A DNA stretch of 64,000 nucleotides from the NCBI RefSeq assembly GCF_000328705.1, contig NC_019673.1, positions 5,704,001 through 5,768,000 of the forward strand. Reading direction: 5' to 3'. This DNA comes from Saccharothrix espanaensis DSM 44229 (lineage in GTDB: Bacteria > Actinomycetota > Actinomycetes > Mycobacteriales > Pseudonocardiaceae). Below the pieces are notes generated by a model. That model was given only the letters and a program-made list of their open reading frames with translations. It searched no databases and was not told the origin of the DNA. This document shows, in pieces, positions 1 to 64,000 of the stretch; positions within the stretch are counted from its first letter, which is position 1; each line of letters opens with the position of its first letter. The translations under genes were made by a program, and so were the position numbers.

Positions 1-82
1 TCGAGTCCTCGACGCGCAGCGCCCGGTCCCAGGCGGGCGCGGGGACGGGGATCGACAGGGTCTTCTCGGTGCAGCTGTTCAT
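1..82 (-). CDS. N-terminus of an unidentified protein, cut by the window edge
   Basis: Only the first 27 codons lie in the window, read leftward from an ATG at 82. The visible product begins MNSCTEKTLSIPVPAPAWDR. An AAAGG ribosome-binding site sits about 8 nt upstream, which supports a real start. The frame stays open to position 1, so the gene continues outside. The visible residues do not identify a family and no signal peptide is evident. It is read in the same direction as the beta-helix gene to its right. Confidence 0.5.
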   Translation of the reverse strand, partial: MNSCTEKTLSIPVPAPAWDRALRVEDS

Positions 83-297
83 CGGGTGACCTTTCCCGGG
101 AGTGGGCGACGGGGTGACCACGTCGCGTTCACGCCGGACAGGCTCGCTGCTCAACCCGTGCCGACCTGTCAAGGGTAGCCCCGGCTCCCGCTACCGCAAC
201 CCCGACGTGCCGGTGACGCTGCGCGGGCCTGCTGCCGGCACGTGCCACCTGCGTCGTGGATCCTGCCCCGGGAAGTACGGGGCACCGGGGAAGGCGA

Positions 298-2229
298 TCA
301 TCCACTGTGTGGCGGAGCGGCCGCCTGGTGGACCGCCAGCGTGATCGACCCGGTGTAGGTGCGTCCCGAGGCGATGGCTGTCGGAACGCCGTCGACCGTC
401 ATGGTCACGGTGTGGCCGGGGTGCGCGGTGACGGCGGCGTCCGCGTCGATGGCGAGTTCGCTCAGGTGCGACGTGCCGGCCACCACCCAGCGTGAGCCGT
501 TGCGGAGCTGGACGATCACACCGTTGTTGACGACCGGCCCGACGGTGTTGGTGATCGTGCCCAGCTGCCTGTACTCCGTGGCGGTGATCGTGCTCACGGC
601 GTGGCGGGCCGCCGAGGCGGAGAGCACCCCGTCGATGTCGGAGTTGTCGAAGGCGAGGACCAGGTTCTTCCCTTCGCCGGGGACGGCCCCGCCCCGGATG
701 GCGTTGTAGAAGTGGCCCTTGAGGGCGATGTCGGAGAAGGTGGCCGTGGCGTCGGTGCTGTGCACCTCGGTGACGTCGAAGCCGGCCAGCTTGACCGGGT
801 CGCCGGCGGGCTCCCGGTACACGCCGGTGTTGAGCAGCCGCCCGTCTTCCTCGACCGGACCGGGGTCGTCGTCGTCCATCAGCTGGAGGACGACCCCGTT
901 CGCGGGGTTCAGCCGGGCGCCCCGCGACCCGTCGACGGCGATCGCGGCCTGTTGCCCCTTGTTCAGGAAAGTGGCTTCCCCGGTGTCGAACACCGTGCCG
1001 CCGGTGATCTCCACCGAGCCGGCGCCGTGCCACATGACGCCGAACCTGCGCGATTCAACCACCGTGTTCCGCGTGGGCAGCGCGGCGAGTTCCGGGGCGG
1101 TGAGACCGAGCCCGAGTTCTGCGTTGAGCCGCGCGACGGCCTCGGGGGTGCTGTCGCCGTAGTGGATCGCGCCTCCTCGGATGATCGTCGCGTAGGTGCC
1201 GACCGCGAACCGCGTGCCCAGGAACCGCTCTGCCACGTCGTCGGTGGCGTACGAGCCGTACCCGTCCGGCCCGGTGTTGGCCACCGTGCTGTTGACGACG
1301 GTCAGCCGGCAGTTCCGGCCGCGCTCGGTCGACAGCACGCCCCACCCCTGCGACGAGAGCGAGGAGTTCAGGTAGGCAGCCCTGGTTCCGGTGCCCAGCA
1401 GGTTGGTGGCCCGGTTGTTCCCGGAGATGCCGAGCATCCAGGGCGCGTCCCGCATGTGGTCCAGGTCCACAGTGGACCGGTAGTCGGCGGGCAGCACACC
1501 GTCGCCGGTTCGGATCCGGGAGTTCTTGACGACCACGTCGCTGCCGTCCGCGGCGATCACGCCGGAACGGACCACGCCCGTCGTGGAGATGTCGGCACCG
1601 TCCACGACCAGCCTGGTGCCCGGACCCGTCGCCACGATGCCGGCACCGTCGCCGACGAAATCGGACCTCCCGTTGCCGGCGAAGGCAATCCTGGGCTTGT
1701 CGAGCGTGTACGCCCCGTCTTTCGCGAACACTCCGGCGAACGCTTCGCCGGTGGACGAGATCCGGACGTCCGACGCGCGGCGCCCTTCGACGCGCCCGCC
1801 CTCGACGCTCGCCAGTGCCGACTTGGCGGGCACGAGACCGGTGGCGTCCACGTAGAGTCCCTGGCGGAGCGGAAAGACGTCACCTCGATGCGCGACGAGG
1901 TTGGCGTCCGCCACGGAGAGCCTGACGTCTCCCCGGTACGCGCCGGGCGCGATCGTCGTCACGGTGCCTTCGGCCGCGGCGAGCACCGACCCGGTCTCCA
2001 CCCCGTCGACCGTCAGGGTCAGGCTTCGCCCCGCCGGCGGGGCGACGGTGCCACCGGGCGCGACGGAGAGGGAATCCAGCCGGACGGTCCGGGGCACCAG
2101 GCGGGTTTCACCGGGCTCCACGGTGATCTCGGCGACCGTCGCGGCGGAACCACCGGCGGGCAGCAGCGCGGCGATGACGACCACCGGGAGCAGAAGCGCT
2201 TGCGCGCGAACGGTACTGCGTCGGTGCAC
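298..2229 (-). CDS. secreted right-handed beta-helix-like protein
   Basis: This 643-residue protein begins with a clear signal peptide (MHRRSTVRAQ, then a run of Leu/Val/Ala ending near GGSAA), so it is probably exported. The mature part is a long series of short Val/Ile/Gly/Asn/Asp strands such as VVKNSRIRTG and LTVVNSTVANTG. That pattern is typical of right-handed parallel beta-helix (pectate-lyase-like) proteins. I see no catalytic motif that points to a polysaccharide lyase, so its substrate is unknown. The start is GTG with GGAG about 9 nt upstream. No functional tie to the biosynthetic genes to the right is evident. Confidence 0.75.
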   Translation of the reverse strand: MHRRSTVRAQALLLPVVVIAALLPAGGSAATVAEITVEPGETRLVPRTVRLDSLSVAPGGTVAPPAGRSLTLTVDGVETGSVLAAAEGTVTTIAPGAYRGDVRLSVADANLVAHRGDVFPLRQGLYVDATGLVPAKSALASVEGGRVEGRRASDVRISSTGEAFAGVFAKDGAYTLDKPRIAFAGNGRSDFVGDGAGIVATGPGTRLVVDGADISTTGVVRSGVIAADGSDVVVKNSRIRTGDGVLPADYRSTVDLDHMRDAPWMLGISGNNRATNLLGTGTRAAYLNSSLSSQGWGVLSTERGRNCRLTVVNSTVANTGPDGYGSYATDDVAERFLGTRFAVGTYATIIRGGAIHYGDSTPEAVARLNAELGLGLTAPELAALPTRNTVVESRRFGVMWHGAGSVEITGGTVFDTGEATFLNKGQQAAIAVDGSRGARLNPANGVVLQLMDDDDPGPVEEDGRLLNTGVYREPAGDPVKLAGFDVTEVHSTDATATFSDIALKGHFYNAIRGGAVPGEGKNLVLAFDNSDIDGVLSASAARHAVSTITATEYRQLGTITNTVGPVVNNGVIVQLRNGSRWVVAGTSHLSELAIDADAAVTAHPGHTVTMTVDGVPTAIASGRTYTGSITLAVHQAAAPPHSG

Positions 2230-2338
2230 GGGCCACTCCGTCCTGGTGGGATCCGCCGTCGAGCCGCTCGGCCGTCATTCGACAGCTGAGCGAACCTGAC
2301 GACGCCGGCTTGACGACACCACTCCCCCGTCGCCTCTC

Positions 2339-2730
2339 ATGGGATTCACGGTCACTTGGCGGGAGTTCGCCGCGGCCGCGCGGCCTTCGACTCCGACCGG
2401 CACGCCCTGCTCGCCACGCTGCGGCGGGACGGCTCGCCCCGGATCAGCGGCGTGGAACCGGTGTTCCGCGACGCGGACCTCTGGCTGTTCATCATGCCGG
2501 GGTCGGTCAAGCACGCCGATCACCGACGCGGTCGCCGCCGCCCGGTTCCGGGAAGTCCTCGAAGCGCGCACGGGCCTGCCGCCGCAGGCCGGGCCGGGGT
2601 TGTTCCACCTCGTCCTCGACGCGGTGTCGACCTCGCGCGCCACCGCGGGCGGCCTGGTCGTCCACTCGTCGCGCGCCGGGCACCCCGCCCGCCTCCGGCA
2701 CCGGCCTGACCTCGTCACCTGGGCCGTCCG
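2339..2730 (+). pseudogene. decayed pyridoxamine-5'-phosphate-oxidase-like gene
   Basis: Fragments of one recognisable small flavin-binding PNPOx-like protein lie in different frames. TWREFAAAA is in one frame near 2354, FDSDRHALLATLRRDGSPRI and VFRDADLWLFIMPGSVKHAD are in a second frame (2390-2520), and REVLEARTGLPPQAGPGLFH is back in the first (2550-2620). Typical family members carry a central segment between the VK and FREV parts that is missing here. So there are at least two frame changes plus an internal deletion. It converges on the ligase gene that ends at 2715. I read it as a dead gene; a sequencing error alone would not explain the missing segment. Confidence 0.7.
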
Positions 2731-3866
2731 AACTGCATCGACCGCACCTTGCCGGTGGACGAGCGGTCGATCGCGGCCACCGGGGCGATGGCGCGGGGAC
2801 ACACGCCCAGGCGCTCGAACGCGGCCGCCAGGCGGTCGTAGGGCACCGCCGGGGGCGACACCACCAGCAGCTCGAAGTGCTCGCCCCGGACCGGGTCGCG
2901 CGTCGGCACGCAGGCGAGGTCGACGCCGGGCACGGCCGCGCGCAGCCGCGCCTCGACCGCGTCGAGGTCGACCCGCACGCCGTTGACGTTCACCAGCCGG
3001 CTCCGCCTGCCCTCGAACCGGAACCGCGCGGGACCGGTGCGGCGGACCCAGTCGTCCATCAGCCAGGAGTCGGGCCGCGGTCGGCCGGGTTCGCGCGCCA
3101 GGCGCGGGCTGCGGACGTGCAGCCGGAACTCGTCACCGGCCCGGGGCACGTCGGCGGTGAACCGGACGTCGGGCAGCAGCGCCCACTCCCCCGGGGGTTC
3201 GCCGTGCTGCCGCAGGGCGATCGTGGCGGTCTCGGTCGAGCCGAACAGTTCGATCAGCCGGCAGCGGTCGGGCCCCAGCCGGGCCACGACCTCGTCCGCC
3301 ACCGCCGGCAGCATCGCCGTGCTGTGCAGGACCGCGGTCTGGACGCCCTCGAACCAGTCCAGTTCCCGGCGCATCGTGCCGAACGCCGACGGAATGGTCA
3401 CCACGACCCACCGCGATCCCGCCGCGCCCGGGATCGGCGGGCCGTGCCCGGTCCGGTACCAGCTGGGGACGCCGAGCTCGGCCCCCAGCAGCACCGAGGT
3501 CCACGTGCCGTAGGAGTGCTCGGGCGGGGCGAAGGACATGATCGCGTCGGGCCGGTCGGGGCCGAGCAGGCCGGCGAGCAGCTCGGCTTCGCACCACGCC
3601 TGGCCGGTGTCGCGGTACCACTGCCGTGGGGTGCCGGACGTGCCGGACGTGCTGTGGGTGAGGCCGTCGCGCACGAGGTCGAAGACCAGTCCCCGCCGCC
3701 GGCTCTCGGGCACCAGGTCCCAGCGCACCACCCACGGCGTCCGGCCGAACGCCCCCGTCATGAACGCCGGCCGACCGTCGGCGGCCGGTTCCAGCAGCTC
3801 GCGCGGTGTCACGTGCTGGAAGGAGGTGTTCACCGCGGTGGTGCTCCGCCTGGCCGAGCCGCTCAT
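2715..3866 (-). CDS. short AMP-forming adenylating enzyme (ANL superfamily)
   Basis: The 383-residue protein carries adenylation motifs in order: the P-loop STSGTSGTP, LFGSTET (A5), the A8 region RRSRLVNVNGVRVDLDAVE, and the C-terminal STGKV with the catalytic Lys. It is about 120 residues shorter than usual ANL enzymes because most of the N-terminal subdomain is absent. Expected chemistry is carboxylate adenylation with transfer to a thiol. The lone carrier protein at 4756-5037 is the obvious acceptor, and an aryl acid from the MIO enzyme (10772-12430) is a plausible substrate; both are inferences. GAGGAGG precedes the ATG at good spacing. Last gene of its leftward operon. Confidence 0.8.
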   Translation of the reverse strand: MSGSARRSTTAVNTSFQHVTPRELLEPAADGRPAFMTGAFGRTPWVVRWDLVPESRRRGLVFDLVRDGLTHSTSGTSGTPRQWYRDTGQAWCEAELLAGLLGPDRPDAIMSFAPPEHSYGTWTSVLLGAELGVPSWYRTGHGPPIPGAAGSRWVVVTIPSAFGTMRRELDWFEGVQTAVLHSTAMLPAVADEVVARLGPDRCRLIELFGSTETATIALRQHGEPPGEWALLPDVRFTADVPRAGDEFRLHVRSPRLAREPGRPRPDSWLMDDWVRRTGPARFRFEGRRSRLVNVNGVRVDLDAVEARLRAAVPGVDLACVPTRDPVRGEHFELLVVSPPAVPYDRLAAAFERLGVCPRAIAPVAAIDRSSTGKVRSMQFGRPR

Positions 3867-3909
3867 CGTCGCCCCTCCTCGGTTCTCCGCGTCCGCGGGT
3901 GGTCCGCGC

Positions 3910-4734
3910 TCAGGCGCTCACCGCGCGGCCGGCACCGGCGTCCAGGAACTCGGCCACCACCGCCCCGATCCGCCGTGTGTAGGCGGCGAAGCTCGGGCAC
4001 TCGCCGATCACGCGCAGCGTCCCCCGGGGGAAGGCCGCCGCCAGGTCCTCGGCGACCGCGAGCGGGTGGGCGCGGTCGTCCTCCTGCCCCACGATCAGCA
4101 CCGGGGCCTCGACGGCCGCCAGGTCATCGAGGGAGAACCCGGGACGCGGCTCGGCCAGGGCGTCCATGCAGTCGAACAGCTCCGGGCGGCCGATCAGCTC
4201 CCGGGCCATCGACGTGGCCGCGAGCCGCCGGGGGTCGATCCGGTTCATCCAGGAGGGCTGCGCGTCGGTGAGCGCGTCGACCACGGCTCCCAGGCCGGCG
4301 GGGCCGGTGCGGTGCGGCCGGGCGAGTGCCGGGCGCTCGGCGCCGGGCTCGTCGAGCAGCGCCGGCGGCAGGACCAGCACCAGCCGCTCGAACCGGGCGG
4401 GGTCCGCCAGGACGAGGTCGAGGAAGAGGCCGCAGGACATCGACACGCCGACACCTCGGGTGGCGGCGGTGTGGTCGGCCACGACCCGCAGCTCCGCCAC
4501 CAGGTCGGCGCGGCTCCACGGCGGTCGGGGCAGGGGCGAACCACCGTGGCCGCGGAAGTGGAGGTAGGCCCGCGACCCCTCGGTGCCACCGAGGAACGGG
4601 CGGGTCTCCGGGATGGTCTTGGCCAGGCCGTGCCCGACGACGGTGACCGGCTCGCCGACCCCCTCCACCACGTACTCGACCCAACCCCCGGGGGTGTGCA
4701 GGCGGCCGGCGGCGCTGATCCGCGGCAGGGGCAT
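3910..4734 (-). CDS. alpha/beta-hydrolase fold protein
   Basis: The 274-residue protein has the alpha/beta-hydrolase layout: an oxyanion segment VVGHGLAK, FRGHGGSPLP, a nucleophile elbow at GVSMSCG (SxSxG rather than the usual GxSxG), a late acid in VGQEDDRAHP, and a C-terminal segment where the usual His is hard to place (ECPSFAAYTRR). It may release or edit a thioester intermediate on the neighbouring carrier protein, or cleave a C-C or ester bond. I cannot choose between these. ATG at 4734 is preferred over GTG at 4740 because AGGGAG lies about 9 nt upstream of the ATG. It follows the carrier gene by only 21 nt. Confidence 0.75.
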   Translation of the reverse strand: MPLPRISAAGRLHTPGGWVEYVVEGVGEPVTVVGHGLAKTIPETRPFLGGTEGSRAYLHFRGHGGSPLPRPPWSRADLVAELRVVADHTAATRGVGVSMSCGLFLDLVLADPARFERLVLVLPPALLDEPGAERPALARPHRTGPAGLGAVVDALTDAQPSWMNRIDPRRLAATSMARELIGRPELFDCMDALAEPRPGFSLDDLAAVEAPVLIVGQEDDRAHPLAVAEDLAAAFPRGTLRVIGECPSFAAYTRRIGAVVAEFLDAGAGRAVSA

Positions 4735-4755
4735 GTGCACTGACTCCCTTGTGAC

Positions 4756-5037
4756 TCAACGGTTCCCGACACTACTTTGGTTCACCACGAGGTGGTTCAC
4801 CAGCTGGGCGACCCTGGGGGTCGCGCCGAAGTCGATGCCGCGCGGGTGCGGTTCGCCGGACTCCATGCGGGTCGTCAACTCGCCGGTGATCTCCAGGAGC
4901 CGCACCGAGTCCAGGTCGAGCACGCTCGCGACGTCCTGTTCGCCGAGGGAGCGCTCCAGCAGGTCCAGCGCCCTGAGGTACCGGCCGCGCAGGTCTGCCA
5001 GCAGCTCCGGCACCGTGAGGGGAACCTGGGTGTCCAC
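4756..5037 (-). CDS. stand-alone acyl/peptidyl carrier protein
   Basis: A 93-residue product with a carrier-protein signature: LDLDSVRLLEI near residues 40-50, where Ser44 fits the phosphopantetheine attachment site (normally GxDS; here LDLDS). Helical segments flank it on both sides. Start taken as GTG at 5037 with GAGG just upstream; the frame continues further upstream without an obvious better start. It is first in the leftward series carrier-hydrolase-ligase and is divergent from the dehydrogenase at 5225. The setting suggests that an aryl or acyl group is activated by the short ligase and processed on this carrier. Confidence 0.75.
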   Translation of the reverse strand: MDTQVPLTVPELLADLRGRYLRALDLLERSLGEQDVASVLDLDSVRLLEITGELTTRMESGEPHPRGIDFGATPRVAQLVNHLVVNQSSVGNR

Positions 5038-5064
5038 CCACCTCAAGCTACTCAGCGCCCAGCA

Positions 5065-5100
5065 CTCTGTCAGCCGGGCACTTGTCACCTGATGTGATGA
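5065..5100. promoter_or_regulatory. divergent promoter region with GTCACCTGATGTGATGA element
   Basis: The gap between the carrier gene and the dehydrogenase contains GTCACCTGATGTGATGA (5084-5100), with the inverted halves TCAC and GTGA about CTGAT. On the minus strand CTGACA (about 5065-5070), then 16 nt and GTAGCT, reads as plausible -35/-10 boxes for the carrier operon. The element would overlap the upstream edge of that promoter. A near copy lies at 12742-12759 upstream of the MIO lyase operon, which suggests one shared regulator. Confidence 0.45.
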
Positions 5101-5224
5101 GAAAGCCAGACGCCACAGGGGTTTGCCGCTCCGGTAAAGACCTTCGCACGGCGACCACCGTCCACTGTGCACTACCGTCGAGGCGATGAACCGAGCAGCG
5201 CTCGGTTCCGGGTGGAGGAGTGGC

Positions 5225-6382
5225 ATGGCCCCTCGCGTGTCGTTGCCAGAACAGGGTCCCTCGGCCGAGCCCGCCGAGCGCACCGCGACGAGGCCGGCGC
5301 GGATGCGGGCGCTGGTGCTGAGCGCTCCCGTCGACGGGTCCCGGCGCGGCCGGCTCGACCTGACCGACCTGCCCACGCCGGTCCCCGGTCCCGCCGAGGT
5401 GCTGGTGCGCGTGGCGCTGTGCGGGATCTGCGGGACCGACGTCCACGTCTGCCGGTTCCACGCCGACGGGACCTCGGCCTTCGGCGGCCCCGTCAGCCTG
5501 CCCGTGGTGCTCGGCCACGAGGCGTCCGGGGTGGTCGCCCGCACCGGCGAGTGGGTCACCCGCGTCCGGCCGGGCGACCTCGTGGCGCTGGAGAGCGTCC
5601 TGGCCTGCGGGACGTGCGACACGTGCCTGCGCGGCCGACCCAACCAGTGCGAGCGCGTCACGCTGACCGGGCTCACCGCGCCGGGCGCGCTGGCCGAGTA
5701 CGTCGTGGTGCCGCAGACGGCCTGCCACCGGCTCGAACCGCTGCGGGCCTGCGGGTGGGGCCGGGACGAGGCGCTCCAGGCGGGCGCGCTGCTCGAACCG
5801 CTCGGCTGCGTCTACAACGCGCTGTTCGTCGAGGGCGGCGGGGTGCGGCCGGGGGAACACGTCACGGTGCACGGCCTGGGCCCGCTCGGCCTGTTCGCCG
5901 GTCTGCTGTGCCGGGTCGGCGGGGCGAGCCGGGTCGTCGGGCTGGACCCGCTGCCCGAGCGGCGCGACCTGGCGCGGCGGCTGGGTTTCACCGCCTGCCT
6001 GGATCCCGCCGACCCGCCGCCGGACCTGCTCGACGCCGACCTGCACGTGGAAGCCTCGGGGAACCCGGCGCAGACCCTGCCGGTGGTCGAACGGCACCTG
6101 CGGCCGGCCGGCCGGTGCGTGGTGGTCTCGCGCACCGACTCGCCCGTCCTGGTGGACACCAACCCGTGGGTGTCCACGGCGTCCAGGCTCATCGGCGCGC
6201 GCGGCCACAGCGGCGGGATCTTCCCCTACCTGATCAACCTCTTCGCCTCGGGGCAACTCGACCCGCGTGCGCTGATCGGCGCTGTGCTGACCCTCGACCA
6301 GGTTCCTGGAGCGCTGGCCGGCGACGCGATGACCGCGGCCGGCAAGACGCTCGTCCGGATCACCGGGACGCCCGTGCCGTGA
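5225..6382 (+). CDS. zinc-dependent alcohol dehydrogenase (MDR family)
   Basis: A 385-residue medium-chain dehydrogenase. The catalytic zinc region is LCGICGTD followed by LGHEASG. The structural zinc site is CGTCDTCLRGRPNQC with four Cys. The cofactor-binding fold follows (VHGLGPLGLFAGLL). It belongs broadly with threonine/sorbitol/butanediol-type dehydrogenases and should interconvert a secondary alcohol and a ketone with NAD(P). ATG at 5225 is chosen because GGAGG lies 7-8 nt upstream; an upstream ATG at 5186 lacks this. The gene is divergent from the carrier operon and its 3' end overlaps the convergent FAD monooxygenase gene by 23 nt. Confidence 0.85.
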   Translation: MAPRVSLPEQGPSAEPAERTATRPARMRALVLSAPVDGSRRGRLDLTDLPTPVPGPAEVLVRVALCGICGTDVHVCRFHADGTSAFGGPVSLPVVLGHEASGVVARTGEWVTRVRPGDLVALESVLACGTCDTCLRGRPNQCERVTLTGLTAPGALAEYVVVPQTACHRLEPLRACGWGRDEALQAGALLEPLGCVYNALFVEGGGVRPGEHVTVHGLGPLGLFAGLLCRVGGASRVVGLDPLPERRDLARRLGFTACLDPADPPPDLLDADLHVEASGNPAQTLPVVERHLRPAGRCVVVSRTDSPVLVDTNPWVSTASRLIGARGHSGGIFPYLINLFASGQLDPRALIGAVLTLDQVPGALAGDAMTAAGKTLVRITGTPVP

Positions 6383-7556
6383 CACCAGGACTCGTGGCGA
6401 GCGCGCGTTCGAGCAGGGGGAGGGTCCGGTCCCGCAGGTCGCTCTCGTACCGCGCCAGCGATTCCCGCACCGGGCGCCCCGAGGCCAGGGCCGCCGCCAG
6501 CTCGGCGGCGTCGCGCAGCGCGCTGTTGGCCCCGTGCCCGAGCATCGGCGGCATGGCGTGGATGGCGTCGCCGAGCAGCGTCACGTTGCCCGTCCGCCAC
6601 GTCGCCGGCGGCGGGAGCATCCGGATCGTCCGGGGGACGATCGTCGCCGGGGCCACACCGTCCACCAGGAGCCGCAGCGAGGGGTGCCAGTCGGCCACCG
6701 CGTCCCGCATGAGCGAGTGCAGGAACCCTTTCGGCGCACCGAAGAAGTCGTGCGGCCCGAGGTCGGGGTCGGTGATCTCCAGGCTCACCGCCACGTAGTC
6801 CTCGACCGGGTCGAGCCCCACCCCCGCGGCGGCGCGCGCCGCGTCCGCCACCGCGTGGCGCGGCTGGAAGAGACCGGCCGCGAGGTGCGTCCCGCGCGGG
6901 TCGCGGATCATCACGAAGCTGTCCTCGAACGCGGCGGGCAGCGCATCCGCCAGCTCGTCGGTGAGCGGGGCCTGCGACAGCAGGGCGTGCTCCACCAGGG
7001 GGATCACCGCGACCTCGGGCAGCAACCGGCTCCGGACGACGGAGTTGATGCCGTCCGCACCGACCAGCAAGGTGCCGCGCGCGTGGCCGCCGCCGGCGAA
7101 GTCCACGACCACGTCGCCGCCGTCGTGCCGGTAGCCGGTCGCCTCGTGTCCGAAGTGGACGATGTCGGTGATGCCGCTGAGCAGGATCTGGCACAGCGTC
7201 CTGCGGTGCACGCTGGTGTGCGGCAGGACGGGGTCGTTGGCCGGACCGAAGTGCGGGATCGTCGCCAGTTCCACCCCGTGGTGGTCGAGCACGGCGACGA
7301 GGTCGCGCCGGGGCGAACGCCGGGAGGTCGCCGTGTAGAGGCGGTAGAGGTGCTCGGGCAGGCAGCGCCGCAGCGCCGAACCTCCGTCGGCCCCCATGTG
7401 CAGGATGTACCCGCCCCACGCCGGCCCCGGCGCGCGCTCGTACACCGCGCAGGAGATCCCCGCGCGGCGCAGGCCCTGCGCCAGGCAGAGGCCGCCGACG
7501 CCGGCTCCGACGACGATCACGTGCTGCCCGTCGCTCCCGGGTGCGCGCGGCGGCAT
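6360..7556 (-). CDS. FAD-dependent aromatic-type monooxygenase (PHBH fold)
   Basis: A 398-residue group A flavoprotein monooxygenase. It shows the N-terminal dinucleotide motif VVGAGVGGLCLAQGL, a DG motif near LLVGADGINSVVR, and the second FAD motif LLGDAIHAMPPMLGHGAN. Such enzymes hydroxylate activated aromatic or enolic substrates using NAD(P)H and oxygen. The ATG at 7556 shares one base with the P450 stop (TGATG), so the two are translationally coupled. An arylpropanoid-derived substrate is likely given the MIO lyase in the same operon, but none is proven. Confidence 0.85.
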   Translation of the reverse strand: MPPRAPGSDGQHVIVVGAGVGGLCLAQGLRRAGISCAVYERAPGPAWGGYILHMGADGGSALRRCLPEHLYRLYTATSRRSPRRDLVAVLDHHGVELATIPHFGPANDPVLPHTSVHRRTLCQILLSGITDIVHFGHEATGYRHDGGDVVVDFAGGGHARGTLLVGADGINSVVRSRLLPEVAVIPLVEHALLSQAPLTDELADALPAAFEDSFVMIRDPRGTHLAAGLFQPRHAVADAARAAAGVGLDPVEDYVAVSLEITDPDLGPHDFFGAPKGFLHSLMRDAVADWHPSLRLLVDGVAPATIVPRTIRMLPPPATWRTGNVTLLGDAIHAMPPMLGHGANSALRDAAELAAALASGRPVRESLARYESDLRDRTLPLLERALATSPGVTARASR

Positions 7557-8770
7557 CAGCGGCTCAGCCGGTACTCGATGGGCAGCGCGGTGAGCCCTCC
7601 GATGAACGTGGAAGCCGCGCGCACCGGCGTTCCCGCCACTCGCGCCGACTCCAGCCGGGCCACGAGTTCGGTGAAGAACACCCCCAGCTCGACCTTGGCG
7701 AACGACGCGCCGAGGCAGTGGTGGCCGCCGCTGCCGAAGGAGAGGTGGCGGTTGGGGGTGCGTCCGACGTCGAACGTGAACGGGTCGGCGAAGACGTCCT
7801 CGTCCCGGTTCGCGGACGCGTAGTTCAGCAGCACCGCGTCGCCGGCGCGGATGGTGACGCCGCGCAGTTCGTGGTCCTGGGCCGCGGTCCGCATGAACGA
7901 CTTGGTCGGCGTGACCCAGCGGAGCACCTCGTCGACCGCGCGCGGCACCGACTCCGGGCTGTGTCGAAGCCGCTCCCACTGGTCCGGGTGCTCGATGAGC
8001 GCGTGCAAGCCGCCGGCCAGCGCCACGCCGAGGGTGTCGTGGCCCGCCGTCGCGATCGTGACGCAGTACGCCGCGGTGTCCCGTTCCGACAGGCGGCCGC
8101 CGTCGCCACGGGCGTGCACGACGGCGGACGCGAGGTCGTCCCGGGGCTCGGCGCGGCGGTCGCCGACCACCCGGCGGAAGTAGTCGAACAGCTCCTGCTG
8201 GGCCGCCACGAACCGGTCCGGGTCACTGCCGTGGACGTCCCGGGTCAGATCGAGGATCCGGCGGTGGTCCGCCTCCGGCACACCGAGCGCCGACAGCACC
8301 ACCTGGGCCGGGAACCGGTCGGCGACCTCCGCGACGAAGTCGCACGCCCCGCCCAGTTCGAGCATCCGGTCGACGTACCGCGCGGCGAGTTCTCCCATCC
8401 TGGCGTGCAGCCGGTCCACCGCGCGCGGCAGGAACAGCTTGGCTCCGATCGCGCGCACCGCGCGGTGGTCGGAACCGTCCATGTGGATGAGCGTGGTGAG
8501 GTCGGAGGTGCACTCCCCCGCGGCCCGTTCCATCGCCGTGGTGGTCAGCACCGGCCTGGGCGCGTTCAGGAACCGCTCGTTCGAGCACCCGATCGAGAGC
8601 ACGTCGCTGTGCTTGGTTATCGCCCAGAACGGTCGGTGGTCGGGCGGGCTCACCCAGTGCACGGGCGCTTCGCCGCGCAGCAGCGTCAGGGCGTTGTGCA
8701 AGCGGTCGTCGTCGGCGTAGACCACCGGATCGGCGAGGGCGCGACCGGCGGCTTCCACAGCTGAACCCAT
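7556..8770 (-). CDS. cytochrome P450
   Basis: A 404-residue soluble bacterial P450. Visible motifs: the I-helix oxygen-activation segment TIATAGHDTLG, the ExxR pair in DEVLRW, and the heme loop FGSGGHHCLGASFAKVE. The I-helix acid-alcohol pair is intact, so normal monooxygenation is expected. GGAGG precedes the ATG at 7 nt. It lies between the condensing enzyme and the FAD monooxygenase, in one direction with both, which suggests successive oxidative tailoring. The substrate, possibly carrier-bound, cannot be read from sequence. Confidence 0.9.
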   Translation of the reverse strand: MGSAVEAAGRALADPVVYADDDRLHNALTLLRGEAPVHWVSPPDHRPFWAITKHSDVLSIGCSNERFLNAPRPVLTTTAMERAAGECTSDLTTLIHMDGSDHRAVRAIGAKLFLPRAVDRLHARMGELAARYVDRMLELGGACDFVAEVADRFPAQVVLSALGVPEADHRRILDLTRDVHGSDPDRFVAAQQELFDYFRRVVGDRRAEPRDDLASAVVHARGDGGRLSERDTAAYCVTIATAGHDTLGVALAGGLHALIEHPDQWERLRHSPESVPRAVDEVLRWVTPTKSFMRTAAQDHELRGVTIRAGDAVLLNYASANRDEDVFADPFTFDVGRTPNRHLSFGSGGHHCLGASFAKVELGVFFTELVARLESARVAGTPVRAASTFIGGLTALPIEYRLSR

Positions 8771-8815
8771 TGATCCGCCTCCGTCGTCGTCAAGGGGTCG
8801 GGCGTGCGCCGAGGT

Positions 8816-9952
8816 CTACGGGGTCCAGCCGCCCGGGGGCACCTTCATGGACAGCGCGCCCGCCGAGAAGCTCAGGCCGAACGCCATCACCAGGCTCTCC
8901 CCCTCCGGCCGGTGCACCTGCTCGGCGAGCATGAGCGGCACCGAGCAGCCGATCGTGTTGCCGCACTCGCGCAACACCCGGTAAGCGGAGGCGACCTTGT
9001 CGCTGTCCGGGCGGACCTCGAACTCGGCGCACAGCCCGTCGAGGATCTGCTTGCTGCCGGTGTGCATGAACAGCGCCGTCGCGTCGGCCGGTGCGGCGAG
9101 GCCCGTCTTCCCGCTCGCGATGACCTCCTTGATGGTGCGGCTCGCGTACCACAGGCCCCGTGCCGCAACCCGGGGGCTGAGCGTGTAGAGCCGACGACCG
9201 TGCACGATCGGGACGTCCGAGCCGCCGTCGGGCACGGTGCCGAGTTCGGTGTCCTCCGGCAGCTCGTTGGTGAGGCTGACACCGGGACCGAACGACGGCC
9301 CGTCGCCTTCCGACTCGAACAGCACCGCGACCGCGGCGTCACCGAAGAGGAAGCCGTGCATGGCGTCCACGGTCTCCTGCCTGCGTTCGGCCTCGATCTC
9401 GCTGAAATGGGCGTACCGGCCCGGCAGGGGCGGGGAGAGCGGCGTTATGGCGTCCAGGAAGGCCGCCAGGACGTACTTGCCGGGGTTGCAGCTCAGGTAC
9501 CACCGGGCGGTCTCCACGACCTTCGCGATCACCGAGCACCCCATGTACTGCACGCTGAGCGTGTCGGCCGACCTGGGGATCTCCGGCAGGTCGGCGACGA
9601 GGTCGCAGACCATGCTGGGGAGCAGGCGACCGGGGCTGCTCGTGGCACCGATGACCAGTCCGATCGACTCCGCCGGGACGTCGGCCTTGTCCAGGCAACG
9701 CCGCACGGCCCGCACGGCCAGCGCGCCGGCGGGCAGGCCCACCTCGGGCTCCGCGCCGTCGAACAGCACCTGCGGGTAGTTCGCCAGGATCGAGTGGCGG
9801 TTGTCCACGCCGAGCTTGCCCATCATGTCGGCCAACGCGTCGGAGAGCCGACCGCCCGCCGCGGTCAGCAGTTCCCCGGTCGACCAGTGCCACTCGGGCA
9901 GTGCCGACGCGATCGCCCGGACGTGCGGGTCGAGCACGGTGGTCTGGGTCAT
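8816..9952 (-). CDS. KAS III / type III PKS-like condensing enzyme
   Basis: A 378-residue thiolase-fold enzyme with a full Cys-His-Asn triad: Cys139 (QYMGCSVIAK), His297 (FMHTGSKQI) and Asn332 (ECGNTIGC). The HTGSKQILD segment resembles the HPGGxxILD of chalcone-synthase-type enzymes more than the HQAN of FabH, while overall length fits either. Expected role is decarboxylative condensation of an aryl or acyl starter with malonyl units, or acyl transfer. Clustered with an MIO lyase and a ligase, it parallels bacterial cinnamoyl-primed pathways (the Photorhabdus stilbene logic is a known example). The product is unknown. Confidence 0.8.
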   Translation of the reverse strand: MTQTTVLDPHVRAIASALPEWHWSTGELLTAAGGRLSDALADMMGKLGVDNRHSILANYPQVLFDGAEPEVGLPAGALAVRAVRRCLDKADVPAESIGLVIGATSSPGRLLPSMVCDLVADLPEIPRSADTLSVQYMGCSVIAKVVETARWYLSCNPGKYVLAAFLDAITPLSPPLPGRYAHFSEIEAERRQETVDAMHGFLFGDAAVAVLFESEGDGPSFGPGVSLTNELPEDTELGTVPDGGSDVPIVHGRRLYTLSPRVAARGLWYASRTIKEVIASGKTGLAAPADATALFMHTGSKQILDGLCAEFEVRPDSDKVASAYRVLRECGNTIGCSVPLMLAEQVHRPEGESLVMAFGLSFSAGALSMKVPPGGWTP

Positions 9953-9973
9953 TTCGGTGCGCCCCCTCGGGGT

Positions 9974-10744
9974 CTAGCCGGCCACGGCGGACACGCCGCC
10001 GTCGATGACGATGTTCTCCCCGTTGATGTAGCCCGCCTTGTCCGACGCCAGGAAGACCGCCAGTTCGGCGATCTCCTCGGGCTCCGCGACCCGCCGCGAC
10101 GGCGTCACCCGCATCAGGTCGTCGTGCACGGCCGACCCGATCAGGTGCCGGGTCGCCTCGCTGCGCGTCAAGCCCGGACTGATCGCCACCGCCCGGATGT
10201 TGTGCTCCGTCCCGGCCACCGCCAGGTGCCTGGTCAGCGAGATGTTCGCCGCTTTCGCGACCCCGTGCGGGATCATCGACTCGAACCGGACGCCCCGGAT
10301 GCCGGCGACCGAGCCCATGTTGATGACGACCCCGCCGCCGCGTCGCTTCAAGTGCCCCCACGCGGCCCTCGTGCACAGGTAGGGCAGGTGCAGCTCGTTC
10401 TTGATCGTGTAGTACCAGTCCTCCAGCGGCTGTTCGTCGAAGGGGCCGTTGCGCAGGCTCGACGCGTTGTTGAACAGGATGTCGACCCCGCCGAACTCGG
10501 CGATCCCGGCGTCGATCCACGCCTGCGCCCCCTCCGGTTCCGAGAGGTCCACCGGTGCCAGCGCCGCCATGGTCCCGCCCGCCGCCCGGACCGACTCGAC
10601 GGTGCTGTCCGACGCGTCCTCGTGCCGTGCGCAGCCGAAGACCTTGGCACCTTCCGCGCTGAACAGCTTCGCGGCGACCTGGCCGATGCCGTACCGGCCG
10701 GTGCCGCTGATGAAGGCGATCTTCCCGTCGAGCCGACCCGGCAT
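9974..10744 (-). CDS. short-chain dehydrogenase/reductase with altered catalytic Tyr
   Basis: A 256-residue SDR with the cofactor motif SGTGRYGIGQ, NNASS, the catalytic Ser in MGSVAG and the C-terminal NGENIVIDGG. The expected YxxxK is HGVAK: the catalytic Tyr is replaced by His while the Lys is kept. This may change the mechanism or leave a binding or dehydratase-like role. ATG at 10744 is preferred over 10768 because GGGAGG lies 5 nt upstream. It sits between the MIO enzyme and the condensing enzyme in a single leftward operon, so it probably acts on an aryl-ketide or beta-keto intermediate. Confidence 0.85.
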   Translation of the reverse strand: MPGRLDGKIAFISGTGRYGIGQVAAKLFSAEGAKVFGCARHEDASDSTVESVRAAGGTMAALAPVDLSEPEGAQAWIDAGIAEFGGVDILFNNASSLRNGPFDEQPLEDWYYTIKNELHLPYLCTRAAWGHLKRRGGGVVINMGSVAGIRGVRFESMIPHGVAKAANISLTRHLAVAGTEHNIRAVAISPGLTRSEATRHLIGSAVHDDLMRVTPSRRVAEPEEIAELAVFLASDKAGYINGENIVIDGGVSAVAG

Positions 10745-10771
10745 GGGTTCCTCCCGCGTCCTGGGCACCGG

Positions 10772-12430
10772 TCAGACGTCCGCGTCCCAGTGCGGGCGCA
10801 GCGCCGCCACCAGGGCACCCGACCGGATCAGCCCGACGACGACGCCGAGGTCCTCGTCCAGCCGCCGGTCGTGGTCCACGAACGGGACGTGGTCGCGGAT
10901 CACCTCGTAGCCGGTCCTGGTGCCCAGGCCGAGCAGGTGCGCGCCGCGCAGGTCGGCGGCCTGGCAGCCGGCCAGCAGGTGGATCGCGGCGATCTCGGTC
11001 ACCAGCTCGACCACGCTGCGCGCGTCCCGCGCGGCGATCGTGCCCATGCTGACCTTGTCCTGGTTGTGGGCCTCGGTCGACCGGGAGAACGCGGTGGCGG
11101 GGTTGGTCAGCTTCAACGCCTCGGCCGCCAGCGCGGAGGCGGCGATCTGCATCCCCTTGAACCCGTGGTGCAGCCCCGCGGCCGGGTCGCCCGGGTCCAC
11201 CCGGCGCACCAGGTTGGGCGGCAGGCCGTGGTTGAACTTCGTGTCGACCAGCATCGCGAGCTGGCGGTCGAGCAGGTCGCCGACGCTGGCCACGGCGAGC
11301 TTGAGCGAGTCCATCGCCTGCCCGACGTGCCCGCCGTAGAAGTTGCCCCCGTTGTGCACCCGCCCGGTCGCGAAGTCGAACAGCGGGTTGTCGTTGGTCG
11401 AGTTGATCTCGATGTCGAGCCACCGGCGCACCCAGTCCAGCGTGTCCGCGAGCACGCCGTTCACGTGGGGTGCGCACCGCACCGAGTAGCGGTCCTGGAT
11501 GGGCCGGCCCAGCGGGATCACCCCGAGGCCGTCGACGTCGGGGTTGGCTTCGAGCACCTGGGGCGTGTCCAGGCACAGGTCGGAACCGCGCACGAGCGCG
11601 CGGACCCGCGCGGCGGAGCGGACCTGCCCGGGGTGCGGCTTCTGGCGGTGGATCACCGGCTCGAAGTGGCTGCGGTTGCCCATCAGCGCCTCGGCCGCCA
11701 GCGCGGTGCCCAGGTCGGCGACCGCGCACAGCCCCTCCGCGTCGTGCACCGCGAGCACGCCGAACCCGGACATGAACGACGTGCCGTTGATGAGGGCCAA
11801 CCCCTCCTTGGCCTCGAAGGCGACGGGGTCGAGCCCCCGGGACCGCAGCGCGACCGCGGCCGGCACCGGTTCGCCGTCGACCCGCGCCGTTCCCGAACCC
11901 ATGAGCAGGTCGGCCAGGTAGCACAGCGGGACCAGGTCGCCGCTCGCGCCCACCGAGCCCCGTTCCGGGATGACCGGCGTGATGCCGTGCCGCAGGCAGT
12001 CCACGATCAGTTCGACCACGCCGCGCCGGATCCCCGAGTAGCCGCGGGCCAGGCAGTTCGCCCGGACCAGCATCGCGGCCCGGACGACGTCCACCGGCGC
12101 CGACGGGCCGGTTCCGTTCAAGTGGTACTTGATCAGGTTGCGCTGGAGCTCGGTGGTCTTCTCCGGGCTCAGGTGGAACCGTGCGCTGTCCCCGAAACCG
12201 GTGGTCACCCCGTAGATCGGGCGGCGCATCAGGATCAGCCTGTCGCGGGCGGCCACGGAGGCGTCCATCCGGAGCGCGGCGTCCTCGCCGATGGCGATCG
12301 GCACGTCGCCGGGCTCCCGGGCGAACCTCGCCGCGTCCGCGACGGTCAACGCGTCCTCGCCGAGCACGATCCCGGACCGCGCGTCGGCGGCCGGCGGCGC
12401 GCACACGAGCGAAGGGCCATTGTCCTGCAT
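10772..12430 (-). CDS. MIO-dependent aromatic amino acid ammonia-lyase or aminomutase
   Basis: A 552-residue member of the HAL/PAL/TAL/aminomutase family. The MIO-forming triad is Ala162-Ser163-Gly164 in GSVGASGDLVPL. The catalytic Tyr73 is in IYGVTTGFG, with NGT further on and STNDNPL and GGNFYGG downstream. It forms cinnamate- or coumarate-type acids by ammonia loss, or a beta-amino acid if it is a mutase. Several segments (KEGLALINGT, YSVRCAPHV, HGGNF-like) resemble the Photorhabdus PAL StlA, so a PAL-like role is my first guess. The usual selectivity pair reads Tyr102-His103, unlike classic PAL (Phe-Leu) or TAL (His-Leu). GGAGGGA precedes the ATG. First gene of its operon. Confidence 0.88.
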   Translation of the reverse strand: MQDNGPSLVCAPPAADARSGIVLGEDALTVADAARFAREPGDVPIAIGEDAALRMDASVAARDRLILMRRPIYGVTTGFGDSARFHLSPEKTTELQRNLIKYHLNGTGPSAPVDVVRAAMLVRANCLARGYSGIRRGVVELIVDCLRHGITPVIPERGSVGASGDLVPLCYLADLLMGSGTARVDGEPVPAAVALRSRGLDPVAFEAKEGLALINGTSFMSGFGVLAVHDAEGLCAVADLGTALAAEALMGNRSHFEPVIHRQKPHPGQVRSAARVRALVRGSDLCLDTPQVLEANPDVDGLGVIPLGRPIQDRYSVRCAPHVNGVLADTLDWVRRWLDIEINSTNDNPLFDFATGRVHNGGNFYGGHVGQAMDSLKLAVASVGDLLDRQLAMLVDTKFNHGLPPNLVRRVDPGDPAAGLHHGFKGMQIAASALAAEALKLTNPATAFSRSTEAHNQDKVSMGTIAARDARSVVELVTEIAAIHLLAGCQAADLRGAHLLGLGTRTGYEVIRDHVPFVDHDRRLDEDLGVVVGLIRSGALVAALRPHWDADV

Positions 12431-12741
12431 GGTGGCTTTCCCTCCTGGGGAGCGGGAAAACGGCGGTGGCACGTGATCCCACCCGAGGAGGAAGGCACCC
12501 CGGGTCGGTTGCGGCCTGTTGCCTTCCGGCACTTTCTCGCACGCCGGCGGGACCGGCGCGTCACACCGGTTCGCGAACGCCGGCTTCGGTCAGCCGACCG
12601 AAGCGGCGGCTAATGCGGTTCCGGTGGCGGGGAGCGCTCCGGCCGTGGCGACAGCGCTCGTCGCGATCACCGGCCCCGGAACTCGTCCCATGCAGCCGAG
12701 GCTAGCAAGGACCCCCTGTTCCGGCCGGCAGGAAGTCGCAG

Positions 12742-12759
12742 GTCACCTGATGCAGTGAC
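12742..12759. promoter_or_regulatory. GTCACCTGATGCAGTGAC palindromic element
   Basis: GTCAC and GTGAC form a perfect 5-bp inverted repeat around CTGATGCA. The first 11 bases are identical to the element at 5084-5094 in the other promoter region of the same locus. It lies about 310 bp upstream of the MIO lyase start. Most likely an operator for a regulator encoded elsewhere. Confidence 0.45.
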
Positions 12760-12981
12760 AGCAGCGACGCAGCCCTCGCTCCGGGCGGCGATCCGGGCGA
12801 CCACGACCAGGTCCGAGGTCGGCGCAGGACCAGCCGGCCCAGCCCGTCGGACCGGTTCCCGGGACGTTTGCCGGGTGCCCGTCCTGGTCGCGGCTGTGGC
12901 GGTGCCGCGTCCGCTGGTGGAGTCGGCCCCCGCCGGGCGGGGACGATGTCGACCCGGCGCGGCGGAGGAGGTCCGGTACGG

Positions 12982-13032
12982 CCGGCCCCGATGACCGGGG
13001 ACGTCTAAGATCGTCCGGGTCATCGGGGCCGG
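12982..13032 (-). terminator. long hairpin just after the 20-aa peptide gene
   Basis: Two perfect 15-nt arms, CCGGCCCCGATGACC (12982-12996) and its complement (13018-13032), enclose a further 5-bp inner stem (GGACG/CGTCC). It begins 18 nt past the stop codon of the peptide gene read on the minus strand. There is no T-run, as is common for actinobacterial terminators. It marks the end of the P450-peptide transcript and may stabilise it. Confidence 0.65.
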
Positions 13033-13049
13033 GTCGCGAATCCGTTCGC

Positions 13050-13112
13050 CTAGTACCAGTACCAACGGCGTTCCGGCTTGGTGTTAAAGACGCGTCGCAG
13101 CATCGCGGCCAT
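13050..13112 (-). CDS. 20-aa RiPP precursor peptide ending Trp-Tyr-Trp-Tyr (predicted)
   Basis: The minus strand encodes MAAMLRRVFNTKPERRWYWY followed by TAG. A strong ribosome-binding site (GGGAGGAGG) lies 9 nt before the ATG. The ORF overlaps the 3' end of the P450 gene by 29 nt in another frame, so translation is probably coupled. A basic leader followed by a C-terminal cluster of alternating Trp/Tyr is the hallmark of substrates for biaryl- or ether-forming P450s: biarylitides use a pentapeptide, and tryptorubin-type atropopeptides end in aromatic-rich cores. I predict the P450 cross-links the WYWY core and that proteases elsewhere trim the leader. A second ATG at 13103 would give 17 aa but sits too far from the RBS. 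Confidence 0.75.
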   Translation of the reverse strand: MAAMLRRVFNTKPERRWYWY

Positions 13113-14271
13113 GACCGCTCACCTCCTCCCGGTGTCCTGGTGCTCGTTCGGCCCGGGTGCGGTGCAGGGTGAAGGGCCGGGGGACGATGCCCTCGGACAT
13201 GACCGCACGCGGGTCGCCTCCGGTGACCGACAGCCGGGCACCCCCGGCCAGTGCGGTCAGCGCTTCGGTGACCATCGTCTGCGCCACCGAGGCGCCGGGG
13301 CAGGCGAAGGGGCCCGCGCCGAACGGGAGGTAGGTGCCGTGCCCGCCGGGTAGCGCCCACCGGTCGGGTCGGAACGCGTCGGGGTCGGTCCAGCGGCGCG
13401 GGTCGTGGTGGAGCAGGTGCGGGCTGACCGAGACGAGCTCGCCGGCGTGCAGAGCGGTCCCCGCGAGGGTGACGGGGCCGGGGACGGCGCGGCGGAGCAT
13501 CCAGGGTATCGGCCGGTGCCGCATCGCTTCCCGGACGATCTGGTCGGCGGGCCACGGCCAGGCGGAACCGGGGGTGTGGTGCAGGCAGGCCAGCAGCACC
13601 GACCAGGCCAGTGACGCGGCCACCGGCGCCGCCACGGCCCGGAACATCGTGAGGTGCACCTGGGCCACCGACCGGTCGGCCAGGTCGTCGGGGCACGCCT
13701 CCAGCACGGCGTCCAGCACGTCTCGCGGGGCGTCGACGCGCTGTTGCCGACGGTGCCGCACCTGTTCGGTCAGGGCCGCGACCACCCTGGCCCGCGCCAC
13801 CTCCGCCCGCGCCCGCCGCCACACCCGCGACGAGCGGAACACCACGCCCACGTGCGCGGCCCGGTCGGCGCGACTCCGCGCTTCGGCCGGGGTGCCGGGG
13901 TGCAGCAGCAGGTCCGCCAGGCAGCGGTACACCAGCCGGTTGCCGGTCTCAGGCCACCGGCTGACCGACGGCAGCCCCGCCACCGCCGAGGCCAACTCGG
14001 CGCGGTAGTCCGGCAGGCGGGCCCGCAGGACATCACGCACCGCATGGCCGACCTCGACCTGCGCCGCCCGCGTCGGCAGCAGGTCGCCGAAGAACCCGGA
14101 CCTGCCCGTGTTGAACTCCCGGCCACGCAACAGCGCGTGCGCCGCCTCCGGGTCGCCCAGGCACCACCCGCCCCCCGGCAGCGGGATCGCCCCAGTGGCG
14201 CTGCGCCGGCGAAGCTCCTCGACGTACTCCAGCGGATCGCGCCGCAACCGACGCCTGTCCCCGATCCTCAT
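13084..14271 (-). CDS. cytochrome P450, predicted peptide cross-linking enzyme
   Basis: A 395-residue P450. The heme loop is LPFGAGPFACPGASVAQ with Cys324, and ExxR is REAMR. The I-helix reads FRAVAAPVAASLAW: the usual (A/G)GxxT with its acid-alcohol pair is absent, as might suit radical coupling rather than hydroxylation. ATG at 14271 follows GGAGGG by 9 nt; a longer frame from 14454 has only low-complexity sequence. The last ~20 residues (ERAPGHREEVSGHGRDAATRL) overlie the RBS and start of the WYWY peptide. The peptide lies downstream of the P450, the reverse of what I recall for tryptorubin-type loci. No other modifying gene or transporter adjoins. Confidence 0.85.
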   Translation of the reverse strand: MRIGDRRRLRRDPLEYVEELRRRSATGAIPLPGGGWCLGDPEAAHALLRGREFNTGRSGFFGDLLPTRAAQVEVGHAVRDVLRARLPDYRAELASAVAGLPSVSRWPETGNRLVYRCLADLLLHPGTPAEARSRADRAAHVGVVFRSSRVWRRARAEVARARVVAALTEQVRHRRQQRVDAPRDVLDAVLEACPDDLADRSVAQVHLTMFRAVAAPVAASLAWSVLLACLHHTPGSAWPWPADQIVREAMRHRPIPWMLRRAVPGPVTLAGTALHAGELVSVSPHLLHHDPRRWTDPDAFRPDRWALPGGHGTYLPFGAGPFACPGASVAQTMVTEALTALAGGARLSVTGGDPRAVMSEGIVPRPFTLHRTRAERAPGHREEVSGHGRDAATRL

Positions 14272-14794
14272 CCCACGACGCCCTCCGTGAACTGCGTCGA
14301 CCTCCCGCTTTCGACTGCCCGACAGAGGTCTCCAGCTACCGCAGACTTCCCGCCCTCGGCGAAGCCGAACGGAGGCCGGCCGGCCACCACCCGTACGAGG
14401 AGACGACACCACTCGACCAGGGGCCGACCGCCCGCCCACCCGCAGCTGCGTCACCGGGCGTGGTCACCCATGGCGTAGCGGCTCCAGGTGCCGCCTACCG
14501 AGGTGGACCGGGGCACCGGCCGGGCGACAACGGGTCTGGGAGCAGGATGCCCGGCCAGGTCGTGAACCGGCGTTCCAGGGCCGGGTCGCCACGCCCTGGG
14601 TGTGTGCGTTCCTGGCAGACCCGACGTCTGACAGCCGCGACGGCACGGTCGGCGAGGCGTTGGGCAGGCTGGAGTCCAAGACCTGCGGGCGCGGCCTGGC
14701 CAGGCACCACGCGGTCATGATGACCAGCCACGGGGTGCGGACGGATGTTGGTTGCCCGGGGGGTGAGACGCTCTCTGCCGTGTTGACCGTGCGC
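14272..14794. other. intergenic stretch without a clear gene
   Basis: About 520 bp containing the leftward promoter of the P450-peptide pair and the upstream region of the frameshifted ORF at 14795. Frames that remain open give Arg/Gly/Pro-rich products without start signals. I see no repeat or RNA structure that stands out. Confidence 0.4.
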
Positions 14795-15323
14795 ATGAAC
14801 GACATCGCGGCCCGCGCGCTCGGGACCAGTGCTGTCATACCACCGGCCGAGCTCGCGCCGGAGCTGCGCGATTTTCTCCGTGCGGGCGTCGTCCGGCGCG
14901 GCGAGGTCCTGCTGTTCGCGGGATACTCCGGTTGGGCCGACGAACCCCGGCAGGTTCGGGGACCTGACAGGCTGGGAGTGCTTCGTCAGCAGCTTCCACC
15001 TCGACGACGCGGTGCAGGTCACAATCGGGTCGACGGCGGACGGCGAGCCGGTGATCTCCGAGGAGGACCAGGCCTTGATGCTCCGGCACGGGCTCGGCTT
15101 CGCGTTGGAAGTGGTCCGGCTGGTGAACCGGCTGGACAAGCCGGTGGCGGTGCGTTGCATCATCAGCGCGAACACCACCAACGGGAAGTTCCGGTTCCAC
15201 CGGGCGAGGCCGGGCGAGTCGTGGCTGACCGCCGACCTCGACTCCTACGCTCGCGGCTGGCCCGTCGAAAAGCTGATCGTGGTCGACAGCGGGCCGGCCG
15301 GTCTCGGCGGCACTCCTTGGTGA
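14795..15323 (+). pseudogene. frameshifted hypothetical protein gene
   Basis: The first part (MNDIAARALGTS... LLFAGYSGWADEP, from 14795) is in one frame. A well-formed continuation (FGDLTGWECFVSSFHLDDAV... to GGTPW, stop at 15323) is in the +1 frame. The switch falls between about 14940 and 14965. Both halves have protein-like composition, so one gene of roughly 175 residues was probably broken by a small indel, or the base is a sequencing error. I do not recognise the family; no membrane segment or nucleotide-binding motif is visible. Confidence 0.5.
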
Positions 15324-15384
15324 CGGCAAAGGGCCGCTCGGCCTTGTGGGAGTGACGATTGGCTGTAGCGGGTCGTCTACATCA

Positions 15385-16032
15385 CTAGGGACCGGCGGGG
15401 TTCTCGGTGCCTCGGTCGATGCCGAGGGTGGCGACGAGGTCTTCGTGGAGTTGGAACCACACGCGGTGGCAGGAGTCGATGTTCGTCTTGTCGACCCAGT
15501 CGCGGTGTCCGCCCTGTGCGCGTTGCAGGGCCGTCGCGAAGCGGGTGTCGTAGTTGCCGAACCTCGCCAGCACTCCGGCCAGGCGGGCGACAAGCGGACG
15601 CAGGTCGTCGTCGAGCGTGGTGAGTTCCGCCAGGATGCGCCCGTCCCACGCGGTGTCGCGATGGTCGTTGGGGGCGAACCTGTCTTTGTCGGTCGGCCTG
15701 ATCTGCCAGTCGGTGACTGCGCGGAGCAGTCGGGCGTTGAGGGGGATGAAGTCGCGGTAGGTGGCTGCGATCTGGTTCTCCGGGTCGGCTCCGGCGCGTT
15801 CGACGGCGAGTTGGCGCTCGTTCTCGGTCTTGCCCGAGTCGGTGAGCGACCAGCCGCCGAGGTCGGCGAACTCGACGTGCTGCACCCAGCTCTGGCGTTC
15901 TGCCTCGCGCAGCACGCGCAGCGCCTCGTCCGGGCCGGTCCGGGCGCGTTCGGCGATCTCCGCGCTCTTCGCGAAGCCGAGGAGCCGCACCGCGTGCAGG
16001 ATGAGAAGCTCCGGCGTCGACTGGTTCGTCAT
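15385..16032 (-). CDS. winged-helix-like DNA-binding protein
   Basis: A 215-residue protein. Its first 75 residues (MTNQSTPELLILHAVRLLGF... VLREAERQSWVQH... WSLTDSGK) look like a MarR/PadR-type winged helix, with a recognition helix near ALRVLREAERQ and a wing ending in LTDSGK. The C-terminal part has Arg/Asp-rich helices of unknown role. Its ATG overlaps the stop of the upstream HTH gene by 4 nt (ATGA), so the two are one operon. They are divergent from the PEP-utilising-domain gene at 16472 and may control it. Confidence 0.7.
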   Translation of the reverse strand: MTNQSTPELLILHAVRLLGFAKSAEIAERARTGPDEALRVLREAERQSWVQHVEFADLGGWSLTDSGKTENERQLAVERAGADPENQIAATYRDFIPLNARLLRAVTDWQIRPTDKDRFAPNDHRDTAWDGRILAELTTLDDDLRPLVARLAGVLARFGNYDTRFATALQRAQGGHRDWVDKTNIDSCHRVWFQLHEDLVATLGIDRGTENPAGP

Positions 16033-16433
16033 GTCCGCTTGTCCTGCCTGGCACTGAGTCGGGTGACGTACTGCTGGCACGCCTGCGGGGAGTGGAAACC
16101 CATCGCCTCGGCGATCTGGGTCCAGGTCAGGCCCTCGTTCCGGGCGGCGAAGAGCAGCCCGATCTCCACGCCCTCGACCTCCGCCCGTGCCGCCGGGAGC
16201 AGCGCCAGTGCACTCAGGAGATCGTCCCGGGTGAGGTCCGCCGACCGCCAGAGCGCATACTGCGTGAGGTCGACCGCTGTCGGGGGGACGGGGCCGGGCC
16301 GCCACGGGCGTGGCTCCAACCGGTCGGCCCCCAGCTCCATGAGCCGGTCCTGGGCGTCGCGCTCGCGTTGGCCCTGGGCCTGGTCGGCGCTCCGGGTTCG
16401 GTCGAGATCGTGCTTGCGCTCCATGCCACCCAC
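16029..16433 (-). CDS. small helix-turn-helix protein
   Basis: A 134-residue product with a charged N-terminus and a C-terminal helix-turn-helix: GLLFAARNEGLTWTQIAEAMGFHSPQ, where WTQIAEAMG... is the classic first-helix/turn pattern. It lacks an obvious effector domain. The stop overlaps the start of the winged-helix gene at 16032. It lies next to a CAACA-GAA-TGTTG palindrome that could be its own operator. Confidence 0.7.
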   Translation of the reverse strand: MGGMERKHDLDRTRSADQAQGQRERDAQDRLMELGADRLEPRPWRPGPVPPTAVDLTQYALWRSADLTRDDLLSALALLPAARAEVEGVEIGLLFAARNEGLTWTQIAEAMGFHSPQACQQYVTRLSARQDKRT

Positions 16434-16444
16434 TCTGCTACCTT

Positions 16445-16472
16445 CAACAGAATGTTGTCAATGTTTTGTTGA
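16445..16472. promoter_or_regulatory. AT-rich divergent control site with CAACA-GAA-TGTTG palindrome
   Basis: The gap between the divergent genes is only about 38 bp and is strikingly AT-rich for this genome. It carries a perfect inverted repeat CAACA-GAA-TGTTG (16445-16457) and a second imperfect one, TCAA...TTGA (16458-16472). This is probably the binding site of one of the two adjacent HTH proteins and must overlap both promoters. Confidence 0.55.
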
Positions 16473-17644
16473 TGAGCGGACGTGTGATGCTGACGAGACT
16501 GTCCGACGCGACTCGCTCGACCTGCGGCGGCAAGGCGGCAACGCTCGGCGTGCTGCTGCGCGGCGGCCTGCCGGTGCCCGATGGCTTCGTGGTCCCCGCC
16601 GGCGAACAGCGCACCGGCTCCGACGCCGGGCAGGCGCTCCGCGCGGCAGTCGCCCGTGAACTCGGACGGCTGGGCGATCCCGTGGTGGCAGTGCGCTCGT
16701 CTGCGGCGAACGAGGACACGGCGCACGCTTCTGCGGCGGGCCAGTACGAGAGCGTCATCGGCGTTCGAGGACCCGACGACGTGTGCGAGGCGATCGCGGT
16801 CTGCCGGGCGTCTGCCCGCGCCACGCGAGTGGCCGCCTACCGGGACCAGACCGGCGGCAGTACCTCGGCTGTGCACATGGCGGTTCTCGTGCAGCGCGTG
16901 ATCGAGGCCGACGTGTCAGGCGTCATGTTCACGCCCGAGCAGCCCGGGGGTTCCACTCGCATCGAAGCGTCCTGGGGCCTGGGGGTCACCGTCGTGAGCG
17001 GAATCGTCACCCCCGACACCTACGAGGTCGCACCGGACGGGTCCATCGCGTGCACGATCGGCGGGAAGGAGACCCGCGTCGACCTGGGTCACGAGCGCTC
17101 CGGCGTCGTCACAAGCGTTGTCGCAGAGGGACAACAGGCCGCGCGAACCCTGGACGACGACACGACGACGCTCCTCGCGGGGTTGGGAAGCCGGATCGCC
17201 GCCGTGCTCGACGGGCCGCAGGACATCGAATGGGCCGTCGCGGGCGACAAGGTGTGGATCGTGCAATCGCGGCCGATCACAGCCTCACTGCCTGCGATCC
17301 CCCGTTCCGATGCGGTCATGCCCTCGTCGGCGTTGCGAGGAACGCCCGGTTCCCACGGGGTCGTCACCGCGACCGCGCGCATCGTGCGCGGCCCGTCGGA
17401 CTTCCAGACCGTCCGCTCCGGCGAGGTGGTGGTCTGCCGGTACACCGACCCGGCGTGGACGCCGCTGTTCACCATCGCCTCCGGTGTCGTGACCGAGACG
17501 GGCGGTTCGCTATCGCATGCCGCGATCGTCGCCCGGGAGTACGGAATCCCCGCCGTGCTCCGCGTCGCGGACGCCACGACCCGCATCCGGAACGGTGACC
17601 GGATCGCCCTCGACGGAACAGCCGGAACCGTGACCGTCCTCTGA
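16472..17644 (+). CDS. compact PEP-synthase/dikinase-like protein (ATP-grasp plus swivelling His domain)
   Basis: About 390 residues. The N-terminal two-thirds resembles the PEP/pyruvate-binding ATP domain (CGGKAATLG, VPDGFVV, VAVRSSAANEDTAHASAAGQYES, DIEWAV, WIVQSRPI). It is followed directly by a PEP-utilising swivelling domain, TETGGSLSHAAIVAREYGIPAV, with the phosphate-accepting His. Rifampin phosphotransferases and PEP synthases have the same ends but a large extra domain between or after them that is missing here. So it is a minimal phosphohistidine carrier/kinase of unknown acceptor. Start ATG at 16472 is tentative; 16487 is also possible. Divergent from two HTH genes. Confidence 0.8.
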   Translation: MSGRVMLTRLSDATRSTCGGKAATLGVLLRGGLPVPDGFVVPAGEQRTGSDAGQALRAAVARELGRLGDPVVAVRSSAANEDTAHASAAGQYESVIGVRGPDDVCEAIAVCRASARATRVAAYRDQTGGSTSAVHMAVLVQRVIEADVSGVMFTPEQPGGSTRIEASWGLGVTVVSGIVTPDTYEVAPDGSIACTIGGKETRVDLGHERSGVVTSVVAEGQQAARTLDDDTTTLLAGLGSRIAAVLDGPQDIEWAVAGDKVWIVQSRPITASLPAIPRSDAVMPSSALRGTPGSHGVVTATARIVRGPSDFQTVRSGEVVVCRYTDPAWTPLFTIASGVVTETGGSLSHAAIVAREYGIPAVLRVADATTRIRNGDRIALDGTAGTVTVL

Positions 17645-17702
17645 CCCCGACCGCCACCCCGAGGAAGGAGACCGGGAGTCGTACTCGCCGTGCGCACTCC
17701 CG

Positions 17703-18314
17703 ATGTGTCCTATGGCAACCAGGTACCTCTACATCGCCAGACACGGCGACGCCGACGCTTTCGGCAACCTCACCGACACCGGCCGAGAACAGGCCAGGCT
17801 GCTGGGCAAGCGCTTGGCGCACCTGCCCATCACCGCCGTCTGGCACTCACCACTGCCGCGAGCCGCCGACAGTGCGCAGCAGCTCACCATCTTCCTCAAC
17901 GGAAACACACCCGTGGCCGAGGCCCCGGAACTCATCGACCACGTGCCCTACGTGCCGCCCGTCGAAGAGACGCCCCGACCGTGGATACCGTTCTTCGACG
18001 GCTACGAACCCGAGGAGGCCACCGCCGGGAACAAGATCGCCCAAGCGCTCACCGCGAGGTTCGCCACCGCGCCCGAAGGCGGCACGGACGTGCACGAGGT
18101 GCTCATCACGCACGCCTACCCCATCGCCTGGCTCATCCGCGACGCCCTCGACGCGCCGCCCGTGCGGTGGCTCAGCCTCAACAGCGCCAACACCGCGCTC
18201 ACGGTCATCGAGTACCGACCCGGCATCCCGCCCGCCATCGCCATGGTCAACGACATGGGCCACCTCCGCCCCGACCTCCGCTGGACGGGCTTCCCCCCGA
18301 CCGTGCGCCCCTGA
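17703..18314 (+). CDS. histidine phosphatase family protein
   Basis: A 203-residue branch-1 histidine phosphatase. It carries the RHG motif with the phospho-accepting His near the start (YIARHGDAD), a second Arg in HSPLPRAADSAQ, and the late His in EVLITHAYPIAW. It begins about 58 nt after the PEP-utilising-domain gene on the same strand, so the two may be co-transcribed and act on related phosphorylated metabolites. The substrate cannot be read from sequence. A tandem 14-bp repeat begins at its stop codon. Confidence 0.85.
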   Translation: MCPMATRYLYIARHGDADAFGNLTDTGREQARLLGKRLAHLPITAVWHSPLPRAADSAQQLTIFLNGNTPVAEAPELIDHVPYVPPVEETPRPWIPFFDGYEPEEATAGNKIAQALTARFATAPEGGTDVHEVLITHAYPIAWLIRDALDAPPVRWLSLNSANTALTVIEYRPGIPPAIAMVNDMGHLRPDLRWTGFPPTVRP

Positions 18315-18368
18315 CCGTGCGTCCCTGACCGTACGTCCGCAACCGTGCGCCCCTGACCGAGCGTCGCG
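18299..18368. repeat. five imperfect 14-bp tandem repeats
   Basis: Five consecutive units based on GACCGTGCGCCCCT, with one to four changes each, run from the last codons of the phosphatase gene to just before the EF-hand gene's stop codon. The genes are convergent, so the repeat sits where both transcripts end. No function is evident. Confidence 0.8.
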
Positions 18369-18378
18369 GCCTTGGCGG

Positions 18379-18936
18379 TCAGCCGGGGATCCTGCCGAAC
18401 AGGTGGGTGGCGGGGGCGTCCGGGTCGTCGCCGTAGAAGAACTCGGCGAGCGCCCGGTGGAACTCGGCGCGGTCCAGCCCGCCGGAGCCGTCCTGGTCCA
18501 GCGCTTCGAAGACCGCGGCGGAGTCCTCAAGGGACACGTTGCCCGCCAGGCCGAAGATCTCCCCGAACTCCGCCTGGTCGACCCTGTTGTCGCCGTCGAG
18601 GTCGATCAGGTCGAAGTAGCAGTCGGCCACCGGCCCGACCTGCTGCGGGTACCGGGCGGGATCGGCCAGCGCCCGCTGGAACCCCTCGGTCATCTCGCGC
18701 AGGTCGACCTTCCCGTCACCGTCGGAGTCCATCGGCTCGATCACGCTGGCCCAGAAGGCGTCCAGCCCTTCGGTCAGCCGGTGGGCGGTCGCGGACCCCG
18801 ACGCGGCACCACGGGCCGCGATGTAGCGCTCGCCCATCAACCGGACGTCCTGGCGGGTGATCACCCCGTCGCCGTCGACGTCCGCGCCCCTGAACCACTG
18901 GCGATACTTGAGATCTCGAACTCCAGTCACGGCCAC
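18379..18936 (-). CDS. four-EF-hand calcium-binding protein (calerythrin-like)
   Basis: A 185-residue cytosolic protein with four canonical 12-residue calcium loops: DVDGDGVITRQD, DSDGDGKVDLRE, DLDGDNRVDQAE and DQDGSGGLDRAE, spaced as two EF-hand pairs. This size and layout match calerythrin/CabB-type actinobacterial calcium sensors or buffers. There is no signal peptide. GTG start. The neighbouring molybdopterin oxidoreductase is on the same strand but about 100 bp upstream, and no functional link is clear. Confidence 0.92.
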   Translation of the reverse strand: MAVTGVRDLKYRQWFRGADVDGDGVITRQDVRLMGERYIAARGAASGSATAHRLTEGLDAFWASVIEPMDSDGDGKVDLREMTEGFQRALADPARYPQQVGPVADCYFDLIDLDGDNRVDQAEFGEIFGLAGNVSLEDSAAVFEALDQDGSGGLDRAEFHRALAEFFYGDDPDAPATHLFGRIPG

Positions 18937-19037
18937 GCCAGGTAGTCAACCGACACGTGGTGTCCAGCGGTGCCGCCAAGAGGGGGACTGGATCAGTCGT
19001 TCGGGTGGTGCCGACGCCGTCCACGTGGCGGTGCACG

Positions 19038-21350
19038 TCAGCTGGGCGGCACGAGCTTCGGTGGTGCGAAGGCGAGCACGTCGGGAAGGGTGCCTTCGTA
19101 GCGCTCGACATCGACCAGCGCGCTGAGGGCACTCGGTCCTTGGGACAGGCGCGAGCACGGCCGATCCGCCGTGAGGACGTTCGGGTTGCCGTGGCGGTCC
19201 AGCGTTCCGCTCGAACCGGGCTCGACCGGGTCCCACCACGCTCCCGTGGACAGTTGCACGACGCCCGGCATGAGGTCGTCCGACAGGACCGCGCCCGCGA
19301 GACAGCCACCTCGGTCGTTGAAGACGCGCACGATCATGCCGTCCGCGATGCCGCGCGACGCGGCGTCCGACGAGTTGATGGTCACCGGCTCACGACCACG
19401 GACCTTCGAACCGAGGCTGTGGCCGCCGTTGTCGTACTGGCTGTGCAGGCGGGTGGCGGGCTGGTTCGAGATGAGGTGCAGCGGGAACCGGTCCGACAGG
19501 TCGGCGCGCAGCCACTCCGCCGGTTCGAACCACTTCGGGTGGCCGGCGCAGTCGTCGTAGCCGAACGAGTCGATCTTTTCGGAGAAGATCTCGATCCGGC
19601 CCGACGGCGTCGCGAGCGGGAACTGCCTCGGGTCCGAGCGGAGGTCTTCGAAGCTGCCGGCATGCGGTCCGGTCGACGGCGGCAGCTCGGCGGTGGAACT
19701 CGCCCAGAAGTCGTCGAAGTCGGGCAGGGCGGCGGTGCCGAGCTTGGCCCTCGTCTGCTCGTAGAGGTGCCGCACCCAGTCGATCTCCGAGCGCGACTGC
19801 GTGAACTCCCGCTCGAACCCGAGGCGGGCGGCCAGGGCCGCGAAGATGTGGTGGTCGGTGCGGGACTCGCCCGCCGGCTCGCGGACCTTCGGCATCGCCA
19901 CGAGGTGGGGGTCGGAGAACCCGGCGGCGAAGTCGTCGCGCTCCAGGCCGGTGGCGACGGGCAGGACGATGTCGGCGAACTTCGCCGTCGTGTTCCACCA
20001 GGCTTCGTGGACCACCACCGTGTCCGGGACCTGCCAGGCGCGGGCCAACCGGTGGAGGTCCTGGTGGTGGTGGAACGGGTTGCCCCCGCACCAGTAGATC
20101 AGGCGGAGTTCGGGCAGCGTGAGCCGCCGGCCGTCGTAGTCGATGACCTCGCCCGGGTGCAGCAGCGTGTCGGCGATCCGCGCGACGGGGATGAAGTCCG
20201 GGACCGGGTTGGGCACCTCCGGGACAGTCGCCACGAAGGCGCGGTCCCGGGCGACGCCCGTCGCGTCCATGGTCGCGTAACCCGCGCCCCAGCCGCCGCC
20301 GGGCCGGCCCATCGAGCCCGCCATCGCGGCCAGCACGACCGACATCCAGATCGGTTGTTCGCCGTGGTCCGCCCGCTGCACCGCGTAGTTGACCATGATG
20401 AGGGAGCGCCGGGACGTGAGGCGGCGGGCGAGGTCGGTGATCGCGTCGCGACCGATGCCCGTGATCCCCGCCGCCCAGGCGGCGTCCTTCGGGATGCCGT
20501 CGAGCTCGCCGACCAGGTAGGCGGCGAAGCGGTCGAACCCGACGCAGCACCGGCGGAGGAAGTCCTCGTCGTGCCACCCGTTGACCAGCATCGTGTGCGC
20601 GATGCCGAGCATCGCGGCGGTGTCGGTGTTGGGGACGACGGGCAGCCACTCGGCGTCGAGGAAGTCGGCGACGTCGCTGCGGATCGGGCTGAGGTTGACG
20701 AACCCGACCCCGGCCGCACGGCACCGGCGTTGCAGGTCCCGCGTCTGGTGCCGGGCCAGCCCGCCGGGGTTGACCTGGCTGTTCTTGAGGGCCAGTCCGC
20801 CGAACGCCACCACCAGCTCGCAGTTGTCGACTATCTCGTCCCACATCGGCATCCGGCTCTGGTAGCTCCACGGATGACCGCCGATCACGTGCGGGAGGAT
20901 GACCTCCAACGCGGCGGTGCTGTAGGTGTTGCGGGAGTCGGTGTATCCCCCGTCCAACGCCAGGAACCGGTGGAGCTGCGCCTGCGCGTTGTGGAACCGG
21001 CCCGCACTCGCCCAACCGTAGGACCCGCCGAACACCGCGCTGTCCCCGTGCTGTGCACGAACTCTCCGCAGCTCGTCGCTCACCAGCGTGATCGCGTGGT
21101 CCCAACTCACCTCCACGAAGGCGTCCGCGCCTCGGGCCGCGCCGGGGACGCGCGGCTCGCCGTTGAGCCAGCCCTTGCGCACCGCGGGGCGCAACACGCG
21201 AGCGCTGTCCTCGGCGGCCGTCACCATCCCGGGGCCGATGGGCGATGGCGCGGGGTCGTCGTGCCTCGGCTCGATCCGCACCAACCGGCCGGAATCGACT
21301 ACGGCGACGAAACTGCCCCAGTGCGTCGCGACCGACAGGCGTCGTTCCAC
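19038..21350 (-). CDS. molybdopterin oxidoreductase of the biotin-sulfoxide/TMAO reductase type
   Basis: A 770-residue DMSO-reductase-family protein without the N-terminal CxxC 4Fe-4S site, as in BisC and TorA. The segment GGSYGWASAGRFHNAQAQ contains the Ser that ligates molybdenum in that branch. Other cofactor-binding segments include YWCGGNPFHHHQD and the C-terminal domain from FPLHLISNQPATRLHSQYDNG. There is no twin-arginine signal, so it is cytoplasmic, as for BisC. It probably reduces a sulfoxide or N-oxide, with electrons from an unlinked donor. Start GTG at 21350 follows GGTGGGG. No Moco genes adjoin. Confidence 0.9.
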   Translation of the reverse strand: MERRLSVATHWGSFVAVVDSGRLVRIEPRHDDPAPSPIGPGMVTAAEDSARVLRPAVRKGWLNGEPRVPGAARGADAFVEVSWDHAITLVSDELRRVRAQHGDSAVFGGSYGWASAGRFHNAQAQLHRFLALDGGYTDSRNTYSTAALEVILPHVIGGHPWSYQSRMPMWDEIVDNCELVVAFGGLALKNSQVNPGGLARHQTRDLQRRCRAAGVGFVNLSPIRSDVADFLDAEWLPVVPNTDTAAMLGIAHTMLVNGWHDEDFLRRCCVGFDRFAAYLVGELDGIPKDAAWAAGITGIGRDAITDLARRLTSRRSLIMVNYAVQRADHGEQPIWMSVVLAAMAGSMGRPGGGWGAGYATMDATGVARDRAFVATVPEVPNPVPDFIPVARIADTLLHPGEVIDYDGRRLTLPELRLIYWCGGNPFHHHQDLHRLARAWQVPDTVVVHEAWWNTTAKFADIVLPVATGLERDDFAAGFSDPHLVAMPKVREPAGESRTDHHIFAALAARLGFEREFTQSRSEIDWVRHLYEQTRAKLGTAALPDFDDFWASSTAELPPSTGPHAGSFEDLRSDPRQFPLATPSGRIEIFSEKIDSFGYDDCAGHPKWFEPAEWLRADLSDRFPLHLISNQPATRLHSQYDNGGHSLGSKVRGREPVTINSSDAASRGIADGMIVRVFNDRGGCLAGAVLSDDLMPGVVQLSTGAWWDPVEPGSSGTLDRHGNPNVLTADRPCSRLSQGPSALSALVDVERYEGTLPDVLAFAPPKLVPPS

Positions 21351-21477
21351 CAGGTATCAACCCCACCTCTGAAGTGCCCGAAATCTCGGACAACGGTCGC
21401 GCTCCGCCAGCGGCGTGACACCCACGGTAGCCCCGACCGAGGGCGGGCAGAAGACGATGTGGCGGGGGCGGATCAGC

Positions 21478-22377
21478 TCACTGCCCGCTCCCGGACGGTG
21501 AGCGGGTGTCCGGGGGTTCGGCCGGGCAGGCGCCGGAGGCGCGGAAGGGCTCGGCGAGCTGGGCCAGGTAGGCGGTGGGGTAGTCGGGTTTGGCGGCCAT
21601 GCCCAGGTGCTCGGAGGTGAAGCGCCGGGCCGGGTCGTGGGAGAAGGTGCCGAGCAGGTGGTCCCAGACCAGGGTGAACAGGCCGAAGTTGACGTCGCCG
21701 ACGCCGGCCCACTTCAGGTGGTGGAAGCGGTGGCCCTCGTTGAGCGCGAGCACGTACTTCGCCGCGCCGACGCGGTAATCGGCGTTGGAGTGCTGTAGCA
21801 GCAGCTGGACGGCGACGGCGAGGGCCAGCGCGGAGGCGACGTCGACCGGCAGGCCGACGAGGATCAGCGGGGCGACGCCGGCGGCCATCTCCAGGGTCTG
21901 GTGCAGGGGGTGCTTCATCAGGCCGTTGAAGCCGTAGAAGCGCTTGACCGAGTGGTGGACGGCGTGGAAGCGCCACAGCGGGCCGATCTTGTGGCTGGCG
22001 TAGTGGACCAGGGTGATGCCCAGGTCGGCGACCAGGACCGCCGTCAGCACCTGCGGGACGAACGGCCAGGAGTGCGGCCACAGATCGGCGACGGTGACGG
22101 TGGCGGCCAGCACCGGGATGACACCCACGCTGATGAGCAGGAGCAGTTCGTTGACGCCGGCATGGGCGATGTCACGGCCGCCGTCTCCGTCCGGGCTGTT
22201 CCACGCCGCCTCGTACGGCAGGGCGCGTTCGGCGGCGAACGAGCAGCCGATGGCGGTCAGCAGCAGGCCGACCAGCCACAGCTTCGAGGCACCGGAGGCG
22301 ACCAGGGCGATGGCGGCGCCGTTGACCCCCAGCAGCATGAACGGCACGTAGCCGTAGCGGACAACAGGTTTCAGCAT
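21478..22377 (-). CDS. fatty acid hydroxylase/sterol desaturase superfamily membrane protein
   Basis: About 299 residues with four or so hydrophobic segments and the three His clusters that bind the di-iron centre: HYASHK, HAVHHS and HRFHH, with a further His in LMKHPLHQ. The family hydroxylates or desaturates lipid-like substrates at the membrane. ATG at 22377 is used because GAGG lies 9 nt upstream; ATG at 22383 is also possible. It follows the AraC-type gene on the same strand with a 92-nt gap, which suggests that regulator controls it. Confidence 0.88.
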   Translation of the reverse strand: MLKPVVRYGYVPFMLLGVNGAAIALVASGASKLWLVGLLLTAIGCSFAAERALPYEAAWNSPDGDGGRDIAHAGVNELLLLISVGVIPVLAATVTVADLWPHSWPFVPQVLTAVLVADLGITLVHYASHKIGPLWRFHAVHHSVKRFYGFNGLMKHPLHQTLEMAAGVAPLILVGLPVDVASALALAVAVQLLLQHSNADYRVGAAKYVLALNEGHRFHHLKWAGVGDVNFGLFTLVWDHLLGTFSHDPARRFTSEHLGMAAKPDYPTAYLAQLAEPFRASGACPAEPPDTRSPSGSGQ

Positions 22378-22469
22378 GCGCATCAGCCTCGTGGCCGACG
22401 GCCCTTCCGGGCTTGGATGGATCCGCTGGGCCGCGCTGCCGGCCGTGCCGGGGCTGGAGCGGGCCGACG

Positions 22470-23243
22470 TCAGGCGGTGGGGCGTACCAGGTGGACCAGG
22501 CGGGAAGGGGCCAGGCCGAACATCTCGTGGCAGACGCGGGTCAGGTGGGAGCTGTCGGCGAAACCGGCACCGTGCGCGGCCTCGGTGAGCGTGGCACCGC
22601 CGCGCACCGCCTCGATCGCGTGCAGCAGGCGGGCCCAGCGCCGCCAGGCCGGGAACGGCAGCCGCAGGTGCTCGGCGAACAGGTGCCCCAGCCGGCCGGC
22701 CGACACCCCGACCCGCGCGGCGAGTTCGCCCAGCAGCAGCGGTCCGTCGATGAGCTGCGGGACCGCCTCCAGCGCGCGGGACAGCACGAGGGGCAATCCG
22801 CTCGTGTCGGCGGTCTGCCCGATCGAGGACAGCACTCCGGGCAGAGTCGGTGTGGCGACGGTCAGCGGACGGGCGGTGGTCAGCGGACGGGCGGCGATCT
22901 GCCAGGTGCTCACGCCGGCCGGGTCTCCGGCCGCGGCGATGCGGGCGGCGACGGCGCGCGCGGCCGGGTGGGCCGGATCGAGGTAGGCCAGCAGGCCGTG
23001 CGTGCCGGGCGCGGCTCGCAGCTCGTGCCGGGCACCGGCCGGGATGATCGCGGCCCCGGTCCGGAGCCGGTGGCCGTGCCGATCGGTCAGCACCACCTCG
23101 CCGTCGAGCACCAGCAGGACCTGCACCGCGGCGTGCGCGTGCGGCTCGGCCGACCCGATCGCGCCGGTGAAGGCGAGCAGCCCGGGGGCTGCCGTGGCCG
23201 TCCCCGTCCACCGCGCCGCCTGCGCCTGCTCGCCATGCGGCAT
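22470..23243 (-). CDS. AraC-family transcriptional regulator
   Basis: A 257-residue protein with an N-terminal cupin-like sensor domain (PHAHAAVQVLLVLDGEVVL, IIPAGARHEL) and a C-terminal double helix-turn-helix (LLGELAARVGVSAGRLGHLF and LTEAAHGAGFADSSHLTRVCHEMFG). The His-rich sensor may bind a small ligand or metal. It precedes the hydroxylase gene and follows the IrtB-like ABC gene on the same strand by 16 nt. It could govern either. Confidence 0.9.
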   Translation of the reverse strand: MPHGEQAQAARWTGTATAAPGLLAFTGAIGSAEPHAHAAVQVLLVLDGEVVLTDRHGHRLRTGAAIIPAGARHELRAAPGTHGLLAYLDPAHPAARAVAARIAAAGDPAGVSTWQIAARPLTTARPLTVATPTLPGVLSSIGQTADTSGLPLVLSRALEAVPQLIDGPLLLGELAARVGVSAGRLGHLFAEHLRLPFPAWRRWARLLHAIEAVRGGATLTEAAHGAGFADSSHLTRVCHEMFGLAPSRLVHLVRPTA

Positions 23244-23259
23244 TCCTGTCCCTCCCGCT

Positions 23260-24963
23260 TCACGTTGTCAGGGAAGCATTCCAGAAGTCGGCGTAGCGGC
23301 CGCCGCGGCGGAGGAGTTCGTCGTGCCGTCCCTCCTCCACGATCCGGCCGCCGTCGAGGAAGGCGATGCGGTCGGCGCGTTGGACCGTCCGCATCCGATG
23401 GGCGACCAGCACGACCGTCCGGCCGACCATCAGGCGTTCGATGCCCTCGTGGACGGCTCTCTCGTTCACCGGGTCCAGTGCGGAGGTCACTTCGTCCAGG
23501 AGCACGATCGGCGCGTCCTTCAGCAGCGCCCGCGCGATCGAGACGCGCTGGCGTTCACCTCCCGACAGCAGCGTGCCGCCCTCGCCGACGTGGGTCGCCC
23601 ACCCGCCGGGCAGCCGCTCGATCACCTCGTCCAGCCGCGCGGCGCTCGCCACCGCGCGCAGCTCGGCCTCGGTGGCCTCGGGGCGGCCCAGCCGGACGTT
23701 GTCCTCGATCGTGCCGTCGAAGAGGTAGACGTCCTGGAAGACGATGGCGATCTGCCCCATCAAGCCCTCGGAGTCGATGGCGCGCACGTCCACGCCGCCT
23801 ACGCGCACCGCGCCCGCGTCCACGTCGTGGAAGCGCGCGAGCAACTGCAGCAGCGTGGTCTTGCCCGCGCCCGAGGGGCCGACCACGGCGAGCCGCTGTC
23901 CTTCGGGCACGGACAACGACAGGTCGTGGAACACCGTGCGGTCGCCGTGCCGGAAGGTGACGGACTCCACCGCCAAGCCGTGCCCTGCGGGCTGGACCGG
24001 TTCCGGCGCTTCCGGCAGCGGCTCGGTGCGCAGGACCGCGTCGAGCCTGGCCAGTTCGGACCGCGCGGCGCGGAGCTTGCCGCCGATGTCGGCCAGCGAC
24101 AGGACCGGATCGGCGCTGCGGGCGGCCAGCACCAGGATCGTCAGCACCTCCGCGACACCGATGCCCCCGCCGAGCGCGAGGTAGGCGCCCAGGACCAGCA
24201 GCACGGTGAACATCGCCTGCACGACGAGCGTCAAGCCGATCATGCCGGGCAGCACCGACAACACGGTACGGCGGGAGGCGCGCTGGAGTTCCCGCAGCGC
24301 GTCGTCGAGCAGCGCGAAGCGCTGGGCGCTGCGGCCGCCGGCGCGCAGGACCGGCTGGGCCTGGAGGAACTCGACGACCCGCCCGGTCGCCTCGGTGTCC
24401 CGGTCGTGGCGGTCGGCATCACCGGCGGCCGTCGAGCGGCCGGCCCGGAGCTGGATCACCGCCACGAGCGGCACGGCGACCAGCGCGGCCAGTCCCAGCC
24501 GCCAGTCGAAGGCGAGCATCACGCCGACGATCGTCACCGGGGTGACCAGGGCGGAGAGGTAGGGCCCCAGCAGGTGCGCGATCACGCCCACCGTGTCCAG
24601 CACGCCCTGACCGGCCAGCACGGACACCTCCCCGACCCGGCCGGTGCTGTACCAGCCGAGGGGCAGCCGGGCCAGGTGATCGCCGAGTCGGTGGTACATG
24701 CCGCGCAGCAGCGAGATCCCGGCGCGGAAGCCGAACAGGTCGCTGACGTAGCGCAACACCGCGTAGATCACGACCGCGCCGCCGAACAGGGCCAGCCAGG
24801 GCAGCGCGTCCGCGGGGGTGCCGCCGAACAGGTTTGCCAGCACGGGGACCAGCAGGGCGTAGGACAAACCCTCGACCACGGCGGTCGTCGTCATCAAGGC
24901 CACGGTGCGACGCACCGGCCGGGCGTGCTCATGGCCCAGGACGTGCAGCAGCATGCGGATCAC
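23260..24963 (-). CDS. ABC transporter half, permease-ATPase (IrtB/YbtQ-like)
   Basis: 567 residues: about six membrane helices, then an ATPase with Walker A GPSGAGKTTL, signature LSGGERQRVS and Walker B IVLLDEVTSALD. The GTG start overlaps the upstream half-transporter's stop (GTGA at 24960-24963), so the two are made together as a heterodimer. The fold is exporter-like, but IrtAB and YbtPQ of this group import ferric siderophores. An iron-box-like sequence upstream of the operon (28042-28060) favours an iron-related role here. Cargo is unproven. Confidence 0.85.
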   Translation of the reverse strand: MIRMLLHVLGHEHARPVRRTVALMTTTAVVEGLSYALLVPVLANLFGGTPADALPWLALFGGAVVIYAVLRYVSDLFGFRAGISLLRGMYHRLGDHLARLPLGWYSTGRVGEVSVLAGQGVLDTVGVIAHLLGPYLSALVTPVTIVGVMLAFDWRLGLAALVAVPLVAVIQLRAGRSTAAGDADRHDRDTEATGRVVEFLQAQPVLRAGGRSAQRFALLDDALRELQRASRRTVLSVLPGMIGLTLVVQAMFTVLLVLGAYLALGGGIGVAEVLTILVLAARSADPVLSLADIGGKLRAARSELARLDAVLRTEPLPEAPEPVQPAGHGLAVESVTFRHGDRTVFHDLSLSVPEGQRLAVVGPSGAGKTTLLQLLARFHDVDAGAVRVGGVDVRAIDSEGLMGQIAIVFQDVYLFDGTIEDNVRLGRPEATEAELRAVASAARLDEVIERLPGGWATHVGEGGTLLSGGERQRVSIARALLKDAPIVLLDEVTSALDPVNERAVHEGIERLMVGRTVVLVAHRMRTVQRADRIAFLDGGRIVEEGRHDELLRRGGRYADFWNASLTT

Positions 24964-26747
24964 CGGTACTCCTCGGATTTCAGGAAGGCGGCGAACTTCC
25001 CGTTCGCGGCCAAGAGGTCGGCGGGCCTGCCCTGCTCGACGATCGACCCGTTGTCCAGCACCACGACCGTGTCGGCGTCGGCGACCGTCTCCGGGCGGTG
25101 GGCGATGACCAGGATGGTGCGCTCGCCCGCCAGCGCCGCCAGCGCCCGCCGGACCGCCTGCTCGGTCTGCGGGTCGGCGAACGCGGTCGCCTCGTCCAGC
25201 ACCAGGACGGGTGTGGCGGCGAGCAGGGCGCGGGCGAGCGCGATCCGCTGCGCCTCGCCACCCGACAGCCCGGCTTCCTGCCCGAGCACCGTGTCGTAAC
25301 CGCGTGGCAGGTGAAGGATTCGATCATGGATGTTCGCCGTCCGGGCCGCGCGGACCACGGCGCCGAAATCCGCGTGTGGCACGGCAAGCGCGATGTTGTC
25401 CGCGACCGAGGCGCGGAGCAGTCGAACGTCCTGGAAGACGAAGGAGACCAGCCGGTAGAGGTCGTGGCCGGCCAGCTCGCGCAGATCGACGCCGCCGAGG
25501 GTGACCGAACCCCGGGTCGGGTCGAAGAAGCGTGGCAACAACCGGACCAATGTGGACTTGCCGCTGCCCGAGGGCCCGACGACCGCGGTGACCGTGCCCG
25601 GTTCGAGCACCAGGTCGATCCCGCGCAGCACCTCGTGACCGGCTTCGTAGCCGAAGTGGACGTCACGCAGTTCCACCCGGTGGCCCTGCGGCGTGATCGG
25701 GTGCGCGGGCTGCGGCAGCGGTGCCACCTCCAGCACGTCCCGGATCCGGCCGATCGCGCGCTTGGCGGTCCGCAGGTCGTCGAAGCTGTGGGCGATCAGG
25801 GCCGTCACCGGAGCGGTCAGGCCCAGTCCCAGCAGCAGGAAGGGCAGCAGGTCGGCCGGGGGCAGGCCGCCGGTCGTGATCAGGGCGGTGCCGCCGATCA
25901 GGATGACCAGCAGCACGAACGGCGGTGACAGCACGAGCTGCATCCCGGCGGCGATCACCGAGAGGCCGCGCACGAAACGGGAGTAGATGCCCACGAAAGC
26001 GTCGGTGGCCGTGCGGAACCCGCGGTGGGCGCGCCCGGAACCACCGAACGCCTTGACCACCGAGATGCCCTGCACGAACTCGACCACGGAATCGGCGATC
26101 TGCCCCATGGCCGCGTCGAACCGCTGCTCCTCGCGCAGCCGGGTCGGGGTCGTCATCAGCGGGATGTGCGCCAGGGCCAGCACCACCGGGATCAGCGTGA
26201 TCAACGTCAGCCGCCAGTCGATCGTGAACAGGTAGACCAGCGAGAACAGGGGCACCACGAACGCGGCGACGAGCTCGCCGGGGGCGTGGGCGATGAACGG
26301 GTGCACGGCGCTGACGTCCTCGCCCACCACCTTGGCCAGCTCACCGGTCCGCCGCCGGGAGAACCAGCCGATCGGCACGCGCCCCAGCCGCGCGGCGAGG
26401 TGCCGGCGCAGGGCCAGCTGCACCCGGCCGTCGAGGAGGTGCCCGATCGCGGACGACGCGGCCGTGAACAGCAGTCGGACCAGCAGGCCGACCGCACCGG
26501 CGATCGTGACGAACCAGACGTGGCCGTGATCGATCGGGCCGGGTGCCAGCAGGCCGCGCCCCAGTTCGACCACCGCCAGCAGCGGCACCAGGCCCGCGAC
26601 GGCACCGATCACCTGGGAGATGACGACGGCGGCGAAGCTCCACCGGTACGGGCGCAGCAGCCCGGCCGTGGACTGTCCCGCCGCGTCATCGGTGTCCGGC
26701 ACGGGTGGGGACGGTTCTCTCGTCGGCGCGACGTCGGTCGTGGTCAT
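24960..26747 (-). CDS. ABC transporter half, permease-ATPase (IrtA/YbtP-like)
   Basis: About 595 residues with a six-helix membrane domain and a complete ATPase: GPSGSGKSTL (Walker A), LSGGEAQRIA (signature), VLVLDEATAFADP (Walker B) and a switch His in VIAHRPETV. It pairs with the next gene. Two starts are possible: ATG at 26747 with AGGACAG upstream, or ATG at 26780, which overlaps the serine hydrolase stop as ATGA. The RBS favours the former. There is no siderophore-interaction (FAD reductase) domain at the N-terminus, unlike mycobacterial IrtA. Confidence 0.85.
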   Translation of the reverse strand: MTTTDVAPTREPSPPVPDTDDAAGQSTAGLLRPYRWSFAAVVISQVIGAVAGLVPLLAVVELGRGLLAPGPIDHGHVWFVTIAGAVGLLVRLLFTAASSAIGHLLDGRVQLALRRHLAARLGRVPIGWFSRRRTGELAKVVGEDVSAVHPFIAHAPGELVAAFVVPLFSLVYLFTIDWRLTLITLIPVVLALAHIPLMTTPTRLREEQRFDAAMGQIADSVVEFVQGISVVKAFGGSGRAHRGFRTATDAFVGIYSRFVRGLSVIAAGMQLVLSPPFVLLVILIGGTALITTGGLPPADLLPFLLLGLGLTAPVTALIAHSFDDLRTAKRAIGRIRDVLEVAPLPQPAHPITPQGHRVELRDVHFGYEAGHEVLRGIDLVLEPGTVTAVVGPSGSGKSTLVRLLPRFFDPTRGSVTLGGVDLRELAGHDLYRLVSFVFQDVRLLRASVADNIALAVPHADFGAVVRAARTANIHDRILHLPRGYDTVLGQEAGLSGGEAQRIALARALLAATPVLVLDEATAFADPQTEQAVRRALAALAGERTILVIAHRPETVADADTVVVLDNGSIVEQGRPADLLAANGKFAAFLKSEEYR

Positions 26748-26776
26748 CGCTGTCCTGCCTTCGTTGGCGGGCGCGG

Positions 26777-27892
26777 TCATCCGGACATCGCCGTGGCGTA
26801 CAGGGCCGCGAGGGCTCCGTCGATGGGGTGGGGCTGGGGCCTGCCCGTGGGGTCGAGCCTGTTCCACCTCTGCATGTTCACCGCGACCGACAGCTGCCGT
26901 TCGCCGTCGGCGGTGGTCAGGGACAGCGCTCCGGCACCCCAGGCGGTGCCGCCGTGTCCCCAGGCGGTGCCGCCGGGGACCTCCACCGGGTACAGGCCCA
27001 GCCCGTAGTCGATGATCTTGCTCTCCTGGGAGACGACGCGGACCGTGCGCCGCATCTCCGCCAGCGACGACGGGCTGACGATCTGCCCGGCGAACAGCAG
27101 GCGGTAGAACCGGTTGAGGTCCGAGACGGTCGAGATCAGTGAAGCCGCCACTCCCACGTAGGACATGTCGAACTCGCTGAAGTCGCGCGGCGGATCGATC
27201 ATGCCGAACCAGGACTCGTAGCTCTGCGACTGCGGCCCGCTGAACCGCGGTCCATCGGGGAACCCGGTGTCCCGCAGCCCCGCGCGCTCGATGACGTTGT
27301 GGGTGATGCACTCCTCCGCCGCGGTACCGGTTACCTGCTCCAGAAGCCGGCCCAAGAGCAGGTAGTTGGTGTTGGAGTACAGCCCCGGGGTGCCACCCGG
27401 TGGGCCGAAGGCGGGTGCGGCGACTCCCAGCCCGATCAGCTCGACGGGGTCGAACCGGGTGTGCCGGTGGTCGTCCAGGCTGTGCGGCGTGGTGTCGGCC
27501 AGGGCCGGGAACGGCTTGAGCGAGGGGTAGGCGTAGGGCAGGTACTCGGCGAAGCCGCTGGTGTGGTTGATCAGCATCCGGACCGTGACCGCGTCACCGC
27601 GCGGCCCGGGAACCAGCTCCGGGAGGTAGCGGCCGATCGGCGCGTCGAGCCCGATCCGACCGCTTTCCACCTGGTGTAGCACAGCGGCGGCGGTGAAGGT
27701 CTTGGTGATGCTGCCGACGCGGTGCCGCAGGTCGGCGGTGACCGGGCGGCCGGTGCCGAGGTCGGCGACGCCGGCGGCGCCGCGCCAGACCTGGTCGCCT
27801 TCGCGCACCTCGGCGAACAGGCCCGGCATCCCGGCGCGGTGGACGTCGTCGAGGGCCTCGGTCAGCTTCCCGGGGTCCAGCGGTTTCCTCAC
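26777..27892 (-). CDS. serine hydrolase of the class C beta-lactamase/DD-peptidase family
   Basis: 371 residues with the penicillin-binding fold triad: SxxK as SITK (RVGSITKTF), YxN as YSN (GLYSNTNYLL), and the third motif HGG (WGHGGTAWG). No signal peptide, so it is probably cytoplasmic. Such proteins hydrolyse esters or amides. In this operon it could trim a siderophore or other imported compound, which is inference. GTG start with GAGAGGA about 8 nt upstream. First gene of the leftward operon with the ABC pair, divergent from the TetR gene. Confidence 0.88.
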   Translation of the reverse strand: MRKPLDPGKLTEALDDVHRAGMPGLFAEVREGDQVWRGAAGVADLGTGRPVTADLRHRVGSITKTFTAAAVLHQVESGRIGLDAPIGRYLPELVPGPRGDAVTVRMLINHTSGFAEYLPYAYPSLKPFPALADTTPHSLDDHRHTRFDPVELIGLGVAAPAFGPPGGTPGLYSNTNYLLLGRLLEQVTGTAAEECITHNVIERAGLRDTGFPDGPRFSGPQSQSYESWFGMIDPPRDFSEFDMSYVGVAASLISTVSDLNRFYRLLFAGQIVSPSSLAEMRRTVRVVSQESKIIDYGLGLYPVEVPGGTAWGHGGTAWGAGALSLTTADGERQLSVAVNMQRWNRLDPTGRPQPHPIDGALAALYATAMSG

Positions 27893-28013
27893 GGCATCCG
27901 TCCTCTCGTAGTCCCCGGGTGCGCCGCACGTCGGCCGCAGACCCGGTTCACCAGGGCGTGAGCGGCCCGCCGGCCGACTGCCGCCGGGCCGCTCGCGACC
28001 CCCGCCGCCATTA

Positions 28014-28030
28014 TGCACGCGGTGCGTGCA
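28014..28030. promoter_or_regulatory. 17-bp perfect palindrome, probable TetR operator
   Basis: TGCACGC-GGT-GCGTGCA is a perfect 7-3-7 inverted repeat in the gap between the divergent TetR and serine-hydrolase genes, where an autoregulating TetR protein usually binds. A looser outer pair, TATGCAC and GTGCATA (28012-28018 and 28038-28044), overlaps it. Confidence 0.65.
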
Positions 28031-28041
28031 ACACCGAGTGC

Positions 28042-28060
28042 ATAGGTTAGGCTGAGCCTC
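28042..28060. promoter_or_regulatory. iron-box-like (DtxR/IdeR/DmdR) site
   Basis: ATAGGTTAGGCTGAGCCTC matches the 19-bp DtxR-family consensus (TTAGGTTAGGCTAACCTAA) at 13 positions, including 11 in a row in the left half and centre. The right half is weaker. It lies 16 nt before the TetR start and between the two divergent promoters, so iron repression of the ABC operon, the TetR gene or both is likely. Confidence 0.55.
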
Positions 28061-28075
28061 GGTGGAAGGGGTGGG

Positions 28076-28735
28076 ATGACGGGCCGAAGGCGCTGGTCGA
28101 CCGAGGAGATCCTGGACGCGGCGGCGGATCTGCTGAGCACCGGCGACGCCGAGTCGTTCAGCGTGCGCAAGCTGGCCGCGGTGCTCGGCACCGACTCCTC
28201 CAGCCTCTACCGGCACTTCCGCAGCAAGACCGAACTGCTGCGCGCGGTCGCCGACCGGGTCCTGCTGGCCGCCATCGACGGCTACCGCCCCGAAGGCGAC
28301 TGGAAGCAGCGCGTCATCACCCTGGCCCTGCGCGTGCGGGAGGCCTTCGGCCGGCACCCGCAGCTCGCGACGATCTGGGGGCGCTACGCCTCCGGCGGCA
28401 CCGGTTCCCGCATGGCGCTGGAAGAGGTGTTGCAGGCGCTGCGCGCGTCAGGACTGCCCGACGAGGAGATCCCGGCGCACTACCACCGGATCGCGGTCCT
28501 CATCGCCGCCCTGATCTCCGCCGACGCCGGCATCAGGACCCTCACCCCCGAGGAGTACGACCAGGGCATGGAGCTGTTCCGCGTCTCGGTGCTCGGCGCC
28601 GACCCCGAGCGCTTCCCCGCGCTGGCCCACTTCGGCCGCGACATCCGCCCCCTCGGGGTCGACCGCCGCGCCGTGTTCGAAGACGTCCTCACCGTCCACC
28701 TCGCCCACATCGAGGCCGCGATCCGCCCGCGCTAG
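28076..28735 (+). CDS. TetR-family transcriptional regulator
   Basis: 219 residues with an N-terminal TetR helix-turn-helix (STEEILDAAADLLSTG... SVRKLAAVLGTDSSSLYRHFRSKTELL) and a helical ligand domain typical of TetR proteins with a C-terminal pocket (EYDQGMELFR...). It is divergent from the serine hydrolase/ABC operon and almost certainly represses it through the palindrome at 28014-28030. The ligand may be the transported compound. GGAAGGGG lies about 6-8 nt before the ATG. Confidence 0.92.
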   Translation: MTGRRRWSTEEILDAAADLLSTGDAESFSVRKLAAVLGTDSSSLYRHFRSKTELLRAVADRVLLAAIDGYRPEGDWKQRVITLALRVREAFGRHPQLATIWGRYASGGTGSRMALEEVLQALRASGLPDEEIPAHYHRIAVLIAALISADAGIRTLTPEEYDQGMELFRVSVLGADPERFPALAHFGRDIRPLGVDRRAVFEDVLTVHLAHIEAAIRPR

Positions 28736-29098
28736 CCGTTGCGGGCCGTGACGTTGGCGACGGCGCGGGGTGCGCCGGGTTTCGGTGGCCACCACCGGAA
28801 GCGGCGCGACGCCTCCGTCCGACCACGACGGAGGGCGACCGAGCGGCGGGCGTGACCTGTTGCCGGACAGGCGATCGCGACCGCGCCGGTTCCCGTCCAG
28901 GCCGCAAGCGCTGTCGCACAACACCGTCGCGACGCGACAGCCGGAGGTGGCGACGGTCTCCGTGCCACCGAAACCCTCCTTGTGGGGCTTGTCCCGCGAC
29001 CCCTCGATGTGCCGCGTGGCAGGCATGCGAAATCCCTATTCGCAAAGCCTCGATTCACGATTCCTTCCGGTCGACACGGTCGGACGTCCTAACTTATG
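28736..29098. other. intergenic stretch before the riboswitch
   Basis: About 360 bp with no credible gene. It must contain the promoter of the riboswitch transcript. A TAACTT at 29089-29094 is a possible -10 box, but no good -35 is seen at the right distance. Confidence 0.4.
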
Positions 29099-29250
29099 GT
29101 GGACCGCGGTGCGGGGAAGCCGGTGGGAGTCCGGCGCGGTCCCGCCACTGCGACCGGCGAGCACGATCCGGCGCGGCCGACGAGGTCCGTCGGCACGGCC
29201 CGGGAGCCACGCGGATCCGGGAAGTCAGGACACCGGCCGCGGATGTCCGT
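29099..29250 (+). ncRNA. cobalamin riboswitch
   Basis: The plus strand carries the conserved cobalamin-aptamer blocks in order: GGTGCGGGGAAGCCGGTG (29108-29125), GAGTCCGGCGCGGTCCCGCC, the CCACTG of the B12 box (29145-29150), and later GAAGTCAGGACACCGGCC (29221-29238). The order and spacing fit the adenosylcobalamin class. It lies in the leader of the aminomutase/NRPS operon, with an 18-codon ORF just after it and the aminomutase start 530 nt downstream. No intrinsic terminator with a T-run follows, so control of translation of the small ORF, or of read-through, is more likely. B12 would be expected to repress. Confidence 0.8.
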
Positions 29251-29278
29251 GTAGTCCACGAGGATGGAGCCCGCACGC

Positions 29279-29335
29279 ATGTCGGACCTGCCTTGCCACG
29301 CGTCCGGTCGACGCCGTCCCGGCGTGCCCTGGTAG
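29279..29335 (+). CDS. 18-aa leader ORF after the riboswitch
   Basis: ATG at 29279 with GGAG 9 nt upstream opens a short ORF, MSDLPCHASGRRRPGVPW, ending in TAG. An in-frame ATG at 29264 would add MEPAR. It is placed where riboswitch-controlled genes normally begin, but the product matches no known B12-related protein. It may be a leader peptide whose translation tunes transcription of the long downstream leader, or a remnant of a deleted B12-controlled gene. Confidence 0.35.
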   Translation: MSDLPCHASGRRRPGVPW

Positions 29336-29781
29336 CCGTTCCTCCTCGTTCCCGGCCCCCTGCGCGGCGGTCGGGTCACCACGTGCCGTGCCCACCCGGG
29401 GCCGCGGTGCCCGTCTTACGCGGAGCTTCCATGCCCAGGCCACCCGAACCGACCTGTCGCCCGCCCTGCCCGGCCGGGCCCGCTGCGGTCGGACGCCCCC
29501 GCCGGCAGCCCGGGGTGTCGGACCGCATCTGCGGCGTGGCGTGCGACCGCACCGCCGCCACGTCTTGATTGGGTCCGGCGGACTCGTCCGCGGCCCGACC
29601 GACAGGGCGGCACGGCCGCGCAGCCCGGTGTGACCGGTCCGTGCGGTCACGCGCAAGCGGGGTCGCCCGGTGTTCTCCCGATCCGACTCCCGGCACACTG
29701 CACCGCGCGCCTGTGCCGGACACCTGCGGACATCCGCAGTCACGGCGGCCCCCGGGCCGCCTCTTCCCGAGGGGACGAGCG
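29336..29781 (+). other. 446-nt untranslated leader with hairpins
   Basis: No gene is seen between the small ORF and the aminomutase. Three clean inverted repeats occur late in it: GTGACCG/CGGTCAC (29630-29650), CTGCGG-ACAT-CCGCAG (29724-29739) and GGCGGCC/GGCCGCC (29744-29761). The last lies just before the GAGGGGAC ribosome-binding site of the aminomutase. None has a T-run. They may act as attenuators or processing sites. Confidence 0.45.
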
Positions 29782-31152
29782 ATGCTTCTGGACGGCTTGG
29801 GCGTGGCGGTCGCCGAGAGCGGCCGGTTCACCGCCTACGGGCTGAGCCGCTTGCGGCAGACGGAGCTGTTCGCCCGGCTGCCGGCGGAGCGGCGCTTCGA
29901 CATCGAGGTGGTGTCCCAGGTCTTGCCGTTCCGCGTCAACGACTTCGTGCTGCGCGAGCTGATCGACTGGGACGCCCCGCTGGAGGATCCCGTCTTCCGG
30001 CTCACCTTCCCGCACCGGGACATGCTGGCGCCCCGGGCGTTCGAGGCGATGGCCGCGCTCCTGCGGGCGGGTGCCCCGCGCGCCGAGACCGAGCGCCTCG
30101 CGCGCTCGCTGCGGGCCGGGCTGAACCCGCACCCCGCGGGGCAGCAGACGCTCAACGTCCCGGAGCTGGACGGGAACCCGCTGCCCGGGGTGCAGCACAA
30201 GTACGCCAACACCGTGCTGTTCTTCCCGTCGGCGGGCCAGACGTGCCACTCCTACTGCACGTTCTGCTTCCGGTGGCCGCAGTTCGTCGGTGCCGAGGAC
30301 CGCTTCTCCGCGAAGGACAGCGCCGGGCTCGCGGCCTACCTGCGGGTGCACCCGGAGGTCTCGGACCTGCTCGTCACGGGCGGTGACCCGATGGTCATGC
30401 GCACCCACCGGCTGGCCGGGTACCTGGAGCCGCTGCTGGCCGACCCGGGGCTGGCGCACGTGCGCACCGTGCGGATCGGCACCAAGTCGCTGACCTTCTG
30501 GCCGCACCGCTACGTGCTGGACGAGGACGCGGACGACCTGCTCGCGCTGTTCCGGCGGATCGTGGACAGCGGGCGGCACGTGGCGCTGATGGCGCACGTC
30601 AACCACTGGCGCGAGATGGAGTCGCCGCTGTTCGCCGAAGCGGTCGCGCGGATCCGCGCGACGGGTGCGGTGATCCGCACCCAGGCCCCGCTGCTGGCCC
30701 ACATCAACGACGACGCCGAGGTCTGGGCGACGCTGTGGGAGCGGCAGGTCAACCTGGGGATGGTCCCGTACTACATGTTCGTCGAGCGCGACACCGGGGC
30801 CGACCAGTACTTCCAGGTGCCGCTGGAGCGGGCCGCGCGGATCTACGCGGACGCGGTCCGCCGGGTCGGCGGGCTGGCGCGGACGGCGCGGGGCCCGAGC
30901 ATGAGCTGCGGGCCGGGCAAGGTCGAGGTGCAGGGCGTCGCGGAGGTCCGCGGCGAGCGCGTCTTCGTCCTCCGGTTCCTGCAGGGACGGCGGGCCGACT
31001 GGGCGAACCGGCCGTTCTTCGCCGCCTACGACCCGTCGGCCACCTGGTTCGACCAGCTGCGGCCGGCGTTCGGCGAGCCGCGCTTCTTCTTCTCCGACGA
31101 GTACGACGCGATCACCGGGCGGACACCGCTGCCGCCGGAAGCCGGGGTGTGA
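29782..31152 (+). CDS. lysine 2,3-aminomutase-like radical SAM/PLP enzyme
   Basis: 456 residues with the radical SAM cluster motif CHSYCTFCF (Cx3Cx2C), the GGDPM SAM-binding segment (LLVTGGDPMVM), and late residues SMSCGPGKVEVQG that fit the PLP-binding Lys region of KamA-type aminomutases. The family moves the alpha-amino group of lysine (or arginine, glutamate) to the beta position using SAM, PLP and a 4Fe-4S cluster. Here beta-lysine or another beta-amino acid would be a building block for the NRPS that starts one base after the stop. ATG at 29782 follows GAGGGGAC. These enzymes do not use B12, so the riboswitch upstream is not explained by cofactor need. Confidence 0.85.
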   Translation: MLLDGLGVAVAESGRFTAYGLSRLRQTELFARLPAERRFDIEVVSQVLPFRVNDFVLRELIDWDAPLEDPVFRLTFPHRDMLAPRAFEAMAALLRAGAPRAETERLARSLRAGLNPHPAGQQTLNVPELDGNPLPGVQHKYANTVLFFPSAGQTCHSYCTFCFRWPQFVGAEDRFSAKDSAGLAAYLRVHPEVSDLLVTGGDPMVMRTHRLAGYLEPLLADPGLAHVRTVRIGTKSLTFWPHRYVLDEDADDLLALFRRIVDSGRHVALMAHVNHWREMESPLFAEAVARIRATGAVIRTQAPLLAHINDDAEVWATLWERQVNLGMVPYYMFVERDTGADQYFQVPLERAARIYADAVRRVGGLARTARGPSMSCGPGKVEVQGVAEVRGERVFVLRFLQGRRADWANRPFFAAYDPSATWFDQLRPAFGEPRFFFSDEYDAITGRTPLPPEAGV

Positions 31153-31153
31153 C

Positions 31154-34100
31154 ATGACGGAGTCGTCCACGAGCGCGACGGCGGAGTCGTCCCGAGGCAC
31201 GGCGGGTGTGCCGCTGTCACGGGGGCAGCGACTGCTGTGGAACGCCGGGCGGCTGCCCGGCGGTGCCGTCGCCTACAACATCCACGTCGCCTACGCGCTG
31301 CGCGGCCCCCTCGACGCCGACCGGCTGGCCGAGGCGGTCGAGCGGGTCTACCGCGACAACCCGGCGCTGCACACCCGGTTCGTGGCCGGTGGCGGCACGG
31401 TCCGCCAGGTCCCGGCCCTCGACCCGCACTGGCGGGTGGACCGCCCGCGGACCGCCGAGGCCGAGTTGGCCAAGTGCTTCCGGCGGGAAGCCGGCCGGGA
31501 GTTCGACCTCGCCGGCGGGCAGGTGTTCGTCGCCCGGCTGCACCGGGTCGCCGAGGAGCACCACGTGCTGGAGCTGACCGTGCCGCACCTGCTCGCCGAC
31601 GGCTGGTCGATGGGCCTGATCTGGGACGCCGTGCGGGCCCACTACCTGGGCGAGGACCTGCCGGAGCCCGACCTGCGGCACCCCGCCGAGGCGGATTCCG
31701 AGGCGGACTCCGACGCCGACACCGACCAGTGGGTCGACCGGCTCGCCGACGTCGACCTGCCGGACCTGCCGGTGCGCCTCCAGCGGGTCGGGGCGCCGGA
31801 CCCGCGCTCGGCGTTCGGCGACGACGTGGACCCGGCCACCGCCGAGGCGGTGTGGCGGATGGCCGAACGCGAGGACGTCACGCCGTTCACCGTGCTGCTC
31901 GCTGCCTACGCGGTCGCGCTCGGCCGTTTCACCGGACGCGCCGACGTCACGGTGAGCACGCCGTACGCCAACCGGCGTCCCGGGTACCGGCGCGCGGTGG
32001 GCTACTTCGTCAGCATGCTGCCCCTGGCCCTGACCGTGGCCGAGGAGCAGACCTTCGCCCAGCTCGCCGCGTCCGCGTTCGCCGAGAACCAGTGGGCGAT
32101 GGACCACCCGGACCTCGACCTGGACCGGCTGTTGCGGGCGCTGGACGAGGACGGCGGACGCGCCCACAACCCGTTGCAGCACTTCGTCATCGTCTGGCAG
32201 CACGGGATCGGCGGGAGTGACCTCGGGGCGACCCGGGTCGAGCGCGTCCCGCTGCACCCGGCCAGGGTGAAGTTCCCGGTCTCGCTGCTGGTCACCCCGC
32301 GCGGCAAGGGCTTCTCGCTCCAGTGGGAGTTCGACCCGGACGTGGTCGCGCCCTACGCGGTGGAGTCCCTGGACCGGGTCTTCCGGCAGTTGCTCCACCG
32401 GTTGACGGCCTCTCCGGACACCCCGATCGGTGCCGTCGCGATCGACCACCACGAGGTGGCGCCGCAAGCGTTCACGTACACCGATCTGCGCACCCGCTGG
32501 GACAGCACCGTCGCCGCGCACGGCCACCGGACCGCGCTGCGCGAAGGCGGCAACGCGGTGGACTACCGGAGTGTGGACGAGCGGTCCGACGCGGTGGCGG
32601 CCGCGCTCCAGGACCGTGGCGTCGCGCCGGGCGATTTCGTCGGGCTCGCCGTGCGCGGCGGCATCGACCGCGCCATCGCGGTGCTGGGCGTGATCAAGGC
32701 GGGTGCCTGTTACGTGCCGCTGGGCCGGGAGTGGCCCGCCGGGCGGCTGCGCGAGCTGTGCGCCCGATTGGACGTGACCTCGGCCGTCACCGGGCCGGAC
32801 GACGCCGCGCCGGCTCCCGGCGTCGAGGCCGTGCCCGTCGTCCAGCCGGTCGGGCGCGCACCCGAGGTGGTCGAGCGGACCGCCGACAGCGCGGCGTACG
32901 TGAACTTCACCTCCGGCACCACGGGCGAGCCCAAGGCGATCGTGTGCACCGACGCGGGGGTGGTGCGGCTGGTGACCGACCAGGACTTCGCGCCGCTGGA
33001 CGAGGACCTGGTGATGCTCCAAGCGGCTCCCGCCGACTTCGACGCCTACACCCTGGAACTGTGGGGACCGCTGCTCAACGGCGGCAGCTCCGTCTCCCCC
33101 GCGGGCCCCCTCACCGCCGCCGGGCTGCGCGCGGCGGTGACCGAGCACGGCGTGAACACCGCCTGGCTGACCTCGGCGCTGTTCAACACGCTCGTCGACC
33201 TGGACGTGGAGTGCTTCGCGGGACTGCGGACCCTGCTGGTGGGCGGGGACGTGGTGTCGCCCCGGCACGTGGCCCGGGTCCACCGCCGGCACGCCGGCCT
33301 GCGGGTCGTCAACGGCTACGGGCCGACCGAGAACACCACGTTCACCAGCTGCTTCCCGATCCCGCGCGACTGGCCCGCCGACCGGCCGGTGCCGATCGGC
33401 CGGCCGGTCCGGGGCGGCGACGTGCGGGTGTGGGGCACCGACCGCACCCCGCTGCCGCCCGGTTTCGTGGGCGAGCTGGTGGCCACCGGTGCCGGCGTGG
33501 CCCGCGGCTACCACGGCGACCACGCCGACCCGAGTTTCACCAACCTGCACACCGGGGACGGGTGGGTCCGCGCCTACCGCACCGGCGACCTGGGCTACGC
33601 CGACCCGGACGGCTGCCTGCACTACCTGGGGCGGCGCGATGGCCAGGTGAAGGTCAACGGCCGCCGGGTCGAGCTCGCGGGCCTGGAACGGGTCCTGCGT
33701 GCGCACCCCGGCGTGGCGGACGCGGCGGCGCTGGTCGGCTCCGCCGGGCAGGGGCAGACCCTGGTCGGGGTCGTCACCGGCGACGTGGCGCGGGACGACG
33801 GCCGGCGGGAGGAACTGGCCCGGTGGTTGCGCGAGCGCCTGCCCGCCTTCCAACTGCCCGACCGGCTGGTGCGGGTCGAGCACCTGCCGCTGACCGCCAA
33901 CGGCAAGGTCGACCGGCGCGCGCTCGCCGAACTCGCGGCCGAACCGCGGGACCGGCGGCCGGACCGCCCGCTCACCCCGGACGAGCGGGCGCTGGCCGGG
34001 ATCTGGTCGGAGCTGCTGGGTGACGCGGTCGACCGGCCGGACGCCCACTTCCTCCAGCTCGGCGGCAACTCGCTGCTGGCGATGTCGGTGCAGGCGCTGA

Positions 34101-37100
34101 TCGAGGAGCGGACCGGGGCCCGGCTGCCGGTGGCGACCGTCCTCGCCACGCCGGTACTCGCCGACCTCGCCGCGGCGCTGACCGAGGCGCTGGCCGAAAC
34201 TCGGACCGGGGCGGGCCGGACCGTCGCGCTGGAGCCCGCCGGGCCCGCCGACGGTCCGCTCCCGCTGAGCCGGGAGCAGCAGCGCCTGTGGTTCCTGCAC
34301 CAGGTGGCCCCGTCCGCCGCGTACAACATCCCGCTGCGCTTCGCCCTGCCCGGGTCGGTGGCCGTCGACCGGCTGGCCGACGCGCTCGCCGGCCTGCTCC
34401 GCCGGCACCGGGTGCTCCGCTCGGTCGTGGCGGACGCCGACGGCGGGCCGGTGGCCCGTCCGGTCGACGTCGCCGACTGGTCGCCGCGGCGGATCGAGGT
34501 GTCGGACGTGGACGACGCCGTCGCGCGCGAGGCCGGTCACGTCTTCGCGCTCGACCGCGAGATCCCGCTGCGCGCGGCACTGCTCACCGGGCCGGACGGC
34601 GCCCGGCACCTGGTCCTGACGATCCACCACATCGCCTTCGACGGGCATTCGCTCGCGCCGCTGCTCGACGAACTGGCCGCGCGCTACCTCGGACAGGAGC
34701 CCGCCGCACCGCGGTACGAGTTCGCCGACGTGGTGCGCCGGCAGCGTTCGCCGGAGTACGCGCGCGAGGTCGCCGCCGCGCTGGACCACTTCGCGCACCG
34801 CCTGGCCGACGCGCCACGCGTGACCGCGCTGCCCGGCGAGGGGGACGGCAGTGGTGTCGGCGTCGTGCGGCTGCCGCTGTCGGGCGACCTGGTCACGGGG
34901 GTGGCGGAGCTGGCCAGGGCGCAGGGGGTGAGCCCGTTCGCGTTCTGGCTCGGGGTGGTCGGCGTGGTGCTGGCCCGGCTCAGCGGCGAGCCCGACCAGG
35001 TCGTGGCGGTGCCGGTGGCCAACCGCGACCGCGGCGAGTTCCGGTCCGTGGTCGGCCTGCTGACCAACACCGTGCCGCTGCGGGTGACCGTCGACGGGCG
35101 GGAGTCGTTCGGCGACCTGGTGCGCGGGCTGTTCGACCGGCTCACCGAGGACCTCGCCCACCAGTCCTGCCCGTTGGAGGACCTGGCCGCCCGGCTGGGC
35201 GTCACCCCGGACCGGCGCAACCCGCCGATCAGCCAGGTCCTGTTCAGCACCGCGAGCTACCCGCCGAGCGACGCCGGCGGGCAGCGGTTCGAGCCGCGCC
35301 CGGTGTCACCCGGTGCCGCGAAGTACCCGCTGTCGATCTCGGTCTCGACCGCGGGCGACGCGGCCGAGGTGGTCCTGGAGTTCGACCGGGAGCGGTACGG
35401 CGACGGGCAGATCGCCTCGCTGGCCGCCGCCGTCGAGGCCGCGGTCGGGCAGTTCCTCGCCGCTCCCCGGCGGCCGGTGGCCGACCTGGTGCTCGCCCGG
35501 GTCGAACCCCGCCACGACGGGGACGGGGCCGGCGACTTCGCACCGATCACCGAGCACATCGCCCGGCAGGTCGAGCAGCGGCCCGGTTCGACGGCGGTCC
35601 ACGGCGGCACCGGGCAGGACGTCGACTACTCGACGTTGTGGCGGCGCGCCGAGGCGTACGGCGCCGCGCTGGCGGCACGCGGCGTCGGCGCCGGCAGCCG
35701 GGTGGCGATCCTGATGCGCCGCACCGACACGCTTCCCGTGGTGCTGCTCGGCGTGCTGCTGTCGGGCGCGGCCTACGTGCCGCTGGACCCCGCCTACCCG
35801 GCCGCCCGGCTCGGCCACGTCCTGGCCGACTCGACGCCCGACCTGCTGATCACCGACCTGCCGTCGGTGCCGGCGGAGGTGTCCGACCGCACGACGGTCG
35901 TCCCGGTGGCCGATCTGGTCGGGGGGCCCGACCGGTGGACGCGGGCGGTGCCCCGGCCCGAGGACCCGGCCTACGTCATCTACACGTCGGGGACCACCGG
36001 GAGGCCCAAGGGCGTGGTCGTCCCGCACGGGGGCCTGCACTGGCTGCGGCACTGGGCCGCGCGGACCTACCTGCCCGAGGACCTGCGGCAGGTGTTCGCC
36101 GGCACGTCGGTCTGCTTCGACCTGTCGGTCTTCGAGATCTTCGTGACCTGGTCGCTGGGCGGCGGCCTGCGGCTGGGCGGCACCACCCTCGACCTGATCT
36201 CCGGTGCCGAGGGCGTCACCCTGGTCAACACCGTGCCCTCGGTGTGGGAGGAAGTCCTCGAACACCGCGCTCCCCCGGCGTCGCTGCGGGTGCTCAACCT
36301 GGCCGGGGAGCCGTTGCGGCGGACCCTGGTCGACCGGACCGGCGCGGTCGCGCCCGCCGTGCGGCTGTACAACCTGTACGGCCCCACCGAGGACACCACG
36401 TACTCGACCGCCGCCCTGGTCCCGCTGACCGGCACCGGGCCGGTGCCGATCGGCGACCCGCTGCCGGGCACGGCGGCGTACGTGCTCGACGCCGAGGGCC
36501 GCCCGGTGCCGGACGGCTTCCCCGGCGAACTCCACCTGGCGGGCCGCAAGCTCGCCGCCGGCTACCTGGACCAGCCCGGCCTCACCGCGCGGCGGTTCGT
36601 GGCCGACCCGTTCGGCGGCGGGGTCATGTACCGCACGGGCGACCGGGTGCGCCGGGAGCCGGACGGCCCGCTGGTGCACCTGGGCCGGCTGGACGACCAG
36701 TGCAAGGTGCGCGGGTTCCGGGTCGAGCCCGAGGAGGTCGAGCGGGTGTTCGACGAGCACCCGTGGATCGCCGAGGTCTGCGTGGTGCCCCGGGAGGCGG
36801 GCACGCCCAGGGCCCGGCTGGTCGCCTTCGTCGCCGGGGCCGGTCCGGGCCCGGAGCCGGCGGAGCTGACGGCGTGGGCCGCGGACCGGCTGCCGGCGCA
36901 CCTGGTGCCGTCGACGGTCGTGCTGCTCGACCGGCTGCCCCGCAACCCCTCGGGCAAGGCGGACCGGGCCGAACTCGCCGCCCGCCCGCTGCCCGACGCG
37001 GAGCCGACCGGCGTGGTGGCGCCGGTCGGTCCGCTGGAGACGTGGCTGGTCGAGCGGTTCGCCGCGCTGCCCGGTGCCGGCCAGACCGGCGCGGGCCACA

Positions 37101-37384
37101 CCGGTGCCGCGCTCGGTGCCGGTCAGGTCGGGGCAGGTCAGGTCGGGGCCGGTCGGATCGGGGCAGGTCAGGTCGGGGCCGGTCGGATCGGGGCGACCAC
37201 CCACTTCGCGGCCGTCGGCGGCGACACCGCGGCGGCCGAAGCGCTGGCCGGGGAGGTGCTGCGGGCGCATGGGGTGCCGCTCACCCTCCGGGACGTCCTG
37301 GACCACCCCACGCCGCGCGCCTTGGCCCGCCTGGTGGAGCAGCGCCGCGCCGAGGCCGACGACGTGACCACGTTGCTGATCTAG
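31154..37384 (+). CDS. two-module NRPS (C-A-T-C-A-T)
   Basis: 2076 residues. C1 (about 20-440) has PHLLADG at 143-149, so one His of HHxxxDG is changed. A1 (about 440-940) shows TSGTTG near 585 and YGPTE near 721; its pocket reads roughly D-A-L-W-L-G-G-T-F, close to valine/aliphatic codes. T1 has LGGNSL near 968. C2 has an intact HHIAFDG near 1157. A2 has TSGTTG near 1610 and YGPTED near 1741; its pocket reads roughly D-L-F-N-N-A-L-T-Y, an alanine-like code. The last T domain reads VGGDT near 2021: Thr replaces the phosphopantetheinyl Ser, and a Gly-Ala-rich repeat (about 1973-2015) is inserted before it. There is no thioesterase. Confidence 0.92.
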   Translation: MTESSTSATAESSRGTAGVPLSRGQRLLWNAGRLPGGAVAYNIHVAYALRGPLDADRLAEAVERVYRDNPALHTRFVAGGGTVRQVPALDPHWRVDRPRTAEAELAKCFRREAGREFDLAGGQVFVARLHRVAEEHHVLELTVPHLLADGWSMGLIWDAVRAHYLGEDLPEPDLRHPAEADSEADSDADTDQWVDRLADVDLPDLPVRLQRVGAPDPRSAFGDDVDPATAEAVWRMAEREDVTPFTVLLAAYAVALGRFTGRADVTVSTPYANRRPGYRRAVGYFVSMLPLALTVAEEQTFAQLAASAFAENQWAMDHPDLDLDRLLRALDEDGGRAHNPLQHFVIVWQHGIGGSDLGATRVERVPLHPARVKFPVSLLVTPRGKGFSLQWEFDPDVVAPYAVESLDRVFRQLLHRLTASPDTPIGAVAIDHHEVAPQAFTYTDLRTRWDSTVAAHGHRTALREGGNAVDYRSVDERSDAVAAALQDRGVAPGDFVGLAVRGGIDRAIAVLGVIKAGACYVPLGREWPAGRLRELCARLDVTSAVTGPDDAAPAPGVEAVPVVQPVGRAPEVVERTADSAAYVNFTSGTTGEPKAIVCTDAGVVRLVTDQDFAPLDEDLVMLQAAPADFDAYTLELWGPLLNGGSSVSPAGPLTAAGLRAAVTEHGVNTAWLTSALFNTLVDLDVECFAGLRTLLVGGDVVSPRHVARVHRRHAGLRVVNGYGPTENTTFTSCFPIPRDWPADRPVPIGRPVRGGDVRVWGTDRTPLPPGFVGELVATGAGVARGYHGDHADPSFTNLHTGDGWVRAYRTGDLGYADPDGCLHYLGRRDGQVKVNGRRVELAGLERVLRAHPGVADAAALVGSAGQGQTLVGVVTGDVARDDGRREELARWLRERLPAFQLPDRLVRVEHLPLTANGKVDRRALAELAAEPRDRRPDRPLTPDERALAGIWSELLGDAVDRPDAHFLQLGGNSLLAMSVQALIEERTGARLPVATVLATPVLADLAAALTEALAETRTGAGRTVALEPAGPADGPLPLSREQQRLWFLHQVAPSAAYNIPLRFALPGSVAVDRLADALAGLLRRHRVLRSVVADADGGPVARPVDVADWSPRRIEVSDVDDAVAREAGHVFALDREIPLRAALLTGPDGARHLVLTIHHIAFDGHSLAPLLDELAARYLGQEPAAPRYEFADVVRRQRSPEYAREVAAALDHFAHRLADAPRVTALPGEGDGSGVGVVRLPLSGDLVTGVAELARAQGVSPFAFWLGVVGVVLARLSGEPDQVVAVPVANRDRGEFRSVVGLLTNTVPLRVTVDGRESFGDLVRGLFDRLTEDLAHQSCPLEDLAARLGVTPDRRNPPISQVLFSTASYPPSDAGGQRFEPRPVSPGAAKYPLSISVSTAGDAAEVVLEFDRERYGDGQIASLAAAVEAAVGQFLAAPRRPVADLVLARVEPRHDGDGAGDFAPITEHIARQVEQRPGSTAVHGGTGQDVDYSTLWRRAEAYGAALAARGVGAGSRVAILMRRTDTLPVVLLGVLLSGAAYVPLDPAYPAARLGHVLADSTPDLLITDLPSVPAEVSDRTTVVPVADLVGGPDRWTRAVPRPEDPAYVIYTSGTTGRPKGVVVPHGGLHWLRHWAARTYLPEDLRQVFAGTSVCFDLSVFEIFVTWSLGGGLRLGGTTLDLISGAEGVTLVNTVPSVWEEVLEHRAPPASLRVLNLAGEPLRRTLVDRTGAVAPAVRLYNLYGPTEDTTYSTAALVPLTGTGPVPIGDPLPGTAAYVLDAEGRPVPDGFPGELHLAGRKLAAGYLDQPGLTARRFVADPFGGGVMYRTGDRVRREPDGPLVHLGRLDDQCKVRGFRVEPEEVERVFDEHPWIAEVCVVPREAGTPRARLVAFVAGAGPGPEPAELTAWAADRLPAHLVPSTVVLLDRLPRNPSGKADRAELAARPLPDAEPTGVVAPVGPLETWLVERFAALPGAGQTGAGHTGAALGAGQVGAGQVGAGRIGAGQVGAGRIGATTHFAAVGGDTAAAEALAGEVLRAHGVPLTLRDVLDHPTPRALARLVEQRRAEADDVTTLLI
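37116..37190 (+). repeat. five 15-bp in-frame tandem repeats inside the NRPS
   Basis: Units such as GGGCAGGTCAGGTCG and GGGCCGGTCGGATCG alternate, giving two perfect 30-bp copies (37131-37160 and 37161-37190) plus one leading unit. They encode GAGQV/GAGRI repeats in the linker between helix 1 and the prosthetic-group motif of the last carrier domain. Looser GAGQT/GAGHT units precede them. This looks like recent slippage expansion. Confidence 0.9.
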
Positions 37385-37443
37385 GTGCCCGTGAGGCGAC
37401 CGACCCCGTCCCGCGCTGGAACCCGCTGAGAAGAGGCGCACCG

Positions 37444-40400
37444 ATGCTCGCCCGCAACGATCCCCACGCCGAACGCTGCCTGCTCTACCTGGACACCCGG
37501 GAACTGCCCAACGAGCGGGAAGCCGAGCTGCGCGCGGCCCTCGACCAGGGGTACCGGCTCGTGGTGGCCACCCCCACCCCGGCGGCCTACCGCGGCTACC
37601 CGCTCACCCACGTGATCGAGGCGCCGGTGGGCGACTACGACAAGGCCGAGGAGGTGATCGTGGAGGACCTGGCGCGCCACGGCCTCACCGTGCACGGCGT
37701 CGTGGCGTGGAAGGACCGCGAGGTGGAGTTGGCCGCCCGACTGGGTGCCCGGCTGGGCCTGCACACCACCAGCCCGCGCGCGGCGGTGAACGTGCGCAAC
37801 AAGGTGCTCACGCGCCGGCTGCTGGACGGCATCGAGGGCGCGAACCCCCGTTACGCCGTGGTGCGCCAGGAAGACGAGCTGGCCGCGGCCGTCGCCGAGG
37901 TGGGTGTCCCCTGCCTGCTCAAGCCGGCCGGGAACTCCGGCGGCCGGGGCATCCGGCGGGTCGCCGACGCCGCCGACGCGATCGCCGCCTACCGGGAGTT
38001 CACCGGCTACAACGCGGCGCAGGCGGGCGAGATGTTCCACTACTACGAGGACGCCGTCCTGGTGGAGGAGGAGCTGACCGGCAGCGAGCACTCCGTGGCC
38101 GGGGTCGTCAGCGGCGGCCGGGTGATCACGCTGGGCGTCGCCGACAAGCTGTTCGACCGGTCGCTTCCCCTCCAGTACCAGAACGTCGTGCCGTCCCGGC
38201 TGCCGGCGGCGGTGCTGGCCGAGGCGCTCGACCTGGTGCGCCGGGCCGTCGCCGCGACCGGGATCGACCACTGCGGCTTCCACGTCGACCTGATGGTGAC
38301 CGACGCCGGCGTCCGGGTCCTGGAGGTCGGCGGCAGGCTGGGCGGAGAACTGATCAACTCGCACCTGATCCCGCTGGCCCAGCCCGGCCTCAACCCGTAC
38401 CAGGCCGTGCTCGACGTGGTGCAGGGCCACTCCCCCTTGGCGCTGGACGACTACACCGGACGCTTCCGGGGTTTCGCGGCCTCGCGCGTGGTGATGCCGC
38501 CCGACTTCGGGGTGCTGGACCGGATCGAAGGCGTGCAGGACGTGCGCCGCGACTCGCGGTGCCGCGACTTCATGCAGCTCTACGGCCCCGGTCAGCGGAT
38601 GGTGCCGCCGGAGGTGCGGTTCAAGGGCTACGAGATCGGCTACCTCGTCGCGCAGTGCGGCCCGGACGAGGACATCGACGCCACGATCGCGGAACTGGTG
38701 GACCGCATCACCATCACGGTGGTGCCGGACCCGCCAGTGGAGTCCACTGTGGACGACCGTCCCGTCCACGACCTCCTGCGCGAGCTCGGCGAGCACTCGG
38801 TCACCGTGCGGGCGCAGGACGGGAACCTGCGGCTCGACGGCCCGGTCACCGCGCTGCCCAAGGAGGTCGTGCAGCGGGTCAAGGCGCACAAGCCGGCGAT
38901 CCTCGACCTGCTGGCCCGGGTGAGCGACCGGGTCGAACGGCTCGACGACCCGCCCGTGCCGGGGCCGTTGTCCCCCGCCCAGCAGGCGGCCCTCGCCGTC
39001 GAGCCGGACCACGGCGCGGCCCGGTCGGTGCTGCGGCAGAGCGTGCGCTGCGCGGGCGAGGTGGATCCCGAAGCGCTGGCGAAGGCGTTCGCCCGCCTGC
39101 TGGACCGGCACGAGATCCTGCGCGCGGTCGTGGCGGACGGCCGGCTCGCCCTGGCCGATTCGGCACCGTTCGAGCAGGCACCGTTCGAGCAGGCCGGGAC
39201 GCCGGTCGACCTGCGCTCCGGACCGGCGTTCGCGCTGCACGTCCGCCCGGACGGGGACGACACCCTGATCGAGCTGACCGCGCACCCCCTGGTCGCCGAC
39301 GCGCGGACCCTCGCGCTCGCCCTGGGCGAACTGGCCCGGCTGCACAACGGGGAACCCGAGCCCGCCGACCCGGTCGGCTACGCCGAGTTCACCGCCGCGC
39401 AGGCGCGCTACCTGGCCCACCCGGTCACCGCCGCCCGGCGCGCCCGGCTGACCGTCGACCCCGCCGTCCTGCGCGCCCCGGCCGCCTCCGTGCAGCGGCT
39501 CACCGCGCCCGCGCCCACCGCGGACGTGGCGGCGATCGCGGCCGAACTGGGCTCCACCGTCACGATCCTGAGGTTGGGCGCGTTCCTCCTCGCGGCCCAC
39601 CGGCTGGGCCTGGCGCGGGCCGTGGCGGTCGAGCAGCCCAACCGGTCGGGGGCGTTCGCCGAGGTGCTGGGCCCGGTGGCCACCACGGCGCTGCTGCCCC
39701 TGCCGTCCGCGCCGACCGTCCGGGAGTTCCTCACCGCGGTCCGCGACCGGGTGCTGGACGCCCACGAGCACCAGGACCTGCCGCTCCCGGCGCCCGCCGA
39801 CCTGGTGCCCCGGGTGCGGTTCACCGAGCGGCCGGGGCCGACCCCCGGACCGGTCTTCGGCGGTGCCGCCGCAACGCTGTCCCCGGTCGAGGCCCTGCTG
39901 CCGGGCGGCGACCTGGCGCTGACCCACGTCGACGGCGTCGAACTGGTCGTGGAGCACGACGCCGCGCCGGAGCGGGCCGAAGCGGTCGCGAGCCTCTACC
40001 GCTTCCTGCTCGACCGCCTGGACGACTGCCTCGACCGCGCGCCCGACGACCTGCCGCAGGACGTGGCCGCGGTGCGGCGGGCCGAGCACGAGCTGTCCCG
40101 GACGTCGTCGGCGGTCGAGGCGGTGCGGGAGATCTTCGCCGACGTGCTGGGCCGCGCGCGGGTCGGGCCGCGGGAGAACTTCTTCGAGCTGGGCGGGACC
40201 TCGCTGACCGTCGCGAAGGTCGTCTCCCGGGTCCGGCAGCGGTTCGGGACGGCACCGGGCTTCGCCGAGGTCTTCGACCACCCGACCCCGGCCGGGCTGG
40301 CCGGCGTCCTCGGCGCACCCGGCACGTCGACCGGGTACGCCCTGGTGGCGCGCCCGCCGCTGGCGGAACTGCCGGCGTCCCCGCAGCAGGTGCGCTACTT

Positions 40401-41634
40401 CCTCACCTACAACATCGATCCCGCCCGCTCGGGCCGGATCAGCGTGCTGGTGGACGAGTGGGCCGACGCCGACGCGTTCCGCGCGGCCGTGGCGAACGTG
40501 GTCCAGCGGCACGAACTGCTCCGCACGGGGTTCTTCACCGACGCGGCGGGCGTGCTGCACCAGCGCATCGCCGCGTCGGTGTCGCCGGAGGTGTCCGAGG
40601 CCCGGCTGACCGCCGAGGACCAGGACGGGCGGCGGGCGGAGCTGGAGGCCGCGCTGCGCACCCACACCTTCGACCTGGCCGCCCCGCCGCTGCTGAAGGT
40701 GCTGCTCGACCCGTTGCCGCAGGGCGGGGTGCGGGCGGCGGTCGGGGTGTTCAGCGGACTCCTGGACGCCTACTCGGAGGGCACCCTGGCCGTCGAGCTG
40801 CGCACCGCGTACGAGGCGGCGCTCGCCGGCACCCTGGCCGGGCTGCCCCGGCCCCCGGTGCAGTACCAGGACTTCTGCCGGTGGCAGCACGACCTGGCCG
40901 CCGGCCCGGAGTTCGACCGCGCGCGCACGTTCTGGGAGCAGCGCTACCCCGCCGACCACGAGCCCTTCCGGCTGCCCGCCGACGACGGCGAGCGGACCGG
41001 CGCGATGCGCGTGTTCCTGCTCGGCGACGAGCTCAGCGCCGCCGCCCGGGACGCCGCCGCGGCCTGCGAGTCGAGCCTGTTCGGCTTCCTGCTGGCCAAC
41101 TTCTTCGAGCGGGCCGCCGAGCTGTACGGCCGCGACGACGTGTCGGTGGGCGTGCTCTACCACGGCCGGGAGAACGAGGAGCTGGCCGACCTGGTCGGCT
41201 ACTTCGTCGACCTGTTCTGCCTGCGCTGCGACGTGCGCGGGCCGGCGGAGTTCCGCGATCTGGTGCGGCGGGTCAACCAGGAGCTGTTCGGTTCCGTCGA
41301 CGCCCGTGCCTACCAGTACCAGGACCTGGCCGAACGGGTGGGCGCGTCGCCCGCGGACCCGGTGTTCCCGGTGACCGGCTTCCACGTCAACAACGTCATA
41401 GTGCCCGGCCGCGCGACGCGGGTGGGCGAGGAGTTCCGGGAGCAGGTGCTGGACCTGCCGTACCGGCCGAAGTTCGACTTCAACATCTACGTGCACGAGT
41501 CCGACCGGGGCATCCTGATCAGGATGGCGTACGCGACGGCGGTCGTCGGCCACGAACGGGCCGCGACCCTCGCCGCGGACTTCGTGGCCGGCGTCCGACG
41601 GAACGTGCGCGCCGTCCTGGGGAGCACCACATGA
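37444..41634 (+). CDS. ATP-grasp ligase fused to NRPS docking-C-T-C domains
   Basis: 1396 residues. Residues 1-430 form an ATP-grasp amino acid ligase (KPAGNSGGRGI, YYEDAVLVEEEL, GFHVDLMV, VLEVGGRLGGE). Residues 440-490 (VHDLLRELGEHSVTV... HKPAILDLLA) look like a TubC-type docking domain. A condensation-like domain follows with AHPLVADA in place of HHxxxDG. A carrier domain has FFELGGTSL near 912, with Ser present. A last condensation-like domain starts near 976 and has FSGLLDAY at the active-site position. Both C domains thus lack key residues, while the ATP-grasp part looks intact. AAGAGG precedes the ATG. I infer amide-bond formation by the ATP-grasp part with the NRPS part as scaffold or partner. 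Confidence 0.85.
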   Translation: MLARNDPHAERCLLYLDTRELPNEREAELRAALDQGYRLVVATPTPAAYRGYPLTHVIEAPVGDYDKAEEVIVEDLARHGLTVHGVVAWKDREVELAARLGARLGLHTTSPRAAVNVRNKVLTRRLLDGIEGANPRYAVVRQEDELAAAVAEVGVPCLLKPAGNSGGRGIRRVADAADAIAAYREFTGYNAAQAGEMFHYYEDAVLVEEELTGSEHSVAGVVSGGRVITLGVADKLFDRSLPLQYQNVVPSRLPAAVLAEALDLVRRAVAATGIDHCGFHVDLMVTDAGVRVLEVGGRLGGELINSHLIPLAQPGLNPYQAVLDVVQGHSPLALDDYTGRFRGFAASRVVMPPDFGVLDRIEGVQDVRRDSRCRDFMQLYGPGQRMVPPEVRFKGYEIGYLVAQCGPDEDIDATIAELVDRITITVVPDPPVESTVDDRPVHDLLRELGEHSVTVRAQDGNLRLDGPVTALPKEVVQRVKAHKPAILDLLARVSDRVERLDDPPVPGPLSPAQQAALAVEPDHGAARSVLRQSVRCAGEVDPEALAKAFARLLDRHEILRAVVADGRLALADSAPFEQAPFEQAGTPVDLRSGPAFALHVRPDGDDTLIELTAHPLVADARTLALALGELARLHNGEPEPADPVGYAEFTAAQARYLAHPVTAARRARLTVDPAVLRAPAASVQRLTAPAPTADVAAIAAELGSTVTILRLGAFLLAAHRLGLARAVAVEQPNRSGAFAEVLGPVATTALLPLPSAPTVREFLTAVRDRVLDAHEHQDLPLPAPADLVPRVRFTERPGPTPGPVFGGAAATLSPVEALLPGGDLALTHVDGVELVVEHDAAPERAEAVASLYRFLLDRLDDCLDRAPDDLPQDVAAVRRAEHELSRTSSAVEAVREIFADVLGRARVGPRENFFELGGTSLTVAKVVSRVRQRFGTAPGFAEVFDHPTPAGLAGVLGAPGTSTGYALVARPPLAELPASPQQVRYFLTYNIDPARSGRISVLVDEWADADAFRAAVANVVQRHELLRTGFFTDAAGVLHQRIAASVSPEVSEARLTAEDQDGRRAELEAALRTHTFDLAAPPLLKVLLDPLPQGGVRAAVGVFSGLLDAYSEGTLAVELRTAYEAALAGTLAGLPRPPVQYQDFCRWQHDLAAGPEFDRARTFWEQRYPADHEPFRLPADDGERTGAMRVFLLGDELSAAARDAAAACESSLFGFLLANFFERAAELYGRDDVSVGVLYHGRENEELADLVGYFVDLFCLRCDVRGPAEFRDLVRRVNQELFGSVDARAYQYQDLAERVGASPADPVFPVTGFHVNNVIVPGRATRVGEEFREQVLDLPYRPKFDFNIYVHESDRGILIRMAYATAVVGHERAATLAADFVAGVRRNVRAVLGSTT

Positions 41635-42980
41635 CCGGCACCACGCGGACCTACGGGCTGATCGGCATCGGCATCGGCGTGTTCAACCTCTCGCTCGCCG
41701 CACTGCTGGAGGACAACGGCTACCGGGACGCCGTCTTCTTCGACCGGCAGCCGGAGATGACCTGGCACGGCGGCCTGCTGCTGGAGTCCTCGGAGCTCCA
41801 GGTGCACTACCTCAAGGACCTGGTCACCCCGGTCGACCCGACCAGCCGGTTCAGCTTCCTCAACTACCTGGCCCAGCGCGGCGTGCTCTACCAGTTCCTC
41901 AACCGCCGGGGCGGGGCGGTCGGGCGCGGCCAGTTCCAGCGCTACTTCCGCTGGGTCGCCGACGCGCTGCCGAGCACCCGCTTCGGGTCGACCGTCGAGG
42001 CCGTGGAGTTCGACGGCGAGCACTTCCGGGTCCGCGTCAACGGCGAGGAGCACCGGTCGCGGCACCTGGCGGTGGCGACGGGCCCGCGGCCGACCGTGCC
42101 CGACTGCGCGCGCCCGCACCTGGGCGACCGGGTGTTCCACGCCTCGGAGTACCGGCAACGGCGGGAAGGGCTGCACGGGGCGCGGATCACGGTGGTCGGC
42201 GGCGGCCAGACCGGCGCGGAGGTGGTGCTCGACGCGATGAACACCGTGCCGCACCGCGAACTGGCCTGGTACGGGCGGCGGCTGGCCTTCTCCCAGCTCG
42301 AAGACCACTCGTTCGTCAACGAACTCTACGTGCCGAGCTTCACCCGGGAGTTCCGGGCGGCGGCCGAGGACAAGCGGCTGGAACTGCTGGACCGGTTGGC
42401 GATGTCGTCGGACGGCATCACCCAGCACGTGGTCGACGCCATCTACCGGCTCGCCTACGACCGGATGTTCTTCTCCGACAACGAGTACGACTACGACTTC
42501 CGGGCCGGGCAGGAACTGGTCGGGCTGGAACCCGCTCCCGGCGGTGGTTACGAGCTGACCATGAGGTCGTGGCTGGACGACGGGTTGCGCACCGAGACGA
42601 CCGACGCGGTCGTGCTCGCCACCGGCTTCACGCCCTCCTCCTGGGACCACCTGCGCGGCGTCCTCGGCGGAATCGACGCCACCGAAAAGCACGACAGCGC
42701 GGGACACGACAGCGCGGCGCACGACTGCGCGGGGCACGACTGCGCGGCGGCCGGGAACGTCAAGGACGAGGTCCCGCCGGTGGGCCAGAACTTCGAGGTC
42801 CTGTGGCGGCACCAGGAGACCAACAGCATCTTCGTCCAGAACGGCAGCCGGAAGTGCATCGGCCTGGCCGACCCCAACCTGAGCATCGCGGCCTGGCGCG
42901 CGGCCATGATCGCCAACCGGGTGCTCGGCCGCGAGGTCTACTCGACGCACCCCGACACCCCGCTCGTGCGGTTCTCCTAG
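41631..42980 (+). CDS. lysine/ornithine N-hydroxylase (NADPH, FAD)
   Basis: 449 residues of the class B N-hydroxylating monooxygenase family. Motifs: FAD site LIGIGIGVFNLSLAALL, substrate segment LQVHYLKDLVTPVDPTS, NADPH site VVGGGQTGAEVVLDAM, and the late ATGFTPSSW. It should hydroxylate the side-chain amine of lysine or ornithine. No acyl- or formyltransferase for a hydroxamate is found nearby; a MetRS-like protein and a cupin follow instead, which fits N-N bond formation from N-hydroxylysine. Residues 354-373 are four repeats HDSAG/HDSAA/HDCAG/HDCAA, a lineage-specific insertion. ATGA overlap with the preceding gene. Confidence 0.9.
   Translation: MTGTTRTYGLIGIGIGVFNLSLAALLEDNGYRDAVFFDRQPEMTWHGGLLLESSELQVHYLKDLVTPVDPTSRFSFLNYLAQRGVLYQFLNRRGGAVGRGQFQRYFRWVADALPSTRFGSTVEAVEFDGEHFRVRVNGEEHRSRHLAVATGPRPTVPDCARPHLGDRVFHASEYRQRREGLHGARITVVGGGQTGAEVVLDAMNTVPHRELAWYGRRLAFSQLEDHSFVNELYVPSFTREFRAAAEDKRLELLDRLAMSSDGITQHVVDAIYRLAYDRMFFSDNEYDYDFRAGQELVGLEPAPGGGYELTMRSWLDDGLRTETTDAVVLATGFTPSSWDHLRGVLGGIDATEKHDSAGHDSAAHDCAGHDCAAAGNVKDEVPPVGQNFEVLWRHQETNSIFVQNGSRKCIGLADPNLSIAAWRAAMIANRVLGREVYSTHPDTPLVRFS
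42690..42749 (+). repeat. four 15-bp in-frame tandem repeats in the N-hydroxylase gene
   Basis: Units based on CACGACAGCGCGGGA encode HD(S/C)A(G/A) four times in a row. Unit length equals that of the repeat in the upstream NRPS gene (15 bp), though the sequence differs. The His/Asp/Cys content could bind metal, or the repeat may be neutral. Confidence 0.9.
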
Positions 42981-42990
42981 GACGGTGGCG

Positions 42991-44583
42991 ATGACGCTCC
43001 AACTCCGGTCCGCGGACCGGTTCCTGCTGATCTCGGCCAAGCCCGCGCCCAACGGCGGGTTGCACCTGGGTCACCTGGCGGGCCCGTACCTGCGCCAGGA
43101 CATGCTGCGGCGGCACTACCTCTCGCGCGGCGCGTCGGTCGCGGTGGTCGGCGGCACCGACCCGGTCGACTCGTTCATCTCGCTGCGCGCGACGCAGGAC
43201 GACCGCGACCCCGACCAGGTCGCGCACGGCTACTTCGAGCAGATCCGCGCCGACTTCGCCGCGCACGACGTCGAGCTGGACGCGTTCATCGACCCGCTCT
43301 CGCCGACCTGGCGGGACCGGTACGTCGCCTCCTTCGCCGAAGTGCTGGAGCGGGCGAAGGCGAACGGTCGACTTCGGCTGGAAACCGTGCCGTTCCCCTT
43401 CCGGGACAACGGTTCCGGCGCTTCCGGCGCGTGGGTGTGCGGCACCTGCCCGGACTGCGGGTCCGGCGTGTCGGGCTACTTCTGCGAGGACTGCGGGGCG
43501 CACTTCGACCCCGCGGAGATCGGCGCGCCCGTGCCCCGGTTCCCCGGGCAGGGCCTGACCTTCCGGCCCGAGTCCGACTTCTTCTTCCACATCGCGGAGC
43601 CCGCCGCCCGGCTGGCGTCGCTGGCCCGCGTCGGGGTGCCCGACGACCTGCGCGAGGTCGTCGCCCGGCAGTTCCGCGCCGGCCGCGACCTGGTCCGGCT
43701 CAGCGAACCGTCGGACTGGGGCATCCCGCTGGAACCGGGCTCGCGCCGGCGGTACTTCGGCCACGGGCTGCTCTACGGCTACTGCCGCCTGCTGGGCGAC
43801 CTCTACCGGGAGGTGACCGGCGAAGCCGGCCACCCGTTCGACGACGGTTCGCCGGTCACCACCGTGAACCTGTTCGGCATCGACAACACCGTCTCGCACA
43901 TGGTGAACATCCAGGCGATCGGCGAGGAGGTCGAGGGCTGGAAGGGGTTCGACGGGTTCGTGGTGAACCGGTTCCTGCGGCTGGAGGGCCGCAAGATCTC
44001 CACCAGCGCCCGCCACCTGGTGCACGCCGCCGACCTGACCGGCCGGTGCGGCCTGCACAGCGACGGCATCCGCTTCGCCCTCGCCGCGTCGAGCCCGACG
44101 CGGGCCGAGGTCGACCTGCACGTCGACGAGTTCGTCCGCGTCTACAACGAGATCTTCCTCGGCACGGTGTGCCGCGCGGTGGTCGACGCGGTCGCGGAGC
44201 TGCGTGACGCTCCCGCCACCGCGCCGACCACCGCCGTCGCGGCCCGGTTCGAGGAGGTCTTCGCCCGCGTCTGCGACGGGCACCGCTTCCCGGTCTACGA
44301 CCCGGCCGAGCAGGTGGCGACCGTGCTGTCCTGGCTGGCCGCGAGCCCCCCGGCCGGCGACCCCGACCGGTACGGCCGGCTCAAGGCGCTCTCGCTGCTG
44401 CTGTACCCGATCGCACCGCGCCTGGGCCGCTGGGCGTGGCGTTCGCTCGGTGCCGAAGGCGAACCCGCCTACGCGGCCTACGCCGGCTCGACGGTTCCGC
44501 GCCCCGATGGGCCGGCACCCGTCCCCCCGCCCGCCGATCCCGCGCGGCTGCGGGAGGCGATCTCGGCGGCAGCCGCCGGCTGA
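42991..44583 (+). CDS. MetRS-like protein of the hydrazine (N-N) synthetase type
   Basis: 530 residues resembling methionyl-tRNA synthetase: the HIGH motif as HLGH (GGLHLGHLAG), a four-Cys zinc knuckle (CGTCPDCG... CEDCG) and the KMSKS motif as KISTS (GRKISTSARH). A tRNA anticodon-binding domain is short or absent. In known hydrazinoacetate and related pathways (the Spb40-type enzyme), a cupin and a MetRS-like domain join an N-hydroxylated lysine to glycine or another amino acid through an N-N bond. Here the two are separate genes, between the hydroxylase and the FAD oxidase. ATG at 42991 has AGGA at proper distance; GTG at 42985 is too close to it. Confidence 0.88.
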   Translation: MTLQLRSADRFLLISAKPAPNGGLHLGHLAGPYLRQDMLRRHYLSRGASVAVVGGTDPVDSFISLRATQDDRDPDQVAHGYFEQIRADFAAHDVELDAFIDPLSPTWRDRYVASFAEVLERAKANGRLRLETVPFPFRDNGSGASGAWVCGTCPDCGSGVSGYFCEDCGAHFDPAEIGAPVPRFPGQGLTFRPESDFFFHIAEPAARLASLARVGVPDDLREVVARQFRAGRDLVRLSEPSDWGIPLEPGSRRRYFGHGLLYGYCRLLGDLYREVTGEAGHPFDDGSPVTTVNLFGIDNTVSHMVNIQAIGEEVEGWKGFDGFVVNRFLRLEGRKISTSARHLVHAADLTGRCGLHSDGIRFALAASSPTRAEVDLHVDEFVRVYNEIFLGTVCRAVVDAVAELRDAPATAPTTAVAARFEEVFARVCDGHRFPVYDPAEQVATVLSWLAASPPAGDPDRYGRLKALSLLLYPIAPRLGRWAWRSLGAEGEPAYAAYAGSTVPRPDGPAPVPPPADPARLREAISAAAAG

Positions 44584-44613
44584 CGTCCACCCGTTCGCGA
44601 CCCGAGGAGCACC

Positions 44614-44949
44614 ATGGTCAACCGCGTTCCCTTCCAGGCCCCGACCTCCAGCCGGCCGGGGGTGCACCTGCACGAGGCCGACTTCACCGCCTTCGGCGCG
44701 GGCCGCGTCCCGTTCGAGGGCGGCCGGTTCACGCTGGAGCCCGGCGCGACGTCCAAACCGGACACCCACCAGGTGTCGGAGTGCTGGATGATCGCCGGCG
44801 GCTCCGGCCTGCTGACCTACGACGGGGCCGAGCACCCCGTCACCGCCGGCGACTACGTGTTCTTCGAGCCGCAGAAGACCCACTTCATCCACAACAACGG
44901 CGCGGAACTGCTCACGATCCACACCGTGTGGTGGCTGGAGCAGGGATGA
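44614..44949 (+). CDS. small cupin, partner of the MetRS-like protein
   Basis: 111 residues forming one cupin barrel. Motif 1 is around GATSKPDTHQVSECWMIAGG and motif 2 is around GDYVFFEPQKTHFIHNN; His and Glu ligands for a metal (usually zinc) are present. In known hydrazine synthetases this domain is the N-N-forming partner fused to the MetRS-like domain. GAGGAG lies 5 nt before the ATG, and the stop overlaps the next gene as ATGA. Order hydroxylase/MetRS-like/cupin/FAD oxidase supports the assignment. Confidence 0.85.
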   Translation: MVNRVPFQAPTSSRPGVHLHEADFTAFGAGRVPFEGGRFTLEPGATSKPDTHQVSECWMIAGGSGLLTYDGAEHPVTAGDYVFFEPQKTHFIHNNGAELLTIHTVWWLEQG

Positions 44950-45986
44950 GCCCCACCGCCACGCCGGACGTCCCGGACTTCGACACCGTGATCGTCGGAG
45001 CGGGTGTCCTGGGCTGCGCGCTGGCCCACCGGCTGGTCGGCACCGGCCGCCGGGTCGCGTTGCTGGACCGGCGCACGGTCGGCTCCGGGTGCAGCGGCCA
45101 CGCCGGGGCGATCGCCTCGCCGTTGGCCCGCAACGACCGGCTGCGCGCGCTGTCGGCGCACAGCCGCCGGTGGTACGCCGACTACCGGCGGCAGCGCCCG
45201 GACGCGCCCCTGCGCACCCTCCCGATCCACTTCCTGTGCGCCGAGGGCAACACGGACGCGCTGCGGGAGCGGTGCACCGAGCCGTTGCGCCCCACGCCCG
45301 AAGCCGCGCTGCCCCCGTGGATCGCCGTGCCCGGTGACACCGTCGTGCTCGGCGGGCCGGAGGCGTTGCACGGCCAGGTGGCCGAGCTGTGCCGGGTGCT
45401 GACCGGGAGCGCCGGCGTGACGGTGTACGAGTGCGCGCCGGTGCTCGGGTGGTCGGGCGGGCCCGGTGCGTTCACCGCGGAGCTGTCCGACGGTCGGCGC
45501 GTCCGGGCCCGGGAACTCGTCCTGGCCAAGGGTTCCTGGCTGGCCGCCGCGGACCTGCCGCCGGGCGCGCCACCACCGCGCACCAAGAAGATCGTGTCCT
45601 ACGTGCTGGACCTGCCGGCCGGCCCGGCGGACCCGGTGGTCTACCTCGCCGACCACGACGCCTTCCTGCTCCCCCGCCCCGAGCGCGGCCAGTGGTGGCT
45701 GAGCATCACCTCGCCGGAGTGGGACTGCCACCCGGACGACGTTCCGGCCGCGTCACCGGACGACCTGCGCATCGTCCGTGCCGTCCTGGCGGCGTACGCG
45801 CCCGCAGCGGTGTCCGCGCTGCGCGGTGCGAGCGTGCACTGCGACTCCTACGCCGGCGACGGCGGACCGCTGGTCACCACCGCACCCGGCCGACCGGTGG
45901 TCGTGCACGGCGGTTCGGGCAGCGGATTCCGTTACGCGCCCGCCGCCGCCGACGCCGTGCTCGGCGCCTTGGAGGTGTCACGATGA
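44946..45986 (+). CDS. FAD-dependent amine/D-amino-acid-oxidase-type enzyme
   Basis: 346 residues of the DAO/glycine-oxidase family: N-terminal VIVGAGVLGCALAHRL, SGCSGHAGAIASP near the flavin, and C-terminal VVVHGGSGSGFRYAP. In the hydrazinoacetate pathway an enzyme of this kind (Spb39-like) oxidises the lysine-amino acid hydrazine adduct and frees the hydrazine acid. That role fits here by position. ATGA overlaps join it to both the cupin and the MATE gene. Confidence 0.85.
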   Translation: MSPTATPDVPDFDTVIVGAGVLGCALAHRLVGTGRRVALLDRRTVGSGCSGHAGAIASPLARNDRLRALSAHSRRWYADYRRQRPDAPLRTLPIHFLCAEGNTDALRERCTEPLRPTPEAALPPWIAVPGDTVVLGGPEALHGQVAELCRVLTGSAGVTVYECAPVLGWSGGPGAFTAELSDGRRVRARELVLAKGSWLAAADLPPGAPPPRTKKIVSYVLDLPAGPADPVVYLADHDAFLLPRPERGQWWLSITSPEWDCHPDDVPAASPDDLRIVRAVLAAYAPAAVSALRGASVHCDSYAGDGGPLVTTAPGRPVVVHGGSGSGFRYAPAAADAVLGALEVSR

Positions 45987-47359
45987 GCCTGCGCCCCAGA
46001 GCCTCGCTGACCGAAGCGCCGGTGCTGCGCAGCATCGCCGGAGCCGGTCTGGCGAACCTGCTGGCGTCGGTGATCCTGGTCGGGCGCAACCTGCTCGACG
46101 GTTTCTACGCCGCCGCGGTGTCGACCGACGCGCTGGCGTCGTTCACGCTGGTGATCCCGATCATCTTCCTGCTCATCGGGCTCAGCCAGGGCGTGAGCGT
46201 CGCGGCGAGCAACGTGCTGGCCACCCGCACCGGGGCCGGCACGCCGCCCTCGCCGGACTTCGTCCGCCACGCCGCGTTCGCCGCGCTCACCACGGCACTG
46301 GCCCTCGGGCTGCTGCTGGCCGTGGCCGCGCCGGCCGCCATGAGCCTGTACCGGGCGGATCCGGAGGTCCTCGACCACGCGGTGGTCCTGGCGCGCTGGT
46401 TGATCGCGGGCATGCCGGTGCTGTTCCTCTACGGGGTGTCCACCGCGATGCTGCGCGCGTTGGGCGACGCCCCCGGTGCCGCCAAGGCGGCCACGGCCGG
46501 GCTGCTGGTCGGTGTCGCGGCGACGCCCCTGCTGGTGTTCGTCACGCCGCCGTTCCCGGACGACCCGCTGGTCGGCATCGCGCTCGGGCTCCAACTCGGC
46601 TACGCGTGCACCACCGTCCTGGTCGCGCTGCGGTTGCGGCGGCGCGGTCTGCTCGGCGGCCGGATCGACCGGGCGACGCTGCGCGCCGACCTGTCGGCGT
46701 TCGCCCGGCTCGGCGTGCCGGTGGCCCTGACCAACCTGGTGACCCTCGGTGCCGCGTTCCTGATCACCGGTGTGGTGTCCAACGCCGGCACCGACGCGAC
46801 AGCGGCCTACGGAGTGGTGTCGCGGGTCGACCAGTTCGCGCTGATCGTGGTGAACAGCGTCATCCTCGCGCTGGTGCCGTTCGTCGGGCAGAACTTCGGG
46901 GCGGGCAGACCCGACCGCGTCCGCCAGGGCGTGCTGTCGGCACTGGCGCTGATGCTGGGCTGCTGGGTGTTGCTGGGCACGGTGCTGGCCCTGGCCGCGC
47001 CGGCGGTCGCCGAGCTGTTCGGGCTGCCGGGCGAAGCCGCCGTGACGGCCACCGGGTGGTTGCGGCTGTCCGCGCTGGCGTTCATCTTCCAGGGCGTCAC
47101 GATGACCGCCGTCGCGCTGCTCCAGGTGCTCGGCCGCCCGGGGCTCGCGCTGGTCGCCAACGCCGTGCACCTCTACGCGTTGTTGGTGCCGTGGCTGTTC
47201 CTGCTGGCGAGCGGGGACGACCCGGCGGTGCTGTACCAGGCGGTGGCCGGCGCCCAGATCACCACGGGCGTCGCCTTCCTGCTGATCGGGGCGTGGGTGT
47301 TGCGGCGGCGGACCGCGCCGGGCACGGCGGTGGACAAGGAGGGGGCGGCACATGCCTGA
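45983..47359 (+). CDS. MATE-family efflux transporter
   Basis: 458 residues with about twelve membrane helices in two similar halves (LVIPIIFLLIGLSQGVSVAASN in the first, VVNSVILALVPFVGQNFGAG in the second), typical of MATE proton- or sodium-driven exporters. Located inside the biosynthetic operon, it is the likely exporter of the product or a resistance pump. ATGA overlap with the oxidase. A second exporter candidate, an MFS protein, is at 53269. Confidence 0.88.
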   Translation: MSLRPRASLTEAPVLRSIAGAGLANLLASVILVGRNLLDGFYAAAVSTDALASFTLVIPIIFLLIGLSQGVSVAASNVLATRTGAGTPPSPDFVRHAAFAALTTALALGLLLAVAAPAAMSLYRADPEVLDHAVVLARWLIAGMPVLFLYGVSTAMLRALGDAPGAAKAATAGLLVGVAATPLLVFVTPPFPDDPLVGIALGLQLGYACTTVLVALRLRRRGLLGGRIDRATLRADLSAFARLGVPVALTNLVTLGAAFLITGVVSNAGTDATAAYGVVSRVDQFALIVVNSVILALVPFVGQNFGAGRPDRVRQGVLSALALMLGCWVLLGTVLALAAPAVAELFGLPGEAAVTATGWLRLSALAFIFQGVTMTAVALLQVLGRPGLALVANAVHLYALLVPWLFLLASGDDPAVLYQAVAGAQITTGVAFLLIGAWVLRRRTAPGTAVDKEGAAHA

Positions 47360-48551
47360 CGAGGTGGACCCGATCGGCGACAAACCGCTGTCCGGCATCA
47401 AGATCGTCGATCTGACCAGGGTGCTCGCGGGCCCGTACTGCACGATGATCCTGGCCGACCACGGCGCGCGGGTGATCAAGGTCGAACGCCCGCCGGGCGG
47501 TGACGACTCGCGGCACTTCGGGTCGTACGGACACGGCCGGTCGGCCTACTTCGACTCGGTGAACCGCAACAAGGAGAGCATCGCGCTCGACCTGCGGTCC
47601 GCGCCGGACCGAGAGGTCTTCGAGGAACTGCTGGCCGACGCGGACGTGCTGACCGAGAACTTCCGGCCCGGTGTCATGCGACGCCTGGGCTACGGCTGGC
47701 CCGAGCTGCACGCGCGGTTCCCGTCGTTGATCCACGGCAGCGTGTCCGGCTTCGGCGGCGAGGGCAGCCCGCACCGGGACCGCCCGGCCTACGACATGGT
47801 GGTGCAGGGCATGTCCGGCATGATGTCGGTGACCGGGCAGCCGGGCGGCCCGCCGACCAGGGTCGGGGTCAGCGTCGGCGACCTGGCGGCCGGGCTGTTC
47901 CTCACCGTCGGCATCACGATGTCGTTGCTGCGCCGGGCCCGGACCGGGGTCGGCAACCAGGTCGACATCGCCATGCTGGACTGCCAGCTGGCGTTGCTGG
48001 AGTACTCGATCGGCCGGCACCTGACCACCGGCGAGACCCCGGGACCGGTGGGCACCTACCGCCCGGCGGTGCCGCCGCCGTTCGGCTCGTTCCGCACCGC
48101 CGACGGCTACCTGGTGATCGCCGCCGGCAACGACAAGCTGTTCGCCGCGCTGTGCACCGCGTTGGGCCGGCCGGACCTGGCGCAGGACAGCCGTTTCGTG
48201 CAGGGCGAGGCCCGAAAGGACCACGAACCCGCGTTGCAGCGGGAGATCGAGGCGCTGCTGGCGCAAGCCGGCACCGGGCACTGGTGCGCGGTGCTGGGTG
48301 CGGCCGGTGTCCCTTGTGGACCGATCAACACCGTCGACCGGATGCTCGCCGACCCGCACGTGGCGGCGCGGTCGATGCTGGTGGACGTCGACGGGGGCGG
48401 CGCGCTGCCGAAGGTGGTGGGCACGCCGATCAAGTTCTCCGACGTCGCGGACCTGACCCGGGTCACCGCCGCTCCCGACCTCGACCAGGACCGGGCGCGG
48501 ATCCTCGCCGAACTCGCCGCGCGCACCGGCGGCGTCCGGGAGTGGTCGTGA
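47352..48551 (+). CDS. family III CoA transferase (CaiB/BaiF type)
   Basis: 399 residues with family III features: the N-terminal IVDLTRVLAGPYCTMILADHGA, VIKVERP, and the catalytic Asp in RPAYDMVVQGMSG, with GRTGVGNQVD-like motif RARTGVGNQVDIAM. It moves CoA between carboxylic acids. Inside an NRPS operon this is unusual. It may activate a hydrazino or beta-amino acid, or a dicarboxylate, for loading. It overlaps the MATE gene by 8 nt and the next oxidase by a GTGA. Confidence 0.88.
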   Translation: MPDEVDPIGDKPLSGIKIVDLTRVLAGPYCTMILADHGARVIKVERPPGGDDSRHFGSYGHGRSAYFDSVNRNKESIALDLRSAPDREVFEELLADADVLTENFRPGVMRRLGYGWPELHARFPSLIHGSVSGFGGEGSPHRDRPAYDMVVQGMSGMMSVTGQPGGPPTRVGVSVGDLAAGLFLTVGITMSLLRRARTGVGNQVDIAMLDCQLALLEYSIGRHLTTGETPGPVGTYRPAVPPPFGSFRTADGYLVIAAGNDKLFAALCTALGRPDLAQDSRFVQGEARKDHEPALQREIEALLAQAGTGHWCAVLGAAGVPCGPINTVDRMLADPHVAARSMLVDVDGGGALPKVVGTPIKFSDVADLTRVTAAPDLDQDRARILAELAARTGGVREWS

Positions 48552-49813
48552 CGGCGGGAACGGCGCTGTGGGCGGACCGGCCGTGGGCACCGAGGAGCGA
48601 CGCCCCGCCGCCGCGCACCGGGGTCCTCGTCGTCGGTGGCGGGATCACCGGCCTGGTCGCGGCGATCGACCTGGTGGCCCGCGGCGTCGCGGTGACCGTG
48701 CTGGAGGCGGGGGCGGCCGGCTCCGGCGCGTCCGGCCGGGCGTTCGGCTCGATCGCCCTGGGCTGCACCGCGACACCGGGCGCCTTGACCGCGCGGCACG
48801 GTGCGGAGCGGGCGCTCCGGATGTGGCGGGAATCGTCCGACGCCGCCGGGGTGTTCGCCGGCTACCTCGCGGAACTGGGCCTGGACGCCGGCTTCCACCG
48901 CGCCGGCCACGTCAGGGTGGCCGTGCACCGGGGCCAGGAAGAGGACATCCGGGCGCAGTACCGGCAGTGGCGGCGGTTGTTGCCGCAGGAAGAGCTCCGG
49001 CTGGCCGGCGGTGACGAACTGGCGGCGGAGTTCCCCGGCGCGGGCTTCCGCCTGGGGCTGGTGGACGAGCGCTCGGCGTCGGTGGACCCGTACCGGCTCC
49101 TGGGCGGGCTGGTGGCGCACTTCCAGGAACGTGGCGGCGTCTACGTCGAACACGCTCGCGCGGAAAAAATCTTGCGCCAGGGCAACGGTTTCACCGTGCG
49201 GCACCCGGCCGGCGAGACCACCGCCGAGCACGTCGTGGTGGCGACGAACGGCCACACCGACGGCCTGCTCCCCCGACTGGGCCGCCGGGTCTACCCGGTG
49301 GGCAGCTACATGATCGCCACCGCTGCGCTGCCGCCGGACTCGCGCGCCGCCCTCAGCCGCCGGACCGTGACCACCGCACACGTCCGCAAGAACTACTTCC
49401 GCCTCACCGGAGAAGGCCGCCTGGTCTACGGCGGCCGGCTGAACCTCGCCACGGGCCTGACACCCGCGCAGGTCAAGACCCGCCTGCACAACTCGATGCT
49501 CGGCTACTTCCCGGCCCTGGCGGACGTCGAGGTGACCCACGCCTGGGGCGGACGGCTCGGGTTCACCTTCGACCAGGTGCCCCACCTCGGCACCGACGAC
49601 GGCGTGCACTACGCGGTCGGCTACTGCGGCCGGGGCCTGCCGATGGCGGTGCACCTGGGCCGGCAGGTGGCACGACGAGTGCTGGGCCTGCCGGTCGAGA
49701 CGACCTTCGCCGACACGCCCTTCCCCACCCGGTGGTACTTCCGCCGCACCCCCTGGTTCCTCCCGCCCACCGCCACCGCCCACCGCCTGCGAGACCTCGC
49801 CCGCCGCCGTTGA
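48548..49813 (+). CDS. FAD-dependent amine oxidase (PuuB/OrdL-like)
   Basis: 421 residues: N-terminal VLVVGGGITGLVAAIDLVARG, the flavin-linked SGASGRAFGSIA, and C-terminal AVGYCGRGLPMAVHLG. It is close in style to gamma-glutamylputrescine and sarcosine-type oxidases, which dehydrogenate C-N bonds. It could oxidise an amine or hydrazine to an imine or hydrazone. The GTG start overlaps the CoA transferase stop. Last gene of the rightward operon; its end lies 5 nt from the convergent FhuF-like gene. Confidence 0.85.
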   Translation: MTAGTALWADRPWAPRSDAPPPRTGVLVVGGGITGLVAAIDLVARGVAVTVLEAGAAGSGASGRAFGSIALGCTATPGALTARHGAERALRMWRESSDAAGVFAGYLAELGLDAGFHRAGHVRVAVHRGQEEDIRAQYRQWRRLLPQEELRLAGGDELAAEFPGAGFRLGLVDERSASVDPYRLLGGLVAHFQERGGVYVEHARAEKILRQGNGFTVRHPAGETTAEHVVVATNGHTDGLLPRLGRRVYPVGSYMIATAALPPDSRAALSRRTVTTAHVRKNYFRLTGEGRLVYGGRLNLATGLTPAQVKTRLHNSMLGYFPALADVEVTHAWGGRLGFTFDQVPHLGTDDGVHYAVGYCGRGLPMAVHLGRQVARRVLGLPVETTFADTPFPTRWYFRRTPWFLPPTATAHRLRDLARRR

Positions 49814-49818
49814 CCAGG

Positions 49819-50619
49819 TCAGGAATGGCACTTCCCCGGCCTGGTGACGGCTGCGCCGGCCAGCGGGCAGGCGCGACAGGTGTTTCCGGATGGCGTGCGG
49901 TAGAACAGGCAACAGCTGCGGCGGGTGCCGTCGGGCAACAGGGTGCCGCGCAGTGCGGGTGCGGTGAGCAGCTCGTCGCCGAGGGTGCCGAGGCCGGCGG
50001 GCAGCGGTCGCAACGCACTGCGCAGGGCCGCGCCGGCGTTGCCCCACAGCAACCCGTCGGCGACCTTGACGACGGCGCGCAACCCGACGTGGAACGGGGT
50101 CAGGTGCTCCTCGACCACGGTGTGCAGCAGCAGGGGCGCGGGGTCGCCGGTGGTCCAGCCCCCGGGCTCGGGCAGGGACAGCCGCACGGAGGCGTCCTGG
50201 TCGATCCGGTACCGCAGGCGGCTCAGGTCGGGTACGACACCGCCGGTCGCCAGCGCGCCCAGGGCGACCGACCACAACCTGGCCGCCACCAGGAAGTGCA
50301 GGGTCGAGGCGGCCACCCGCGCCTCGGTGGCCTCGTACCGGGTGCCGACCCGCCGCACGGCCTCGGCCAGGGCGTCCCGGTCGTCGTAGAACGAGCGCAG
50401 CGGCTCGCCGGTGTCGTCCTGCCCGACGACGCAGGACGGGCTGATCCGCGCCGCCGAGGCCAGCGCGGCGGTGACCGTCGCGGGATCGGCAGGGCGGATC
50501 GCGTGCCGCTCGGTTCGTGCTCGCCCCACGGGCATCTCCGGGAACTGGTGGTTCGGGGCGGCGGCCCGCACCCGACTGGTCGTCCGGGACCCGCTCCCGG
50601 TTCCCGCGCCCACCGTCAC
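49819..50619 (-). CDS. FhuF-like ferric-siderophore reductase (2Fe-2S)
   Basis: 266 residues with a C-terminal Cys motif CC-x10-C-x2-C (RRSCCLFYRTPSGNTCRACP) that binds the 2Fe-2S cluster in FhuF-type proteins. These reduce Fe(III) in imported siderophores. Its presence is the best sequence evidence that the locus handles iron. Start is GTG at 50619, overlapping the ATP-grasp stop (GTGA). Confidence 0.82.
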   Translation of the reverse strand: MTVGAGTGSGSRTTSRVRAAAPNHQFPEMPVGRARTERHAIRPADPATVTAALASAARISPSCVVGQDDTGEPLRSFYDDRDALAEAVRRVGTRYEATEARVAASTLHFLVAARLWSVALGALATGGVVPDLSRLRYRIDQDASVRLSLPEPGGWTTGDPAPLLLHTVVEEHLTPFHVGLRAVVKVADGLLWGNAGAALRSALRPLPAGLGTLGDELLTAPALRGTLLPDGTRRSCCLFYRTPSGNTCRACPLAGAAVTRPGKCHS

Positions 50620-51821
50620 GCCGGCACAGCGCTGGGCCGCGGCGCCCGGACGACCGGGACGACGCGGCCGGCCGCGGCTTGGGCGCGGTGCAGGGCCAGT
50701 TCGGCGGTGGGACCTCCGGCGAGCACGATCCCGGTGCAGGAACGCTGATCGGCCAGGTGCTCGATCAGGTCGCCGGGGCTCGCGGTCGGGTACCACTCGA
50801 CGTCGCCGGGCAGGTCGGCGAGGCGGTCCAGGCCGTCCCACCCCGCCAACACCCCTGCCGCACGCGGGTAGAGCGCCACGAACGCGGTCGCGGCACCACG
50901 ACCGGGCCCTCCGTCGAGCAGGTCCGGGCGCGCGCCGAGGGCGACCTGCACCATCGAGTCGTAGACGTTGGTGCCCAGCGCCCGGCAGAGGGCTTCGCCG
51001 ACGAGGGCCCCGCCGATGCGGGCGTTGACCTCCACGACCTCGGGTCCGGTCGTGGTGAGGACGAACTCGGTGTGGGCGAAGCCGCGCTCGTGCCCGGCGG
51101 CATCGAGCACCCGCCCGATCCAGCCGTCCAGGGCGGCGAGGTCGTCGGCGGGGAAGGCGACCGGGAAGGCGGACGCCTCCTCCCGGTGCGCGGGTTCCGG
51201 GGACAGGACCCGGCTGAGCACGCCGAGCAGCCGGGTCTCACCGCGCCAGGTGATGGTCTCGGCGCTGTAGAGGGGGCCTTCGAAGTACGGCTCGGCGACC
51301 AGCCTGCCCTTGAGCGCGGTGCCGGCGGCTTCCCGCAGCGCCGCGTCACGCTCGGCGGAGGTCCGGGCGAGCCACACCGCGCGCGACGAGGTGCCCGCGG
51401 AGTCTTTGAGCACCAACGGGAAGTCCGCTGCCGTGGTCGGGTCGAGGGGGCCGCTGCGGCTCAGTCCGCGTTCGTGCAGGCGCGCCCGGACGGCGGCTTT
51501 GTCGCGCAGCACGCGCACCGCGTCCGGGGACGGTCCGGGCACGCCGAGCCGGTGCGCCAACTCGGCTCCCGGGATGGCCCAGGTGTCGGTGGAGCTGATC
51601 AACGCGGCCACGTCGGGCAGGTCGCGCAGCGCCTTCTCGCAGGCCGTGACGTCGGTGGTGTCGACGTCCACCACCCGCACACCGTCGCCGCAGCGGGCCA
51701 GTTCGTGGGTGTAGGTGGAGCGGTCGCCGGTGAGCAGCACGAGATCGTGCCCCGCATCGCGGGCCGCGTCGGCGATGCGGCCGAGCCCGAAGGTGAGGGC
51801 TTCCAGCAGTACGACGGTCAC
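50616..51821 (-). CDS. stand-alone ATP-grasp ligase
   Basis: 401 residues with the ATP-grasp fold: N-terminal VVLLEALTFGLGRIAD, FPLVLKDSAGTSSRAVWL, AEPYFEGPLYSAETI, and the metal-binding EVVEVNARIGGALVGE. Members such as those near cysteine-synthase-like enzymes join amino acids or make small amides. GTG start overlaps the upstream PLP gene's stop (GTGA). It may attach a beta-substituted alanine made by that PLP enzyme to another carboxylate. Confidence 0.85.
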   Translation of the reverse strand: MTVVLLEALTFGLGRIADAARDAGHDLVLLTGDRSTYTHELARCGDGVRVVDVDTTDVTACEKALRDLPDVAALISSTDTWAIPGAELAHRLGVPGPSPDAVRVLRDKAAVRARLHERGLSRSGPLDPTTAADFPLVLKDSAGTSSRAVWLARTSAERDAALREAAGTALKGRLVAEPYFEGPLYSAETITWRGETRLLGVLSRVLSPEPAHREEASAFPVAFPADDLAALDGWIGRVLDAAGHERGFAHTEFVLTTTGPEVVEVNARIGGALVGEALCRALGTNVYDSMVQVALGARPDLLDGGPGRGAATAFVALYPRAAGVLAGWDGLDRLADLPGDVEWYPTASPGDLIEHLADQRSCTGIVLAGGPTAELALHRAQAAAGRVVPVVRAPRPSAVPA

Positions 51822-53011
51822 GGTACGAGGTCCTTCCGGCAATCCTGGGGGCGTTGTTGTGCGGGCACGGCCGGTTCGTACGACCGGCGCGCCCAGTCGA
51901 TCGCGGCCCACGGCGGGGCCAGCTCCTCCAGCGAGGTGATCTCCGCGGGCGCGAGCAGCGCGGGGGCGAGGGCTTCGCGGTGCCGGGCGAAGACGCGCGC
52001 GGTGTAGCGGTGGCCGGTGTCCGCGCCGATGACCACGTGCGTGCGCACCGGGTCGCGTCCCGCCTCCCACTGCGCCGCCAGGTGCGCCGCACCGGTGGAC
52101 AGGCCGGCGAACACGGCGTGCGTGCGCATCAGATCGATGGTGGCGGCCATGGCGTGCTGGAAGTCCATCCAGTGGACGCGGTCGTACAGCTCGTGGTGGA
52201 CGTTGTCGAAGTGGATGGCGCTGCCGATGCCGGCGATGATGGCGTCGGGGTCGGTGAAGCGCTCGCTGCCGAACGTGACGCTGCCGAACGGTTGGACGCC
52301 CACCAGGCGGACCAGCGGGTCGTGCCGGCGCAGCGCGCGCACCAGCCCGCCGGTGGAGGCCCCGGTGCCGACGCTGCCGACCACGGTCAGCGGCTCGCCG
52401 GGCAGCGCCGACCTGAGCAGGTCGGCCAGCTCGGCGTAGCCCCGGTGGTGCACCGGGTCGTGGTACTGGCGCATCCAGTGCAGGTCCGGCTGCCGGGCGA
52501 GCAGCTCGCGGACCCGGGCCACCCGCCGGTTCTGGTCCAGGTCCAGGTCGTGGGACGGCGGCATCTGGTCGACCGTCACGCCCAGGATCTCCAGCTGGGC
52601 GCGCAGGGTGTCGTCGACCGTGGTGGAGGCCACGATGTGGCAGCGCAGCCCGTAGCGGTGGCAGGCCATCGCCAGGGCCAGCGCGTAGATGCCGCTGGAG
52701 CTGTCGACCACCGTCTGACCGGGGCGCAGCACCCCCGTGTCGAGCAGGTGGCGCACCGCGCCGAGCGCGGCGTAGACCTTCAGGGTCTCGAACCTGATCA
52801 GCACGGTGTTGGGCGCCAGCCGCACGAGCGACGGTGTTCTGATGGCGTCGGTGATGTGCTCGTGGACCGTCGGCGTCGCGGCGCTGTCGTCGCGCACGGT
52901 CCTCACCCCCGGGTCGGCCGCGGGCGGCGGATCGTGGCCGCGGTGGCCTTCGGTGGTGCCGTCGTGCGGGTCGAGGTCATCGTCGAACCCTTCCGGGGGT
53001 CGTCGTGTCAT
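51818..53011 (-). CDS. PLP-dependent beta-substituted-alanine synthase-like enzyme (fold type II)
   Basis: About 397 residues with the cysteine-synthase fold: the PLP Lys in RFETLKVYAALG, the SSSGIYALALA phosphate/substrate loop (STSGNTGxALA in relatives) and the GSVGTGASTGG glycine loop. Such enzymes form C-S, C-N or C-O bonds at the beta carbon of an activated serine; SbnA and DcsD are examples. A nitrogen nucleophile such as a hydrazine is conceivable here. No good RBS is seen before ATG 53011, so the true start may be internal. Confidence 0.78.
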   Translation of the reverse strand: MTRRPPEGFDDDLDPHDGTTEGHRGHDPPPAADPGVRTVRDDSAATPTVHEHITDAIRTPSLVRLAPNTVLIRFETLKVYAALGAVRHLLDTGVLRPGQTVVDSSSGIYALALAMACHRYGLRCHIVASTTVDDTLRAQLEILGVTVDQMPPSHDLDLDQNRRVARVRELLARQPDLHWMRQYHDPVHHRGYAELADLLRSALPGEPLTVVGSVGTGASTGGLVRALRRHDPLVRLVGVQPFGSVTFGSERFTDPDAIIAGIGSAIHFDNVHHELYDRVHWMDFQHAMAATIDLMRTHAVFAGLSTGAAHLAAQWEAGRDPVRTHVVIGADTGHRYTARVFARHREALAPALLAPAEITSLEELAPPWAAIDWARRSYEPAVPAQQRPQDCRKDLVP

Positions 53012-53108
53012 CGAGCGACATCGGTGCCGGACCACGCGGGAACGGCGGGTGCCGCACCGCCGTCCGGGTCGGGCCACGGCGCCGGTCCTGCCGATCTTCT
53101 CCGGCCCC

Positions 53109-53200
53109 CACTGGTCGTCGGCGGGGCCTCCGCGGTTCCCGCGCCGGTGGGATCCGGTGCGGGCGGGCGGGAACTTTCCCGAGCGGTGGAACGACCAGTG
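53109..53200. promoter_or_regulatory. divergent control region with CACTGGTCGT/ACGACCAGTG arms
   Basis: CACTGGTCGT (53109-53118) and its exact inverse (53191-53200) lie 72 bp apart between the minus-strand trio and the MFS gene. GGGAACTTTCCC (53169-53180) lies between them. The related CGACCAGTGGTCG and GGGAAAGTTCC occur together in the other divergent gap at 55298-55332. The shared motifs suggest one regulator for both. Confidence 0.5.
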
Positions 53201-53268
53201 CTGCGCCGGGCCGGTGGTCGCGCGGTGTCGGACCTGACGGGAGACCTGCGCATGGGCTGGGGCGGTTG

Positions 53269-54495
53269 ATGGGTGTCCCGGCGTCGCCCGCTGCGGGAAG
53301 GCGAAGGCGCACCCCGACCGGAAGCGCCTTCACCGGCGCCCGGTCCGTGCTGATGGCGAGCGGGTGCCTGGTCAACATCGGCACGTTCGCGGTCTACCCG
53401 TACTTGGCCGTCCTGCTGCGCGACCGGCTGGGCGCGGGCATGGCCCAGGTCGGCGTCGTGCTCGGGGCCGCGACCCTGGTGCAGTTCGCGAGCGCGCCGT
53501 TCACCGCGGCGTTCGCCGAACGAGTCGGTCTCCAGCGCTGCCTGACGCTCGCGACGCTGCTCTACGGCGCGGGTGCGGTCACCTACCTGGTCGCGGCGGA
53601 CGACCCGGCGCTGACGGTGCTCGCGCTGTTCCTGAGCTGTGGCGCGGGGGCGCTGTACTCGCCGGCCTACCGGGGCTACCTGGTGCACTCGGCGGCCCCG
53701 GAGCAGCGCCCGCGACTGGTGTCGGCCGGCAACGCGGCGAGCAACCTCGGTGTCGCCCTGGGGCCGGTGGTCGGCGCGCTGTTCCTGCCCGAGCCGAGCG
53801 TGTTGTTCACCGTGAACACGGTGCTCTACGCCGTGCTCGTGGTCGTCCACCTGTCCCTGCGCCGGGAGGCGGACGCCGGGGACAGTCCGGCGGTGGAGCC
53901 GTTCCGACGGGTGTTGCGCGGTGTGGCCGGGCTGCCGTTCGCCGTCACCGTGGTCACCCACTACCTGTACTTGCAGTTCTACCAGTACCTGTCGAGCTTC
54001 GCGGAGGGCCGCGTGCCCGCGACCGGCTACGGGTTGGTCATGATGGGCTACTCCTTGGGTCTGGTGGCGATCCAGCCCTTGGTGGCGCGGCGGGTCGGCG
54101 ACCTCCGCTATCCCGTGGCGATGGCCATCGGGTTCTCCTGCATGGCGGTGGGCATGGTGGCCTTCGCCGGCGGCCGGACCGCCGGGTTCGCCGTCGGTGC
54201 CGCGGCGATGAGCGTGGGGACCGCCGTCCTGATGCTCAAGAACGACCTGGAGGCGTTGGCGGGGTCGCGGCGATCGGCCACGGTGACGTTCGGGCAGCAG
54301 CGGCTGGCGGTCGGTGTGGGGGCGCTGTTGAGCGGTGTGGTCGGCGGTGCCGGGTACGGGTTGTTCGAGAGCGCGGGGATGTTGCCCGGTTTCTGGCTCG
54401 CGGTGGCCGTGCAGTGCGTCCTGCTCCCGCCGCTGGTGCTGCTGGCGCCGCGCGTGATCAGGAGGGTTGTGCCGCGGGCTTCTCGTACACGGTGA
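53269..54495 (+). CDS. MFS transporter
   Basis: 408 residues with about eleven to twelve membrane helices and MFS character (LVNIGTFAVYPYLAVLLRDRLG, AERVGLQRCL in the first loop, GPVVGALFLP). Similar proteins export siderophores or drugs. It is divergent from the PLP/ATP-grasp/FhuF trio. Its 3' end overlaps the convergent methyltransferase by 38 nt. The ATG at 53269 has only a weak RBS (GGGGCGG). Confidence 0.82.
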   Translation: MGVPASPAAGRRRRTPTGSAFTGARSVLMASGCLVNIGTFAVYPYLAVLLRDRLGAGMAQVGVVLGAATLVQFASAPFTAAFAERVGLQRCLTLATLLYGAGAVTYLVAADDPALTVLALFLSCGAGALYSPAYRGYLVHSAAPEQRPRLVSAGNAASNLGVALGPVVGALFLPEPSVLFTVNTVLYAVLVVVHLSLRREADAGDSPAVEPFRRVLRGVAGLPFAVTVVTHYLYLQFYQYLSSFAEGRVPATGYGLVMMGYSLGLVAIQPLVARRVGDLRYPVAMAIGFSCMAVGMVAFAGGRTAGFAVGAAAMSVGTAVLMLKNDLEALAGSRRSATVTFGQQRLAVGVGALLSGVVGGAGYGLFESAGMLPGFWLAVAVQCVLLPPLVLLAPRVIRRVVPRASRTR

Positions 54496-55216
54496 CGTAG
54501 TTGCCCTCGCCGCGGAACGGTTCACGGCGCCAACCACCCCACCGGTGCCGGAGTTCGAGCCCCGCCAGCCGGGCCATCAGGTCCAGTTCGGTGGGCCACG
54601 CGTAGCGCATGAACGCGGGGGCCAGCTTGGTGCCCTTGTCGGTGATCAGCACGTGGTGGCCTTCGAACCGCTGTTCCACCGGGTCGTGGCGGACCGCGGC
54701 GATCCGGACCCGGTCGAGCCCGACCCGGTAGGTCTCCAGGGTCTGGTTGCGCTCGTAGCGGGCGACGTCGGGCACCGGGCACTCCAGGACGAACCGGCCG
54801 CCGGGCAGCAGGCGCTCGGCGACGTTGGCGAAGCAGCGCACCTGCCGCTCCTGGTCGGGCAGGAAGAAGAACGTCGAGAACACGACGAACACCATGGCGA
54901 ACAGGTCGTCGCCGCCCGGGTCCACGTCGACCATGTCGCCGATGACGACCGGGATGCGGTCGCCGCCGGGCTTGGCGCGCATCCGCGCCACCATCGCCGC
55001 CGAGGCGTCCACGCCGCGCAGGTCGACGCCGGTCGCGGCCAGCGGGATGGTCACCCGGCCGGTGCCCACCGCGAGTTCGAACACCGGCCCGGCCGGGCCC
55101 TCCGCGATCAGCTCGGCCAGCCCCCGCACCGCCTCGGCGGGGTCGTGCTCGGCGTGCCACTCGTCGTAGACGTCGACATTGAGCTCGCCGTAGGTCTCCG
55201 GTCCCAGGTCCTTCAT
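54458..55216 (-). CDS. class I SAM-dependent methyltransferase
   Basis: 252 residues with SAM motif I as FELAVGTGRV, motif II GVDASAAMV and a post-motif FVFSTFFFLPDQ. O-, N- or C-methylation of the metallophore is likely, as the gene lies between its MFS exporter and uptake genes. GGGGGAGAAG lies 5-8 nt before the ATG. It is divergent from the FecCD-type permease and shares its palindrome-rich control region. Confidence 0.85.
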   Translation of the reverse strand: MKDLGPETYGELNVDVYDEWHAEHDPAEAVRGLAELIAEGPAGPVFELAVGTGRVTIPLAATGVDLRGVDASAAMVARMRAKPGGDRIPVVIGDMVDVDPGGDDLFAMVFVVFSTFFFLPDQERQVRCFANVAERLLPGGRFVLECPVPDVARYERNQTLETYRVGLDRVRIAAVRHDPVEQRFEGHHVLITDKGTKLAPAFMRYAWPTELDLMARLAGLELRHRWGGWRREPFRGEGNYVTVYEKPAAQPS

Positions 55217-55297
55217 CGAGCTTCTCCCCCGAAGGTGCGGTCGACGTGGCCGACGAGCCCCGCGCGGACGGCGGTGCGGGTGCCGCGCGGACCTCGT

Positions 55298-55385
55298 CGA
55301 CCAGTGGTCGGGCGGCGGAGCGGGAAAGTTCCGCACCGTCCGGGCCGCCCCGGTCGGATGGTTCCCCGGTTCCCGGGAACCGGGG
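55298..55385. promoter_or_regulatory. control region with three palindromic motifs upstream of the uptake genes
   Basis: CGACCAGTGGTCG (55298-55310) and GGGAAAGTTCC (55322-55332) match motifs in the divergent gap at 53109-53200. A further perfect 22-bp palindrome, half-site CCCCGGTTCCC, spans 55364-55385, about 70 bp before the permease start. None matches a DtxR/DmdR iron box, Zur or NikR site. These are likely operators for an unidentified regulator. Confidence 0.55.
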
Positions 55386-55453
55386 GCCGGTGCGATCCGA
55401 CCTCTGTGGTGGTGGCCGTTTCAGCTCCGTCCCGAAGAGGAACAGGGTGCAGG

Positions 55454-56575
55454 GTGTCGGGTAGTGGCACGGATGTCGAGGACGATGTCGACCGGCGTGA
55501 CCCGGCAGCCGCCGGCGCGCGACGAGCGCCGGGACCGCGGCGCCGGACCGGGTACGTGACAGCGCTGTTCGCGGTGCTGGTCCTGTTGCTGGTGGGCGTG
55601 GTCGTGGTCCTGATCGCACAGGGCTCCATCGCCGTCCCGATCGGGGACGTCGTGGCCGTGCTCACCGGTCGGGGCGCCACCTCCGAGGTGAACCGCACGA
55701 TCGTGCTGGACGCGCGGTTGCCGAAGGTCGTGGCCGGGTTGCTGGCCGGGGCGGCGCTGGCCGTCGGCGGGGCGCAGATGCAGACGCTGTTCCGCAACCC
55801 GCTGGCCGACCCGTTCGTGCTCGGCGTCAGCTCCGGCGCGATCCTGGGCGCCTCGCTGGTCATCCTCGGCACCGGCGGGGTGGGCTGGTTGTCGGGGCTG
55901 GGCGTGGTGAGCCAGCTCGGCGTGACCGGGGCGGCCGTCGCCGGTGCCGCCGGGGTGCTGCTGATCGCGCTGGGCATCGCCCGCCGCGTCGGCGACCCGG
56001 TGGTGGTCCTGGTGGTGGGCGTGATGCTCGGCTACCTGGCCGGTGCGGTGGTGGACATGCTGGTCTACTACACCGACCCGGACCGGTTGCAGGCGCTGGC
56101 CACGTTCACCCGCGGCTCGGTGCGCAACGTGACGTGGAACGAGTTGCAGGTCATCGCGGTGTCCTGCGCCGTGGTGCTGGTGCTGTCGGTCTTCCTGGCC
56201 CAGCCGCTCAACGCGCTGCTGCTCGGCGACCGGTACGCGGGCAGCCTGGGCATCAACGTCCGCCGCGTGCGCTTCCTGTCCCTGGCCGGGGTCGCGGTGC
56301 TGTCCGGCATCACCACCGCCTACTGCGGGGCCATCGGTTTCGTCGGGCTGGCCGCGCCGCACCTGGCCCGCGGGCTGTTGCGCACGGCCGACCACCGGCT
56401 GGTGCTGCCGGCCAGCGCGCTGATCGGCGCGGTGATCGTGCTGGCGGCCGAGTACGTCGCCGGCGGCAACGGGCTGACCAGGACGTCGCTGCCGCTGAAC
56501 TCCGTGACGGCGTTCGTCGGCGCGCCGGTGATCCTGTGGGTGCTGCTGTCCGGCCGGGCGCGGAGGAGTGCGTGA
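55454..56575 (+). CDS. FecCD-type siderophore ABC permease
   Basis: 373 residues with nine to ten membrane helices and FecCD/BtuC-family signatures (RLPKVVAGLLAGAALAVGGAQMQ, NPLADPFVLGVSSGA, GAIGFVGLAAPHLAR). Only one permease gene is present, so it probably forms a homodimer. Start is GTG at 55454, preceded by AGGG; no in-frame ATG lies near. The stop overlaps the ATPase start (TGATG). Confidence 0.9.
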   Translation: MSGSGTDVEDDVDRRDPAAAGARRAPGPRRRTGYVTALFAVLVLLLVGVVVVLIAQGSIAVPIGDVVAVLTGRGATSEVNRTIVLDARLPKVVAGLLAGAALAVGGAQMQTLFRNPLADPFVLGVSSGAILGASLVILGTGGVGWLSGLGVVSQLGVTGAAVAGAAGVLLIALGIARRVGDPVVVLVVGVMLGYLAGAVVDMLVYYTDPDRLQALATFTRGSVRNVTWNELQVIAVSCAVVLVLSVFLAQPLNALLLGDRYAGSLGINVRRVRFLSLAGVAVLSGITTAYCGAIGFVGLAAPHLARGLLRTADHRLVLPASALIGAVIVLAAEYVAGGNGLTRTSLPLNSVTAFVGAPVILWVLLSGRARRSA

Positions 56576-57639
56576 TGACCACGGCGACGCCTGCGGTGTC
56601 CCCGCCCGCGGCCCTACAGGCCGTGGCGGTGAGCGCGGGCTACCGGCGACGACGCCGTCACCCGGCCGTCACCGTCCTGCGGGACGTGCACCTCGCGGCC
56701 CGGCCCGGCGAGCTGATCACGTTGATCGGCCCCAACGGCGCGGGCAAGTCGACCCTGCTGCGCACCCTCGTGGGCGCCCAGCCCCCGCTGGCCGGGCACG
56801 TCCTGCTCGACGGCCGGGACCTGGGCGGGCTGTCTCCCCGGGACCGCGCCCGGCGGCTGGCGGTCGTGCTGACCGAGCCGGTCGACGTCGGGCAGATGAG
56901 CGTGGCGTCGGTCGTGGCGCTGGGCCGGCTGCCCTACCGCTCCTGGATCGGCCGGGACACCGGGCACGACCGGGCCGCGGTGGACCGGGCGCTGGTCGAC
57001 GCCGGGGTGGACTGGCTGCGCGACCGGCCGCTGCACGACCTGTCCGACGGCGAGCGGCAGCGGGTGATGGTGGCCCGCGCCCTGGCGCAGGAGCCGGCGG
57101 TCCTGGTGCTGGACGAGCCCACCGCGTTCCTCGACGTGGCCCGCCGCATCGAACTGGCCGCCATGCTGACCCGGCTCACCGCGACCACGGGCGCGGCGAT
57201 CGTCCTGTCCACCCACGACCTGGGTTTCGCGCTGCGCCGCTCCGACCAGGTGTGGCTGGTCGGAGGAGACGGCGCGGTGACGGCCGGCGCGCCGGAAGAC
57301 CTCGCCCACAGCGACGCGATCGCCCGGACCTTCGCCGGGGAGAACATGACCTTCGACGACGCGGCGGCCACGATCGTCGTCGCCGACGAGACCGTGCCCG
57401 GTGCGACCGTCCGGGTGGTCGGCGAGGGGCGGACGCGGCAGTGGGCCGAGCACGCCGTGCGCCGGGCGGGCTGGACACCCACCGAGGCCGGCGGCGGTCG
57501 CGTCCTGCGGGTGGAGCCCGGGACGCCGTGCCGCTGGCGGGTCGACGGGCCGGACGCGCACGGCGTCGGCTTCGACACCCTCGTCTCCCACCTGCGCGGC
57601 CAAGCCGTGCCGCTGCCCGAAGACGCACGAACCGGGTGA
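56575..57639 (+). CDS. siderophore ABC transporter ATPase with extra C-terminal domain
   Basis: 354 residues. A FecE/FepC-type ATPase (about 1-255) has Walker A GPNGAGKSTL, signature LSDGERQRVM and Walker B VLVLDEPTAFLD. It is followed by about 95 extra residues (from TFDDAAATIVVADETVPG) not found in standard FecE. That tail has a small alpha/beta composition (VRVVGEGRTRQWAEHAVRRAGW) and may bind a regulatory ligand. Coupled to the permease by overlap. Confidence 0.9.
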   Translation: MTTATPAVSPPAALQAVAVSAGYRRRRRHPAVTVLRDVHLAARPGELITLIGPNGAGKSTLLRTLVGAQPPLAGHVLLDGRDLGGLSPRDRARRLAVVLTEPVDVGQMSVASVVALGRLPYRSWIGRDTGHDRAAVDRALVDAGVDWLRDRPLHDLSDGERQRVMVARALAQEPAVLVLDEPTAFLDVARRIELAAMLTRLTATTGAAIVLSTHDLGFALRRSDQVWLVGGDGAVTAGAPEDLAHSDAIARTFAGENMTFDDAAATIVVADETVPGATVRVVGEGRTRQWAEHAVRRAGWTPTEAGGGRVLRVEPGTPCRWRVDGPDAHGVGFDTLVSHLRGQAVPLPEDARTG

Positions 57640-57696
57640 CCACCGCTCGACGCACCCACCACCGGAACACCCACGGACACGCAGGAGAGCACCACC

Positions 57697-58902
57697 GTGA
57701 AAAGACTCATCGGCACGGCCGTCGCGTTGCTGGCGCTGCCCCTCACCGGCTGCGGGGTTTTCGGCTCGGGTGCGCCGGGCAGCCAGGCCGACGCAGCGGG
57801 CTGCGCCGCGGACCACGCCGAAGGCCGTGACCACTTCCCGGACAAGAGCACCGTCACCGAGTCCGAGCTGTGGAACATCAGCTACCACAACTCCTACAAG
57901 ACCATCACGCTCGACGACACCGAGAACACCGACGGCGCCGACCTGAAGTACGTGCTCTACCAGTGCGGCACGCCCCGGCCCGAGGCCACCGGCGAGCTGG
58001 CGGGCGCGCTGTTCGTCCAGGTCCCGGTCACCAACGTCGCGGTCACCTCGTTCAACGCCTTGGCGATGGTCGACCGGCTGGGCAAGAACGACACCGTGAA
58101 GGGCCTCAGCGGTCAACTGCTGGGCAACGCCGCGAAGGACGAGTGGTACGGCGCGGTGGCCGCCGGCAAGCCGATGTCGATCGGCGAGTACACCGAGCTG
58201 GACAAGGAAACCGTGCTGGGCCTGAAGAACCAGGTCGTCCTGATGTCCGGGTTCGGCAAGGGCTTCGACGACATCAGCAACGCCCGCGCCGCCGGAATGC
58301 CCGGCGTGAGCGTGTCCAACCGGTTGGAGCGGCACGCCCTGGCCTCCGCCGAGTGGATCAAGATGGTCGCGGCCTTCTACAACGCCGAAGCCGCCGCCAA
58401 CACCGAGTTCGACGCCATCAGGACGAGGTACGAGGAGGTCGTCTCCGCCGTTTCGGGCAAGATCGACAACCGGCGGGCGGGCTACCTCTGCGTCGCGGCC
58501 GAGCGCGGCTGCGAGTTCTTCCACGGGCACGGCGCGGAGACCCTGGTCGGCCGCCTGCTGACCCAGTTGGGCGTGGGCAACGTCTTCGCCCCCGACAACC
58601 CCGCCCCCAACGGCCAACCCTACGACTTCGAGAAGGCCGTGGGCACGGCGGCCGACGCCGACTTTTTCATCGTCTACGACCCCTTGAAAATGACCCGGGA
58701 CACCCTGTCCGCCGACCCGCGCACGGCACAGTTCAAACCCTTCAAGGACAACAACTTCATCGCCGGCGTGGACGACAACTTCGAGGAGTGCCGCGCCAAG
58801 ACCTACCTCGACGTGGACGTGCTCATCAAGGACTTCGCGATCGGCCTCGCGCCCGAGTTGTTCCCCGGTGCCAAGGGAACCTGCTTCGCCCGCCCCTCCT
58901 GA
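57697..58902 (+). CDS. substrate-binding lipoprotein for metal-chelate uptake
   Basis: 401 residues with a lipoprotein signal (KRLIGTAVALLALPLTGC; lipobox LTGC). The mature part has the cluster A-2 (TroA/FepB-like) layout: N-terminal lobe with ELWNISYHNSYKTITL, a long linking helix (IKMVAAFYNAEAAANTEFDAI) and a C-terminal lobe. It delivers a chelate to the permease/ATPase encoded just upstream. Extra Cys residues (GYLCVAAERGCEF) may form a disulfide. GTG start with AGGAG upstream. Confidence 0.9.
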   Translation: MKRLIGTAVALLALPLTGCGVFGSGAPGSQADAAGCAADHAEGRDHFPDKSTVTESELWNISYHNSYKTITLDDTENTDGADLKYVLYQCGTPRPEATGELAGALFVQVPVTNVAVTSFNALAMVDRLGKNDTVKGLSGQLLGNAAKDEWYGAVAAGKPMSIGEYTELDKETVLGLKNQVVLMSGFGKGFDDISNARAAGMPGVSVSNRLERHALASAEWIKMVAAFYNAEAAANTEFDAIRTRYEEVVSAVSGKIDNRRAGYLCVAAERGCEFFHGHGAETLVGRLLTQLGVGNVFAPDNPAPNGQPYDFEKAVGTAADADFFIVYDPLKMTRDTLSADPRTAQFKPFKDNNFIAGVDDNFEECRAKTYLDVDVLIKDFAIGLAPELFPGAKGTCFARPS

Positions 58903-58998
58903 CCAACCGTCCCAGTCCACTTGCCGTCCCGGTCCGCCCTCCGGCCCGGTCCGGTCCGCCGAACGCTCCGGCTGTTCGGCGGACCGGGGCGCGGTGGC

Positions 58999-59736
58999 TC
59001 AGGCGCGCGTGCCGCGCACGATGAGCCGGCGGGCGTGGTTGTCGTAAGGGGAGGCGTCGAAGTCGCCGAAGCACTCGACATCGGTGAACCCGACCGCCTC
59101 GAACAGCCCGCGCAGCTCGGCGGCGCTGTAGAGGGTGGAGTGCAGCGACGTGCGCCGCACCTCGTCACCGCGCACCCAGGTCCAGTCGCTGCGCAAGCGC
59201 GTCCAGTCGTCCAGGACGGTGTCGCGCATGTACACCGTGCCGCCGTCGACGTCGACCGCCTGCGGCCGGCCGACCCAGCCGGCGAACACCTCCTTGCCCA
59301 TCACGTCGACCAGCAGCCGTCCGCCCGGCGCGAGGCTGGTGTGCACGTTGCGCAGCACCACGAGGTTGTCGCCGGGGTCGGTGAAGTAGCCGAACGACGT
59401 GTACATGTTGACCACCAGGTCGTACGCGCCGGGCTCGACGTGCTCGCGCATGTCCGCCCGCACCAGCCGTGCCCGCACCCTGGCCCGCTCGCACGCCTCG
59501 CGCGCCCGCACGAGCATCGCCTCGCTCAGGTCGACCCCGGTGACCACCGCGCCGTGGCGGGCCAGCGGCACGACGTGGGTGCCCGGTCCGCACGCCAGGT
59601 CCAGCACCCGGTCCCCGGCGGCGACCTTCAACAGCGGCGAACCGGCCACCAGCCGTTCCGCCTCCGCGAACCGGTGCGGTGGGAACATCACGTCGGCGAA
59701 CCCCACCCACACGTCGTCGTCCTCGTACCAGCCCAT
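58999..59736 (-). CDS. class I SAM-dependent methyltransferase
   Basis: 245 residues with SAM motif I VLDLACGPGTHVVPLA, acidic residue in GVDLSEAM, and motif YDLVVNMYTSFGYFTDP, as in many small-molecule methyltransferases. It resembles glycine/sarcosine-type or O-methyltransferases only in fold. It is divergent from the P450 at 59880 and may tailor the metallophore, though it could be unrelated. Confidence 0.85.
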   Translation of the reverse strand: MGWYEDDDVWVGFADVMFPPHRFAEAERLVAGSPLLKVAAGDRVLDLACGPGTHVVPLARHGAVVTGVDLSEAMLVRAREACERARVRARLVRADMREHVEPGAYDLVVNMYTSFGYFTDPGDNLVVLRNVHTSLAPGGRLLVDVMGKEVFAGWVGRPQAVDVDGGTVYMRDTVLDDWTRLRSDWTWVRGDEVRRTSLHSTLYSAAELRGLFEAVGFTDVECFGDFDASPYDNHARRLIVRGTRA

Positions 59737-59879
59737 GACGCTCCAGCCGTAGTCCCGTGCACCGCCTGCGCCCTACAGGTCGTGAGCGGGCACCCGCCGG
59801 TTCCCGCAGCGGGGAACTCCCCGCCACCGCAAGACGACTACTGGTGGTGACACCGGCCTTTCGGGATAGGGGACACCGG

Positions 59880-61079
59880 ATGCAACCCGCGCAGGCAGCC
59901 CGCACGTACCCGTTCCGCGAGCCCACCGCGTTGGCGCTGGAGCCCGAGTACACCCATCTGCGGGACCACGAACCGCTCAGCCGCATCTCGCTGCCCTACG
60001 GCGGCGACGCCTGGCTGGCCGTGCGGCACGAGGACGTCCGGACGGTGCTCGGCGACCCGCGCTTCAGCCGGGCCGCCCTGCTGGACCGGGACGTGCCGCG
60101 CGCCTCCCCGCGCAGGCACACCGACCCCACGCTGCACACCGTGGACCCGCCCGAGCACACCCGGCTGCGCCGCCTGGTCGCCGCCGCGTTCAGCCCCCGG
60201 CAGGTGGACCGCCTCGTCGGGCACGCCCGGCTGGTCACCGACGACCTGCTGGACCGCATGGCCGAGCAGGGCCCGCCCGCCGACCTGATCACCGGTCTCG
60301 CGATCCCGTTGCCGGTCGCGGTCATCTGCCAGATGCTCGGCGTGCCGGTCGCCGACCGCGAGCGGTTCGCCGGCTGGATCGACGTCGCGCTGGCCACCAC
60401 CGCCTTCTCCAGCGAGGAGATCCACGCCGCGTTCGCCGCGCTCAAGGACTACCTGACCGGTCTGGTCGCCGCCCGTCGCCGCGAGCCCGGTGACGACCTG
60501 CTCGGCACGCTCGTCCACGCCCGCGACGAGGGCGACCGGCTCAGCGAGGACGAGCTGGTCGGGCTCGGCGTCACGCTGCTCTACGCCGGGCTGGAGACCA
60601 CGACCAGCGAGCTCGGCAACGCCGCCTACACCCTGCTCACCCACCCCGACCAGCTCGCGGTCCTGCGCGCCGACCCCGCCCTGGTCGACCGCGCGGTGGA
60701 CGAACTGCTGCGCTTCAACCCGTTGGTGACCTCGGCCGGGTTCACCCGCATCGCGCTGGAGGACGTCGAACTGGGCGGAGTGCTGGTCCGCGCGGGCGAC
60801 GCGGTGATGGTGCAGCTCGACGCCGCCAACCGCGACGCCCGCGTCTTCGACCACCCCGACGACCTGGACCTCACCCGCAAACCGAACCCGCACCTGGCCT
60901 TCGGTTTCGGCCCGCACTACTGCGTCGCGGCCCAACTGGCCAAAGCCGAACTGCGGGTGGCCCTGGACGCCCTCCTGCGCCGCTTCCCGACCCTCCGCCT
61001 CGCCGTGGACGAGACGGACCTGCCGTGGCGACAAGGTCGAATGGCGCGCGGCCTGAACCACCTCCCCGTCACCTGGTAG
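59880..61079 (+). CDS. cytochrome P450
   Basis: 399 residues: I-helix YAGLETTTSE with acid-alcohol pair, ExxR in DELLRF, and heme loop FGFGPHYCVAAQLAKAEL. In the heme loop the usual Gly two after Cys is Ala (CVA instead of CxG). The fold and HTVDPPEHTRLRRLVAAAF segment fit the CYP105/107-type secondary-metabolite enzymes. ATG at 59880 has AGGGGAC 5 nt upstream. It is probably the last gene of the metallophore locus. Confidence 0.88.
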   Translation: MQPAQAARTYPFREPTALALEPEYTHLRDHEPLSRISLPYGGDAWLAVRHEDVRTVLGDPRFSRAALLDRDVPRASPRRHTDPTLHTVDPPEHTRLRRLVAAAFSPRQVDRLVGHARLVTDDLLDRMAEQGPPADLITGLAIPLPVAVICQMLGVPVADRERFAGWIDVALATTAFSSEEIHAAFAALKDYLTGLVAARRREPGDDLLGTLVHARDEGDRLSEDELVGLGVTLLYAGLETTTSELGNAAYTLLTHPDQLAVLRADPALVDRAVDELLRFNPLVTSAGFTRIALEDVELGGVLVRAGDAVMVQLDAANRDARVFDHPDDLDLTRKPNPHLAFGFGPHYCVAAQLAKAELRVALDALLRRFPTLRLAVDETDLPWRQGRMARGLNHLPVTW

Positions 61080-61412
61080 ACCACTCCCCCACCGGTCTTC
61101 CACGCAGGTGGACGTGTCTCGCGGACGTGGCCGCTGAACGAGTCGCCACGGTCGGCTTGTCGTGCAACAGGATCGTCGCAATTCAAGGAGTGTCGGGCTG
61201 GAGCAGCCGCAAGCGCAGCGAGGTGTCCACGGTGACCCGGCTTCAACCGGCGGACCGGGGAGGTGGCGTACAGCTGCGCGTCGCATCCTGTTCAGCGAGG
61301 CGATCCGGCCGCGCAAGGGCATCGAGCAGCCGGTGTGCCTGAGGTGCCAGACGTAGTACGGCCAGGGCCAGTTCCCGCCGGGAACGCAGCTGGAGAAGTG
61401 ACGGGGTGGCGA
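61080..61412. other. intergenic stretch with a possible gene fragment
   Basis: No intact gene. One plus frame (about 61257-61401) reads RRILFSEAIRPRKGIEQPVC, then LRCQT, TAG, YGQGQFPPGTQLEK and stop. It is protein-like on both sides of the in-frame TAG at 61354 and may be the relic of a small gene. I do not recognise it. Confidence 0.3.
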
Positions 61413-61943
61413 ATGCCCGCCTGGAAGGGCGAGTGGCTGTCCGACGCCGCGTACGCGGAGCGGGTGGAACCGGCGTTGGCGACGCTGCGCACGTCCCGTG
61501 AGGCACGCGCGGTGAACATCGCGCGGGCGACGTTGGAGAGTGCGGTGGCGTCGCAGAAGGTGTTGCGCGAGGGTGCGTACCACCTGCTGCCGCTGCTGCT
61601 GGAACTGCTGGACGCAGGAGGCGCGCTCGCGACGGCGGCCGTCTACGACGTGGTGATTGAGATCGCCCTGGCCGAGCCGGAAGACTCGACGCGGCAGGTG
61701 GCGGGACTGCCGCTGAAGGACGCCTGCGACACCTACCTGGACCAGGCCAGGCGCCGGGCGTGGACCGACCTCGACCACGCCGACGAGGAGGTGGCGGCGA
61801 GCGCCGTCGACTTCCTCGGCCTGACCGAACCGGACGAGCAGTCCTTCGCGGACCGCCTGCTCCCCCGCGTACCCGCCCTGCCGCTCAAGGCGAGGGAGAA
61901 GGCGGAGGGCTGGCTGGCCGACATCGGCCGCTCCACCACCTGA
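61413..61943 (+). CDS. helical hypothetical protein
   Basis: 176 residues, mostly alpha-helical, with Leu/Ala-rich helices (ESAVASQKVLREGAYHLLPLLLELLD, AVYDVVIEIALAEPED) that suggest HEAT-like repeats, and a soluble C-terminus. The family is not recognised; HEAT-like proteins next to toxins can be immunity proteins, but no toxin is nearby. ATG at 61413 is preferred over GTG at 61398, which is too close to its GGAG. Confidence 0.6.
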   Translation: MPAWKGEWLSDAAYAERVEPALATLRTSREARAVNIARATLESAVASQKVLREGAYHLLPLLLELLDAGGALATAAVYDVVIEIALAEPEDSTRQVAGLPLKDACDTYLDQARRRAWTDLDHADEEVAASAVDFLGLTEPDEQSFADRLLPRVPALPLKAREKAEGWLADIGRSTT

Positions 61944-62110
61944 CCCGACCAGCATTTCCGCACGACCAACGGTTCTTTCGAGGCCGCGCGGACCCGCCCC
62001 ACGGCTCCCGCGCGGCCTGTCCGTCGGCCGGCCAGAACGCCCCGACGGCGGTGTCAACGACCCGCGTCCCAGAAGCTCCCCGGTGCATCGGCGGGTCGGC
62101 GGGTCGGCGC

Positions 62111-62263
62111 TTAGAAGATCAGCACCAGCAGCAGGGCCACGGCCAGGACGACGGCGATCACGGTCGGGATGGTGGCGGGCGACCGGCGGTGGTGGGCCTG
62201 CACGGTGGTGGTGCGGAACCAGCTGTGCGGCACCCGACGACGATGACGACTGACCCAGGGCAT
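62111..62263 (-). CDS. 50-aa basic single-pass membrane peptide
   Basis: The product MPWVSRHRRRVPHSWFRTTT continues with a His/Arg-rich stretch and ends in a hydrophobic helix TVIAVVLAVALLLVLIF. A GGGAG lies 6 nt before the ATG, which supports translation. The basic N-terminus with a C-terminal helix fits a tail-anchored membrane peptide of unknown role. Confidence 0.55.
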   Translation of the reverse strand: MPWVSRHRRRVPHSWFRTTTVQAHHRRSPATIPTVIAVVLAVALLLVLIF

Positions 62264-62722
62264 GACTGGCTCCCGTTGTGTCCGAAGGAGTCTCCGCACC
62301 GGCACCCCGGCACGACACCGCGCCCGGCGGGCACGACCACGCCTGTCATACCCCGCCACACCACGTCCGACACCTCCAACCCGAACCCGCACCGGCCCGG
62401 CGACGATCGGCAAGGCACTGCGGCGGTCCACGCCTGGCCGGCGAGGTGCTCATCACTCCGGGAACACCACTTCGATCGACATGTGCCGGCGACGAGTCGA
62501 GTCGCTGTCGCGGTGGAACTGATTGCGCAGGCGGGCGGCCAGTTCGAGCTGAGGAAGTCGACGCGGACTTCAAGTCGGCGCAGGGCGTTACCGACGCGCG
62601 TTCGACGGCCAACTGGTCGGGACGGTTCGTCCTCGGACGCCTCCACGACGTCTCGCCACAACCCACGATGCCACGATGAGCGACGGCATCGCGCTCCCCG
62701 GCACGGGGCCGCAGACCGGACA
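62264..62722. other. intergenic stretch without a clear gene
   Basis: About 460 bp. Open frames on both strands are Arg/Pro-rich shadows without RBS. I see no repeats or structured RNA. Confidence 0.4.
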
Positions 62723-64000
62723 TCAGTCCACCAGTTCGAAGTGCAGCCCCGATTCACGCACCTGCGCCAGGTCCGCCGGCGAGAAGCCCCGCCCCACGAA
62801 CCGGGAGATCACGGTCAACCCCATGGCGTGCCGGTACCGGTAGTCCTCGAAATCCAGGTCCTCGGTGTGCGGCGCGCCCGCGTCGTGGAGCGGATCGCCT
62901 CGGAAGACGAGTTCACCACCCTCGGCGAGCATCAGCCGGTAGTTGGCGTTGACGTTCCAGTACAGGCTGCCGGCTCTCCCTTCCCGGGACAGAACTGGCA
63001 GCTTCACGTGGTCGGACCCCTCGTAGCCGTTTTCCTCCACCACCACGACCACGTCGTCCACCGCCAGCACCGCCTGCAACGGCTGGTGGCCCACGCCGCC
63101 GGGAGCGACCTCCAGCGGGCGGCCGCCGAGCGCGCCGATCACCTCCTCCGCGGTCAGGCCGCGCACCACCGTGATCGTGGCGGCCACCTGGAGGGGGCTC
63201 TTGTAGATCCAGCGGTGCTCCGCGTACGGCAGGATTCGCACTGCCGGCTCGGGCTCGCCGCGCAGCCGGTGGCCCAGCCGGTCGGTCCGCTTGTGCACGA
63301 CCTCCGGTTCGGCGGGAGCCGGCCACACCTCCAACAGGTAGGTCTCGTCCCCCTCGTCGCCCTCGTCACGGCCGGAGGCGTGCACCCGCACCCGGTACTC
63401 GCCCGGCCAGGGCGGTGCCTCCCAGCGCGACACGCGGTGGCCGGGCAGGTAGCCGGTCACGGGTTGGGCGCCGTCCAGACACCCGCCGCCCTCCGGCGCG
63501 GTCCAGCCGACCTCGGCGACCTCGTCCCAGCCCGCGACCGTCACCTCCTCCGGTGCACCGGCCAGCACCCGGACCGAAACCGGCACCCTGCCCTCCGCGA
63601 GCCCGGTGCGGACCGCCACACCGCCCGCCACCGCGGCGACCAGGCCGTTGCCGGAGAAGTCCACGTCCGCGGGCACCTGGCCCTCGGTGAGCAGGAACCG
63701 GTGGTCGGCCACCGTCGCCACCGACGACGCCCACTGCGGGAACCGGTACTCCGCGCGCCGCTTGGCCAGCACGGCTGCCGGATAGGCGGCCGGTTTGGGC
63801 ACGTCCGGCAGCACCAGCACGGCAGCGCCCAGAGCCACACCCACGACCGCCGCCGACACGGCCACCGGCAGCGGACCGAGCGAACGCACCACCGCCGCCG
63901 ACACGACCACCGCCAGAGCGAAGTGCGCCGCACCATGCCGGGCGGCGATCTGCTCCTCGTCACCGGTCGCATCCGGGACGGACGCGGTGTCCCGCAGCGC
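62723..64000 (-). CDS. membrane-anchored hypothetical protein, 5' end outside the window
   Basis: The frame is open from 64000 leftward to the stop at 62723 (at least 425 residues); GTG at 63910 is internal. Near the start are two hydrophobic segments (HFALAVVVSAAVVRSLG and VAVSAAVVGVALGAAVLVLP). Then comes a soluble extracytoplasmic part with beta-rich segments, including YLLEVWPAP. The C-terminus ends with a DUF6461-like helical part (TAEEVIGALGG, VNANYRLMLAEGGE). The function is unknown. Confidence 0.6.
   Translation of the reverse strand, partial: ALRDTASVPDATGDEEQIAARHGAAHFALAVVVSAAVVRSLGPLPVAVSAAVVGVALGAAVLVLPDVPKPAAYPAAVLAKRRAEYRFPQWASSVATVADHRFLLTEGQVPADVDFSGNGLVAAVAGGVAVRTGLAEGRVPVSVRVLAGAPEEVTVAGWDEVAEVGWTAPEGGGCLDGAQPVTGYLPGHRVSRWEAPPWPGEYRVRVHASGRDEGDEGDETYLLEVWPAPAEPEVVHKRTDRLGHRLRGEPEPAVRILPYAEHRWIYKSPLQVAATITVVRGLTAEEVIGALGGRPLEVAPGGVGHQPLQAVLAVDDVVVVVEENGYEGSDHVKLPVLSREGRAGSLYWNVNANYRLMLAEGGELVFRGDPLHDAGAPHTEDLDFEDYRYRHAMGLTVISRFVGRGFSPADLAQVRESGLHFELVD

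Follow-up and report, generated by a model that had tools for sequence, protein, structure and literature searches.

The window, a stretch of 64,000 nucleotides from Saccharothrix espanaensis DSM 44229, contains a cytochrome P450 gene followed by a 20-codon gene for a peptide ending in WYWY. The best explanation for the whole, with a probability of about 0.77, is a two-gene RiPP cassette in which the P450 would join Trp17 to Trp19 of the peptide and the leader would be cut off. The gene pair and its order were conserved, the two genes co-occurred in related genomes, and both Trp residues but not the Tyr residues were retained. The mini-gene is very probably the precursor gene of a P450-RiPP pair. 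This 60-base gene marks a compact cassette in several actinobacterial genera, which very probably makes cross-linked tryptophan peptides.

Table 1. Positions of the P450 gene, the precursor gene, and associated elements in the window
Feature	Position	Strand	Basis
Cytochrome P450 gene, 395 aa	13084-14271	minus	Pfam p450 match; ORF reading with ATG at 14271 and stop at 13084-13086; proposed Trp-Trp cross-linking enzyme
Precursor gene MAAMLRRVFNTKPERRWYWY (MAAMLRRVFNTKPERR-WYWY), 20 codons	13050-13112, stop included	minus	Translation; ATG at 13110-13112 within the last P450 codons, stop at 13050-13052
Shine-Dalgarno site GGAGGTGA of the precursor gene	13119-13126	minus	Direct reading; 6 bases before the ATG
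Core WYWY, conserved part W-x-W	13053-13064	minus	W-x-W in 23/23 rows of the window P450 group
Leader MAAMLRRVFNTKPERR, basic, Arg-Arg at its end	13065-13112	minus	Presumed recognition and cleavage region
Perfect 15-bp hairpin 3' of the precursor gene	12982-13032 (stem 12982-12996 with 13018-13032)	minus	Stem search and folding

All elements of the arrangement described in the first-pass annotation, the 20-codon ORF, its strong ribosome-binding site, the overlap with the 3' end of the P450 gene, and the perfect hairpin, were present on direct reading (Table 1). Purine-rich sites of the Shine-Dalgarno type were also located 5' of the related precursor genes, with weaker ones in the loci L022 and L024. 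The stretch between positions 12960 and 13060 folded with −56.1 kcal/mol (z = −5.07), and none of 200 shuffled sequences was equally good. A terminator scan found none, and a T run was not present; the 15-bp hairpin is probably the transcript end, albeit without a U tract. Perfect stems of 8 to 18 bp were found within 110 bases 3' of the precursor gene in all 25 loci examined, in a search that scored lengths up to 18 bp and had no shuffle control. Short stems are frequent in GC-rich DNA.

The end pattern MGNTGGTAYTGGTAY had a single occurrence in the 9.36-Mb genome. Among the ORFs of 14 to 30 amino acids preceded by a Shine-Dalgarno site, 1 of 13 in the window possessed a W-x-W end, as did 16 of 91 in the 305,072 bases of 17 related loci, with starts counted singly and two loci contributing two starts each. 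All 16 were precursors adjoining the P450 gene and came from 14 of the 17 loci, while L069, L077, and L081 had no W-x-W ORF under this filter. The single occurrence of MGNTGGTAYTGGTAY in this genome and the restriction of such W-x-W ORFs to the P450 gene indicate that the ORF is more than a chance event, as does the reappearance of the peptide, its reading frame, and its Trp spacing in other genera.

Matches of the P450 were present at E ≤ 1e-40 in 11 of 25 genomes of the genus, in 23 of 390 genomes of the family, 18 of these with the close type, and in 1 of 396 genomes of the phylum, which was the own genome. At E ≤ 1e-30, they occurred in 4 of 394 genomes of the class and in 18 of 392 genomes of one further genus, Streptomyces. 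The own genome was included in the counts wherever it was drawn, and about four candidates per genome were scored in all searches except the genus draw. Five of the 12 P450 loci from named relatives were full-length, and the other 7 were short, weak matches. The downstream DNA was read for all loci from the genome draws, for the 5 named relatives, and for one linear 5.7-Mb Embleya plasmid record, resulting in 50 distinct loci once three duplicates and a gene split into two pieces had been removed; the weak or partial P450 matches L004 to L006 and L012 to L018 were left out of the precursor survey.

A candidate precursor was located directly downstream of the P450 gene in 49 of these 50 loci, in agreement with the P450-RiPP gene pair proposed in the first-pass annotation. 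The loci were sorted into 26 with W-x-W peptides, 15 with WYLYHHI or WYYYHHI ends (L036 to L043 and L059 to L065, from the family of the window and the genus Streptomyces), 6 in which 4 to 6 residues separate the two Trp (L045, L053, L054, L056, L057, and L093, with the ends WEPDVWL twice, WEPNVWL, WDPPVWL, WNPKDPW, and WSSSGSDWE, and in three cases a further Trp in the leader), 1 with an AWRIW end (L058), 1 with a single-Trp peptide (L055, SWFRAS), and 1 without the peptide (L011). The earlier expectation that homologous P450 loci would not lack the small ORF held with this one exception, and in one further locus, L055, the peptide has just the single Trp. In L011, from Nocardia transvalensis, a close P450 and the conserved ribosome site are present and an ATG follows, yet a W-x-W peptide is absent; the ORF after the ribosome site, at about 4130 to 4270 of the locus, has 36 codons and an end without W-x-W, and the W-x-W peptide may have been lost or replaced.

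The same genome harbors a second P450, 61% identical, followed directly by MTAVLRRVLRNKPSRRWNWA after GGAGGTGA, the peptide ending in WNWA; among the 17 matches of the own-genome search, the next one after this paralogue was a 43% partial match. An identical precursor peptide was present in Saccharothrix tamanrassetensis (P450 86% identical) and Amycolatopsis anabasis (P450 79% identical), and the loci of Streptomyces griseocarneus and Streptomyces sp. NRRL S-340 encode the peptides MAAMMRRIFSNKPARDWYWY and MAATMRRIFSNKPARRWYWY, respectively. In L058, a P450 with 41% identity is followed by MRKFIRRLQDVTAKQAWRIW, which has a W-x-x-W end as in bitryptides and no KSLK leader.

A profile built from 20 W-x-W precursors gave 19 matches at E ≤ 7.8e-6 in 18 of 386 family genomes, and these were the same 19 places as those of the close P450s (417 bits or more) from the 390-genome search. 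The window precursor, itself a row of the profile, was recovered from the own genome with an E of 1.8e-12, and recovery of members of the family is unsurprising because 14 of the 20 rows came from it. The next match had an E of 0.0096 (20 bits), and weak matches were frequent, with 203 of the 386 genomes at E ≤ 0.5, including the 18. The informative parts of the search are the recovery of L028 (E = 6.6e-9), L031 (7.8e-6), and L034 (6.6e-7), which were neither rows of the profile nor identical to rows, and the lack of strong matches elsewhere. A short precursor with an aromatic core and a P450 are kept as a pair, which is one of the features of P450-modified RiPPs, or cyptides in the wide sense.

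Neighborhoods of 16 to 19 kb were compared for 18 stretches, 17 related ones and positions 4001 to 23000 of the window, using ORFs of 120 amino acids or more at E ≤ 1e-25 and more than 35% identity. Apart from the P450 with its antisense frames and a single further group, present in 4 loci at scattered distances, no ORF was common to at least 3 loci. The cassette thus seems to stand alone; a wider biosynthetic cluster around the P450 pair was unsupported by this comparison. Outside the P450 region, two ORFs of the window were common to other loci, at 39% (L066) and 34% (L077), and the 39% relative is that of the second P450 of the window, located at 7556 to 8770. This second P450 belongs to a run of genes on the minus strand, 7556 to 12532, together with a tyrosine-ammonia-lyase-like gene, an SDR gene, and a KAS III-like gene. 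The best match of the tyrosine-ammonia-lyase-like gene was BagA/FevW with 681.5 bits at a cut-off of 1000, and the KAS III-like gene, a label that is a reading of the sequence, had no NCBIfam match at E 1e-15. The run appears to form a small biosynthetic cluster of its own.

A regulatory or attenuator leader peptide for the genes downstream, instead of a RiPP precursor, would likewise be encoded by a short ORF rich in Trp and Tyr with a hairpin on its 3' side, and the tyrosine-ammonia-lyase-like gene is the next one downstream on the same strand. Such a function is nevertheless very improbable: the genes of this run were not found together beside relatives of the P450 pair, where the pairing with the P450 was kept, and ends such as WDW, WKW, and WIWH would be unlike an aromatic attenuator. 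Conservation of the peptide as a side effect of the overlapping P450 coding sequence, which shares 29 bases with the precursor ORF in the window, is extremely unlikely. The offset of the peptide start from the P450 stop codon varies, up to 70 bases ahead of it and up to 49 bases past it, the W-x-W codons are situated past this stop in all W-x-W loci except L035, and the pN/pS ratio was lowest in the peptide frame (0.58, compared to 0.93 and 1.70 in the other two frames). This codon test compared 24 distinct stretches of 45 bases in 276 pairs, all picked beforehand for W-x-W and a basic leader, and it moderately supports selection on the frame of a precursor peptide.

In an alignment of 20 W-x-W precursors, W17, W19, and R7 were invariant, and M1, R6, P13, and R16 reached at least 90%. 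These rows had been picked for W-x-W, so that the groups of the P450 tree are the fairer test of conservation. In the tree group containing the window P450 (support 80/91), W-x-W was present in 23 of 23 rows, and in an inner group (99/99) in 20 of 20. The middle residue in the 23 rows was Y in 12, N in 5, I in 3, and K, F, or D in 1 each, and the last residue was Y in 12, absent in 4, A or H in 2 each, and E, P, or Q in 1 each. The surrounding group of 33 rows (100/99) comprised 26 with W-x-W and 5 with two more widely spaced Trp; of the remaining two rows, one had a single Trp and the other lacked a peptide. Conservation of the KPERR-WYWY part in homologous loci, which had been set as a test beforehand, was found for the leader and the W-x-W end but not for the two Tyr. 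The idea that all four aromatic residues carry cross-links does not agree with a W-x-W that was constant in 23 rows while both Tyr varied. The constant W-x-W and the variable Tyr make a cross-link between Trp1 and Trp3 the most likely one and indicate that two Trp, not four aromatic residues, are required by the system.

Alternatively, the P450 may link two intact indoles in a conventional manner, such as the C7-N1 bond of cihunamide, or may add a second bond with Tyr2 or Tyr4, which is possible if somewhat unlikely. Cihunamide and scabrirubin contain a C-N bond between two Trp, and for ApyO the kind of bond depends on which residue stands in the middle (PMC13192836). WYWY was moreover the commonest end, exact in 12 of the 26 W-x-W loci, with L035 ending in WYWYAG; it was also found at a gene outside the 50 loci, in the genome G478 of the genus Streptomyces, where the P450 match was in two pieces (L046/L047) and the WYWY precursor was intact. 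The spacing in cihunamide, however, is i, i+3, and Tyr is absent from the WNW, WDW, and WKW members of the window's group, which indicates that Tyr is not needed for the reaction of the family.

The window P450 gave a Pfam p450 match at residues 243 to 341 (E = 1.3e-23). Cys324 in the heme loop as well as E248 and R251 in the ExxR motif were invariant in an alignment of 28 rows, and the acid-alcohol pair of the I-helix, read by eye, was absent in all of them. The best NCBIfam match was ApyO (NF050147) with 69.9 bits, far below the cut-off of 525 bits. The best sequence match in the PDB was 9ulw (E = 4.2e-25, residues 9 to 370), which is named only “Cytochrome P450.” Weak matches below this entry, at residues 183 to 350 with E of about 5e-11 to 2e-10, included NascB, NzeB, and AspB, but they carry little weight because the matches just under 9ulw were animal and other P450s. 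NzeB and AspB form a pyrroloindoline. The same product type is reported for NascB (PMC11843346). An AlphaFold model calculated without an alignment had a pLDDT of 38.8 and was useless, whereas the model with 28 sequences reached 82.5, with values below 50 near the heme loop (310 to 313 and 317 to 320) and in the tail. Solely generic P450s were among the matches listed by Foldseek for the latter model.

In the P450 tree, the window P450 grouped with three other WYWY enzymes (100/100). Residue 216 of the I-helix was Pro in all 26 W-x-W loci as well as in the AWRIW locus and the single-Trp locus L055, Asn in all 6 loci with longer spacing, Ser in all 15 loci of the hyalucidin type, and Thr in L011. 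These classes coincide with the tree groups, so the pattern may be the result of descent alone. The gap between the two Trp is 1 residue in W-x-W and 2, 4, 5, or 6 residues in the sister branches (AWRIW, WEPDVWL, WNPKDPW, and WSSSGSDW). It is possible, though rather unlikely, that one P450 lineage has tuned the ring size, with residue 216 tracking the spacing and a second, Tyr-based bridge in the WYWY members, as a family undescribed as such. Together with the enzymes that belong to them, these naturally varied cores and Trp spacings form a panel for studying what determines the type of bond and the size of the ring in P450 macrocyclases.

In the proposed two-gene cassette, the P450 and the precursor should be encoded by one transcript, the P450 first and then the 20-residue precursor, translated from its own strong ribosome site in the P450 end. 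The basic leader with the motif xLRR[VI]FxxKPxRR, presumed to serve in recognition and cleavage, would bring the peptide to the P450, which would oxidize the C-terminal W-x-W and join Trp17 to Trp19 (i, i+2). By analogy with the reviewed enzymes discussed below, the bond would most likely connect C3 of the first Trp with the indole N1 of the second, and C2 of the first Trp would close on its own backbone N to yield a pyrroloindoline with a net loss of 2 H; the chances of a pyrroloindoline are about even. Host proteases may remove the leader, perhaps at Arg15-Arg16, leaving a cross-linked WYWY tetrapeptide as the end product.

Several known systems resemble this cassette. The sister clade with 15 P450s is, judged by its peptides, the hyalucidin A family: two of these peptides matched the NCBIfam model of the hyalucidin A precursor (NF053510) with 72.6 and 41.3 bits at a cut-off of 35. 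The hyalucidin A family shares with the window pair a homologous P450 (33 to 37% identity to the window P450), a precursor located downstream, and a C-terminal aromatic core. In contrast to the window pair, its core is WYLYHHI, its leader is longer, and its P450s form a separate clade (100/100); the window precursor did not match NF053510 at E ≤ 10. The title of the hyalucidin paper (Angew. Chem. 2026, e22698) names tandem P450 catalysis. Three genomes of the genus Amycolatopsis (G087, G154, and G163) possess both the hyalucidin type and the W-x-W type.

Kinship to the biarylitides or to tryptorubin-type peptides, as suggested in the first-pass annotation, fails in each case at one defining sequence feature. 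The defining features of atropopeptides are a KSLK motif in the leader and a Trp at position 2 of the core (PMC11450843). In the window peptide, Trp17 would be position 2 if the core were assumed to start at Arg16. Like the window pair, the atropopeptides or bitryptides (tryptorubin, scabrirubin) have two genes, one P450, and a Trp-rich C-terminal core. The KSLK-type motif, however, was absent in 49 of 49 precursors, and the Trp spacing is i, i+2 in the window peptide versus i, i+3 in bitryptides. In biarylitides, one P450 also joins aromatic residues i and i+2, but their precursor is a pentapeptide encoded by an 18-bp gene (PMC13417212), compared to 20 residues in the window. The aminopyruvatide P450 ApyO, which requires Arg or Lys in its substrate (PMC13192836), likewise performs an i, i+2 coupling, although its substrate motif is Tyr-Leu-Tyr. 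Other literature on known kin comprises PMC12352619, PMC13383641, and PMC12299652. A literature search found no relevant report on a WYWY-P450 or a WxW RiPP precursor, which is not to be read as absence from print, and in a search for P450 RiPP precursors of Saccharothrix, only PMC13417212 treated P450-cross-linked peptides.

The motif and the genera fit the RiPPs with a W(i)-W(i+2) cross-link. According to a 2024 review (PMC11002830, with Hu 2023 and Liu 2024 as sources), P450s of Amycolatopsis xylanica, Streptoalloteichus hindustanus, and Streptomyces spectabilis (reference P450s WP_218134608.1, SHF91911.1, and WMW29964.1) link C3 of a Trp to N1 of Trp(i+2) and also bond C2 to the backbone N of the first Trp. 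As in the window, a short peptide follows a ribosome site near a single P450, and a Trp is connected to the second-next Trp; two Trp one residue apart characterized every row of the window group, and loci of the present survey occur in Amycolatopsis and Streptomyces as well. The window pair therefore probably belongs to these W(i)-W(i+2) P450 RiPPs, an assignment based on motif and genera. Because the review reports Trp(i)-Trp(i+2) P450s in related genera, the initial view that the locus is “probably new” is doubtful, and the parts that may be new are the WYWY core and the series of ring sizes.
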